Source: Bacillota bacterium (GTDB taxonomy: Bacteria; Bacillota; Clostridia; Oscillospirales; Acutalibacteraceae). Taken from it: DNA of 40,371 nt. The notes under the pieces are model-generated. The model ran no database searches and had not been told where the DNA came from. It saw only the letters and a program-made list of their open reading frames with translations. How positions within the stretch are numbered: the first letter of the stretch is position 1; every line of letters begins with the position of its first letter. The translations under genes were made by a program, and so were the position numbers. Shown piece by piece: positions 1 through 40,371 of the stretch. Where the stretch lies: contig JAETPP010000007.1 of assembly GCA_021771115.1 (NCBI GenBank), positions 1 to 40,371 of the forward strand, written 5' to 3'.

Positions 1-1
1 G

Positions 2-337
2 CCCATCAAATGGGCCTCTCAAAACGGCATTGCCGTGGGGTACTCCGCCAGCCGGTTCGCACCGGAGGAAACCATCAGCCGGGAACAGATGGCAAGCATG
101 CTGTACCGGTACGCACAGCGGAAAAAGGAGCCCATGGACACTTCCGCACGGGGCGACCTGACAACCTTTACAGACAGCGGAGAGATCAGCGATTACGCGG
201 AAGAAGCCATGGCTTGGGCAGTGGGAGAGGGCTTCCTTTCCGGCAAGGGCGACGGCAGGCTGGACCCCCAGGGAACCGCCACCAGAGCCGAAGTTGCCTC
301 CATGCTGCAAAGGTTTTGGGAAAGGCAGTCTGCCTAA
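2..337 (+). CDS. SLH-domain surface protein, C-terminal part (5' end outside window)
   Basis: The frame is open from base 2, so the protein begins before the window; the GTG at 35 is an internal valine codon, not a start. About 110 residues remain and end at TAA 335-337. They contain most of one SLH repeat (KWASQNGIAVGY, then FAPEETISREQMASMLYRYA) and a second complete one (YAEEAMAWAVGEGFLSG, then LDPQGTATRAEVASMLQRF). SLH repeats usually come in threes and bind pyruvylated secondary cell-wall polymer, anchoring exported proteins to the Gram-positive wall. The functional N-terminal part is not visible, so the anchored activity is unknown. It faces the next gene tail to tail across a shared terminator and is probably unrelated to the sugar locus. 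Confidence 0.9.
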   Translation, partial: PIKWASQNGIAVGYSASRFAPEETISREQMASMLYRYAQRKKEPMDTSARGDLTTFTDSGEISDYAEEAMAWAVGEGFLSGKGDGRLDPQGTATRAEVASMLQRFWERQSA

Positions 338-366
338 AAGCTTGATCACGTAACATATAAAAATGC

Positions 367-410
367 GAAACGCCAACCCAAAATGTGGTTGGCGTTTCAT
401 GTTATTTTTA
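367..410. terminator. Bidirectional intrinsic terminator between convergent genes
   Basis: A perfect 12-bp stem (367-378 with 387-398) has an 8-nt loop. It is followed on the plus strand by a T-rich run (to 410) and on the minus strand by TTTTTAT. It sits between the SLH gene (ends 337) and the minus-strand GH94-like gene (ends 444), so it can stop transcription from both sides. Confidence 0.85.
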
Positions 411-443
411 CAGGAAAGCTTCTTTCCCGTTTTCAGCGGCTCG

Positions 444-3400
444 TTACCGCATTTCCACCCGCAGCTCCTTTACCTTGCCGTTTCGCACGGCGCGAGCCTG
501 GGCTTCCGGCAGAACGCTGCCGGAAAGCTTTTCTTCGCCGCCGTCCCGGTAAACCAGTGTAAAGCTTACCGTTTCGGTTTTGCCGGGGATCAATTCCTTA
601 CAGCCCGGCGCGGAATAGATCACCTTCACGTCTCCCAGAAACACTGCCTCCACCTTGCCGCTTTCCGGCATGAGATAGGCGGGGACATAGGGGGAAAGCG
701 CCAGCCTCAGCTCTCCCTGCTCCAGCCGGAAGGGGCGCTCGCCGAAGAACATCAGCTGCCAGATCTGCAAAAATTCCGCCGTGGAGCCGGAAAGCCGGGC
801 CACAAAGCCCCTGCCGTGAACGGCGGGGTCCGGGTTTGCGGAGGAGGCCAGGAAGGAAACATTTTCCAGGGGGCTGCGCCCGTACTGCTCCCAATGCAGA
901 AAGGGCACGGCCGCGTCGTGAAATGCTTCCCCGAATTCCTCGTACAGCCCGCTTTTCAAGAGCTCCAGCAGATACTTGTATTCCATATGGAGCCAGATGG
1001 ATTCATTCTCCAGCCAGCCGGGGGTAAAGGCCTTTGCCCGGCCCACCTCAAAGCTGGCGTTTTCCAGGCTGGCGTTGACCTTATACATGTGAAGCTTTTC
1101 ATCGTACAGGGGGCTTTCCTTGACCAAACGGTGGAGCCGCCCCTTATTTTCCCGGTCCTCTCCCAGCTTCAAATAGTGGACGGGGCCTTCCAGGAACAGG
1201 GGCATCGCCTCCGGCTGAAGCGCGGTGGGCATGGGGCCTTCCGGCGTATTCTTCACTTCCGTGGCCGTAAAGGTAAAGTAAGTGGGGATCACACCGCCGC
1301 CATAGGCGCAGGCGGCTTCTATGCCCTGCCCCACGGCCTTTTCCAAAACGGAAAGCTGTGCGGCAAGGACGGAACACTCCACGGTTTCCCGCCGCCCCTG
1401 ATAGCCGTTTTTGGTATCAGCGCGGTAGGCTTCCTTGATCGCATTGAGCCGGTCCCAGCGGGCATAGGCGTTTTCCTCCGCAGTGAAGATCTCCGCCGTT
1501 TCCCGAAGCAACCCGGAAATTTCGCTGTACAGCTCCACGCTGCCTGTATGGTGCTCCAGCGCTTCTATAGTAAAACGAAGCAGTCTGCTGAGTTCACAGC
1601 TTTCCGCCATGGAAGAGCCGAAAAGCCCCGGCAGGCCGTTTAAGGCATCATACCAGCCGGGCTTTCCGCCCTCCATTTCCACGCCCATACCGGCGGGGTC
1701 CAGAGTGGCGGCCTTCAGCGTACACAGCAGAACCAGCTTCTCCATCAGGGTGCTTCTGGCCTCTTCTCCCTCCGCCGTGCGCATCCATTTGTGGGAGGCC
1801 TGCTTTGCGTTCATATCCAGCGCATGGTACTGGCGCAGGCCGTTTTTCGTCATTTCATACCGCTTTGCACGGGGGTTCACAAACACCCTGGTCTCATAAT
1901 AGCGGTACCGGCGGTGATCAAACAGCAGGTCTTCCTTTTCCTCCGGATACACGCCGAGATAAGATTCCACCAGGTCCAGGTTATAGGTCCAGTGGTCGCT
2001 CCAATAGCCCTCGCCGAAATCGGCGTTGGGCTCGCTGTCCGCGGCGCAGATCACCCTTGCCGTAAAGCTTTGGGCCTCTTCCTTGCTCATGCCCCAATCC
2101 TCCGCCGCCATGGCAAGCTTACCGGGGGTAAACTCCCGGTAAAGGAGCTCCGCGGCCTGGGGGACCTGCTTCCCAAAGGCTTCCCGCTTCTCCGGGGACA
2201 GGGTGAAGGTGCTGGGGGTGACCACCAGGGGATTATAGCCGTCTGTCTGGATCAAATCAAAGAAGGTGTGGATATTCTCTCTCCGGAGCTTCGGCGTAAA
2301 CTGCACGTCGCAGCGGCGGTTCTGGTTCACATCCCGGAAATTGCCGTTGCCCTGGGCGTAATATTCCTGGCCCAGAGAGAAATAGTTGTACTCCCGCTCC
2401 GGGTCGCCGTGCTTTCTGGAATAGAGGTAGAAGGGGACCTCCTTTTCCCCATCCGCAAAAAGCATGGGTGCGCCGCCCCGGAGAAGATTATCCAGATAGG
2501 CCTGCTGGCTGTAGGCGTCGAATACGGGGTCAGCTGTTTTGCAGGCGGCCTTGGCGCACAGGTCTTTTACCACCTGGGCCTCTTCCTCCCGCTTTTCCAC
2601 CGCCCAATCCGCGCCGGAAACCTTTTTCTCCAGCGCTTCCACTCTGCTTTTTTCCTCCGCCTGGCCATAGAGGCAGGTAAGGCGCAGGGCTTCGCCCGGC
2701 TGCAGTACCGCCGCTTTCGGCAGGAAGCAGCAGGGGAACAGATTTTGGGTGATCTGCGGCATGCCGCAAAGCTCGGAAAGGGAATGCTCCAAAAACCCGT
2801 GGGGCATTGTAAAGGAAGTATCCTCTCCAAAAATCAGAGCGGGCTGTACGATGGGGTGCAGCAATCTTCCCGCCTCGTCCCAGGCAAGGCAGAAATTGCC
2901 ACCCTCCACCTCGGTCACAATGGCGCTGTCCGCCATGGAAGCCCGCACCCGGAAATAGGCGCGCCCTGTTTCATGATCCTCCACCTGCATCCAGGCCTTG
3001 GCAAGGTTTGCCTCGTTTTTCAGCGTATCGTGGCTGATCCCATAGGGCACCAGGGCAGGCATACCGTCTAAAAGCTCCAGAGAAAGGGGCTTTTCTCCCG
3101 TGTTTTCCAGGGTAAGTACTCTGCACAGCGCCGGGGTGCGCTCTCCCGGTACGCCGAAATAGAGGGCGGAAGCGGCAAGCGCCCCGCTTTTGCAGGTGAT
3201 CTCCACCTCGCTCATGCCGATGTGCATGTCGCACTGCCGGGTAAACAGCTCTTCATAGCCGCCGTCTACCTTGCAGAAGGTGCGAAAGCCGGTGCGGCTC
3301 ACATCGCGGTAGGAGACGCTGGCAGGGCAAAACTCCATGATGGGGTGGTCCTTATCCGACACACCAAAGCTGCACACGGCCTGGCCCCGGTTGTTGTAAT

Positions 3401-3509
3401 AGCACCAGATAGGCACGCCCAGCTCTCCGCCGATCCCCGGCAGGAAGCTGGAAAAGGTGGGCCTTTCCTGATAATTTTTGATCACGAACCTGTTTCTCTC
3501 ATCAAACAT
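444..3509 (-). CDS. Large GH94-like (cellobiose-phosphorylase-like) protein, 1021 aa
   Basis: This large cytoplasmic carbohydrate-active protein has no signal peptide. The N-terminal part (FSSFLPGIGGELGVPIWCYYNNRGQ, about residues 20-45) belongs to the beta-sandwich-first architecture of GH94-type inverting phosphorylases and their relatives. Proteins of this kind are commonly annotated cellobiose phosphorylase. The middle holds a KPGWYDALNGLPGLFGSSM segment, where the Asp sits roughly where GH94 enzymes have their WND or WDD catalytic Asp; I infer this equivalence from motif order only. It starts 16 nt after the upstream 871-aa GH94 gene, so the two form one operon. The start at 3509 is preceded by an AGAAGGGAG-like site. 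Substrate is unknown: membership of GH94 itself, or of a related family such as GH149 or GH161, cannot be decided here, and a non-phosphorolytic role is possible. Confidence 0.72.
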   Translation of the reverse strand: MFDERNRFVIKNYQERPTFSSFLPGIGGELGVPIWCYYNNRGQAVCSFGVSDKDHPIMEFCPASVSYRDVSRTGFRTFCKVDGGYEELFTRQCDMHIGMSEVEITCKSGALAASALYFGVPGERTPALCRVLTLENTGEKPLSLELLDGMPALVPYGISHDTLKNEANLAKAWMQVEDHETGRAYFRVRASMADSAIVTEVEGGNFCLAWDEAGRLLHPIVQPALIFGEDTSFTMPHGFLEHSLSELCGMPQITQNLFPCCFLPKAAVLQPGEALRLTCLYGQAEEKSRVEALEKKVSGADWAVEKREEEAQVVKDLCAKAACKTADPVFDAYSQQAYLDNLLRGGAPMLFADGEKEVPFYLYSRKHGDPEREYNYFSLGQEYYAQGNGNFRDVNQNRRCDVQFTPKLRRENIHTFFDLIQTDGYNPLVVTPSTFTLSPEKREAFGKQVPQAAELLYREFTPGKLAMAAEDWGMSKEEAQSFTARVICAADSEPNADFGEGYWSDHWTYNLDLVESYLGVYPEEKEDLLFDHRRYRYYETRVFVNPRAKRYEMTKNGLRQYHALDMNAKQASHKWMRTAEGEEARSTLMEKLVLLCTLKAATLDPAGMGVEMEGGKPGWYDALNGLPGLFGSSMAESCELSRLLRFTIEALEHHTGSVELYSEISGLLRETAEIFTAEENAYARWDRLNAIKEAYRADTKNGYQGRRETVECSVLAAQLSVLEKAVGQGIEAACAYGGGVIPTYFTFTATEVKNTPEGPMPTALQPEAMPLFLEGPVHYLKLGEDRENKGRLHRLVKESPLYDEKLHMYKVNASLENASFEVGRAKAFTPGWLENESIWLHMEYKYLLELLKSGLYEEFGEAFHDAAVPFLHWEQYGRSPLENVSFLASSANPDPAVHGRGFVARLSGSTAEFLQIWQLMFFGERPFRLEQGELRLALSPYVPAYLMPESGKVEAVFLGDVKVIYSAPGCKELIPGKTETVSFTLVYRDGGEEKLSGSVLPEAQARAVRNGKVKELRVEMR

Positions 3510-3525
3510 CGGTGTTTTCTCCCTT

Positions 3526-6141
3526 CTATTTCTTTGCGGCCAGTTTTACGGTGATCGCAAGCTCTCCCTGGGGCAGCTCCCCGGCGGGAAGCACGATCTC
3601 CGTGCCCTTCCCCGCCCAGCGCTTTTCCCCGCACACAACGGTTTCGATCTCATACTCTCCCCAGTCCAGCCTGCCGGGGTTTTCATAGCAGATATGCAAA
3701 GTATGCCCGGCGCTGGCGCAGGTGATCTCCGCCCGGCCGTCCGCTGTGAACTGCTCCGCCGTCAGCTTGGGGGAAAGCACCAGATCCCCCGCCTTGCCCC
3801 GCACGCCGAAGGCCTGGGTCTGCAGGGTCAAAAGCCACCAGCTGCCCGCCCCGGTCAAATAGGGGTACATGCCCCGGCCCCGGTCGTCAAAATACTCCGG
3901 GATCCCCGGCAAAATACGGCTCTTGGCAAACCGGTTGCTCTGCCGGTACAGATTGTCAAGGACCCGGAAGCCCTCCTTCGCAAAGCCCCGGGAATACAGG
4001 GCATAGGCGTACATCACAGCCATATGGCAGAACACCGCGCCGTTTTCCTTATGTCCATAGGCAAAGCCGAACATGCGGCCCATATCCAGCTTCACTTCTT
4101 CAAAATCGGTGTTCAGGCAGTAGCCTCCCCTGCTTTCATCATAAAGATAACGGTCCGCCGCCTGTACGATCTCCCGGGCCTTTGAGCCGTCCGCCGTGCC
4201 GGAAAGAAGGGTGAACACCTGACCGGTCAGCATCATCCGGGGCTTTCCGCCCTGCACACCTTCCACAGCCCTGCCGGAATCATCGTAGTAGCTGTTGAAC
4301 CAGTGGCGGCCTTCTCCGTCGCCTGTCCACTCCGTTTCCCGGATATGGGCCTTCAGCCGCTCTCCCATGGCCTGTATTCTCCGGGCAAGGTCAGAGAGGG
4401 AAGCTTCCGCCTTTTCCGTGCTTTCGTTGGCGGAGGCGCAATAGGCCATAAGCGCCTTCTGTTTTTGCTGTGGGGTATCAGCCTCATTTTCCAGCAGCGA
4501 AAGGAGAGGCTTTAACAGGGAAACCGTTTTTTGCCCCTTTTGCTCCAGCCGCTTCAACAGGGCGGAAAGGGTATCGAAATTCCCGGCATAGGCGGCGGTA
4601 AAGGCCACGCTTTCTCCCCGGGTGCGGGCCATATCCAGCCCATCGTTCCAGTCCGCGCCCCGAAGCCGCATGTGCCCGTGCTCGCCCACATCGAAAAAGG
4701 CGGTGACCGCCTGGATCAGCAAATGCTCCAGCACCGTGCCGCTGTGAGGCTGGCCCGCATCCTCTCTGGGGCCGCCCTCCCCCCGGAAGGCCAGGGTATC
4801 GGCAAAATAGGGCTGCTCCTCCAAAAGGAAGCCGTCGTCCCCCGTCTCGTCCAGATAGAGGTTCACCGTCAACAGCGGCCAGAAGCCGTGATCCATCCAT
4901 ACTCTGGGAATGCCGTTTCGGTCCGCCTTGAATTCTCCGGGCTTCGTGCCGATGATGGTGGCGTTGGTGCCGTCTGTGCGCACCCCGGCAAAATAGCACA
5001 GCAGGTCGTTTCGGGTGGCGGCGGGGTCGGTCAGCAGCAGGGCAAGGCTGTCCTGCCACAAGTCCCGCCAGCCTCTGCCGCCCCTGCCGTAATCGTGGTG
5101 GGGCAGGAAGCTGCACCCGCAGATCCGCCGCAGAAGGGGCTGAATACCTACCCAGCGCATCCAGGCATCAAAGGTATCGTCGCCCGTATGGAAATGCTGG
5201 GAAGCCGCCTTCTGCCAGAAGAGTTTTGTTTCCTCCAGGCTCTTTTCCACCGTGGAGGCGGTCAAATAGGGAGCAGGGTCGTCGTCCACCGCCAAAGCGA
5301 TCTGATAGCGCCTCGTCTCGCCGGGAGAAAGTGTAAGCTCCCGGAAGAACAGGGCTGCCACCGCTTCCCCACCCTCCGCAGTATCCCCCTCGTGAAGGAG
5401 GGAAACGCCTTCCGGCTCTGTCAGGGCCTGGGGCCAGTCATAGCTGCCGCAGCCTACAAAATCCCGCACCAGAGGCAAAAAGCCTGCCGGGGCATCTCCG
5501 TTTTCCTCCGCGCCCCAAACGCGGTAGGTGATCTCCCCTTTCTGATGCCCCCGTTCGTCAAAGGTCAGGGTGGGGTGAAGATCTACTCCGAATTTTGTCA
5601 GCCTGATCCGGTGCAGCAGGCTGGTAACATGGCGGTGATCCCGAATATTGTCCGCCGAGCGCCCGTACAGGGGAATGGCCGCCACGGGCGAAAGGGTCAT
5701 TGGGCTGCCGCTTGTATTAGTCAGGGAGACCTGCATCAGCTCTACCCGATCCTTCCCCGCCGGAACAAAGCTCAAGGTTTCCGCCCGGAGCCCACCGGCG
5801 CTTTCTCTGGTGAGCTTCTGCCACAAAAGGCCGCCTGTCAGGGTGGAGCTCTCCTTTTCGTCCGCCCGCTGCGCCGCGCTTTTTCCCGTGACAGACCAGG
5901 GCTTTTCCCCCTTCCGGCAAACCCAGAAATTCCGGGTAGCCGTGCTTTCCTGCAAAGTCTCCGCGCTGGCCGGGGCCAGAAGAAAGGTATTCTGATCGGT
6001 TTTGCAGTCGCCCGCAAGCAGCGGCGTAATGCTGGACATCATGCCCCCTTCGTTCACCAGCGGAAAATACACCTCAGGGCACCGCTGAGCATCCGTCAGC
6101 AGAAAATCTCCCTGTCCGTTCAGAAATTGCAATGTTTCCAT
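3526..6141 (-). CDS. GH94-family glycoside phosphorylase, 871 aa
   Basis: Family signatures are clear: an N-terminal sandwich region with YGRSADNIRDHRHVTSLLHR, the (alpha/alpha)6-barrel motif YGRGGRGWRDLWQDSLALL, and the catalytic segment ADWNDGLD at residues 496-503, in which D500 is the likely general acid. GH94 enzymes reversibly cleave beta-glucosides with phosphate, giving alpha-glucose (or GlcNAc) 1-phosphate and a shortened acceptor in the cytoplasm. The length fits cellobiose or chitobiose phosphorylases (about 800-900 aa) better than beta-1,2-oligoglucan phosphorylase (about 1,100 aa). It is the first gene of a two-gene unit with the 1021-aa protein and has its own promoter. No signal peptide is seen. 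Linkage specificity cannot be read from sequence. The catalytic Asp and tryptophan motifs are intact, so the enzyme should be active. Confidence 0.85.
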   Translation of the reverse strand: METLQFLNGQGDFLLTDAQRCPEVYFPLVNEGGMMSSITPLLAGDCKTDQNTFLLAPASAETLQESTATRNFWVCRKGEKPWSVTGKSAAQRADEKESSTLTGGLLWQKLTRESAGGLRAETLSFVPAGKDRVELMQVSLTNTSGSPMTLSPVAAIPLYGRSADNIRDHRHVTSLLHRIRLTKFGVDLHPTLTFDERGHQKGEITYRVWGAEENGDAPAGFLPLVRDFVGCGSYDWPQALTEPEGVSLLHEGDTAEGGEAVAALFFRELTLSPGETRRYQIALAVDDDPAPYLTASTVEKSLEETKLFWQKAASQHFHTGDDTFDAWMRWVGIQPLLRRICGCSFLPHHDYGRGGRGWRDLWQDSLALLLTDPAATRNDLLCYFAGVRTDGTNATIIGTKPGEFKADRNGIPRVWMDHGFWPLLTVNLYLDETGDDGFLLEEQPYFADTLAFRGEGGPREDAGQPHSGTVLEHLLIQAVTAFFDVGEHGHMRLRGADWNDGLDMARTRGESVAFTAAYAGNFDTLSALLKRLEQKGQKTVSLLKPLLSLLENEADTPQQKQKALMAYCASANESTEKAEASLSDLARRIQAMGERLKAHIRETEWTGDGEGRHWFNSYYDDSGRAVEGVQGGKPRMMLTGQVFTLLSGTADGSKAREIVQAADRYLYDESRGGYCLNTDFEEVKLDMGRMFGFAYGHKENGAVFCHMAVMYAYALYSRGFAKEGFRVLDNLYRQSNRFAKSRILPGIPEYFDDRGRGMYPYLTGAGSWWLLTLQTQAFGVRGKAGDLVLSPKLTAEQFTADGRAEITCASAGHTLHICYENPGRLDWGEYEIETVVCGEKRWAGKGTEIVLPAGELPQGELAITVKLAAKK

Positions 6142-6198
6142 TTCATCGCCGCCTTTTTCTATAAAATTATAAGAATTTTACATCCTATTTCTGGTAAT

Positions 6199-6227
6199 AA
6201 TGTACCGCAAATTTTAAGTTCCGTCAA
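6199..6227 (-). promoter_or_regulatory. Sigma-A promoter for the GH94 pair
   Basis: On the minus strand TTGACG (6227-6222) and TACATT (6204-6199) are separated by exactly 17 nt, giving a leader of about 50 nt before the ATG at 6141. No GGAAACGTTTC operator is visible nearby, so this unit may not be under the same repressor as the importer. Confidence 0.6.
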
Positions 6228-6260
6228 GTGTTTTCGTTTTGCTTACATCCCCGAAAAGCA

Positions 6261-6295
6261 AAAAAAGGAAGCTATGTCTCCATAGCTTCCTTTTT
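6261..6295. terminator. Intrinsic terminator after lacI-type regulator gene
   Basis: A perfect 10-bp stem (6267-6276 with 6281-6290) with a TCTC tetraloop is flanked by A6 on one side and T5 on the other, so it can work on both strands. The relevant use is on the minus strand, just after the regulator stop codon at 6320, separating it from the GH94 pair. Confidence 0.85.
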
Positions 6296-6319
6296 AGTTC
6301 CGTTGTAACAGGATATGTC

Positions 6320-7354
6320 TCAGCGGAGCCTTGGTTTACAGGAACCGCGTTTGAGTAATACCGCATTAAACACCGTATGGGAGGATTCTCCCCCCTGCAT
6401 CATGTGAAACAGGGTCTCCACCGCGGTCAGCGCCATCTGGTCCGCCGGCTGGTAAAGAGTATCCAGAGAGGGATTAAAATATTCCATGATCTCCGTGCCG
6501 TCAAAACCGATAATGGAAATGTCGTCCGGAATTTTCAGCCCCAGGGACAAAGCCGCCTTGGCAACGCCGATGGCCAGCTCATCGGAAAAACAGAACACGG
6601 CCGTTACATCCGGATTGGCGGCATACAGCTTCTGCATGGCTTCATAGCCTACCGCATAACCGGAACCGGCGATCAAATTCCCAAAATCATGCAGCGTGGG
6701 GTCTACCGGAAGCCCGCTCTCCCTCAGCGCCCGGCAATAGCCATAAAACCGCAGATCGTTGGGGTTCTCCTGGGCCGTATCGGACTGACCGTGATAGACG
6801 AAGCCAATTTTTCGATGCCCCATCTCGATCAACTGCTTCGTGGCCTGGAAGCCAGCCTCCTCGTCGTTTATGATCACACTGGAATACAGCGCTTTGTCAA
6901 CCGTATCCCCCGCCGAAACGGTGAGCAGCACACAGGGGATCCCCAGCTGCACAAGGCTTTCCTTGCTGTAGGAAAACTTGCCGCCGATAATGATGACTCC
7001 GCACAGGTTTCTATCCTGCGCCAGCTCGATGGCGGAATCAATTTCATCCGCCGCGCCGCTGGCGTCCTGCAAAATCACGGAATATCCGCGAAGATCCACC
7101 TCGTGCTCGATGATCCGAATCAGCTTGTGAAAAAACGGGTTGGTAATGGTCTTTGTCAGTATGGCAATATTGCGGGAGCTTGCTGTTTTGAGGGAACGGG
7201 CGCTGTTATTGGGAATGTAATTTGTACTCTGCACAGCCTGCAGCACCTTTTCTCTGGTTTCACTGCTGACCGGACCGGAACGGTTCAACACCCTGGAAAC
7301 TGTGGAGATCCCCACTCCGGAAATTTTTGCAATATCCCTAATCGTTACGCCCAT
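6320..7354 (-). CDS. LacI-family transcriptional regulator
   Basis: The 344-residue length is typical of LacI/GalR repressors. Residues 2-25 form the helix-turn-helix (TIRDIAKISGVGISTVSRVL), and the hinge region follows (NYIPNNSARSLKT). The rest is a periplasmic-binding-protein-like effector domain containing VIINDEEAGFQATKQLIEMGHRKIGFV and a C-terminal KRGSCKPR. It would bind a sugar effector and control the surrounding glycan genes. The two palindromic GGAAACGTTTC sites between the divergent transporter and enzyme operons match the CG-centred operators typical of this family. The ATG at 7354 has an AAAGGAG site 7 nt upstream. The gene lies last in the minus-strand importer cluster and also seems to have its own weak promoter. 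The effector is inferred to be a sophoro-oligosaccharide or its breakdown product. Confidence 0.93.
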   Translation of the reverse strand: MGVTIRDIAKISGVGISTVSRVLNRSGPVSSETREKVLQAVQSTNYIPNNSARSLKTASSRNIAILTKTITNPFFHKLIRIIEHEVDLRGYSVILQDASGAADEIDSAIELAQDRNLCGVIIIGGKFSYSKESLVQLGIPCVLLTVSAGDTVDKALYSSVIINDEEAGFQATKQLIEMGHRKIGFVYHGQSDTAQENPNDLRFYGYCRALRESGLPVDPTLHDFGNLIAGSGYAVGYEAMQKLYAANPDVTAVFCFSDELAIGVAKAALSLGLKIPDDISIIGFDGTEIMEYFNPSLDTLYQPADQMALTAVETLFHMMQGGESSHTVFNAVLLKRGSCKPRLR

Positions 7355-7392
7355 GATACGCTCCTTTGTGAACTACGTACTCTCGTGTAATT

Positions 7393-7421
7393 ATTTTAGC
7401 AGAAAACAGGTGATCCCGCAA
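7393..7421 (-). promoter_or_regulatory. Possible promoter of the LacI-type regulator
   Basis: TTGCGG (7421-7416) and TAAAAT (7398-7393) lie 17 nt apart on the minus strand in the 101-nt gap before the regulator. The -35 match is only moderate. The regulator might alternatively be transcribed only by read-through from the importer operon. Confidence 0.45.
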
Positions 7422-7455
7422 GGAAAAAGCCTTTGCCTTTTTTTGTAAGGATTTC

Positions 7456-8664
7456 CTAAAAAATCCGCCGCGCCATTTCTACCCAGCGGTGCAGCCGCTC
7501 CGGGTGGTTTTCCACCGTGTGGGTGTCCTTCAGAATGACCTCCATACAGGTTTGGTCCGCAAGCTGTGCTGTTTCAGTGAGGTCCTTGCGGATCTCGTCC
7601 TCCGCAAACCCCATGCAGACATAAGAGGGATTGGGCTTTCTGCTGAAAATATAGTTTTTGCCCAGCAGCTCCGCCATTTCCTCTTTGTTGCTCCAGGGGG
7701 AAACCGAAAGCCTGCGCAGCCGGGGAATCTGGCTGATCCATTTCCAGCGCATCTCTACCGGCTCACAGCAGCCATAACAGTTGATGCCGAATTTTTCCAG
7801 CAGCGGAAGCTGATAGGGGAAAATGAATTCTCCAAACATCTGGGGAGAGATCCCCACCGTTTCCTGGCTTTCCGCAAAGCCCCACAGGTCCTGAAGGGTG
7901 ACCTTGCCGTCCGGAGCGCCCAGCTCATCCGTATAGCCGATGCCGCCGGAGGCGATGATATCGTCCTCGTTATTCAGCGTCAAAATCCCCAGCTTTTCGC
8001 ATTGGGTGATCAGATTCATATGCTCATCCCGGAACCACGCCATCAGCCGATGAAGGTTCTCGGGGTCGTCGTACATATCGATCATCAGGTCTTCCATGCC
8101 GATCAGCCGTATCACTTCCGCCGTAATGCCCATGGTCCACCAATGGCCGCCGCGGTAGCGCACGTTCAAAAGGTCGCCGAAGGCCTCCTGGGCCGCGGCA
8201 AAGCCGGCTTCACTGGCGGCCTTGTCATAGGTGAGCTGCCGGAACTTCAGCTTTTCCAGCCCCTCTGACAGATCGTCGATCAGCTTGGTATAGTGGAAGC
8301 TGCCGGTATCGCTGACGCGCTCCTGGTTGTCGTCCGGGCCATCCAGGTAGAAGGTGGAATGGATGATATAGGGCACGCCGAAATTTGCGGAGATCGGCGT
8401 ATCGTCCCGGATCTCCTCCGCCCAGAAAAGCTTCTGCCGCAGGTTGTATTCAAACCCCCGCAGCAGGGGGTCCTGACACTGCAGATCCTCCTCCCGGAGG
8501 ATCTCACGCCAGCAGCCCTCCGGAGAAACGCAGATCATGGGCCGCTCTCCCTGCAAGGCGTTGTGGCGCTTCCACTCTCCCTCCAGCTTCTTCATGCGGT
8601 CGGAAGAGGCGATCCCCGCCACTCTGCCGGCAAGCTGCCGCAGGATCTCTCTGTCCTGGTTCAT
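7456..8664 (-). CDS. URO-D/methyltransferase-superfamily protein (second of a pair)
   Basis: This 402-residue protein resembles the uroporphyrinogen decarboxylase-like superfamily, which also includes corrinoid-linked and cobalamin-independent methyltransferases. Visible features are RPMICVSPEGCWREIL near the N-terminus, a TMGITAEVIRLIGMEDLMIDMYDDPENLHRLM helix region, FGEFIFPYQLPLLEKFG, and a cysteine cluster INCYGCCEPVEMRW. The last could hold metal or substrate; this is inference. The longer frame begins with a TTG at 8682, but the ATG at 8664 has a GGAAAGGAAAC ribosome site and is preferred. It follows the sister gene by 21 nt in the importer operon. No haem genes are near, so true UroD activity is unlikely. 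The role in sugar use is unknown. Confidence 0.8.
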   Translation of the reverse strand: MNQDREILRQLAGRVAGIASSDRMKKLEGEWKRHNALQGERPMICVSPEGCWREILREEDLQCQDPLLRGFEYNLRQKLFWAEEIRDDTPISANFGVPYIIHSTFYLDGPDDNQERVSDTGSFHYTKLIDDLSEGLEKLKFRQLTYDKAASEAGFAAAQEAFGDLLNVRYRGGHWWTMGITAEVIRLIGMEDLMIDMYDDPENLHRLMAWFRDEHMNLITQCEKLGILTLNNEDDIIASGGIGYTDELGAPDGKVTLQDLWGFAESQETVGISPQMFGEFIFPYQLPLLEKFGINCYGCCEPVEMRWKWISQIPRLRRLSVSPWSNKEEMAELLGKNYIFSRKPNPSYVCMGFAEDEIRKDLTETAQLADQTCMEVILKDTHTVENHPERLHRWVEMARRIF

Positions 8665-8685
8665 AGTTTGTTTCCTTTCCAAAGC

Positions 8686-9768
8686 TCAGCGCCCGGTGGC
8701 GCCGTAATAGTCCCGGACAAACCGCTCCATGCGCTTCGCTTCCGCTTCGGTATCCGCCCAGGTTTTGATGAACAGCCCCTCCGGTTCCAGATGCTCTACG
8801 AGATACTTCAAATCGTCAAAATGGCGTGCCTCGATCCACGCTGTTTTTCCGGCCTCCTGGATCTTTTTCAGATAAGGCGTCCAGAATTCCGCAGACTGCC
8901 GGAAGGGCGTGGCCTGCACCTGCACGCCTGTCAGCTTATCCAGCGTCAGAATGGCATCCAAATGGCGAACCGCGTTTTCCCCATCCAGATGGAACAGCGT
9001 GCGGGGGTGAAACTCCACCGTTTTTTGCAGCGTTTCCATGATGAATTCCTGAAAGAATTCCTCGGAGAGCATCACAATGAAATCGTTGGAAATATAGTAC
9101 CAGGGCACATCGCTGTATACGCCCAGCCAGTTGGTGCTGCCGTGCTGATACTGAAGGGTCTGCTGTTCAAAAATGCTGTACACCTTCTTGAACAGCTCAA
9201 AATGGGCGTTTGCCACACGGTGGACTGAATCCGGATCGTCATACAGCTCCATACAGAGGTTTTCCGGGCCGATCAGGGAAGACACGCCGTCATACAGGGT
9301 ATTGAAGGGGATCATCCCGATGATGTAATCCACGCCGTCCGGAGATTCGGGGTTGCGGGCGTCGTTTACGTAGATATCCAGCGCCTTTTTCTGGAGAATA
9401 TAGTCGGGGTTATCCGGCTTGAAGGAAAAATCTGTAAATTCGGAAAGAGTCTTATCCATGTGGACAGCCCAGGCGCTGGTCTCATTGATCTCGATCTTCA
9501 GACCCAGCATGGAGGTGGCCACATCAAAGCCCAGATCAGGCAGATAGTAGGGGTAAGCTTCGCCGCCGAAATAGCTGTTTACGAAGCTTGCCCGGGCGGC
9601 GCGGCAGTGATAGGAAAAATCGTACCACCGGTCCTTGCAGACGCCGGGGTCAATTTCCACCTGGTGGTCTGCCGGGGCGGTCACGTGCAGGATAGGAGTG
9701 CGGTTTTTCCGCGTCCAGTATTCCTCGTACCGCTGTCTTCTGGCGTCCCAGTCGCTGACATTGATCAT
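8686..9768 (-). CDS. URO-D-like superfamily protein (first of a pair)
   Basis: This 360-residue protein belongs to the same superfamily as its downstream neighbour but is clearly diverged from it. Motifs typical of this group are LCMELYDDPDSVHRV, FIVMLSEEFFQEFIMETL, LFHLDGENAVRHLDAIL and IEARHFDDLKYLVE. The HLDG and RHLD segments resemble barrel-mouth motifs of URO-D-fold methyltransferase relatives. The ATG at 9768 has AAAGGTGAG about 7 nt upstream; a GTG at 9780 is a weaker alternative. It is the first gene after the solute-binding protein, separated from it by a hairpin region. Such paired URO-D-like genes next to LplB/YtcP-type importers recur in Firmicutes from my general knowledge, without a proven reaction. 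Function is unassigned. Confidence 0.8.
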   Translation of the reverse strand: MINVSDWDARRQRYEEYWTRKNRTPILHVTAPADHQVEIDPGVCKDRWYDFSYHCRAARASFVNSYFGGEAYPYYLPDLGFDVATSMLGLKIEINETSAWAVHMDKTLSEFTDFSFKPDNPDYILQKKALDIYVNDARNPESPDGVDYIIGMIPFNTLYDGVSSLIGPENLCMELYDDPDSVHRVANAHFELFKKVYSIFEQQTLQYQHGSTNWLGVYSDVPWYYISNDFIVMLSEEFFQEFIMETLQKTVEFHPRTLFHLDGENAVRHLDAILTLDKLTGVQVQATPFRQSAEFWTPYLKKIQEAGKTAWIEARHFDDLKYLVEHLEPEGLFIKTWADTEAEAKRMERFVRDYYGATGR

Positions 9769-9818
9769 ATGCGTTCTCACCTTTCTTTCCTTGGAAAAAT
9801 TTCAAAAGAGCCATACTA

Positions 9819-9862
9819 CTAAAATGGCTTCATCCATTTTAGAAAAAACAGATGAAGCCATT
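9819..9862 (-). other. Two overlapping, mutually exclusive hairpins after the solute-binding protein gene
   Basis: A 12-bp perfect stem pairs 9823-9834 with 9851-9862. A competing 9-bp perfect stem pairs 9819-9827 with 9834-9842. Both use 9823-9827, so only one can form at a time. On the transcribed minus strand the long stem is followed only by TTTTAG, so it is at best a leaky terminator. Its place just after the binding-protein gene suggests it protects the upstream mRNA and lowers expression of the URO-D pair. Confidence 0.55.
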
Positions 9863-9896
9863 CAGCAGTTTCAAATTTGCGTGCTTCAGAATTTAG

Positions 9897-9920
9897 CTTG
9901 GAAGCTTACTTGGAAGCTTT
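9897..9920. repeat. Tandem 12-bp duplication across a stop codon
   Basis: Two adjacent near-identical copies (9897-9908 and 9909-9920, CTTGGAAGCTT plus A or T) span the end of the solute-binding protein gene. The stop codon (9906-9908) lies inside the second copy as read on the minus strand, so the duplication repeats the last Ala-Ser-Lys codons after the stop. Confidence 0.75.
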
Positions 9921-11513
9921 CCATGCCTCCAGCTGAGACTTGACCTCTTCGATCACCTTATCGACGCCGGCCTGAGTCAGCTGAGTGCGATACTCTTCCA
10001 CAGCTTCCTCCACGGGCTTGGTGCTCTTGCCCAGCATCAGCTGGTTGCCATAGGTGGAGTTCACGTTGGAGATAGCGGAGATCTCAGCGGAAACATTGGT
10101 GGCGTCAAACGCGAAGCCGATATAGGGATCGTCATGGGCGATCTTGTCCCATTCCTTGTTCTGCACTGCTCTGCGGGGATCCTCAGAAGCAAAGGGCAGG
10201 TTCAGGCGGTCGTTTCTCAGGGACCAGGAGCAGAATCCGCCGGCATCCACAGCCTCGTCATAGGTGGCGGCAGTTGTTACGGTGCCGTCAACCAGATCGT
10301 ACTGTCTGCCTTCAATACCCATCTGCAGCAGGCGATAGTAACGCTCATCTGTCATGAACTTTTCAATGAGCATCAGAGCTCTGTCGGGATGATCGGAGGT
10401 GGAGCTGATGGCGCAGATGTTCTCGGTGCAGGGCATTCTCTTCATCTTGTCATTGTCGAGAGTATAGCACCAGAAGTTGGTGTCTACATCCGGACCCAAG
10501 CTGCCGGCCGGGCTCTTGATGGAGCCGTAAGCGCCGGTCCAGTCGGGCTGGTGGGTGATGAAAGCGCCGCTGTTGTTGGCCAGGAAGTTATCCTTATCGT
10601 CCTTGGCGGAAGCAGCCATAACGTCCTTGGACCAGTAGCCCTTGTCGGACCACTCCTTCATCTTCTTGCACCACTCCATGAACTCGTCGGTGTAAGCGGG
10701 GTGGAAGATGTCGTCATACTTTTCCAGGCTGGTAGCTGCCAGGCTCAGTTCGCCCTGGTTGATGCCCGGAACCTCGGGCCACCAGGTACCGGTGGTTGCA
10801 AGGAACGTTCTGTACATGTCGTTTGCCAGACCGGCGTTGCCGTTTAACGGAACGATGCCGTCTGCCAGGCAGGCGTCAAAGTAAGCTTCGGCGGTCTCGA
10901 AGGAATTGATCTCGGGAATGTTGTACTTCTCCTGATAATCCTGTCTGGTAACAAGGCCATAGGCGTTGAACGCCACATACAGGGTGGGAACGCCGTATAC
11001 CTTGCCGTTCACAGAAACATAATCCCAGTATCTCTCAGGAACCTCGGCCTTCAGGTCGGGAACCAGGTCGATCAGATCGGTGATGTCGGCCAGAGCGCCG
11101 TCAGCGGCGATATCCCAATAGGAAGCCGCGAATGTGGGAGAAGCCTCCACGATATCGAACTTTTCGCCGGAAGCGAAGAGCAGCGGATACTTGGTGGCAA
11201 CATCGCCCCAGTCAATATACTTGACTTCCAGTGTGCAGTTCAGCTCTTCTTCCGCCATCTTGTTGACTTCGGCAAGAATATCCGGGTTTGCCACGCCTTC
11301 GCTGCCGTACATATAGTAGGACAGCGTCACCTTTTCGGAAATGTCCCGCTCCGGAGCTGTGCCGGTGTTCGAGGTAGAGGACGTGCCGCCCTCTGCCTTA
11401 GACGAGTTGGCAGGGGTGCTGCTCTGATTGTTGTTAGAGCCGCAGCCGGCGGTCGCTATGACCAGCATCGCCACTGCCAAAAGCAGAGAAAGAATTCTTT
11501 TTGCCTTCTTCAT
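9906..11513 (-). CDS. Sugar ABC transporter solute-binding lipoprotein
   Basis: The 535-residue precursor has a signal peptide (KKAKRILSLLLAVAMLVIATAGC) with lipobox ATAGC, so the lipidated Cys is near residue 24, followed by a Ser/Thr/Asn-rich linker to about residue 55. The mature part is an LplA/YtcQ-type extracellular solute-binding domain (YYMYGSEG, FASGEKFDIVEA, VNGKVYGVPT). The C-terminus matches the DUF3502-like region of these proteins (EEYRTQLTQAGVDKVIEEVKSQLEAWK). It would capture oligosaccharides at the outer face of the membrane and deliver them to the two permeases encoded just upstream. The start at 11513 has a strong GGAGG site. In Listeria the analogous lin1841 product binds sophoro-oligosaccharides; the same ligand here is inferred from neighbours, not from binding residues. 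Confidence 0.93.
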   Translation of the reverse strand: MKKAKRILSLLLAVAMLVIATAGCGSNNNQSSTPANSSKAEGGTSSTSNTGTAPERDISEKVTLSYYMYGSEGVANPDILAEVNKMAEEELNCTLEVKYIDWGDVATKYPLLFASGEKFDIVEASPTFAASYWDIAADGALADITDLIDLVPDLKAEVPERYWDYVSVNGKVYGVPTLYVAFNAYGLVTRQDYQEKYNIPEINSFETAEAYFDACLADGIVPLNGNAGLANDMYRTFLATTGTWWPEVPGINQGELSLAATSLEKYDDIFHPAYTDEFMEWCKKMKEWSDKGYWSKDVMAASAKDDKDNFLANNSGAFITHQPDWTGAYGSIKSPAGSLGPDVDTNFWCYTLDNDKMKRMPCTENICAISSTSDHPDRALMLIEKFMTDERYYRLLQMGIEGRQYDLVDGTVTTAATYDEAVDAGGFCSWSLRNDRLNLPFASEDPRRAVQNKEWDKIAHDDPYIGFAFDATNVSAEISAISNVNSTYGNQLMLGKSTKPVEEAVEEYRTQLTQAGVDKVIEEVKSQLEAWKASK

Positions 11514-11545
11514 GATTTTTCCTCCATTTATGAAATATGGTATTT

Positions 11546-11573
11546 ATTCGCAAGGCCGTTTCGGCCGACGAAT
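11546..11573 (-). other. Intercistronic hairpin before solute-binding protein gene
   Basis: Two stacked 5-bp stems (11546-11550 with 11569-11573, and 11554-11558 with 11562-11566) with a TTT loop form a compact hairpin in the 71-nt gap between permease and binding-protein genes. It has no T-run and may be a processing or stability element for the more abundant binding-protein mRNA. Confidence 0.4.
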
Positions 11574-11584
11574 CATGGTGGAAA

Positions 11585-12475
11585 TCAGCCCTTCACAGAG
11601 CCGATGGTAAGTCCTGCCACAAAGTACCGCTGCGCAAAGGGGTACAGCAGGATGATGGGGCCGATGGACATCACGGCGGTGGCCATCTTGATGGATTCCG
11701 AGGGCAGGTTGTTTGTATCCACCTGGATGCCCTGGGCGACCAGGATCTGGATATTCGCCTGGTCCACAATGCGCTTTAAGAAATATTGCAGGGGCCATTT
11801 GGCAGGGGTCTGGATGTACAGCATGGCGTTGTACCATTCGTTCCAGTAGCCCAGCGCGGTAAAGAGGCCAACCGTTGCCAGAGAGGGAACCGCCACCGGC
11901 AGAATGACCTGCCAGTAAATGCGGAAATCGCCTGCGCCGTCTACAATGGCGGCTTCATAGAGAGAATCGGGAATGGACTTGAGGAAATTCCTCATCAGGA
12001 AAATGGACCAGGCGCTGCACAGGCCGGGAATGACCATGGCAAGGATATTGTCCTTCATGCCCAGGTACTTGACCATCAAAATATAGGTGGGCACCAGGCC
12101 GCCGCTGAACAGCGTGGTGAAATACATAAAGAACGAAAAACCGCCCCGGTATCTGAAATCCTTCCGGTTCAGAACATAGCCCGCCATGGACATGATCGCA
12201 AGGCCGCCCACCGTACCGGCCACCGTGATGAAAATGGTCACGCCGTAGGACTGGATCATGGTGGTGGGGTTCTGGAACAGGAACTGATAAGCGCTGAGAG
12301 AAACGTGCTTGGGAATCAGCTTAAAGCCCTCTGTGATGATCTCCTGCTCATCCATAAACGAGGAAATGATCAGCAGTACAAAGGGAAACAGGCACAACAG
12401 AGCGAAAATGCCGGTAGTAATGTAGGCGATCGCCTTAAATACAAGACCGTCCTTTTTGATTTTGCTTGTAGTCAT
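11585..12475 (-). CDS. Sugar ABC transporter permease, YtcP/LplC type
   Basis: This 296-residue inner-membrane protein has several hydrophobic segments starting at about residue 13 (AIAYITTGIFALLCLFPFVLLIISSF). The EAA loop that docks the ATPase is present: EAAIVDGAGDFRIYWQVILP, near residues 190-209. The segment AQRYFVAGLTIGSVKG at the C-terminus is characteristic of the carbohydrate-uptake LplC/YtcP group. It forms a heterodimer with the permease encoded 17 nt upstream. The start at 12475 has AAAGGAGGAG. No ATP-binding protein is encoded nearby. Importers of this group usually share a general MsmK-type ATPase encoded elsewhere, which is assumed here. Confidence 0.94.
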   Translation of the reverse strand: MTTSKIKKDGLVFKAIAYITTGIFALLCLFPFVLLIISSFMDEQEIITEGFKLIPKHVSLSAYQFLFQNPTTMIQSYGVTIFITVAGTVGGLAIMSMAGYVLNRKDFRYRGGFSFFMYFTTLFSGGLVPTYILMVKYLGMKDNILAMVIPGLCSAWSIFLMRNFLKSIPDSLYEAAIVDGAGDFRIYWQVILPVAVPSLATVGLFTALGYWNEWYNAMLYIQTPAKWPLQYFLKRIVDQANIQILVAQGIQVDTNNLPSESIKMATAVMSIGPIILLYPFAQRYFVAGLTIGSVKG

Positions 12476-12492
12476 ATTGCTCTTCTCCTCCT

Positions 12493-13428
12493 TTAAAACA
12501 GCGCGTTTTCCGGTTCGATCTTACGCACGATAAAGTTTACGAGAAGCACCAGAATAAGCCCGAACAGCGATTGATAGAAGCCCACCGCCGCGCTTTGCGA
12601 GAAGTTGAACTGCCCGACCAGGCTTCGGAACACAAAGGTATCGATGATATCCGTTTGCGGATACAGCACGGAGTTGGTGCCGATCAGGTTATAGAACAGA
12701 TCGAAGGAGCCCTTCAGAATGCCGCCCAGACTGAAAAGCACCAGCAGGATCACGGTGGATTTCATCATCGGCAGCGTGACATAGCGGATGCGCTGTACCA
12801 GCCCGCAGCCGTCCAGATACGCCGCCTCGTAGATCTCATCGCTGATCCCGGTGATCGTTGCCAGGTACACGATCATGCCGTAGCCGGTCCCGTGCCAAAG
12901 ATTGAACATCACGATGATGTATTTCCAAATTCCCTGATCGGAATAAAACTCGTGAGAATCCATTCCCAGAGAATTCAGAATGGTGTTGATAAAACCATAA
13001 TTGTAATTGAAGAGGTTGTATGCGAAATACCCCACGATAACAAAAGAAATGAAATTGGGCAGCAGCGTCACGGACTGGGTAAACTTTTTGTACCATTTGC
13101 TTGCGATCTCGGAAATCGAGATCGCGAAGAAAAGCTGGAGGAAATTACCCAGGAAGATAAACACCAGATTGTAGAGCACCGTGTTTTTGGTGATTCGCCA
13201 CAGGTCGCCGCTTTTTATCAGGAACTCGAAGTTGCGCAGCCCCACAAACTGACTGCCGAAAATTCCCTTTCCGATGCTGTAGTCCACAAAAGCGATGTAC
13301 GCGCCCGGCATGGGTATGTAGCAGAATACAATGAAAAACACCGTTGCGGGCAGCAGCATCAGGAAAAGTACCCAATGCTTGCGAACTTCTTTACCAAAAT
13401 CCACGAACTTTTGGCCGATCGTTCTCAT
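12493..13428 (-). CDS. Sugar ABC transporter permease, LplB/YtcO type
   Basis: This 311-residue membrane permease is the first gene of the importer operon. The open frame extends to 13470, but ATG 13428 has GAGGAGG at the right distance and gives the usual LplB-like N-terminus (basic residues, then WVLFLMLLPATVFFIVFCYIPM). The EAA-type loop EAAYLDGCGLVQRIRYVTLP is intact. Early sequence FVDYSIGKGIFGSQFVGLRNFEFL is typical of the polysaccharide/oligosaccharide subgroup. The gene is preceded by a TATAAT promoter with a LacI-type operator just downstream of the expected transcription start, so the whole importer operon should be repressed without substrate. It pairs with the downstream YtcP-type permease. 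Confidence 0.94.
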   Translation of the reverse strand: MRTIGQKFVDFGKEVRKHWVLFLMLLPATVFFIVFCYIPMPGAYIAFVDYSIGKGIFGSQFVGLRNFEFLIKSGDLWRITKNTVLYNLVFIFLGNFLQLFFAISISEIASKWYKKFTQSVTLLPNFISFVIVGYFAYNLFNYNYGFINTILNSLGMDSHEFYSDQGIWKYIIVMFNLWHGTGYGMIVYLATITGISDEIYEAAYLDGCGLVQRIRYVTLPMMKSTVILLVLFSLGGILKGSFDLFYNLIGTNSVLYPQTDIIDTFVFRSLVGQFNFSQSAAVGFYQSLFGLILVLLVNFIVRKIEPENALF

Positions 13429-13505
13429 ATGGCTATGCCTCCTCATAGTTTGAACGGGCGCGGCGAACAAGCTTTTGATTTATCTTTTTCTGTGAAAAAG
13501 ATAAG

Positions 13506-13525
13506 AAATGGAAACGTTTCCATTT
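13506..13525. promoter_or_regulatory. LacI-family operator, importer side
   Basis: A perfect 20-bp palindrome is centred on ACGT and contains GGAAACGTTTCC. It lies about 20-40 bases downstream of the predicted start of the importer transcript, a position where a bound repressor blocks elongation or promoter escape. The cognate protein is most likely the regulator at 6320-7354; CcpA-type binding cannot be excluded. Confidence 0.8.
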
Positions 13526-13549
13526 TTGCCGCCGCCTTTATCTGCCGCT

Positions 13550-13577
13550 ATTATACCACGCAATCTGAAAAAATCAA
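13550..13577 (-). promoter_or_regulatory. Promoter of the importer operon
   Basis: On the minus strand TTGATT (13577-13572) and a consensus TATAAT (13555-13550) are 16 nt apart. Transcription would start near 13543 and give a leader of about 115 nt that includes the operator palindrome. Confidence 0.7.
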
Positions 13578-13654
13578 TACTTCTCTCAAATTTCCTTGAT
13601 ACTTATAAATTTTTCTTTATATTTTGTACAGAATGCATAAATCGAATTTCTCTA

Positions 13655-13683
13655 TTGACTTTTCTTTTCTTTTTTACTACCAT
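13655..13683 (+). promoter_or_regulatory. Promoter of the GH35-phosphorylase-GH3 operon
   Basis: TTGACT (13655-13660) and TACCAT (13678-13683) are spaced by 17 nt. The predicted start near 13690 leaves a leader of about 200 nt with no convincing structure. A TGTAAC/GTTACA inverted repeat (13683-13700) begins at the end of the -10 element. An alternative promoter with TTGGAT at 13702 would place the operator in its spacer. Confidence 0.5.
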
Positions 13684-13710
13684 GTAACCAAATTGTTACA
13701 CTTGGATTGT

Positions 13711-13722
13711 GGAAACGTTTCT
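13711..13722. promoter_or_regulatory. LacI-family operator, enzyme side
   Basis: GGAAACGTTTCT shares the 11-base core GGAAACGTTTC with the importer-side operator and lies about 20 bases past the predicted start of the enzyme operon, the same relative position as the first site. The two centres are about 200 bp apart, compatible with cooperative looping (inference). Confidence 0.7.
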
Positions 13723-13896
13723 TTATGTAAACTTGCTTCTTTTTTTCACATTTTCGCATTTCTTTAGTTGTTTCGTCGAACTTTGGCTGCCATTTCCTTC
13801 CAAAAAAGCCAGATCGTCTTTTCCCAGGTGTGGAACAGGCGGCCGGTTTTGCTCATACCATTTTCAGAATCCATCGCAGGAAGAAAGGAGCACAGT

Positions 13897-16305
13897 ATGG
13901 TCACTTTTCAAAACAAGCAGATCCTGATAGACGGAAAGCCCGTCTTCCTTCTTTCCGGGGAATGCCACTACTACCGCCAGCCCCGGGAAAACTGGCCGGT
14001 TCTTCTGAAGGAAGCCCGCGCCATGGGGCTGAACTGCATTTCGAGCTATGTCCCCTGGATCCTTCACGAGGAAAAGGAGGGCGAGTTCAATTTTTCCGGG
14101 AACCTGGATCTCGGCGCTTTTCTGGATCTCTGCGCGGAGCAGGGGTTCTATGTCTTTATCCGTCCCGGCCCCTACATCATGGCGGAGATGAAAAAAGAGG
14201 GCATCCCCTTTTGGGTATCCGAAAAATACCCGGACGCGCTGCCGGTGGGCTTTCACGAGGAAAGGCGGGACAGCAATACCCTGGATTACCTGCACGAGGG
14301 CTATCTCAGCGCCTGCCGAAGCTGGTACCGGGAGGTCATGAAGATCATCGTTCCCCGGCTGCACTCTAACGGCGGCTGCATTATCGGCGTTCAGCTTGAC
14401 AACGAGATCGGTATGCTGAACTGGGTATCGAATTACCCTGTAATGAACGACGGCGTTCTGCGCAGGTTTACTTCCTGGCTGAAGGAAGCGTATCCCGCGG
14501 ATGCCTTACAGGAACGCTATCCCTTCGAGCTTTCTCCCTCCCCCGCCCTGTTTCAGCGCCTTCGGAGCCCTGAGGCCGAATGGGAAGTTCCCTTCCATTT
14601 TGATTACGGGCGCTTCCTCCGGGATTATTACGCGGAATATGTATCCGTGCTCCGCGGATATGCCATAGACTGCGGCGTGCAGGGCGTTCCCTTCTTCCTG
14701 AATATCCACGGCACCGGCTCCGGCCGCATTTTCGATTTTCCGCTGGGCGTCAGCCAGCTTTACAAGGCCTATAACCAGTACGACGATATCATCAGCGGCA
14801 CCGATGTGTACCTGGGCGAGCCGAAGGAAGGCAATTATCAGGACATGTATGTGTGCAACGCCGTCACCGATGCCATGAACTACGGCGGCCGCCCTCTGAC
14901 CTCCATTGAGTTTCAGAGCAGCGACGGGGCTTACTGCTCTATGAACGGCATGCGCAATCATCCCACCGCTCCCGCCCACCAGCTGCTGCTGTGCCTGTCC
15001 CAGGACGCCCGCATGATCAGCTACTATGTGTTCTCCGGCGGCGAAAACTATCCTCTTCGCTATCCCCGGGGAGACGGCGACGACCGCATGGCGTTTACCG
15101 GCCAGCTCCATGGGCTCAATTCCCCCATCGGGCCGGACGGCAGCCGGAGCTATGCTTTCCCCCACATCAGCCGGGCGGCCCGGGCCATCCACGCCCTGGC
15201 GCCGCTGACGGCCTCCGCCTCCCAAAAACGGGACGGCCTTGTGATGGCCTATCTCCCGGACTATTTCCTCACCGAGCTCTGCGACCCCAAGGGCGGCCCG
15301 ATCAAGGAGATCCAGGCAAACCTGCGGGAGCTGCGGTGTGCCGGGGCCATCGACAACGTGGTGCGGGGCATCCTCGGCACAGGCTGCCGCTTCTCCGGCA
15401 TGGAAATAAACGACGCGCTGAAAGAGACCGATCAGGCGGTTTTCCTTCTCTCCGCCCGCTATATGGCGAAGGACACTCAGGAAAAGCTGCTCCGCTTTGC
15501 AGAGCAGGGCGGCCGCCTGCTGCTGTACGGCGAGCTGCCTCAGTTTGACCTGGAAGGCGCACCCTGCACCGTGCTCTGCGACGGGCTGGGGCTTTCCCAG
15601 CCAACCTATGAAACGGAGTGGATGCCCCGGCACTTTGTTCTGACCCGGGGCGCCGGCCCTTGCGAGGGCTTAGTGACAGATCTGCCCTGCACGCGGGCGC
15701 AGGATTTTGCACGAAACGGTTCCCAATGGCTTTCCACTGTAGGAGAACCCGATAAAATGTGCGCCTTTGCCCAGTCCGTGGGCAGCGGGCGCGTCTTTGC
15801 CGTGACCTGCGATTATCCCGCCCAGTCCGATTTCTGGAAAAAGGCACTGGAATATTTGGGCGTTTCGCCTTCCATCACTCAGAGCGAGGCCCGGGGCGGC
15901 GTGTATGTATCCCGCTCCTGCGGGGAGGATGGTCAGGAGTTCTTCGTGATCCTGAACCTGGACGCCCAGGAAAAGACCGTGGATATCACCGTAGACGGCG
16001 AAACGGTTTTCCCTTCCCTGTTCCTGACGGAAAAGCGGGGAATGCTGCTGCCCCGGCATGTGAAGCTCGGCTGCGGGGAGATCGAGTTCTCCACGGCGGA
16101 GCTTCTGGGAGAAGAGCCTGACGCCCTGCGCTTCGGGCTGACGCAGAAATCGGACACCATCATTCTGAACACCGCAAGAAAGCTGGTTCCCCAGCCCGGC
16201 GTTCAGGTTCAGACGGAAAACGGCAAGACAGTGATCCGCATTGAAAAGGACGCCCGCATCACGCCGGAAATCGTACTGGAATTTGAGAAGGAGGAAGAAA
16301 AATGA
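13897..16305 (+). CDS. GH35-family glycosidase (or beta-1,2-glucosyltransferase)
   Basis: This 802-residue protein has a GH35 (beta/alpha)8 domain in its first half: GKPVFLLSGECHYYRQPRENW, NCISSYVPWILHE and IRPGPYIMAEM. The acid/base is predicted as E170 in VQLDNEIG and the nucleophile as E338 in LTSIEFQSSDG. No signal peptide is seen. The ATG at 13897 with GAAAGGAG upstream is preferred over an earlier in-frame ATG at 13768. Most GH35 enzymes are beta-galactosidases. The neighbours here act on beta-glucosides, and the GH35 protein IALB_1185 of Ignavibacterium album, found in a beta-1,2-glucan cluster, is a glucosyltransferase on beta-1,2-glucooligosaccharides. That activity is a serious alternative. 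The gene overlaps the next by 4 nt. Confidence 0.85.
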   Translation: MVTFQNKQILIDGKPVFLLSGECHYYRQPRENWPVLLKEARAMGLNCISSYVPWILHEEKEGEFNFSGNLDLGAFLDLCAEQGFYVFIRPGPYIMAEMKKEGIPFWVSEKYPDALPVGFHEERRDSNTLDYLHEGYLSACRSWYREVMKIIVPRLHSNGGCIIGVQLDNEIGMLNWVSNYPVMNDGVLRRFTSWLKEAYPADALQERYPFELSPSPALFQRLRSPEAEWEVPFHFDYGRFLRDYYAEYVSVLRGYAIDCGVQGVPFFLNIHGTGSGRIFDFPLGVSQLYKAYNQYDDIISGTDVYLGEPKEGNYQDMYVCNAVTDAMNYGGRPLTSIEFQSSDGAYCSMNGMRNHPTAPAHQLLLCLSQDARMISYYVFSGGENYPLRYPRGDGDDRMAFTGQLHGLNSPIGPDGSRSYAFPHISRAARAIHALAPLTASASQKRDGLVMAYLPDYFLTELCDPKGGPIKEIQANLRELRCAGAIDNVVRGILGTGCRFSGMEINDALKETDQAVFLLSARYMAKDTQEKLLRFAEQGGRLLLYGELPQFDLEGAPCTVLCDGLGLSQPTYETEWMPRHFVLTRGAGPCEGLVTDLPCTRAQDFARNGSQWLSTVGEPDKMCAFAQSVGSGRVFAVTCDYPAQSDFWKKALEYLGVSPSITQSEARGGVYVSRSCGEDGQEFFVILNLDAQEKTVDITVDGETVFPSLFLTEKRGMLLPRHVKLGCGEIEFSTAELLGEEPDALRFGLTQKSDTIILNTARKLVPQPGVQVQTENGKTVIRIEKDARITPEIVLEFEKEEEK

Positions 16306-19300
16306 GCCGACAGATGAAAATGGAACCCATGAAGCCAGCCCATTTGCTGGAAAAAGGAAACACCCGCTTTGCCTTTCTGGAATCCGGAGATTTGTTTTAT
16401 GCCCTTTCCTCCGGCTGCATGATAAACGGCCTGTGGGGAAACCCCATGGACGGCAGCATCAACAACATTTGGCTGCGGATCCGGACAGCCGAGGGGACCC
16501 GCGTCATTCCGCTGCTGGGCATCCGCTCCGCAAGCCGCGTTTCCTTTGAGACAGACCGCGTGGTCTATACCGGACAGGAGGACGCGGTTTCCTGGCAGGT
16601 CACCTTTGCCCTGGCCGGGGAAGGAAGGTGGGTCTGGGATGTGCGCCTTGAGGGGCAGGGCCAGACCTGCAGCCTGCTTTACGGGCAGGATATCGGCATG
16701 GGCGATGAAGGCGGCGTGCTCACCAACGAGCTATATATGGCTCAGTATCTGGGCCACACCGTGTTCCAAAACGAAAACGGATACATGATCTGCTCCCGGC
16801 AGAACATGGGCTGCGGCTGCGGCCACCCCTATCTGCAGCAGGGAATGTGCCTGGGAAAGGCCCTGCACTACTCCACCGACGGCACCCAGTTTTTCGGGCT
16901 GGGCAGCAAGTGCGGCGAAAAGCCTTCCGCCTTTACAGGCGACTTGCCGGATGTCAACCTGCAATATGAGCTTTCCTATACAGGGCTGCAAAGTGAGGAA
17001 TTCACCCTTGACGGCACGGCGGAGCTTGCGTTTTACGGCTTGTTCCGGCCCGACCATCCGGACGCCGTGCGCGTGCCGGAATTCGAGGCGGAAAAGCAGG
17101 AGCTGGCCGCGTTTGCCGCCGGACTGCAAAAGACTCAGGGCGGTCTGACGCCCGTTCGCCCCCGCCTTGGCAAAGAGATCGTCTCCCGCCCGCTCACGGA
17201 AGAGGAGATCGAAGGCCTGTTTTCCCACCGCAGACTGGAGGAACAGAAGGACGGAAAGCTCCTTTCCTTCTTCTGCGGAAATCACGCCCATGTGGTGCTT
17301 CAGGAAAAGGAGCGTATCTGTGAACGGCCCCACGCCATCATTCACGTAAACCCCGTGGATCCCCAGGCTGTGGATTTCCGGGTGATGGCCTCCACCGCCC
17401 ATATGTGCGGCGTTTTTATGAGCCAGGTCATTGTGGGAAACACCAATTCTCACAAGCTGATCTCCACCGTGCGCAATCCCCTCAATCTGCTGCACAATTC
17501 CGGCCTGCGGCTCTATCTGCGGGAAGGGGAGCTGTACCGCCTTTTGACCATGCCCGCGGCCTTTGAAATGGGCGTGACCTATGCCAGATGGTACTACGCG
17601 CTGGAGGACGACCTGCTGGTCGTGACCGTATTCACGGCGGCGGATTCTCCCTCGTTTACGCTGGAGGTGGAAAGCAAAAACGGACACAGCTATGACCTTT
17701 GCTTTACCGCCCAGCTTCTGTTCGGCAATAACGAGCAGGAAGCCCCCGTCACTTGGACGGAGACAGACGGGGTCTTGACCTTTGCCGGAGAAAAATCTCA
17801 GGCAGTCGCCGATGTTTACCCGGAGCTCTGCTATCATCTGATCCCCGATGAGGAAGACTGGAGCTTTGGGGACGACCGCCTGTTCTTCCCGGACAACACC
17901 CCCAGAAACGGCACCCTGTTCACTCTGTCCGCCAACGGAAGAAAGCAGGCCCGCTTTGTTCTGCAGGGCAGCCTGTACGGCGAAAAGCCCGAAAAAGCGG
18001 CCCATCTGTTCCAAGAGGAAACGGAAAAAGCGGAAGCCGCGTTCCGGCAGCTTACCCGCGGCCTGCGCCTGGAGCTGCCGGGCAGCGGAGAGATCGAAAA
18101 GCTCAACGAGACTCTCTGGTGGTACACCCACAACGCCATGATCCATTTTGCCTCTCCCCACGGGATCGAGCAGCCCGGCGGCGCGGCCTGGGGCACCCGG
18201 GATATCTGCCAGGGGCCAATGGAATATTTCCTGGCCTTCGGCCATTTTGACCTTGCCCGGGACGTGCTTTGCCGGATCTTCTCCCACCAGTTCCGGCAGA
18301 ACCGGGAATGGCCCCAATGGTTTATGTTTGACGGCTATCCCTATTCGGCCGGAGAGTGCCACGGCGATATCGTGTTCTGGCCCCTAAAGGCGCTGGGAGA
18401 TTATATTGCCCGCACCAATGACCTGGAAATTTTGCAGGAAGTACTGCCCTATACCGAGTACGATACCAATCTGCCGGGCACGGAAAAGGCCACCTTGCTG
18501 GAGCATGTGAAAGCCGCGGTGGATCTTGTAGAAACCACCCGCCTGGTCGGCGATACCGCGCTGGTGACCTATGCCGGAGGCGACTGGGACGACACCCTGC
18601 AGCCTGTGGACCCGGCCACCAAGAAAAACCTGGTCAGCGCCTGGACAGTGGCCCTTGCCTATCAGACCTTCCATACGCTTTCCACTGTGCTCCAGCCTGC
18701 CGATCCTCAGTTCTCCGCCCATTTGGAGGAGCTTGCACAGCGGATGAAACAGGATTTCAACGAAAAGCTGATCCAGGACGGCGTGATCGCCGGCTTTGGG
18801 CTTCTGGAAAACGGCAGCCTGCGCATGATGCTCCACCCCAGCGATGAAAACACCGGCGTGCATTACCGCTTACTGCCGCAGACCCGCAGCATGATCGCGG
18901 AGATCGTGGATCAGTCCCAGGCGGAAGCGAATATGAAGGTCATCGACGAGCACCTGCTCCACCCGGACGGTGTACGTTTGATGGACCGCCCGGTAGCCTA
19001 CGACGGCGGCGTCAGTCATTTCTTCCAGCGTGCGGAACAGGCGGCCAACATCGGCCGTGAAATCAGCCTGCAATATGTGCACGCCCATATCCGGTATATT
19101 GAAGCCTGCGCCAAGGCAAACCTTGCCGACCGCGCCTGGCAAGCCCTGTTTGTGATCAATCCCATTCAGATCTCCGATGTTGTCAAAAACGCCCTTCCCC
19201 GGCAAAGCAACCTGTATTTCAGCTCCTCTGAGGGCTGCTTCCATGACCGGTACGAGTACAGCCGGGATTTCGATAAGCTGCGGGACGGCAGCATCGATGT

Positions 19301-19616
19301 CAAAGGCGGCTGGCGGCTGTATTCCAGCGGCCCCGGTATCTACACAAACCAGCTGGTCTCCCATGTTCTGGGGCTCCAGATCAAAAACGACGGCATCGTT
19401 CTGGATCCCGTGCTCCCGAAAAAGCTGGAGGGCATGTGGATGGAGTTCACCCTGTTCGGGAAAACCACCTGTTTGGAATACCATTTCAGCGGCAGCCATA
19501 CCCGGGCGGAAAGAGACGACGCTGAGATCTCCCTCCCTGCGGAAGACTGCGCCAGAGGCTGCTTCCTGAAAAAAGAGGACCTCGGCGGCACGATACGCGT
19601 CTGCCTGCCGGAATAA
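16302..19616 (+). CDS. GH94 phosphorylase, probable 1,2-beta-oligoglucan phosphorylase (SOGP-like)
   Basis: The 1104-residue length and motifs match 1,2-beta-oligoglucan phosphorylases (Listeria Lin1839, Lachnoclostridium phytofermentans enzyme) better than cellobiose phosphorylases. The N-terminal signature is FLESGDLFYALSSGCMINGL, NPMDGSINNIWLRI and the LLYGQDIGMGDEG segment. The barrel contains AWGTRDICQGPMEYFLAFG. The catalytic segment GGDWDDTLQP has W762, D763 and D764, one of the two Asp being the general acid. Such enzymes convert sophorooligosaccharides plus phosphate to alpha-glucose 1-phosphate and shorter chains in the cytoplasm. The start ATG shares ATGA with the GH35 stop and has GGAGG, indicating translational coupling. 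The gene is followed 19 nt later by a GH3 beta-glucosidase, the arrangement known from Listeria. No signal peptide is present. Confidence 0.85.
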   Translation: MSRQMKMEPMKPAHLLEKGNTRFAFLESGDLFYALSSGCMINGLWGNPMDGSINNIWLRIRTAEGTRVIPLLGIRSASRVSFETDRVVYTGQEDAVSWQVTFALAGEGRWVWDVRLEGQGQTCSLLYGQDIGMGDEGGVLTNELYMAQYLGHTVFQNENGYMICSRQNMGCGCGHPYLQQGMCLGKALHYSTDGTQFFGLGSKCGEKPSAFTGDLPDVNLQYELSYTGLQSEEFTLDGTAELAFYGLFRPDHPDAVRVPEFEAEKQELAAFAAGLQKTQGGLTPVRPRLGKEIVSRPLTEEEIEGLFSHRRLEEQKDGKLLSFFCGNHAHVVLQEKERICERPHAIIHVNPVDPQAVDFRVMASTAHMCGVFMSQVIVGNTNSHKLISTVRNPLNLLHNSGLRLYLREGELYRLLTMPAAFEMGVTYARWYYALEDDLLVVTVFTAADSPSFTLEVESKNGHSYDLCFTAQLLFGNNEQEAPVTWTETDGVLTFAGEKSQAVADVYPELCYHLIPDEEDWSFGDDRLFFPDNTPRNGTLFTLSANGRKQARFVLQGSLYGEKPEKAAHLFQEETEKAEAAFRQLTRGLRLELPGSGEIEKLNETLWWYTHNAMIHFASPHGIEQPGGAAWGTRDICQGPMEYFLAFGHFDLARDVLCRIFSHQFRQNREWPQWFMFDGYPYSAGECHGDIVFWPLKALGDYIARTNDLEILQEVLPYTEYDTNLPGTEKATLLEHVKAAVDLVETTRLVGDTALVTYAGGDWDDTLQPVDPATKKNLVSAWTVALAYQTFHTLSTVLQPADPQFSAHLEELAQRMKQDFNEKLIQDGVIAGFGLLENGSLRMMLHPSDENTGVHYRLLPQTRSMIAEIVDQSQAEANMKVIDEHLLHPDGVRLMDRPVAYDGGVSHFFQRAEQAANIGREISLQYVHAHIRYIEACAKANLADRAWQALFVINPIQISDVVKNALPRQSNLYFSSSEGCFHDRYEYSRDFDKLRDGSIDVKGGWRLYSSGPGIYTNQLVSHVLGLQIKNDGIVLDPVLPKKLEGMWMEFTLFGKTTCLEYHFSGSHTRAERDDAEISLPAEDCARGCFLKKEDLGGTIRVCLPE

Positions 19617-19635
19617 ACCCGAAAGGAACAAGCAT

Positions 19636-21792
19636 ATGAACAACGAAGAGCTTTTACAACTGCTCCACAGCATGACCCATCAGGAAAAGCTGGGACAGAT
19701 GACCCAGCTTACCCCCGACCTTTTCGATATCGACGGGCAGTTCAACGTGACCGGCCCTCTGAAAGAGCTGAATTTGGAGGAAGAGGATATCTCCCGCATG
19801 GGCTCCACCCTGAACGGCACCGGCGCGCAGCGCGTCAAGCGGATGCAGGATAAGCACATGAAGGAAGACCGCCTTCACATCCCCCTGCTGATCATGGCGG
19901 ACGTGGTCCACGGCTACCGGACTATTTTCCCCGTTCCCCATGCCATGTCCTGCAGCTTCAACCCGGCCCTGCCTGAAGAGGCGGCCTCTATCGCCGCCAG
20001 GGAGGCAGCAGCCGCCGGCGTACAGGTCACGTTCGCCCCCATGGCGGACCTGGTTCGGGACCCCCGCTGGGGGCGCGTGATGGAGTCTCCGGGAGAAGAT
20101 CCCTATTTGAACGCAAAAATCACAGAAGCCTATGTGCGCGGCTTTCAGGGCAGCGACCCCAAGGCGGAAGGAAAAGTGGCCGCCTGCGTGAAGCATTTTG
20201 CCGCCTACGGCGCCTCTGAAGCCGGCCGCGATTACAACACGGTGGATATCTCCGAGGGGATCCTCCGGGAATTCTACCTTTCCGCCTATCAGGCGGCGGT
20301 GAAGGCCGGCGTCAAGCTGGTGATGTCCTCCTTTAACCTTTACGAGCGCGTTCCGGCGGCGGTAAACAAGAAGCTGCAGCGGCAGATCCTGCGCAAGGAG
20401 TGGGGCTTCGACGGCGTTACCATCACCGACTACAGCGCGGTGGATGAAACGCTGAGCCACGGCGTCTGCCAGGACGGCGCGGAAGCCGCCCGCCGCGCCA
20501 TCGAAGCAGGCACCGATATTGAAATGACCTCCTGCCATTTCTACCAGAACGCAGAACGGCTGGTTGCCGAAGGCAAGCTGGACGAAAAGCTGATCGACGA
20601 AGCGGTATACCGGATCCTGCGGCTGAAAAACGAGCTGGGCTTGTTTGAAAACCCCTACAAGGACGCCGACGAGGAAAAGGAGAAAGAGCTGTTCCTGTGC
20701 CCCGAGCACCTGGAGGCCGCCCGCCGTATCGGCGGACAGTGCGCGATCCTGCTGAAAAACGAAAACAAGGTATTGCCCCTTTCCGGCGGCAAGCTCGGCC
20801 TTGCCGGTCCCTTTGCCTGTGTAAAGGATCTGCTGGGCCCCTGGGCGCTGACCTCCCCTGACGGCGTTTCCAGCATTTACAATGCTTTCTGCGCCAGAAT
20901 GGGTATGGCCTCCCTGCCCTGCGGCATGACTGATGAGCTGCCCTCCCTGACCACCGGCATCCGGGATGTGCCGGATCAGGTGGAGGAAGCGCTGCAAGCC
21001 CTTTCCGGCTGCGATACCGTGGTGGTCTGCATAGGCGAAAACGTTGCGGATTCCGGCGAAGCCGCCAGCAAGGTGTCTCTCCGGATCTCCCCCAACCAGG
21101 AAAAGCTGGTCCGCCGCCTGAAGGAAAGCGGCAAAACCGTGATCGCCGTTGTGCTCAGCGGCCGCCCGCTGGTTTTGACCGATATCCTGCCCCATTGCGA
21201 CGCCGTGGTACAGGCCTGGTATTTGGGAACGGAAATGGCAAAGTGCGTCACCGATGTGCTGTTCGGCGATGTAAACCCCTCCGCCCGGGTGGCGCTCTCC
21301 TTCCCCCGGGATGTGGGACAGTGCCCCGTATATTACAACCATTACCGCACCGGCCGTCCCCTTTCCGGCCCCGACGACCCGGATTTCTACAAATCCCGCT
21401 ATCTGGATTGTTCCAATGAGCCCCTGTTCCCCTTTGGCTACGGGCTTTCCTATTCTGAATTCTCCTATTCCCCCATCACCGTTACCGGCGGCAGCCAGAT
21501 CACCGCGCAGGTCACCGTGAAGAACACCTCTTCCCGGGCCGGCAAGGAAACAGTTCAGCTGTATGTCCACGATGTGGTGGGCAGTGTGGCCCGTCCGGTC
21601 AAGGAGTTGAAGGGCTTTGAGCAGATAGAGCTGCAGCCCGGCGAGGAAAAGACCGTCTCGTTTCAGGTTACAAAGGAAGCTCTCTCCTTCCCCAACGAGG
21701 ACCTGGAGCTCGTCTTCGAGCCCGGCGAATTCGACGTGATGATCGGCTCCGACAGCGCCCACGTGGAAACGGTCCGCGTTACGGTGCAGTAA
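19636..21792 (+). CDS. GH3 beta-glucosidase, Lin1840-like
   Basis: This 718-residue cytoplasmic protein has the three usual GH3 parts: a TIM barrel (about 1-330), an alpha/beta sandwich (about 350-560) and a C-terminal fibronectin-III-like domain (about 620-715: VTVKNTSSRAGKETVQLYVHD). The predicted nucleophile is D265 in GVTITDYSAVDE and the acid/base E475 in VADSGEAASK. Substrate-pocket motifs DPRWGRVMESPGEDP and VKHFAAYGASEAGRDYNTV are intact. In Listeria innocua a GH3 enzyme next to the phosphorylase is specific for beta-1,2-glucooligosaccharides; the same order here supports cleavage of sophorose and short products to glucose. The ATG at 19636 follows an AAAGGAA site. It is the last gene of the enzyme operon, ahead of two strong hairpins. 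Confidence 0.92.
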   Translation: MNNEELLQLLHSMTHQEKLGQMTQLTPDLFDIDGQFNVTGPLKELNLEEEDISRMGSTLNGTGAQRVKRMQDKHMKEDRLHIPLLIMADVVHGYRTIFPVPHAMSCSFNPALPEEAASIAAREAAAAGVQVTFAPMADLVRDPRWGRVMESPGEDPYLNAKITEAYVRGFQGSDPKAEGKVAACVKHFAAYGASEAGRDYNTVDISEGILREFYLSAYQAAVKAGVKLVMSSFNLYERVPAAVNKKLQRQILRKEWGFDGVTITDYSAVDETLSHGVCQDGAEAARRAIEAGTDIEMTSCHFYQNAERLVAEGKLDEKLIDEAVYRILRLKNELGLFENPYKDADEEKEKELFLCPEHLEAARRIGGQCAILLKNENKVLPLSGGKLGLAGPFACVKDLLGPWALTSPDGVSSIYNAFCARMGMASLPCGMTDELPSLTTGIRDVPDQVEEALQALSGCDTVVVCIGENVADSGEAASKVSLRISPNQEKLVRRLKESGKTVIAVVLSGRPLVLTDILPHCDAVVQAWYLGTEMAKCVTDVLFGDVNPSARVALSFPRDVGQCPVYYNHYRTGRPLSGPDDPDFYKSRYLDCSNEPLFPFGYGLSYSEFSYSPITVTGGSQITAQVTVKNTSSRAGKETVQLYVHDVVGSVARPVKELKGFEQIELQPGEEKTVSFQVTKEALSFPNEDLELVFEPGEFDVMIGSDSAHVETVRVTVQ

Positions 21793-21852
21793 CCCCCAAG
21801 ATGTATCAGTAAGCTTGTCGTACCTCCTTCCAGCGATTTCCGGAAGGAAACT

Positions 21853-21907
21853 TTAAGGCAACACCGCACAAAGACCGCCCTGTGGGCTTTGTGCGGTGTT
21901 GCCTTAA
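21853..21907. repeat. 55-nt inverted repeat with perfect 21-bp arms
   Basis: Arms 21853-21873 and 21887-21907 are perfect complements around a 13-nt loop; each starts with TTAAGGCAACACCG or its complement. No T-run follows on either strand. It may act as a terminator or mRNA-end stabiliser after the GH3 gene, but the length and TTAA ends also suit a miniature transposable element or intergenic repeat family. Confidence 0.75.
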
Positions 21908-21915
21908 GAATTTAC

Positions 21916-21952
21916 AGCAGGACCCCGGCCCAATATAGGCCGGGGTCCTGCT
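21916..21952. terminator. GC-rich hairpin between convergent operons
   Basis: A perfect 15-bp stem (21916-21930 with 21938-21952) with loop CAATATA contains a run of CCCCGGCC/GGCCGGGG. It lies between the GH3 stop (21792) and the ApbE stop (22041) and can separate the two transcription units, although trailing T-runs are short (TTT on the plus strand). Confidence 0.65.
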
Positions 21953-22040
21953 TTGCAGCGTATCAAAAAAGCTTTCTGACTCGGTGAAATTTATCAAAGT
22001 CCATACCCATTTATATCAAGAGAATAGGGCGAGAGCTCGA

Positions 22041-23111
22041 TTAGGACTGCGGAACGTAGGTATATTCCTGAAAATGCTCCGAATAGCGCTGCTCTCCGTC
22101 CGGCAGGACCCACATGGCTTCCAGGTTTTCCATGCTCTCCACCAGTTCCCTGCCCTCTTCATAGTCCAGCAGAAACAGAGCGGTGGACATGGCGTCCCCC
22201 AGGCCGGAATCATTTGTCATCACGGAAACGGCACTGTATTTGACGCCCGGCATCAGGGTGTCGGGGTCGATGATGTGATGATAGCTTTTGCCGTCCACCA
22301 CATAAAAACGCTGGTAAGTGCCGCTTGTCACAAGGGATTCACCGCTGAGATGGAGATACTCGATAAAAGGATGATCCTCATCCCCCGTATCCGGATTTTC
22401 GATCCCCACATTCCAGGGCTTGCCGTTTCCCTCCCCGATACTGCGCACATTTCCGCCAACGTTCAGCAGATAACCGGTAACGCCCTTTTGCTCCAGATGT
22501 TCCGCCACCTTTTGGGCCGCATAGCCCTTAGCGATAGCTCCCACATCCAAGGACATTTTGGGATCGGCAAGGAATACGGTGTTTCGCTCATCATCAATGA
22601 TCAAATCGTCAATATTGGTATGCTCTGCCGCCGCTTCCAGCCGCTCCATGGGCGGAAGCTGGGCTGTGGAGGGGGAATCCAATCCTTCGTTGCGATAGAT
22701 GTGCCAGATCTTCAGCACGCTGCCCATGGCGATGTTCACCGTACCCCGGCTGACCTTGTGCATCTCTTTGGCGAAAGTGAGCATATCGATGATCCGCTGA
22801 TCCACCTGGACCTCTGCATGGGCTCCATCCTGAACCTGGTTGATGGTGTACAGGTTGTTCACTCCCTCGTAATGGTTGTAGATCGTAAAAAGCCGGTGAT
22901 ATTCCAGGAGCTGGGCCTTGATATCCCCGCAGACAGCGTCAAATTCCTCCCGGTCCTTTGCATAGCCGACAACGGAGGTGGCCGTATCGAAGTAATCAAA
23001 ATAGTATTCGCTGAATTTCTCCAGCTTTGGCTTGCCGCTGCAGGCCGTCAGAAAACAGGTCTGGAAAAGCGTCATCGCCAGAACCAGCAGCAGGGAAATT
23101 CCTTTTCTCAT
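22041..23111 (-). CDS. apbE: FAD:protein FMN transferase (ApbE family) lipoprotein
   Basis: This 356-residue protein is exported and lipidated: RKGISLLLVLAMTLFQTCFLTAC gives a lipobox Cys near residue 24. The mature domain has ApbE hallmarks: an early FDTATSVVGYA, the strictly typical DVGAIAKGYAAQ, LLNVGGNVRSIG, LVTSGTYQRF and HHIIDPDTLMPG. ApbE uses FAD and Mg2+ to attach FMN by phosphoester bond to Thr (or Ser) of target motifs. The targets here should be RnfD and the two sites of RnfG, all facing outward. The ATG at 23111 is chosen because it gives a proper signal peptide; the frame upstream would run into the terminator. The gene lies 69 nt after the repeat lipoprotein, so it depends on read-through of that terminator or on an unseen promoter. 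Confidence 0.93.
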   Translation of the reverse strand: MRKGISLLLVLAMTLFQTCFLTACSGKPKLEKFSEYYFDYFDTATSVVGYAKDREEFDAVCGDIKAQLLEYHRLFTIYNHYEGVNNLYTINQVQDGAHAEVQVDQRIIDMLTFAKEMHKVSRGTVNIAMGSVLKIWHIYRNEGLDSPSTAQLPPMERLEAAAEHTNIDDLIIDDERNTVFLADPKMSLDVGAIAKGYAAQKVAEHLEQKGVTGYLLNVGGNVRSIGEGNGKPWNVGIENPDTGDEDHPFIEYLHLSGESLVTSGTYQRFYVVDGKSYHHIIDPDTLMPGVKYSAVSVMTNDSGLGDAMSTALFLLDYEEGRELVESMENLEAMWVLPDGEQRYSEHFQEYTYVPQS

Positions 23112-23124
23112 AAGTACCACTTCC

Positions 23125-23160
23125 AAGAAAAAGAGGGGATGTTGCGCGCAACATCCCCTC
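23125..23160 (-). terminator. Intrinsic terminator between lipoprotein gene and apbE
   Basis: A 28-nt perfect palindrome (23133-23160) forms a 12-bp GC-rich stem and is followed on the minus strand by TTTTTCTT. Being placed inside a two-gene unit, it should leave the lipoprotein gene expressed well above apbE. Confidence 0.85.
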
Positions 23161-23180
23161 ATAAGTTTTTGCCTGTAAAC

Positions 23181-24206
23181 TTATTTTGCAGCCTTCACCG
23201 CAGCAGCAACCATGTCGCCCACAGAGATGGAGCAACCGGCAGCCAGCAGATCGTCAGTGCCATAGCCGTCATCGCCGACCATGCCGCTGATCTCATCAGC
23301 AGTCTTGCCTACCAGGGTCTTGTTAAAGCCATCGGCCTGCTCGTACCACTCCAGGGTCTTGCCGTTGCCATCGCGGTCAACAGCGGCGGGAGCCATGCCA
23401 TAATTGTCGCCCTCTTCCAGCTTGGACTTGATCTCAGAGCTGGGGGAATTGGTGACAGCACCGGTGGTATCGAAGGAGATGCTGGCATAAGCAGCGTCGG
23501 TAATGGCGGAAACCACCTTGCCGTCGCGCACAACAGCGGCCACAACAGTGGTGTCCAGTCTGTCGCTGCCCTCAGCCTCTTCGGTGGCATCCTTATTGCT
23601 GTAGTAGGGGCTGGCCACCATGGCCAGGTTCAGATTATCAGTGGACTTGGCCTCGGACTCAGCAGCGCTGTTGACAGCCTTCTCCAGGGCAACGATGAAA
23701 TCGGTGACATGGATGGTGCAGCCGGCAGTGGCCAGATCGCCGGTACCATAGCCATCGCCGTCCATGTAAGCCTTGGCTTCCTCCAAGGTCTTACCGGTCA
23801 CAGCGGCCATGAAGGCATCAGCCTGCTCATTCCACTCCAGAACCTTGCCATCGCCGTTCAGATCCGTGCCGTGGGCGGCCATACCGTAATCCGTGCCCTT
23901 CTCGTACTTGGTACGGAAGTCGCTGGTAGGGTTGATCTTGCCCTCGGCGGTCCAGCCGGCCTTCAGCTGCATGGTGTCCATAGCGATCTTCACGATCTTG
24001 GAATCTTTGTCCAGCAGAACAGCCACAGCAGTGGTGTTGAAGGTACCGGCGCCGTCGCCGTCTTCAGAGGCATCCTGAAGATCCGACAGGCCGGCGGTGA
24101 TGCCGAAACCGAACTTCAGCTTCCCGCCGGCGCCGGAGCAGCCGGTCAGGGCAACCAGAGACAGCAGCATGGCAAGAACCAGAACTGCGCTTACGATCTT
24201 TTTCAT
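23181..24206 (-). CDS. Two-repeat lipoprotein of unknown function, ApbE/Rnf-associated
   Basis: The 341-residue precursor has a signal peptide with lipobox VALTGC (Cys near 23). The mature protein is a tandem duplication of a domain of about 140 residues. Each copy has a TTAVA.LLD or TTVVAAVVRD strand, a YGMA motif, an acidic loop followed by EWxEQAD, then GKT, DGYGT and a Cys-containing AGC-I-V segment. The loops DLNGDGKVLE and DRDGNGKTLE follow the DxDxDGxxxE pattern of Excalibur or EF-hand-like calcium sites. No canonical SGAT flavinylation motif is seen. It has its own near-consensus promoter and lies between the rnf tail genes and apbE, so an extracytoplasmic electron-transfer or assembly role is guessed. 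I do not recognise a named family. Confidence 0.8.
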   Translation of the reverse strand: MKKIVSAVLVLAMLLSLVALTGCSGAGGKLKFGFGITAGLSDLQDASEDGDGAGTFNTTAVAVLLDKDSKIVKIAMDTMQLKAGWTAEGKINPTSDFRTKYEKGTDYGMAAHGTDLNGDGKVLEWNEQADAFMAAVTGKTLEEAKAYMDGDGYGTGDLATAGCTIHVTDFIVALEKAVNSAAESEAKSTDNLNLAMVASPYYSNKDATEEAEGSDRLDTTVVAAVVRDGKVVSAITDAAYASISFDTTGAVTNSPSSEIKSKLEEGDNYGMAPAAVDRDGNGKTLEWYEQADGFNKTLVGKTADEISGMVGDDGYGTDDLLAAGCSISVGDMVAAAVKAAK

Positions 24207-24258
24207 GATACACTTTCTCCTTTGTAAATAAAAATTGGGAGAGCGTCCCTAAATGCAG

Positions 24259-24287
24259 ATTATTGCATAAAAGCCATAATTTGTCAA
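24259..24287 (-). promoter_or_regulatory. Promoter of the lipoprotein-apbE unit
   Basis: TTGACA (24287-24282) and AATAAT (24264-24259) are separated by 17 nt on the minus strand, followed by a leader of about 45 nt with AAAGGAG before the ATG at 24206. Confidence 0.75.
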
Positions 24288-24310
24288 TAGGAAATCCGGC
24301 TACAAAAGTC

Positions 24311-24820
24311 TTACAGTTTTATCCCTTCAAACCGCTTGACAAGAAGCGCGCCTGCGATTCCGATCAAAACGCCTGCGATCGTTCCCGTCACAGCGAGAAC
24401 AATCATGTAATATCCCAACTCCGCAGTATCGAACAGAGCGATCGCCACCAGGATCTGGCCCAGATTGTGCGACACGCCTCCTACTACGCTGACGCCCACC
24501 ACAGAGAAGATGTTCGCCCTTTTGCAGAGCGCCATCAGTCCCAAGCTCAGCAGGGCCCCTGCCACGCTGTAGGCCATGGTCATCACGTTGCCGAACAGCA
24601 GAGCCACCAGGCACACCCGTACGATAGACACGGCAGCAGCCTCCTTCAGCCCCTGCGTATACAGCAAAACGATGATAACAATATTGGGAAGGCCGATCTT
24701 GATGCCGGGAACTGCCGCCCAGATGGGAGGCAGCAGTGATTCCACGTAGGAAAGGATCAGCGCCAGCGAGGTGAGCACGCCCAGAAAAGCCACGCGGCGG
24801 CCCAGAGATTTTATCTTCAT
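24311..24820 (-). CDS. Gx transporter family protein (annotated heptaprenyl diphosphate synthase component I)
   Basis: This 169-residue integral membrane protein has the Gx-transporter signature: LGVLTSLALILSYVE, LPPIWAAVPGIKIGLPNIV, GNVMTMAYSVAGALLSLGLM and GGVSHNLGQILVA. The family is often labelled heptaprenyl diphosphate synthase component I, but its architecture is that of a small-molecule (ECF-S-like) transporter. It recurs near Rnf, NusG-II and ApbE genes in Clostridia; a role in quinone or flavin supply has been suggested only by context. ATG 24820 with GGAG 6 nt upstream is chosen; TTG 24832 is less likely. It follows the NusG-II gene by 21 nt and is the last gene of the rnf transcription unit. 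Confidence 0.85.
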   Translation of the reverse strand: MKIKSLGRRVAFLGVLTSLALILSYVESLLPPIWAAVPGIKIGLPNIVIIVLLYTQGLKEAAAVSIVRVCLVALLFGNVMTMAYSVAGALLSLGLMALCKRANIFSVVGVSVVGGVSHNLGQILVAIALFDTAELGYYMIVLAVTGTIAGVLIGIAGALLVKRFEGIKL

Positions 24821-24841
24821 AGGATGCTCCAATTCAGAAAA

Positions 24842-25228
24842 TCAGACGACCGTATCAAGCTGGAAATCTGCGCTCTCCGCCACGATCTCAATAACCACCT
24901 TGTGCGGCAGGCAGACAATGGTTTCACCCACATAGGTCACCGGCCGGGTCTTGACGCAGATCTCATCCGGACAGTTTGCCGCAGAAATTCGGGCTTTGCC
25001 GTCTTCAATGACCAGCAGGTTTTCCTGTTCGCCTTTTTCACCTGTGGTGATGGGGATCTCAGCGTTTTCGCTCAGCGGGTACATCTCCGTAACGGTCCCG
25101 TTGATCTTCACGGCGGCAAAGGCTCCAGGTTCCCGGTTTGCACGATACAACAAGAATCCTGCCGCCGCTATCAAAACAATAGCGGCGACAAGAATCAGGT
25201 CATTGCGCGCAGAGCGGCATCTGTTCAT
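24842..25228 (-). CDS. NusG domain II-containing membrane-anchored protein
   Basis: This 128-residue protein has an N-terminal membrane anchor (ILVAAIVLIAAAGFLLY, about 12-28) and one extracytoplasmic NusG-II (PF07009-like) domain: VKINGTVTEMYPL, LLVIEDGKARISAANCPDEICV and IVCLPHKVVIEIV. Two cysteines in NCPDEIC plus the later CLPH form a conserved arrangement of this family. Its biochemical role is unknown; it repeatedly accompanies Rnf, Gx-transporter and ApbE genes. The start ATG overlaps the rnfB stop (ATGA), so translation is coupled to rnfB. It is not the transcription factor NusG. Confidence 0.9.
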   Translation of the reverse strand: MNRCRSARNDLILVAAIVLIAAAGFLLYRANREPGAFAAVKINGTVTEMYPLSENAEIPITTGEKGEQENLLVIEDGKARISAANCPDEICVKTRPVTYVGETIVCLPHKVVIEIVAESADFQLDTVV

Positions 25229-26031
25229 GAGGGATCAGCGGTCAGGTTCACCTTCTTGAGGGAACCGGTGGGGCACTGTTCTACGCAAAGGCCGCAGCCA
25301 ACACACTTGTCATAGTCGATCACTGCAAAGTTGTTGAGCACATGAATGGCGTCATTGGGGCAAGTCTTTTCGCACTTTTTGCAGCCAATGCAGGCGTTTT
25401 CACAGTTCTTGCGGGCCAGGGCTCCCTTGTCCGCATTACTGCAGGCCACAGCCACCACGGCGCTTCTGGGCACCATCTTAATGACAAACTTGGGGCAGGC
25501 GCTGGCGCACTTTCCGCAGCCGATGCACACAGAGGGATCAATATGGGACAGCCCATCATAGACGGAGATGGCGCCCACAGGACAGACATGCGCACAGTCG
25601 CCGCAGCCCAGGCAGCTGTAGTTACAGGCATAGGGCCCGCCATAAAGCATATTGGCAGCCTTACAGCTGACCATGCCCACGTAGTTGGCGTTGGTTTTGG
25701 CCGCATTGCAGTCGCCGTTACAGGACACAAAGGCAACCTTTGGTTCGCTGGATTCCACCTCTACGCCCAGAATGGCGGAGAGCTGTTCGGCCACGTCCGC
25801 GCCGCCGGGAACACAGAGGTTGGGCTGCGCCTTACCCGAAGCCACGGCCTCGGCATAGGCATCGCAGCCCGCGAAACCGCAGGCGCCGCAGTTGGCGCCG
25901 GGAAGGCAGCCACGGATCTCAATGGCCTTCTGATCCTCCTCCACCTTGAAGAAATGGGAGGCGATCACAAGCAGCAGACCGGCAATCAGGCCGACAGCCG
26001 CTACCACGAGCAGAGCAATTACAATTTGCAC
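25225..26031 (-). CDS. rnfB: Rnf complex subunit RnfB (iron-sulfur)
   Basis: This 268-residue subunit has an N-terminal membrane anchor (about 3-25). A 4Fe-4S domain follows with ligands C48, C51, C56 and C73 (LPGANCGACGFAGC). Four ferredoxin-type CxxCxxCxxxCP motifs come next: CLGCGDCAHVCP, CIGCGKCASACP, CIGCKKCEKTCP and CVGCGLCVEQCP. RnfB is the entry point for electrons from reduced ferredoxin on the cytoplasmic side and passes them to the membrane RnfA/E iron-sulfur centre. The extended cluster set fits clostridial and acetogen RnfB. It starts at GTG 26031, preceded by AAGGAGGGG, 14 nt after rnfA, and its stop overlaps the NusG-II start. Confidence 0.97.
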   Translation of the reverse strand: MQIVIALLVVAAVGLIAGLLLVIASHFFKVEEDQKAIEIRGCLPGANCGACGFAGCDAYAEAVASGKAQPNLCVPGGADVAEQLSAILGVEVESSEPKVAFVSCNGDCNAAKTNANYVGMVSCKAANMLYGGPYACNYSCLGCGDCAHVCPVGAISVYDGLSHIDPSVCIGCGKCASACPKFVIKMVPRSAVVAVACSNADKGALARKNCENACIGCKKCEKTCPNDAIHVLNNFAVIDYDKCVGCGLCVEQCPTGSLKKVNLTADPS

Positions 26032-26045
26032 GATACTTCCCCTCC

Positions 26046-26660
26046 TTATGCCAGAAGATTTTCAACGATCCCCGCAAAGCCGAAGAATGCCATGGAAATA
26101 AAGGACGCGGCAATCAACGTAACCGGAAGGCCCTTGAAGCTGGCGGGCACGTTGCTTTCCTCAATGCGGGAACGCATTCCGGAAAAGAGCACCATGGCCA
26201 GCAGGAAGCCCAAACCGCAGCCCAGAGAGCTGACAATGGAGAACAGAAACGCGTTGGGCTCGGTAACGCCGTAATCGGTGATATTGTTGATAGTAACGCC
26301 CAAAACGGCGCAGTTTGTGGTAATCAGGGGAAGGTACACACCCAGGCTCTTGTGAAGAGCGGGAATGAACTTCTTCAGAAAGATCTCAATAAACTGAACC
26401 AGGGCCGCGATGACAAGGATGAACATGATGGTCTGCATATAGCCCATGCCCAGAGGCTCCAGAACGAACGCCTGGATGGGCCAGGTAACGGCCGTGGCCA
26501 CCAGCATCACAAAGATGACGGAAAGACCCATGCCCACCGACTGATTCACCTTTTTGGAAACGCCCAGGAAAGGGCAAATGCCCAGGAAACGGCTGAGGAC
26601 ATAGTTGTCCACCAGGACAGAGGACATAATGATGATAATCAGGGTTTTTGCCAGTTCCAT
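26046..26660 (-). CDS. rnfA: Rnf complex membrane subunit RnfA
   Basis: This 204-residue polytopic membrane protein includes VDNYVLSRFLGICPFLGVSKK and LPLITTNCAVLGVTINN. C29 and C117 are the conserved cysteines that, with the matching pair in RnfE, hold the intramembrane [2Fe-2S] centre described for Rnf and Na+-NQR relatives. RnfA and RnfE form a pseudo-symmetric pair thought to couple electron transfer across the membrane with Na+ or H+ translocation. The ATG directly abuts the rnfE stop (TAAATG) and its ribosome site AAGGAGG lies inside rnfE, so the two are translationally coupled. Length and motifs are normal. Confidence 0.97.
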   Translation of the reverse strand: MELAKTLIIIIMSSVLVDNYVLSRFLGICPFLGVSKKVNQSVGMGLSVIFVMLVATAVTWPIQAFVLEPLGMGYMQTIMFILVIAALVQFIEIFLKKFIPALHKSLGVYLPLITTNCAVLGVTINNITDYGVTEPNAFLFSIVSSLGCGLGFLLAMVLFSGMRSRIEESNVPASFKGLPVTLIAASFISMAFFGFAGIVENLLA

Positions 26661-27368
26661 TTACTTTTCCTCCTTTTCTTCAGAGGCAGAGTCTGACCCG
26701 CAGCTGCCGCTGCAGCCGGCTACAGCGGGGCAGCCCGCGCAGGAGAATTCCTTCTTCTTGATGACCTTTCCCTTGGTGATCCTGTTGACCACGGCAATCA
26801 GACAGCCGTACACCAGAAGTCCGCCGGGGGCCTTGCCCAGAATGCTGATGGTAAGACCGTTGTTCACCAGGAAAGGGATCTCGTGACCGGCAAAGGAACC
26901 GGCGCCCAGAATCTCCCGGACGATGGACATGGCCAGCAGGGCGATGGTAAAGCCCAAGCCCATGCCGATACCATCCAGCGCGGACTTACCAATGGAATTC
27001 TTGCTGGCAAACATCTCGGCGCGGCCGAGAATGATGCAGTTGACGGTGATCAGGGCCAGGTATACGCCCAGCGTGGTGTACAGATCGGGCAGAAGCGCGT
27101 GGATCACCATCTGAACCACGGTCACAAATCCGGCAATCACTACAATATAGCAGGGGATTCGCACCGTATCGGGAATGAACTTCCGCAGAGCGGAAATTAC
27201 GATGTTCGAGCAGACAAGAACTGCCAGAGTGGCAAGCCCCATGCCCAGGGCGCCGTTGACAGTGGTGGTAGTGGCCAGCGTAGGGCAGGTGCCCAAAATG
27301 AGAACGAAAACGGGGTTCTCACGAAGGAGGCCTTTCAGCAGAATGGACATACTATTTTCTTTTTTCAC
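26661..27368 (-). CDS. rnfE: Rnf complex membrane subunit RnfE with cysteine-rich tail
   Basis: This 235-residue membrane subunit has typical sequence LRENPVFVLILGTCPTLATTTT and LALITVNCIILGRAE. C28 and C111 are the predicted [2Fe-2S] ligands partnered with RnfA. Residues after about 204 form an unusual tail, KKKEFSCAGCPAVAGCSGSC followed by an acidic stretch, adding four cysteines in CxxC-x5-CxxxC spacing absent from the RnfE core family. The start is taken as GTG 27368, using AAGGAG near the end of rnfG; ATG 27350 lacks a clear ribosome site. It lies 2 nt after rnfG. The tail may bind a metal or cluster, or be a redox thiol site (inference). Confidence 0.95.
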   Translation of the reverse strand: MKKENSMSILLKGLLRENPVFVLILGTCPTLATTTTVNGALGMGLATLAVLVCSNIVISALRKFIPDTVRIPCYIVVIAGFVTVVQMVIHALLPDLYTTLGVYLALITVNCIILGRAEMFASKNSIGKSALDGIGMGLGFTIALLAMSIVREILGAGSFAGHEIPFLVNNGLTISILGKAPGGLLVYGCLIAVVNRITKGKVIKKKEFSCAGCPAVAGCSGSCGSDSASEEKEEK

Positions 27369-27370
27369 CT

Positions 27371-28552
27371 TTACGCAACTCCTTCCATGAGCTTGACTGC
27401 CTCGAATGCCTTGGAGAGACCGGTCTTGTATCCCTTAGACGTGAAGGTGGCGCCGCTGATGCCGTCAATGCCGTCCAGCGTATCCTCCGTAGCGCCGTTA
27501 AAACGTGTATAGAATTCCTTTTTCCCGCAGGCGTCGCCGATATTCTCGCTCTCATGCTGCTCCTCGGTGAAACAGGAGATGATCCGGCCGTCGGGAGTGA
27601 CAGCAACCTTAATGTAGATGTACTCACCGGAAGGATTGTAGTACGCATCGCCGTTGATGCCGAAGCCTGCCGCATGGAGCCGGAGCACATAGTTGCCGCT
27701 GGCAGTCTTGAATGCCTGATCAATGTGAGAAGGCATATCGGCATACTGGGTGAGATCCACTTCCTCCATGGAAGAGGCTGCCATGATCGCCGCCTGGGCT
27801 TCCACGTTGGCCTTAACGTCGGCCGGCACATCGGAAAGTACCGTGCCGGAAGCGTCTACGCCCACAAACTGGGCCTCTTCTCCCTCGCCTACCACGTAGA
27901 CGGAGCCGGAGCCGTTGTCCGCCGCGTACACAGCGGATACGCCGTCCAGCTCTTCGCAGAGAAAGACCTCGGTGAAGGCGTCGCCCTCGGGCAGAGCCTC
28001 TGCCAGGCTGTCGGCAATGATCTCTTCTTCAGAACGGATGTCCACGCTGCCGCCGCCCAGAATAATGGCGCTGTTCAACGCGTCCTTGACGGCGTTCCGG
28101 TAATTAGAGGTGGTCATGGTAGCGCCGGCGATCGTATCCATGCTGTCGATGGTATCCGCCGTAGCGCCCACCAACGTGCTGCCGTATTCCTGTTCCTTAC
28201 CCAGCGTTTCGTTGCTGGACAGGCACACGGCGCCGGACACAGCGCCATTGGCGTCCACACCGCACATGATGATCATGTCGGGACCATAGCCGGTGGTATT
28301 GAGCTGTACCACCGCACCGCCGTTGGAGGCAGTATACGCCTCCTGGACTGTGGCGGGCAGCTCGTACGCCGTCAGGTCCACCTGCTCAAAGGTACCCCCA
28401 TCAGGCAAAACATCCAGCAGAGCGCCGCTGGCCTTGGCCTGATCGTTTTTCTCAATAATGGGCGCGGTAAACTGATCGGTAACTGCCAGAAGGGCGGCAA
28501 CCACCGCGCAGATGACTGTGAGAGAGACAATACTTTTCAGATAATTTTTCAT
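27371..28552 (-). CDS. rnfG: RnfG-type subunit with duplicated FMN-binding domain
   Basis: This 393-residue protein is about twice the usual RnfG length (near 200 aa). One N-terminal transmembrane helix (IVSLTVICAVVAALLAV) is followed by two FMN-binding domains outside the membrane. Domain 1 (about 60-165) ends in DTIAGATMTTSNYRNAV with candidate flavinylation Thr145. Domain 2 (about 200-390) ends in GISGATFTSKGYKTGL with Thr369 in a canonical SGAT motif. RnfG takes part in periplasm-side electron transfer between the RnfA/E cluster and RnfD/C. A second FMN could lengthen or branch the path. The start ATG overlaps the rnfD stop by 4 nt with GGAGGCGATAAG as ribosome site. ApbE encoded nearby is the expected FMN-attaching enzyme. 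The long spacer between domains is acidic and alanine-rich. Confidence 0.93.
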   Translation of the reverse strand: MKNYLKSIVSLTVICAVVAALLAVTDQFTAPIIEKNDQAKASGALLDVLPDGGTFEQVDLTAYELPATVQEAYTASNGGAVVQLNTTGYGPDMIIMCGVDANGAVSGAVCLSSNETLGKEQEYGSTLVGATADTIDSMDTIAGATMTTSNYRNAVKDALNSAIILGGGSVDIRSEEEIIADSLAEALPEGDAFTEVFLCEELDGVSAVYAADNGSGSVYVVGEGEEAQFVGVDASGTVLSDVPADVKANVEAQAAIMAASSMEEVDLTQYADMPSHIDQAFKTASGNYVLRLHAAGFGINGDAYYNPSGEYIYIKVAVTPDGRIISCFTEEQHESENIGDACGKKEFYTRFNGATEDTLDGIDGISGATFTSKGYKTGLSKAFEAVKLMEGVA

Positions 28553-29475
28553 TTCTTATCGCCTCCAAACAGTTTACGGTTACATTTTGCATCAATAAAA
28601 GGATTGACAATGTTCATCAGCAGAATGGCAAAGGAAACACCCTCCGGGTAAACGCCCCAGAAGCGGATCAGCACGGTGATCACACCGGCGCCGATACCAA
28701 AGATGATTTTGCCCACCGCGTTAATGGGAGAGGTCACATAATCCGTGGCCATGAAGAAAGCGCCGATCAGAAGGCCGCCGGACAGCACCCAGGCCAATGC
28801 CGCCTCCATGTCTCCGCCCTCCAGCAAAAGAGTGAACAGGAACACTGTGCCAATAAAGGCCACGGGGATGTGCCAGCTGATCACCCTGCGGATCAACAGA
28901 TAGACGCCGCCGATAATCAGCGCCAACGCGCAGGTCTCACCGATAGCGCCGCCGTTTTTGCCCAGGAAAAGATCCAGCAGGCTGGGGGCCACGCCATTGT
29001 CCAAATCCGTCAAGGGAGTGGCGCCGGAGGCGGAATCCATTCCCTTGGGGAACACCGCAGAGGTCATGGAGCCAAAAGCCAGCAGCATGAACACGCGGGC
29101 AGTGATGGCGGGGTTCACGATATTCTTGCCCAGGCCGCCGAACACGCCCTTGACAAGCACCACCGCAAAGACAGCGCCTACAGCGGCCTGCCACAGGGGG
29201 ACACTGGCGGGAAGGTTCAGGGCCAGAAGAAGGCCGGTGACAACACAGCTCAGGTCGCCGATGGTCTGGTCTCTTTTCAGAATGAGATTGAACAGAAATT
29301 CGCCGAGAACGGCGGACGCCACGCAGACCGCAATCACCAGCAGAGCGTCAAGGCCGAAGAGGATCACTCCTGCGATCGTTGCGGGAAGCAGAGCCAGAAT
29401 GACGTCCAGCATGACGCCGCCGGTGGTCTTCCTGCCGTGAATATGAGGAGAAACCGCAATGTTTAGCTTTTCCAT
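28549..29475 (-). CDS. rnfD: Rnf complex membrane subunit RnfD (flavinylated)
   Basis: This 308-residue polytopic membrane protein is homologous to NqrB. The start region SPHIHGRKTTGGVMLDV and the segment FGGLGKNIVNPAITARVFML are family hallmarks. SGATPL places the covalent FMN at Thr153. The C-terminus WGVYPEGVSFAILLMNIVNPFID is also typical. RnfD carries electrons within the membrane, together with RnfG and RnfC, toward NAD+ and is a candidate ion-translocating subunit. The start overlaps the rnfC stop by one base (TAATG). Length is slightly short for the family but no conserved segment seems missing. Confidence 0.97.
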   Translation of the reverse strand: MEKLNIAVSPHIHGRKTTGGVMLDVILALLPATIAGVILFGLDALLVIAVCVASAVLGEFLFNLILKRDQTIGDLSCVVTGLLLALNLPASVPLWQAAVGAVFAVVLVKGVFGGLGKNIVNPAITARVFMLLAFGSMTSAVFPKGMDSASGATPLTDLDNGVAPSLLDLFLGKNGGAIGETCALALIIGGVYLLIRRVISWHIPVAFIGTVFLFTLLLEGGDMEAALAWVLSGGLLIGAFFMATDYVTSPINAVGKIIFGIGAGVITVLIRFWGVYPEGVSFAILLMNIVNPFIDAKCNRKLFGGDKK

Positions 29476-30788
29476 TATGCATTTGCCTCCTTTTGCTTAT
29501 ACTCCCGCAAAGCTGCCTTGGCCAGCTTGTTTGTCTGCACTAGCGGGCGGTTGGCAGGACAGCCGAACGAGCAGCAGCCGCACTCCATGCAGAGCTCTAC
29601 GCCTGCCTTGATGGCCATTTCCATATCACCGCTGTCATACCCTCTGGCAATCGCCGGCACGTTGATGCCGAAGGGGCAGTGGTTCACACAGGCGCCGCAA
29701 TGGATGCAGGCAGTGGTTTTGGGTGTTTTTGTCTCGTTCTTATCCAGAGCCAGAATAGCGTTGGTCTGTTTCAGAACGGGAGCCTCCAGATCCGCTACGG
29801 CAATACCCATCATGGGTCCGCCGTACAGGACTTTATCCGGGTCGCAGGTAAGGCCGCCGCAGAACTCGAACACATCACCCAGAGCCGTACCGATGGGAAC
29901 AATGACGTTTTTGGGCTCTTTGACAGCGGCGCCGTCTACTGTGATGGTCCTTTCCACCAGAGGCATGCCCGTTTCCAGGTACATCCCGATATTGGCCATC
30001 GTAGAGGAGTTGCACACCACGCAGCCCGCATCGATAGGCAGCTGCCCTTGTTTGATCACCCTGCCGGTGGTGTGGTAAACCAGCACCTTTTCACCGCCCT
30101 GGGGGTAAATGGAGGGCAGCTCCGCCACGGAGACCTTGCCGTTTTGCTGGGCCAGCTCCTTCATCTTGGCGACGGCTTCCGGCTTATTCTTTTCGATACC
30201 GATGATGACCTTGTCAAAAGCAAACCAGGCATCCAGAGCCTCAATTGCGCGGGCTATGTAATCCGCCTTCTCCACCATGGTGATGGAATCGCTGGTGATG
30301 TAAGGCTCGCACTCAGCGCCGTTGATCACCAAAATTTCGATCTTCTTGTCGGTGGCGAACTTAGCATAGGTGGGAAAGCCTGCGCCGCCAAGGCCTACAA
30401 GGCCGCTCTTTTTCAGAGCCTCCAGCATGTCCTCCCGGCTGTGGATCGCCGGAGGGGCGATAGTGGGATCGGGCGTCATGGACCCATCCGATTCAATGGT
30501 GACCGCCGGTGCAGTGCTTCCGTTGGAGAGCACCATATCGTCTACCTTTTTCACCGTTCCCGACACGCTGGCATAAATGGGAGAGGAAATGAATCCGTTC
30601 TGTTCGGCAATCAGCGTTCCCACATCCACATGATCCCCGACTGCAACCACAGGGGTGGCGGGCTTGCCAATATGCATCACCATGGGAATGGTAACGCTTT
30701 TTACGTCCGTCATCCTGACCGGGGACATATTGGCCGTGTGTTTTCTGTGAGGCACATGAATACCGCGAAGAGAAACTGCCATGTGCAT
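29475..30788 (-). CDS. rnfC: Rnf complex subunit RnfC (NADH-side)
   Basis: This 437-residue peripheral subunit oxidises or reduces NAD(H) on the cytoplasmic face. The N-terminus has RGIHVPHRKHTA, and a biotinyl/lipoyl-like barrel follows. The NADH/FMN site is marked by GLVGLGGAGFPTYAKF (about 128-143) and NGAECEPYITSD. Two 4Fe-4S motifs come near the end: C361, C364, C367, C371 (CIHCGACVNHCP) and C400, C403, C406, C410 (CMECGCCSFGCP). ATG 30788 has AAAGG in good position; the frame extends further only through an unlikely GTG at 30845 beyond the ribosome site. An ATG two codons later (30782) is equally possible. It is the first gene of the operon, behind a consensus promoter. Confidence 0.96.
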   Translation of the reverse strand: MHMAVSLRGIHVPHRKHTANMSPVRMTDVKSVTIPMVMHIGKPATPVVAVGDHVDVGTLIAEQNGFISSPIYASVSGTVKKVDDMVLSNGSTAPAVTIESDGSMTPDPTIAPPAIHSREDMLEALKKSGLVGLGGAGFPTYAKFATDKKIEILVINGAECEPYITSDSITMVEKADYIARAIEALDAWFAFDKVIIGIEKNKPEAVAKMKELAQQNGKVSVAELPSIYPQGGEKVLVYHTTGRVIKQGQLPIDAGCVVCNSSTMANIGMYLETGMPLVERTITVDGAAVKEPKNVIVPIGTALGDVFEFCGGLTCDPDKVLYGGPMMGIAVADLEAPVLKQTNAILALDKNETKTPKTTACIHCGACVNHCPFGINVPAIARGYDSGDMEMAIKAGVELCMECGCCSFGCPANRPLVQTNKLAKAALREYKQKEANA

Positions 30789-30860
30789 TGACCTACCTTT
30801 CCATATTTGTGTGTTTCTGCGGGAAATCGAAACGAGCCGCGTCACACTACATGCTATTCA

Positions 30861-30889
30861 ATTATAAATTGCGCCTCAAAATATGTCAA
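30861..30889 (-). promoter_or_regulatory. Perfect-consensus sigma-A promoter of the rnf operon
   Basis: TTGACA (30889-30884) and TATAAT (30866-30861) are separated by exactly 17 nt. The transcript would start near 30854, leaving a 5' leader of about 65 nt. No obvious operator or riboswitch is seen, suggesting strong constitutive expression. Confidence 0.9.
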
Positions 30890-30946
30890 CAGAACCACCG
30901 ATTTTTTCGTAATTTACTTTTCCTTCCAGAGATTGCTCCTTTCTTC

Positions 30947-30976
30947 TTGACTTTCCGACAGGAAGTGGAGTATCAT
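30947..30976 (+). promoter_or_regulatory. Promoter of the Mrp/Mbh-like operon
   Basis: TTGACT (30947-30952) and TATCAT (30971-30976) have an 18-nt spacer. Transcription from about 30983 gives an unusually long leader of about 225 nt before the first start codon at 31208. The 419-nt intergenic region 30789-31207 thus holds two back-to-back promoters. Confidence 0.6.
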
Positions 30977-31030
30977 TGAGCTGTTTAGGCTTTATGGGAT
31001 GATTGAAAAATCAAAAACACCGTCCTTTTT

Positions 31031-31183
31031 GCCCGGAAGCGGGCGCTTTCTGCGTCAAAAATCCTCGAAAACCGAAAGGTTTTCTGCGGTTTTTGGCTTG
31101 GAATCACCTACTCCTGCACAAAAATCCGGCATTTTCTCTATTTTCAATACAATCCCCAGGCCCCAAACCCTGTATTGTTTTTT
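31031..31183 (+). promoter_or_regulatory. Structured 5' leader of the antiporter operon, possible attenuator
   Basis: Within the leader, GCCCG/CGGGC (31031-31035 with 31040-31044) and GAAAACC/GGTTTTC closed by a GAAA tetraloop (31067-31073 with 31078-31084) form small hairpins. The latter competes with AAAACCG/CGGTTTT (31068-31074 with 31087-31093). A weak terminator-like hairpin, CAATACA/TGTATTG (31145-31151 with 31171-31177), is followed by T6 just before the ribosome site. No known riboswitch class was recognised. Confidence 0.4.
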
Positions 31184-31207
31184 CGTCAGCCTGAAGGAGG
31201 TGCAGAT

Positions 31208-31681
31208 ATGCTGATTTTACTGTTTATCCTGTGGATCGTACTCAACGGCAGGTTTACCTGGGACACTGGAATGCTGCAGATCGTGATCGTGGGCATTCTG
31301 GTAGCGGCGCTGGTTTACGCCTTTATCCGCCGCACCTTGGGATACTCCCTGAAAACGGAGCTCCGCCTGCTCAGAAAAGCTCCTCTGCTGCTGGCCTACG
31401 CCCTTCTGTTGATCAAGGAAGTGGTGGCCGCCAACGTGCAGATGATGCGGCTGGTGCTTCGGAAGGATCTGGAACTCCACCCTGTCATGGTGAAGATCAG
31501 ACCGCCGCTGAAGGCCCGGGCCACGCGGGTGCTTCTGGCTAACTCCATCACCCTCACCCCCGGAACCATCACCGCAGAGGTGGACGGCGACGAACTGATC
31601 GTCCACTGCGTTGACCGAACGTTTTCCGAGGGAATGGAAAACAGCTCCTTTGTAAAAATGCTGGAAAGGTTGGAAAAGTAA
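31208..31681 (+). CDS. mrpE: Mrp antiporter subunit E / MbhA-like
   Basis: This 157-residue membrane protein begins with LILLFILWIVLNGRFTWDT. The conserved MnhE/MrpE segment is ANSITLTPGTITAEVDGDELIVHCVD. The start is ATG 31208 with GAAGGAGGTG upstream; the longer frame from 31175 runs through this ribosome site and is rejected. MrpE is a small accessory subunit needed for assembly of the multi-subunit Na+/H+ antiporter, and it corresponds to MbhA in the Pyrococcus membrane-bound hydrogenase. It opens an operon in which nearly all genes overlap or touch. Confidence 0.93.
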   Translation: MLILLFILWIVLNGRFTWDTGMLQIVIVGILVAALVYAFIRRTLGYSLKTELRLLRKAPLLLAYALLLIKEVVAANVQMMRLVLRKDLELHPVMVKIRPPLKARATRVLLANSITLTPGTITAEVDGDELIVHCVDRTFSEGMENSSFVKMLERLEK

Positions 31682-31682
31682 A

Positions 31683-31985
31683 GTGATAGAGCAGGCCTAT
31701 TTTTATTTGTATGCCGCTGTTCTTCTGGGACTGGGCGTTGCAGCGGTGGTCGCCCTGATCCGTTCTGTTACGGCAGGAAATATCATCGGCAAGTTTATCG
31801 GCATCAACATGCTGACCACCATCACGGTTATCATCATCTGTGTGCTGGCCCTTCTTTTCGGCGAGAGCTATCTCCCCGACATTGCTGTCATCTATGCGCT
31901 GCTCAGCTGTATTGCGGTAGTGCTTCTCAGCAAAATTTACATCAGCCTGTTTAAAAAAGGTGGAAAAGGAGGCAGGAAGGAATGA
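31683..31985 (+). CDS. mrpF: Mrp antiporter subunit F / MbhB-like
   Basis: This 100-residue protein has three hydrophobic segments and the MrpF core GNIIGKFIGINMLTTITVIII then YLPDIAVIYALLSCIAVVLLSKI, with the typical membrane Asp (D66 in LPDIA). It is a small structural subunit of the antiporter bundle. The start is GTG 31683, one base after the mrpE stop, with GGAAAAG as ribosome site. The next gene overlaps by 4 nt. The length is normal for the family. Confidence 0.92.
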   Translation: MIEQAYFYLYAAVLLGLGVAAVVALIRSVTAGNIIGKFIGINMLTTITVIIICVLALLFGESYLPDIAVIYALLSCIAVVLLSKIYISLFKKGGKGGRKE

Positions 31986-32341
31986 TAGAGTGGATTCGTT
32001 TTGGGTTAACAGCCCTTCTCTTCGGGGCGGGACTGATCGTCCTGTTCATCTCGCTTTTTGGAACCTTCCGGCTGAAGTATTCTCTGAACCGGATGCATTC
32101 CGCCGCCATGTGCGATACCCTGGTCCTTCTGCTCTGCATCGGAGCCTGCGTAATCGCCTCAGGCTTCCATGTGGTCTCTGTGAAATTTCTGCTGATCGTC
32201 TTTATCATCTGGTGCACCAGCCCGGTAACATCCCATGTGTTTGTAAAGGCAAAATACTTAACGGACGAAAATCTGTCAGAGCACTGTGACATTTCCTTTG
32301 AGAAAAAGATGGATGAAGAAAAAAAGGAGGAGGCAGAATGA
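31982..32341 (+). CDS. mrpG: Mrp antiporter subunit G / MbhC-like
   Basis: This 119-residue protein shows the MnhG/MrpG pattern: FGAGLIVLFISLFGTFRLKYSLNRMHSAAMCDTLV, then WCTSPVTSHVFVKAKYL, and a charged C-terminal tail. It is a three-helix accessory subunit. The start shares ATGA with mrpF, with GGAAAAGGAGG upstream. The order E-F-G followed by an MbhD gene copies mbhA-B-C-D of archaeal membrane-bound hydrogenase rather than the mrpA-to-G order of bacilli. Confidence 0.93.
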   Translation: MIEWIRFGLTALLFGAGLIVLFISLFGTFRLKYSLNRMHSAAMCDTLVLLLCIGACVIASGFHVVSVKFLLIVFIIWCTSPVTSHVFVKAKYLTDENLSEHCDISFEKKMDEEKKEEAE

Positions 32342-32646
32342 TGGAAACCTTTGTGACGATCCTGCGGATCCTGCTTCTGCTGTCTCTGATCGTCTGCGCC
32401 ATTGCGACGGCCCTTTCCAAAAAAGTGATGACCGCCGTGATCGTGTTCACCTCTTACAGCATCATCATGGCGGTGATCTGGCTGCTGCTGCGTTCTCCCG
32501 ACCTGGCCATTACCGAGGCCGCCGTAGGCGCCGGTGTCAATGGCGTGTTGTTTTTTCTGACCCTTCGCAAGCTCCATAAGATCGACAGAGAGAACGAAGC
32601 GAACAACAAAAAAGAGAAAGGGGAGGATCCTCGTGAAAAGCCGTAA
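32338..32646 (+). CDS. MbhD-like subunit (part of the MrpA C-terminal region)
   Basis: This 102-residue protein has three hydrophobic segments, and RSPDLAITEAAVGAGVNGVLFFLTL is the MbhD/DUF4040 signature with its conserved membrane Glu. In most bacteria this unit is fused to the end of MrpA; here it is separate, as in Mbh. It overlaps mrpG by 4 nt and the next gene by 14 nt, so translation is strongly coupled. A second in-frame ATG at 32341 is an equally good start. The tail is highly charged (RENEANNKKEKGEDPREKP). Confidence 0.88.
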   Translation: MMETFVTILRILLLLSLIVCAIATALSKKVMTAVIVFTSYSIIMAVIWLLLRSPDLAITEAAVGAGVNGVLFFLTLRKLHKIDRENEANNKKEKGEDPREKP

Positions 32647-33568
32647 GCCAGGCCGTTTCCGCCAATGGTACGAAGGCGGGATGGACTTTGACAAAGAAAT
32701 GTCCCGGCCCGTGGAGATCATTCCGGTCAGACAGGTCAAGGATGAGCCCCATAACATTCCCGAAAAGATCAGCACCTACGATTGGCTGGAAAAGGATGAG
32801 GTCAGGGCCTCCCACGTGGGGTATCTGATCCTGTCCGTGATTTTCTGCCTGATCCTGGCGGCTGTTTTTATCGGTGTCATCAATTTTCTGCCCGGATTTG
32901 CCGATGAGCAAGCGCCCACGGCCAACGAGATATACGAGCACTATGTGGGCCAGGGCCGTGATCAGACAGGCGCTGTCAACACCGTTGCCGGTATGATTTT
33001 GGATTACCGCGCCTTCGATACCCTGGGAGAATCCTTCGTGTTATTTACGGCCACCTGCGCCGTGCTCCTTCTGCTGGAAAAGACCAAAAGCGCTCCCCTG
33101 AAAAAGAAAAAAGGAGAGGACAAGGAGGAAGCCTTCACCTTTACCAGCGACCCTATCGTCTGTCTGGTGACAAAGATCATTGTGCCGGTCATCCTTGTTT
33201 TCGGCGTCTATGTTCTGTTTAACGGCCATCTTTCCCCCGGCGGCGGCTTTTCCGGCGGGGCGATTCTGGGCACAGGACTGATCCTCTATGCCATAGCCTT
33301 CGGCGAAGAGCAGGCGGCCAAAGCGATTCCCGCCAAGGCAGTCCGCGTGATCACCGTGCTTTCCCTCTCCTTCTACTGTCTTTCCAAAAGCTATTCCTTT
33401 TTTACAGGCAACGAATTCAACGGCGTACATTCCGTCATCACACCGGGCACCCCCGGAGACCTGATCTCCGGCGGACTGATCCTGCCTCTGAACCTGGCGG
33501 TGGGCTTTGTGGTGTGCTGTACGATGTACAGCTTCTATATGGTTTTCAAAAGGGGGCGTCTGGATTGA
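32633..33568 (+). CDS. MbhE-MrpB (MbhF) fusion subunit
   Basis: This 311-residue protein joins two normally separate subunits. Residues about 60-150 are MbhE-like, with one helix (YLILSVIFCLILAAVFIGVI), an extracytoplasmic loop and AVNTVAGMILDYRAFDTLGESFVLFTA. Residues about 175-305 are MnhB/MrpB-like, with IIVPVILVFGVYVLFNGHLSPGGGFSGGAILGTGLIL. About 55 soluble residues precede the first helix. The start is GTG 32633 with GGGGAGG upstream, 14 nt inside the previous gene. MbhE corresponds to the last part of MrpA, so MrpA is represented here only by pieces plus the separate antiporter subunits downstream. Confidence 0.88.
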   Translation: MKSRKPGRFRQWYEGGMDFDKEMSRPVEIIPVRQVKDEPHNIPEKISTYDWLEKDEVRASHVGYLILSVIFCLILAAVFIGVINFLPGFADEQAPTANEIYEHYVGQGRDQTGAVNTVAGMILDYRAFDTLGESFVLFTATCAVLLLLEKTKSAPLKKKKGEDKEEAFTFTSDPIVCLVTKIIVPVILVFGVYVLFNGHLSPGGGFSGGAILGTGLILYAIAFGEEQAAKAIPAKAVRVITVLSLSFYCLSKSYSFFTGNEFNGVHSVITPGTPGDLISGGLILPLNLAVGFVVCCTMYSFYMVFKRGRLD

Positions 33569-33942
33569 ATCTTCTCGTCAATTATGAAGAAGTGACCTCC
33601 ATGGTGCTGTTTGCCATTGGCTTTACCATGCTGGTATTTTCCAGGAACATCATGAAAAAGATCCTGGGCCTGAATATCATGGATACCGGCGTGTACCTCT
33701 TCCTGGCCTCCATGGGATATATCGAAAACAAGCTGTCCCCCATCGTTCCGGCAACGGGCCCGGTGGACGCGCATCGGTATATCAACCCGATCCCCGCCGG
33801 CCTGGTGTTGACCGGAATTGTGGTGTCCGTCAGTTTTTCCGCGCTGATGCTGGCCCTGGCGGTGCGCCTCTATCAAAAGTATCACACCCTGGATCTGGAT
33901 GAGATTTATAAAAAATGCTGCAGCGAGGATGAGGAAGAATAA
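33565..33942 (+). CDS. mrpC: Mrp antiporter subunit C / MbhG, NuoK-like
   Basis: This 125-residue NuoK-type protein has three helices: VLFAIGFTMLVFSRNIMKKILGLNIMDTGVYLFLAS, then PIPAGLVLTGIVVSVSFSALMLALAVRLY. MrpC/NuoK conserved features include the SRN-IMKKILGLNIM stretch and the NPIPAGLVLTGIVVS segment. The likely start is TTG 33565, overlapping the previous stop and preceded by AGGGGGCG; ATG 33601 would cut into the first helix, and earlier codons overlap the previous gene too far. It packs between MrpA- and MrpD-type subunits in known structures. The stop overlaps the next start by one base (TAATG). Confidence 0.9.
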   Translation: MNLLVNYEEVTSMVLFAIGFTMLVFSRNIMKKILGLNIMDTGVYLFLASMGYIENKLSPIVPATGPVDAHRYINPIPAGLVLTGIVVSVSFSALMLALAVRLYQKYHTLDLDEIYKKCCSEDEEE

Positions 33943-35450
33943 TGGAGTTTTTGAAGAATTTTCCTTTTTTCACGATCATTTTGTCGCTGTTCTGCGGCGT
34001 GATCTGCTTTGCGTTCAAGGATAGAAAGGCACGGTTCGTCACTTATTTTCTCCTGGTGGTATCCGGCGCTCTTTCCGCCGGAACGCTGGTATATAACCTG
34101 ACCACGGAGCCGGGATATTTTGCCTACAGAATGGGCCATTATGATGCGCCCATCGGCAACGAGATCTCCGCCGGGCTTCTGGAGCCCTTCTTTGCTCTTC
34201 TCTTTGAGATCGTGATTCTGCTGGCTTTGGTAGGCGGCTCCCAGAGGATCGCTCGGGACGTGGACGAATCGAAGCACCGTTTTTTCTATATCATGGTCAA
34301 CCTGACCCACGCGGCGCTGACAGCCCTCTGCTATACCAACGATATTTACACTGCCTATGTCTTTATCGAAATCTGCACCATTGCCTCCTGCGCCCTGCTG
34401 ATGTCCAGCAAACGAACCAGATCGCTGGTGGCGGCCACCCGGTATACCATTTTCAGCCTCATTGGCTCCAGCCTTGTTTTGATCGGCATTGTGCTGCTTT
34501 ACTCCATTACCGGGCAGCTGCTTTTCCCTCAGCTCTATGGGACCATCCGGCAGCTCTGGGAGGCAGGCGCATATACCACGCCGCTCACCATCGCCCTGGG
34601 CCTGATCATTTCCGGTCTGGCCATCAAAAGCGGCATGTTCCCCTTCCACTGGTGGATGCCGGACACTTACGGCACAGCCACGCCGGCCGCCTCCGGTATC
34701 CTTTCGGGCGTAGTTTCCAAGGGATACATTTTTCTGCTTCTGAAAATGATTTTTCGGGTCATTGGCTTTGATATCTTCGTGGACACCGGCATTCATAACA
34801 TACTCCTGATTTTCGGCGTGTGCGGCATGGTGGTAGGCTCGATCTCCGCGATCAAGACAAACAACATCACCTTTATGACAGCCTATTCCTCTGCGGCCCA
34901 AATCGGCTACATCTATATGGGATTGGGGCTCGGCACCAAAGAGGCTCTGGTGGCCTCGCTGTTCCAAATCGTTGCCCACTCTCTGACCAAGCCCATGATC
35001 TTCCTTGCCATATCGGGCCTTTCCGACACGGCCGGCGGAAAGCAGGACTTTGATTCTCTTCGTTCCTCCGCTCATCAGAATCGCTCCGCTGCTGCGGCGT
35101 TCACGGTAGGCGCGCTCTCCATGGTGGGCATTCCTATCTTTGCGGGGTTCGTCCCCAAGCTGCTGTTTGCCGTTTCAGCCTTCGGCCACGGGGCCATGAC
35201 CTATGTGGTATTGGTCGCTCTGGCGGTAAGCACCATCCTGAACGTGCTGTATTTCCTGCGGACGCTGATCAATATTTACAGCCCGCCCATTGCACAGCTG
35301 GAACGCCGGGCCATCCCGTTCTCCGCCTCCAAAGCCTTTTCTGTTACCGTTCTGGCCATGGCAGCGGTCAACCTTGCCATCGGCCTTCATTCGCAGCCCA
35401 TTGTCTCTTTGTTTGAGAAGGGCATGGATGTTTTTATGAACATCCACTAG
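33942..35450 (+). CDS. mrpD: MrpD/MbhH-like antiporter subunit
   Basis: This 502-residue protein is the first of four proton-antiporter-like (NuoL/M/N-family) subunits in a row. The transporter helices carry E143 (YVFIEICT, TM5 Glu) and K229 (GLAIKSGMFPFHWWMPD, TM7 Lys), plus SGVVSKGY with the TM8 Lys. The usual AHPVAPAPAS segment is changed to YGTATPAAS, as in MrpD-type subunits. Position directly after mrpC supports assignment as MrpD/MbhH. The C-terminal half shows a broken helix region (SMVGIPIFAGFVPKLLF). It is likely one proton or Na+ path of the complex. The start overlaps the mrpC stop. Confidence 0.85.
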   Translation: MEFLKNFPFFTIILSLFCGVICFAFKDRKARFVTYFLLVVSGALSAGTLVYNLTTEPGYFAYRMGHYDAPIGNEISAGLLEPFFALLFEIVILLALVGGSQRIARDVDESKHRFFYIMVNLTHAALTALCYTNDIYTAYVFIEICTIASCALLMSSKRTRSLVAATRYTIFSLIGSSLVLIGIVLLYSITGQLLFPQLYGTIRQLWEAGAYTTPLTIALGLIISGLAIKSGMFPFHWWMPDTYGTATPAASGILSGVVSKGYIFLLLKMIFRVIGFDIFVDTGIHNILLIFGVCGMVVGSISAIKTNNITFMTAYSSAAQIGYIYMGLGLGTKEALVASLFQIVAHSLTKPMIFLAISGLSDTAGGKQDFDSLRSSAHQNRSAAAAFTVGALSMVGIPIFAGFVPKLLFAVSAFGHGAMTYVVLVALAVSTILNVLYFLRTLINIYSPPIAQLERRAIPFSASKAFSVTVLAMAAVNLAIGLHSQPIVSLFEKGMDVFMNIH

Positions 35451-35463
35451 GGAGGAATTGAAA

Positions 35464-36897
35464 ATGATGATGCTACTTTCCATCGGTCTCCCCTTTCTCT
35501 TTGGCCTTTCCATGCTATTCGGAAAGAGGATCCCGAACCGCGCCATAAAAATGGCTCTGATCGTGGCCATGCAGGCTGTCGTTACCCTGTGCGGTCTGGC
35601 GGTGATATTCGGCGGGCCTGCCTCCACCGGGAAATATTATTTTACAGATAAATTGTCCGTAGGCTTCACGGCAGACGGCGTTTCCCGGTTTTTCTGTGCC
35701 ATTGTGACAGTGGCCTGGCTCCTGGTAACGGTGTACGCCACCGTTTATATGAAGCATGAGGGCCACGAGGAGCGGTTCTTCCTGTTCTCCTTTTTGACAG
35801 AGGGCGCCATGTTGGGAGCGGCTTTTTCCGATGGCCTGATCTCCATGTATCTTTTCTATGAGATGGTGACCCTGTTCTCCATGCCGCTGGTGCTCCATTC
35901 CCTGTCGGCAGAATCCGTGGCGGCGGCCAAAAAATATCTGTACTACTCCATTGCCGGCGCGTTTCTGGCGCTTTTCGGCATCTTTGTCATCGGCGTCCAT
36001 GCCGATACCCTGGACTGTGTGGTGGGGGGAACTTTTACTGAGGTGACGCCTCTGGTGGCAGTGGCCGTTTTCGCCATGTGTCTGGGCTTCGGCGCCAAGG
36101 CCGGCCTCTTCCCGCTGCACGGATGGCTGCCTACGGCCCATCCGGTAGCCCCCGCTCCTGCCAGCGGACTGCTTTCGGGCGTGATCGCCAAGGCAGGTGT
36201 TCTGGCCATTCTCCGTACCCTGTTCTTTACGGTGGGCCCGGAGCCCCTGTCCGGCACCTGGGTGCAGATCGCCCTGCTCTGCTTCTCTCTGTTGACGGTT
36301 CTGATGGGCTCCATGATGGCCTACCAGGAAAAAATCTTTAAGAAAAGGCTGGCCTACTCCACCATCAGCCAGATCTCCTATGTGCTTTGCGGCCTGTTCC
36401 TTTTGAATGAGGCCGGTGTGGAAGGCGCCCTGTGGCAGATCCTGTTTCACGCCTTTGTGAAGGTGGGCCTGTTCCTCTGTGCCGGAGCGGTCATTTTCCT
36501 GTACGGGAAGACAAAAGTGACGGAGCTCAAGGGCATTGGCAGGCAGATGCCTGTTACCTTCATCTGCTTTACAGTGCTGTCCCTTTCCTTAATTGGCATT
36601 CCGCCCACAGGTGGCTTTTTCAGTAAATGGTACCTGGCCACTGCGTCTCTCGCCACCTCCGGCATCGGCGCGCTGAGCTGGATCGTCCCCGTCGTTCTCC
36701 TGGCCTCCGCCCTTCTGACCGCGGGATACCTGCTGGATATTTCCATCGGCGCCTTCCTGAAAGAGCCCGAAACCACGGAACCTATTAAGGCAGAGCCTGC
36801 GGCCATGAAAGCGGTTCTTGTGCTCCTGGCCCTCATCGCCCTGGCGGGCGGGCTGTTTGCCGCTCAAACCCAGGGCATCATAGCATCGGTAATGTGA
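35464..36897 (+). CDS. Proton-antiporter-like membrane subunit (NuoM/N-like), second of four
   Basis: This 477-residue polytopic protein has the complete Proton_antipo_M signature: E133 in SMYLFYEMVTLFSMPLVLHS, K212 in GFGAKAGLFPLHGWLP, the TAHPVAPAPASGLLSGVIAKAG stretch, and SLIGIPPTGGFFSKWY near the C-terminus. The start is ATG 35464 with GGGAGGA upstream; a TTG two codons earlier is disfavoured. All charged residues needed for proton translocation in complex-I-like pumps are intact. It is more like NuoM or NuoN than MrpD. The gap to mrpD is only 13 nt. It is co-transcribed with the other antiporter subunits. Confidence 0.85.
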   Translation: MMMLLSIGLPFLFGLSMLFGKRIPNRAIKMALIVAMQAVVTLCGLAVIFGGPASTGKYYFTDKLSVGFTADGVSRFFCAIVTVAWLLVTVYATVYMKHEGHEERFFLFSFLTEGAMLGAAFSDGLISMYLFYEMVTLFSMPLVLHSLSAESVAAAKKYLYYSIAGAFLALFGIFVIGVHADTLDCVVGGTFTEVTPLVAVAVFAMCLGFGAKAGLFPLHGWLPTAHPVAPAPASGLLSGVIAKAGVLAILRTLFFTVGPEPLSGTWVQIALLCFSLLTVLMGSMMAYQEKIFKKRLAYSTISQISYVLCGLFLLNEAGVEGALWQILFHAFVKVGLFLCAGAVIFLYGKTKVTELKGIGRQMPVTFICFTVLSLSLIGIPPTGGFFSKWYLATASLATSGIGALSWIVPVVLLASALLTAGYLLDISIGAFLKEPETTEPIKAEPAAMKAVLVLLALIALAGGLFAAQTQGIIASVM

Positions 36898-36917
36898 TAA
36901 GTAAGAGGTACTGCGAA

Positions 36918-38372
36918 ATGAGTGAAAAATTCTTATTAGCCCCTGTATTCCTTCCCTTCATCCTTGGAGCTGTGCTCTTTCTGATCCCCTTTCGGAGCCA
37001 GCGCAGCCGCAACGTCTATGTGATGATCTCGCTTCTCTGCTCGGCGGCGTGCGTGTGGCTGTCGGCCTTTCTGGTGCCGGAGCGTTCCCTGATCCTTCTG
37101 CGGTTCATGGAAGACCTGACCTTTTCCCTGAAGCTCGACGGCGCGGGAAAGCTTTTTTCCTGTCTGTCAGCCACCCTATGGCCCATTACCGCTCTGTATG
37201 CCTTTGATTATATGAGGGAGGAAGAACATCACCAGATGTTTTACTGCTTCTTTGTGATGTCCTTTGGCGCTACCATGGGCATTGCCATGGCCGGCAACAT
37301 CCTGACTATGTACCTGTTCTACGAAATGCTCACCCTGACCACCATTCCCCTGGTGATGCATGGAATGACGAAGAAGCATAACCGGGCGGCCAGGAAATAT
37401 ATGGCCTATTCCATCGGCGGCGCGGCCTTTGCCTTTGCCGGAGTCGCTTATCTGATCGCCAACGGCGCAGGCGGCTTCGTACCGGGAGGCAGTTTGAAGG
37501 CCGTGGACGATCGAGTTCTGGCCCAGGTACTGTATGTTCTGGCCTTTATGGGATTCGGCGTAAAGGCGGCTTTGTTTCCCTTCCACGGCTGGCTGCCTAC
37601 GGCTTCGGTTGCTCCCACCCCCGTTACCGCGCTGCTGCACGCAGTGGCTGTAGTCAAGGCAGGCGCCTTTGCTCTGATCAGACTCACCTACTACGCCTAC
37701 GGTACAGATTTCCTGCGGGGAACGCCTGTACAGTACATTGTAATGACCGTCGCCATGTTCACCATTCTATATGGCTCGGCCACGGCGCTGCGGCAGAATC
37801 ATTTCAAGCGAAGGCTTGCCTACTCCACCGTTTCCAATCTCTCCTATATCGCCTTTGCGGTGACCCTTATGACTCCGGCCGGGCTTATGGCTGCTTTCTG
37901 CCACCTGATTTTTCACTCTGTTATTAAGATCGGCGCCTTTTTTGCAGCAGGCTCGGTGCTGCACAATACAGGCCGGGAATTCGTTCCCCAGCTGGAGGGA
38001 ATCGGCCACAAGATGCCCTGGACCTTTGGCTTCTTCACCGTGTTTGCCCTGGCTCTGACGGGCATTCCTCCCTTCTGCGGCTTTTTCAGCAAATGGTACA
38101 TCTGCTCGGCTGCTCTGGAAGCCGGCAGCGGATTTGCCACAGCGGGCGTGATCGTGCTTCTTGTCTCCGCCCTGCTGACGGCCCTTTATATGCTGTCTCC
38201 CGCGATCAAGGCCTTTTTCCCCCGGCAGGGTGTGGAGACAGCCCTTGAAGACGTCAAGGAGGCAAATTGGAAAATGCTGGTTCCCATGGGGATCTGCGCC
38301 GTGCTCTGTGTGGTGCTGGGAATTTTTGTGACCTTCCCCGTTCAGCTGATTACGGAGGTGCTGGGATTATGA
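36918..38372 (+). CDS. Proton-antiporter-like membrane subunit, third of four
   Basis: This 484-residue polytopic protein has E136 in TMYLFYEMLTLTTIPLVMHG and K216 in GFGVKAALFPFHGWLPTA. It continues with SVAPTPVTALLHAVAVVKAGAF, a variant that places His in the TM8 segment, as in many MrpA/NuoL-type subunits. The C-terminal region has LTGIPPFCGFFSKWYI. ATG 36918 is preferred (AAGAGGT upstream) over a GTG at 36894 that overlaps the previous stop but lacks a ribosome site. It is clearly paralogous to the gene before it, sharing the YLFYEM and FHGWLPTA motifs, but differs in the TM7-8 linker. Confidence 0.85.
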   Translation: MSEKFLLAPVFLPFILGAVLFLIPFRSQRSRNVYVMISLLCSAACVWLSAFLVPERSLILLRFMEDLTFSLKLDGAGKLFSCLSATLWPITALYAFDYMREEEHHQMFYCFFVMSFGATMGIAMAGNILTMYLFYEMLTLTTIPLVMHGMTKKHNRAARKYMAYSIGGAAFAFAGVAYLIANGAGGFVPGGSLKAVDDRVLAQVLYVLAFMGFGVKAALFPFHGWLPTASVAPTPVTALLHAVAVVKAGAFALIRLTYYAYGTDFLRGTPVQYIVMTVAMFTILYGSATALRQNHFKRRLAYSTVSNLSYIAFAVTLMTPAGLMAAFCHLIFHSVIKIGAFFAAGSVLHNTGREFVPQLEGIGHKMPWTFGFFTVFALALTGIPPFCGFFSKWYICSAALEAGSGFATAGVIVLLVSALLTALYMLSPAIKAFFPRQGVETALEDVKEANWKMLVPMGICAVLCVVLGIFVTFPVQLITEVLGL

Positions 38373-40348
38373 TGATAGCCGCTCTTACCTGTGTTTTTCT
38401 CCCGTTTCTCTCTTCCGTACTCATCCTCGCTTTCCGCAAAAGCGGCTCCTTTCAGCATGGGGTGGTCATTCTCACCGGGTTGACCGTTTTCCTGTCCGCG
38501 CTGGGGCTTGCCTTCGGAGGCAACGGAGAAGGGGCAGCCGTCCTCTCCCTCCGCTTTGCCCAAAACGGATTTCAGTGCACCTATGCGGTGGTCACGGCTT
38601 TTATGTGGCTGTGCGCCGCTCTCCTCTCTCCCCAGTATTTTCAGGGGCATCACAAGGTGGGAAGATATTATTTCTTCTATCTGCTCACCTTCGGAGCCAC
38701 CATGGGTGTGTTCCTTTCCGCAGATCTGATAACCACCTTTGTATTCTTTGAGATCATGTCTTTCGCTTCCTACATGTGGGTGGTTCAGGAGCAGGACAGG
38801 GAAGCCATGGCTGCCGGAAAAACCTATCTGACCATTGCGGTACTGGGCGGCATGGTCCTGCTGATGGGACTATTCCTGCTGTACAGCGTTACGGGAACGC
38901 TGACGATTGCAGAGCTCTACAGCGCTGTTTCCGCCGCAGGGCCTTCTACCAAGCTTTATGCGGCCGCATTTTGCATGTTATTCGGCTTTGGCGCCAAGGC
39001 CGGCCTTTTTCCTTTGCACATCTGGCTGCCAAAAGCCCATCCTGTGGCCCCTGCTCCCGCCAGTGCGCTGCTTTCCGGCGTGCTGACCAAAACCGGCGTA
39101 TTCGGCATTCTGGTCGTTACGGCAAACGTTATGCGGGAGGATCCCCTGTGGGGTTACGTCCTGCTGGTGCTGGGGGCGATCACCATGGTGCTGGGCGCGG
39201 TTATCGCCGTTTTTTCCACCAACCTGAAAAGGACACTGGCCTGTTCCTCTCTTTCCCAGATCGGGTTTATCACCGTGGGTGTTTCCATGATTACACTTCT
39301 GAGAGAACATAACGGACTGGCCGCCAGCGGCACCGTTCTCTACATGCTGAACCATTCTATTGTCAAGCTGGTTCTGTTCCTCTCGGCCGGCGCCATCTAT
39401 GCGGGCGCCCATACCCTGGACATCAACGAGCTGAAAGGATATGGCCGCAATAAGCCTGAAATTCTGATCCCCTTCCTGTGCGGCGCCTGCTCTCTGGCAG
39501 GCATTCCCGGCTTTGCGGGGTATCTTTCCAAAACACTGGTTCATGAGAGCATTGTGGAGTACGCGGCGCAGGCTGGTCCGCTGATCACGGCTGTGGAGTG
39601 GCTTTTCCTGTTTTCCGGGGGCCTCACCGCCGCGTATATGCTGAAGCTGTTTGTCACCATTTTTGTGGAAAAGCCCACGGGAGCCACGGCTGCGGTCCAC
39701 GGTAAGACCTCCTTCCTCAGCGGGCTGGCCCTGGCCCTTTCCGCCGTCATGCTTCCGGCAGCAGGCCTTTTGCCTCATGCCCTGGCAGACAGGATCAGCG
39801 AGGCCATGACCCCATTTGTAAATGGTGCGCCCATTTCCCACGCGGTTCACTATTTCTCCCTGGAGAACTTGAAGGGCGTCGGGATTTCTCTTGCCATCGG
39901 CATACTGGTTTACGTGTTGGTGATCCGGCAGCTGCTGATGAAAACGGAAAACGGCAGAAGGCTTCATTACAATCCTCTGGCCGGAAAATTCTCCCTGGAG
40001 GACAATGTCTATGTACCCCTGCTGAAAGGCCTTACCTTCCTGCTGACCGTGATCCTCCGCTTCTGCTGCGATATTGTGGATATATTCCTCCTGCTGTTGA
40101 GCAAAACGGTCCTGAGGCTGGCGAAAGAACCCGCAGAGCCCCACCGGAGAAAGTACGCTTACGCTGCGGGTTCCCTGTACGGAAGTCTGCGCAAGCGGGA
40201 TCCGGAGGAGCAAGGGCAGCGGCTGTCCCAGGCTGTGGAAACCATTTCCAAAACCACCAGGCAGCTTTCCCTGGGATTCTCCTTTGCTCTGCTGATGACC
40301 TTCTTCGGCGTGGTTCTGATCCTCCTTTTCCTGATCTTCTTCCAGTGA
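38369..40348 (+). CDS. NuoL-like antiporter subunit with C-terminal extension, fourth of four
   Basis: This 659-residue protein has an antiporter core with E128 (TFVFFEIMSFASYMW), K210 (GFGAKAGLFPLHIWLPKAHP), VAPAPASALLSGVLTKTG and SLAGIPGFAGYLSKTLVHE. Beyond about residue 480 it continues with an extra region of further hydrophobic segments and a basic stretch (PAEPHRRKYAYAAG) and ends in a final helix (FSFALLMTFFGVVLILLFLIFF). This recalls the lateral-helix extension of NuoL/MrpA-type subunits, though I cannot confirm the horizontal helix. The start is ATG 38369, overlapping the previous stop (ATGA) with GGAGG 10 nt upstream; the longer frame inside the previous gene is rejected. Only 23 nt follow before the window ends, so the operon probably continues. 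Confidence 0.85.
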   Translation: MMIAALTCVFLPFLSSVLILAFRKSGSFQHGVVILTGLTVFLSALGLAFGGNGEGAAVLSLRFAQNGFQCTYAVVTAFMWLCAALLSPQYFQGHHKVGRYYFFYLLTFGATMGVFLSADLITTFVFFEIMSFASYMWVVQEQDREAMAAGKTYLTIAVLGGMVLLMGLFLLYSVTGTLTIAELYSAVSAAGPSTKLYAAAFCMLFGFGAKAGLFPLHIWLPKAHPVAPAPASALLSGVLTKTGVFGILVVTANVMREDPLWGYVLLVLGAITMVLGAVIAVFSTNLKRTLACSSLSQIGFITVGVSMITLLREHNGLAASGTVLYMLNHSIVKLVLFLSAGAIYAGAHTLDINELKGYGRNKPEILIPFLCGACSLAGIPGFAGYLSKTLVHESIVEYAAQAGPLITAVEWLFLFSGGLTAAYMLKLFVTIFVEKPTGATAAVHGKTSFLSGLALALSAVMLPAAGLLPHALADRISEAMTPFVNGAPISHAVHYFSLENLKGVGISLAIGILVYVLVIRQLLMKTENGRRLHYNPLAGKFSLEDNVYVPLLKGLTFLLTVILRFCCDIVDIFLLLLSKTVLRLAKEPAEPHRRKYAYAAGSLYGSLRKRDPEEQGQRLSQAVETISKTTRQLSLGFSFALLMTFFGVVLILLFLIFFQ

Positions 40349-40371
40349 TCATAGACGCGAAAATGCTCCTT

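Follow-up and report, generated by a model that had tools for sequence, protein, structure and literature searches.

A ten-gene operon of Clostridia with four antiporter subunits that probably encodes a stand-alone Mrp-type antiporter

Composition of the operon

Ten close-packed genes on the forward strand of a contig from an Acutalibacteraceae bacterium (Clostridia) probably encode a single electrogenic cation/proton antiporter that stands alone and belongs to group 3 of the Mrp (CPA3) type. The window, i.e., the whole stretch of DNA that was analyzed, is the entire contig of 40,371 nucleotides. Based on open frames and Pfam, the genes at 31208-40348 are mrpE-F-G, mbhD, a fused mbhE+mrpB, mrpC and four antiporter subunits, D1-D4. 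The sequence-only reading of this DNA had described an Mbh-ordered operon with four antiporter-type subunits and a fusion of E and F, and both the Pfam families and the order of the ten genes agree with it. The genes and the neighboring operon are the following.

31208..31681, + strand: mrpE/mbhA (MNHE family), 157 aa; Pfam PF01899, 102 bits
31683..31985, + strand: mrpF/mbhB (MrpF_PhaF), 100 aa, GTG start; Pfam PF04066, 36.5 bits
31982..32341, + strand: mrpG/mbhC (PhaG_MnhG), 119 aa; Pfam PF03334, 53.4 bits
32338..32646, + strand: mbhD, 102 aa, equivalent of part of MrpA TM17-21; Pfam PF13244, 70.6 bits
32681..33568, + strand: fused mbhE and mbhF/mrpB, 295 aa; Pfam PF20501 (MbhE) and PF04039 (MnhB)
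33568..33942, + strand: mrpC/mbhG (NuoK-like), about 124 aa, start approximate (open frame from 33514); Pfam PF00420 (Oxidored_q2), 82.5 bits
33942..35450, + strand: antiporter subunit D1, 502 aa, with E143, K229, K260 and K406; Pfam PF00361, 161.8 bits
35458..36897, + strand: antiporter subunit D2, 479 aa, with E135, K214, K245 and K390; Pfam PF00361, 183.2 bits
36894..38372, + strand: antiporter subunit D3, 492 aa, with E144, K224, K255 and K400; Pfam PF00361, 174.6 bits
38369..40348, + strand: antiporter subunit D4 with C-terminal extension, 659 aa, with E128, K210, K241 and K388; Pfam PF00361, 188.4 bits
25225..30845, - strand (30845 to 25225): Rnf operon (rnfC-D-G-E-A-B); open frames, named by eye

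Overlaps of 1-4 bp occur at five of the nine gene joints (F/G, G/mbhD, C/D1, D2/D3 and D3/D4), and with the starts used the gaps measure 1 bp between E and F, 7 bp between D1 and D2 and 34 bp between mbhD and the fusion. Between 30700 and 40371, both strands together hold 22 terminator-like sites versus 12.7 (sd 3.5) in shuffled sequences, several of them within genes, and therefore we only infer that the ten genes form one transcript. D1-D4 score 161.8-188.4 bits against a Proton_antipo_M cut-off of 21.5 bits, and all four matches to this family in their own genome come from this operon. Among the matches listed, none of the ten proteins reaches a curated NCBIfam cut-off. As the contig ends 23 bases past the operon, at 40371, the loci of relatives were read instead. 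On the other side, the divergent neighbor is the Rnf operon, which is a redox complex but no complex-I or hydrogenase module. This qualifies the earlier statement that the window holds no hydrogenase or dehydrogenase subunit.

Stand-alone Mrp antiporters and group 3 have been described before, the group being defined by the lack of a single mrpA and by one or sometimes several D subunits (PMC8415708, excerpt). In the window, E, F, G, a B-type subunit, C and D are encoded together (Pfam, NCBIfam). There is no single mrpA, the MrpA-like parts being split among D4, mbhD and the fusion, and the TM5 Glu and TM7 Lys occur in nearly all alignment rows of the four D families. The notion that Mrp has two antiporter-type subunits applies to classical Mrp, but group 3 clusters with several mrpD copies are already published (excerpts of PMC8415708 and PMC7784846). 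The four-D operon is therefore a variant of a known antiporter type. Among the papers listed from the open-licence literature searched, none describes this operon.

The antiporter and junction subunits

Each of D1-D4 carries the TM5 Glu as well as the Lys residues of TM7, TM8 and TM12. These charged residues are kept with few exceptions in the alignments of relatives (rows of at least 400 aa: D1, 82; D2, 91; D3, 91; D4, 100), so that the intact Glu/Lys pairs noted earlier in all four subunits are both present in the window and nearly invariant. The Glu of TM5 and the Lys of TM7 are essential in MrpA/MrpD (PMC5703873, excerpt). Judged from the sequences, cation/H+ antiport is most likely the activity to be predicted. 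By sequence, the best PDB matches are MbsH (6u8y_H) for D1, MbhH (6cfw_H) for both D2 and D4, and MrpA (7qru_A) for D3. D2 and D3 form neighboring clades in the tree, and D2 is absent from the three-D loci examined; by sequence, D2 is a paralogue of D3.

The AlphaFold2 model of D4 (mean pLDDT 88.4) ends in a helix at 543-582, helices at 592-607 and 612-634 and a last TM at 637-658. Its best Foldseek match is MrpA 7qru_A; against MrpA and NuoL-type chains the query TM-score reaches 0.77, and a HycC structure is also among the best matches. The model deviates by 10.3 Å rmsd from MrpA 7qru_A over 718 columns and by 2.9 Å from MrpD 7qru_D over 501 columns. The best NCBIfam model for D4 is hydrogenase-4/formate hydrogenlyase subunit B, at 245.6 bits versus a cut-off of 667. 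As modeled, D4 most likely supplies the MrpA/NuoL-like end of the complex. Its stretch after TM15 has a median of 169 residues in the four-D family (range 130-218; n = 96, including D4 from contigs too short for all four genes and the pair of L077) and of 163 in three-D loci (range 118-202; n = 13), so that helix HL is not clearly longer in the former, which counts against the antiporter proposed here.

By sequence, the small subunits follow the Mbs pattern. Glu60 of MbhD aligns without gaps with Glu58 of MbsD (6u8y_D) and is a Glu in 77 of 77 rows, while the position is a Gln in the MrpA of 6z16. As MbhD thus carries the MBS/MBH-type Glu and not the Gln, the complex is not a plain Mrp. The fusion protein has 6u8y_E as best PDB match, and its fusion is the same as in MbsE.

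Occurrence and variants

The operon occurs in many Clostridia. Relatives were found by a search with a D4 alignment, a scan with the single D4 protein having found nothing. All four D genes are present in 85 of 100 loci, in identical order in each of the 85. The named loci comprise the best 80 of 579 relatives by similarity to the query, and this sample therefore favors the four-D form. At order level, genomes were fetched for 20 of the 22 other D4 hits (all but G213 and G276). At class level, 20 of the 29 other hits were fetched, mostly more distant ones, together with G060; eight were left unread, five of them among the closest. Three-D forms exist, as does an independent four-D form (loci, tree). 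The variants comprise three-D loci, four-D loci that may have arisen by D3-type duplication or by an unrelated insertion, and a probable duplication of D4. Cultured strains with four-channel forms include Anaerotignum neopropionicum DSM 3847 and Schaedlerella arabinosiphila DSM 106076. A survey of frames of at least 90 aa in the flanks (over at most 3.5 kb upstream and at most 6 kb downstream) covered 91 loci, the window and nine cut or divergent loci being set aside. Each family in the flanks is shared by eight of these loci at most, and a conserved neighbor without known function was accordingly rejected.

Redox modules and alternative explanations

Related loci were compared for downstream genes that complete a known Mbh, Mbx or Ech complex, and none were found. 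By tblastn, the 100 relatives' loci (1.79 Mb, some ending less than 1 kb after D4) contain no homologue of NuoA/B/CD/E/F/H/I or HyfA/C/G/H/I; an added hydrogenase locus (L023) was detected as control, and the single redox-type match is NuoG-like (L065; 25% identity, E 1e-14). Likewise, 22 of the 23 order-level genomes with D4, its own included, have no NuoB-, NuoD- or NuoH-type protein, with no match to any of PF00346, PF00146 and PF01058, nine of these 22 being listed as 97-100% complete. Of the MBH/MBS/MBX respiratory complexes, the A-B-C-D-E-(F)-G-H membrane set is present, while neither the NuoH-like M nor the redox module (J, K, L, N) was found in the 100 loci and the 22 genomes. The same holds for NuoB, NuoCD, NuoH and NuoI of complex I (NuoI by locus search only) and, in the 100 loci bar the added control, for HyfG/HyfI of Hydrogenase-4/FHL. 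A redox partner downstream was accordingly rejected, as none was found in the relatives' loci or in nearly all genomes examined. Of the two interpretations offered earlier, these results favor a very large antiporter over an undescribed respiratory-type complex. The operon is highly unlikely to encode the membrane arm of a respiratory complex with a redox module located elsewhere in the genome. The small subunits, with their E+F fusion and MbhD Glu, do come closest to MBS, and matches elsewhere exist in G283 (NuoB-, NuoD- and NuoH-type proteins on another contig, C111) and in two genomes with three-D loci, G640 (three NuoB-type and three NuoH-type) and G491 (one NuoB-type), but the 22 genomes speak against it. 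A physical or co-regulated partnership with Rnf, coupling ferredoxin oxidation to a second ion, also seems improbable. Homologous, divergent Rnf sets adjoin the antiporter in L045, L046, L063 and L136 as in the window, and promoter-like sites point both ways in the gap between the operons. Yet these are only four of 91 other loci read 3.5 kb upstream, and Rnf as partner was rejected. Since RnfC exceeds its cut-off in 256 of the 295 genomes of the order, its co-occurrence with D4 says little; one D4 genome (G123, 88% complete) has only a weak RnfC match (1.9e-9).

Another possibility, an unlikely one, is that D2 and D3 are alternative subunits and that one operon yields two different three-channel antiporters, D1-D4 never being all together. 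Their neighboring clades, the three-D loci and a D4 C-terminal stretch that is barely longer where there are four D genes than where there are three fit this idea. The fixed four-gene order in 85 of 85 loci and the charged residues kept in nearly all rows of both D2 and D3 argue against it and suit fixed places of the two in one row. A cation other than Na+, such as K+ or Ca2+, has a slightly better, though still small, chance, against which stands that Na+ is the usual substrate in the Mrp family. Mrp-type systems with other substrates have been reported, e.g., for Ca2+/H+ (PMC5703873, excerpt).

The contig itself may be misbinned or acquired. Its tetranucleotide pattern correlates with that of its bin (five other contigs of at least 6.8 kb, r 0.74-0.86; one other of 5 kb, 0.39), with a genome of the same genus (0.45) and with G155 (0.51-0.61). 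As this pattern fits the other bin contigs, it puts no foreign mark on the contig, unlike the comparison of RnfC and MraY, which does.

Proposed mechanism and significance

In the stand-alone antiporter that we favor, the cation module (most likely for Na+) would consist of E, F, G and the MrpB part of the fusion, and the junction of MbhD, MrpC and the MbhE part. D1-D4, presumably all within one complex, would line up as four proton channels in a row, which D4, the MrpA/NuoL-like end piece, would clamp with its lateral helix. Ion gradients rather than electrons would drive it, with inward protons pushing out a cation, presumably Na+. With a sodium gradient built by a Na+ pump such as Rnf, this presumed direction might be reversed.

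Tentatively, the operon may belong to the complex I superfamily as a four-channel member driven by gradients only, with proton channels added or removed over evolution as a gear change. If so, the H+/cation ratio might change, with more protons moved per cation than in a two-channel Mrp, and fermenters with a low pmf could nonetheless generate a steep sodium gradient, or let Rnf drive the system in reverse. For complex I and related systems, the number of protons moved per antiporter-type subunit and the coupling of the subunits are not settled. For Mrp, MBH and MBS, the stoichiometry is yet to be determined (PMC7684303, excerpt). Three- and four-channel stand-alone antiporters would allow channel number and H+/cation ratio to be compared without redox chemistry, in what would be a widespread energy-coupling device of Clostridia.

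Comparison with known systems

D4 resembles Hydrogenase-4/FHL subunit B (HyfB, HycC) in its best NCBIfam model and in a HycC structure among its best Foldseek matches, but its score lies far under the cut-off and hydrogenase genes were not found here. Four or five pumping subunits per complex are likewise found in 2M complex I, rhizobial green complex I and the five-pump Complex_I_3 (PMC9040806, excerpt). These are redox-driven, while no redox module was found here. According to that excerpt, the lateral helix is lengthened in the 2M type, for its fourth pump, and in Complex_I_3, whereas no clear lengthening is seen here from three-D to four-D loci. The MBS/MBX arm has the A-B-C-D-E(fused E+F)-G-H-H' set in common with the operon (PMC7684303, PMC8415708, excerpts): D1 is closest to MbsH, the fusion to MbsE, and the MbhD and MbsD Glu residues correspond. 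MBS has two H subunits, and its MbsM carries a redox module (MbsJ, K, L, N); the operon has four such subunits, and no redox module was found. The group 3 Mrp of Ca. Nitrospira alkalitolerans is extended downstream of mrpD by two NuoM/NuoL-like genes, which its authors interpret as further mrpA/mrpD-like genes (PMC7784846, excerpt). It is known from one genome, its neighbors differ (nhaB, bicA, motB), and it is likened here by description only. Finally, stand-alone group 3 Mrp systems (Pyrococcus furiosus mrpEFGBB'CD and cyanobacterial clusters) likewise combine EFG, two MrpB-type pieces, C and D without a fused MrpA or a redox module (PMC8415708, excerpt). P. furiosus Mrp has only one D and lacks an MrpA-like end subunit, while the present operon has four D subunits, a different fusion point and an MrpA/NuoL-like C-terminal extension on the last D.

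Gene content of the putative antiporter operon

The operon and the two other features needed here lie in the window as follows; the antiporter genes were assigned with Pfam profiles.

444-6141, minus strand: two large proteins of 1021 and 871 amino acids
25225-30845, minus strand: Rnf operon, divergent from the antiporter genes (gap to mrpE 30846-31207)
31208-40348, plus strand: mrpE, mrpF, mrpG, mbhD, fused mbhE+mrpB, mrpC and four antiporter-type subunits, D1, D2, D3 and D4, in this order

Profile matches (MNHE, MrpF_PhaF, PhaG_MnhG_YufB, MbhD, MnhB + MbhE, Oxidored_q2 and four times Proton_antipo_M) all score above the curated cut-offs, so that the four antiporter-type subunits of the sequence-only reading are borne out. 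Overlaps of 1-4 bases occur at five of the nine joints (F/G, G/mbhD, C/D1, D2/D3 and D3/D4) and the other joints are close, which is what one operon would give; the ten genes form one putative operon. The contig ends at 40371, shortly after D4, and genes further downstream were therefore sought in relatives. Terminator-like sites are more common than in shuffled sequences (22 versus 12.7, sd 3.5, both strands). In the divergent gap, a sigma-70 consensus (12/12) at 30889 to 30861 on the minus strand faces rnf and a 10/12 site at 30947-30976 on the plus strand faces mrpE, while the total of promoter-like sites (9 versus 5.5, sd 2.6, in shuffles) is not far above expectation. The same divergent Rnf/antiporter arrangement is found at four loci of relatives (L045, L046, L063 and L136).

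Conservation of charged residues

The TM5 Glu and the TM7, TM8 and TM12 Lys were counted in rows of at least 400 amino acids for D1-D4. All four residues are present in each of the 82 rows of D1. The Glu is kept in 90/91 rows of D2 (one Lys), 90/91 of D3 (one gap) and 99/100 of D4 (one gap). Each Lys is invariant in D2 (n = 91) and D4 (n = 100), as are the TM7 and TM12 Lys in D3 (n = 91). Of the four sites, only TM8 of D3 changes often, with Lys in 83/91 rows and Asn in 8/91. The Glu/Lys pairs first noticed in the window are thus near-invariant across relatives, and by this measure all four channels appear to be under selection. Glu60 of MbhD is likewise kept in 77/77 rows.

Distribution among relatives

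Searched at E ≤ 0.001, D4 has a match in 6 of 40 near genomes, counting its own; some of these hits are weaker and point to other antiporter subunits. None of the 24 same-genus genomes has a match at that threshold. At E ≤ 1e-60, it is matched in 23 of the 295 order-level genomes; in the class, 30 of 391 genomes have matches (own genome included in both). An alignment-based scan of named genomes, from which the best 80 of 579 relatives were kept, yielded metagenome-assembled genomes called Clostridia, Lachnospiraceae, Oscillospiraceae, Ruminococcaceae, Erysipelotrichaceae and others; isolates among these best 80 include Anaerotignum neopropionicum, Schaedlerella arabinosiphila, Fusibacillus kribbianus and Hominisplanchenecus murintestinalis.

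Together with the window and 19 order-level loci, these 80 make up a set of 100 loci, from which L059, a locus with three antiporter-type subunits, was left out. All four D genes are present in 85 loci, in identical order in 85/85, and the complete ten-gene set is present in 73. Several of the remaining 15 are apparently cut by contig ends; L077 has a D2-type and D4 pair only, and L058 a D1 fragment and no frame classed as D3. In the operons of L056, L135, L139 and L141, mrpE, mrpF and mrpG were undetected, as was mbhD in L135 and L141; in L056 the gene preceding the operon lies on the opposite strand.

Search for a redox module

E. coli NuoA, B, CD, E, F, G, H and I and HyfA, C, G, H and I were used as tblastn queries against 100 loci of relatives (1.79 Mb, some ending less than 1 kb past D4), as were the NuoD-, NuoH- and NuoI-like proteins of L023, a genuine Mbh-like locus from this order. 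L023, added as a positive control, was matched; judged by eye, this hydrogenase cluster (genome G037) also carries hyp-type genes. Within these 100 loci, the only match is a NuoG-like stretch in L065 (14410-15018), some 3.6 kb past D4, with 25% identity and E 1e-14. The comparison of loci in related genomes suggested by the sequence-only reading gave this one match and nothing that completes a known complex. Flanking-gene families are each shared by at most 8 of 91 loci.

In genome-wide searches, PF00346 (NuoD type), sought with settings identical to those for D4, occurs in 20 of the 295 order-level genomes, a sample that includes all 23 D4 genomes; among these 23 it is found only in G283. The search for PF00146 and PF01058 covered 29 genomes: those 23 and six others. 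Among the 23, both are again restricted to G283, on contig C111, its D4 being on C104, so that 22 of the 23, own genome included, lack all three profiles. Both are present in the control G037, which is without D4. G640 has three matches to each and G491 one to PF01058, these two being genomes with a three-subunit locus; G513, G669 and G586 have neither. Initially, either a respiratory-type complex or a very large antiporter had been considered. The near absence of redox genes in the relatives searched speaks against the former, and the operon is most likely a stand-alone group 3 Mrp antiporter.

Subunit history and chain length

In a tree of 79 rows (IQ-TREE, LG+G4), the rows of D1 and of D4 each make up a clade of their own (98/95 and 99/99, respectively), and a third (100/99) unites the D2 and D3 rows with the middle subunits from three-subunit loci. 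Within it, D2 (100/99) and D3 (100/99) of four-subunit loci separate, the branching among D2, D3 and the three-subunit middle proteins being weak (72/74). The positions of the E. coli rows mean little because of long branches (IQ-TREE warning). Of 20 class-level loci, mostly the more distant matches, 12 have D1-D3-D4 (with D1 in two pieces in L169) and two have D1-D2-D3-D4. Two more (L176, L177) have a fourth subunit that does not belong to the D2 clade; its gene is the third among the four for antiporter subunits. Three (L178, L180, L181; L180 is absent from the tree) have two D4-type subunits after D1 and lack a D3-type, and in L183 there is a two-gene pair. None of these 20 loci showed a match to a redox subunit. 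Given these variants, chain length has changed more than once, and the position of the L176/L177 subunit indicates that four channels arose at least twice. The pairs in L077 (6597-10396) and L183 (reversed, 9656-12771) combine a D2/D3-type subunit with one of D4 type, and no small Mrp subunits were found next to them; by eye, the D2-type protein of L183 apparently lacks the TM5 Glu.

The AlphaFold2 model of D4 (46 sequences; mean pLDDT 88.4, pTM 0.84) has a helix of 40 residues (543-582), then a break predicted with poor confidence (584-589), more helices and a final TM (637-658). Its top Foldseek match is Bacillus pseudofirmus MrpA (E 2.1e-24, query TM-score 0.77, rmsd 10.3 Å over 718 columns); other high matches are MrpD, NuoL chains and formate hydrogenlyase HycC. 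The model fits a clamp subunit with HL, the lateral helix of a NuoL-like end subunit. 2M complex I is reported to accommodate a fourth pump with a longer version of this helix (PMC9040806). A longer C-terminal stretch was expected in four-subunit loci and was not seen: measured from TM15 to the C-terminus, the median is 169 residues in D4 of the four-subunit family (n = 96) versus 163 in three-subunit loci (n = 13). It is 116 in E. coli NuoL, 141 in HyfB and about 248, some 80 residues longer, in D4 of L176 and L177. The absent difference may either argue against a simple clamp along four subunits in a row or mean that the helix is long enough already.

Origin of the contig

Completeness of the bin is 87.9% and contamination 5.6%. 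The window's RnfC shares 43-47% identity with that of 15 same-genus genomes and 59%, computed with a different program, with G155, a genome of another family in which Rnf adjoins the antiporter too. MraY of the same bin (contig C110) has 69-95% identity in 10 same-genus genomes and 45-52% in five others. Since RnfC is far from the stated genus while MraY is close, the contig may have been misbinned or acquired horizontally; in tetranucleotide composition it agrees with the bin, which is not decisive. The 1021- and 871-amino-acid proteins presumably resemble glycoside phosphorylases or related carbohydrate enzymes; the latter has no match at E ≤ 1e-20 in eight other genomes searched.

Comparison with known systems

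Group 3 Mrp antiporters lack mrpA, sometimes have multiple mrpD copies and take in the Mrp parts of the membrane-bound hydrogenase (MBH) and sulfane sulfur reductase (MBS) complexes (PMC8415708). Ito et al. use another criterion for the group, an irregular order of genes (PMC5703873, section 5), and describe marked structural differences among the mrp clusters of anaerobes (PMC5703873). MbhD Glu60 aligns without gaps to Glu58 of MbsD in MBS, one of the residues proposed for proton transfer there (PMC7684303), whereas MrpA of 6z16 has Gln at that place. Extra antiporter-type genes are likewise present in the group 3 cluster of Ca. Nitrospira alkalitolerans, with two additional NuoL/M-like genes (PMC7784846). 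A published account of a conserved ten-gene form with four antiporter-type subunits was not found among the papers listed in the literature searches; this form appears to be new, while group 3 Mrp with several mrpD copies is known already.
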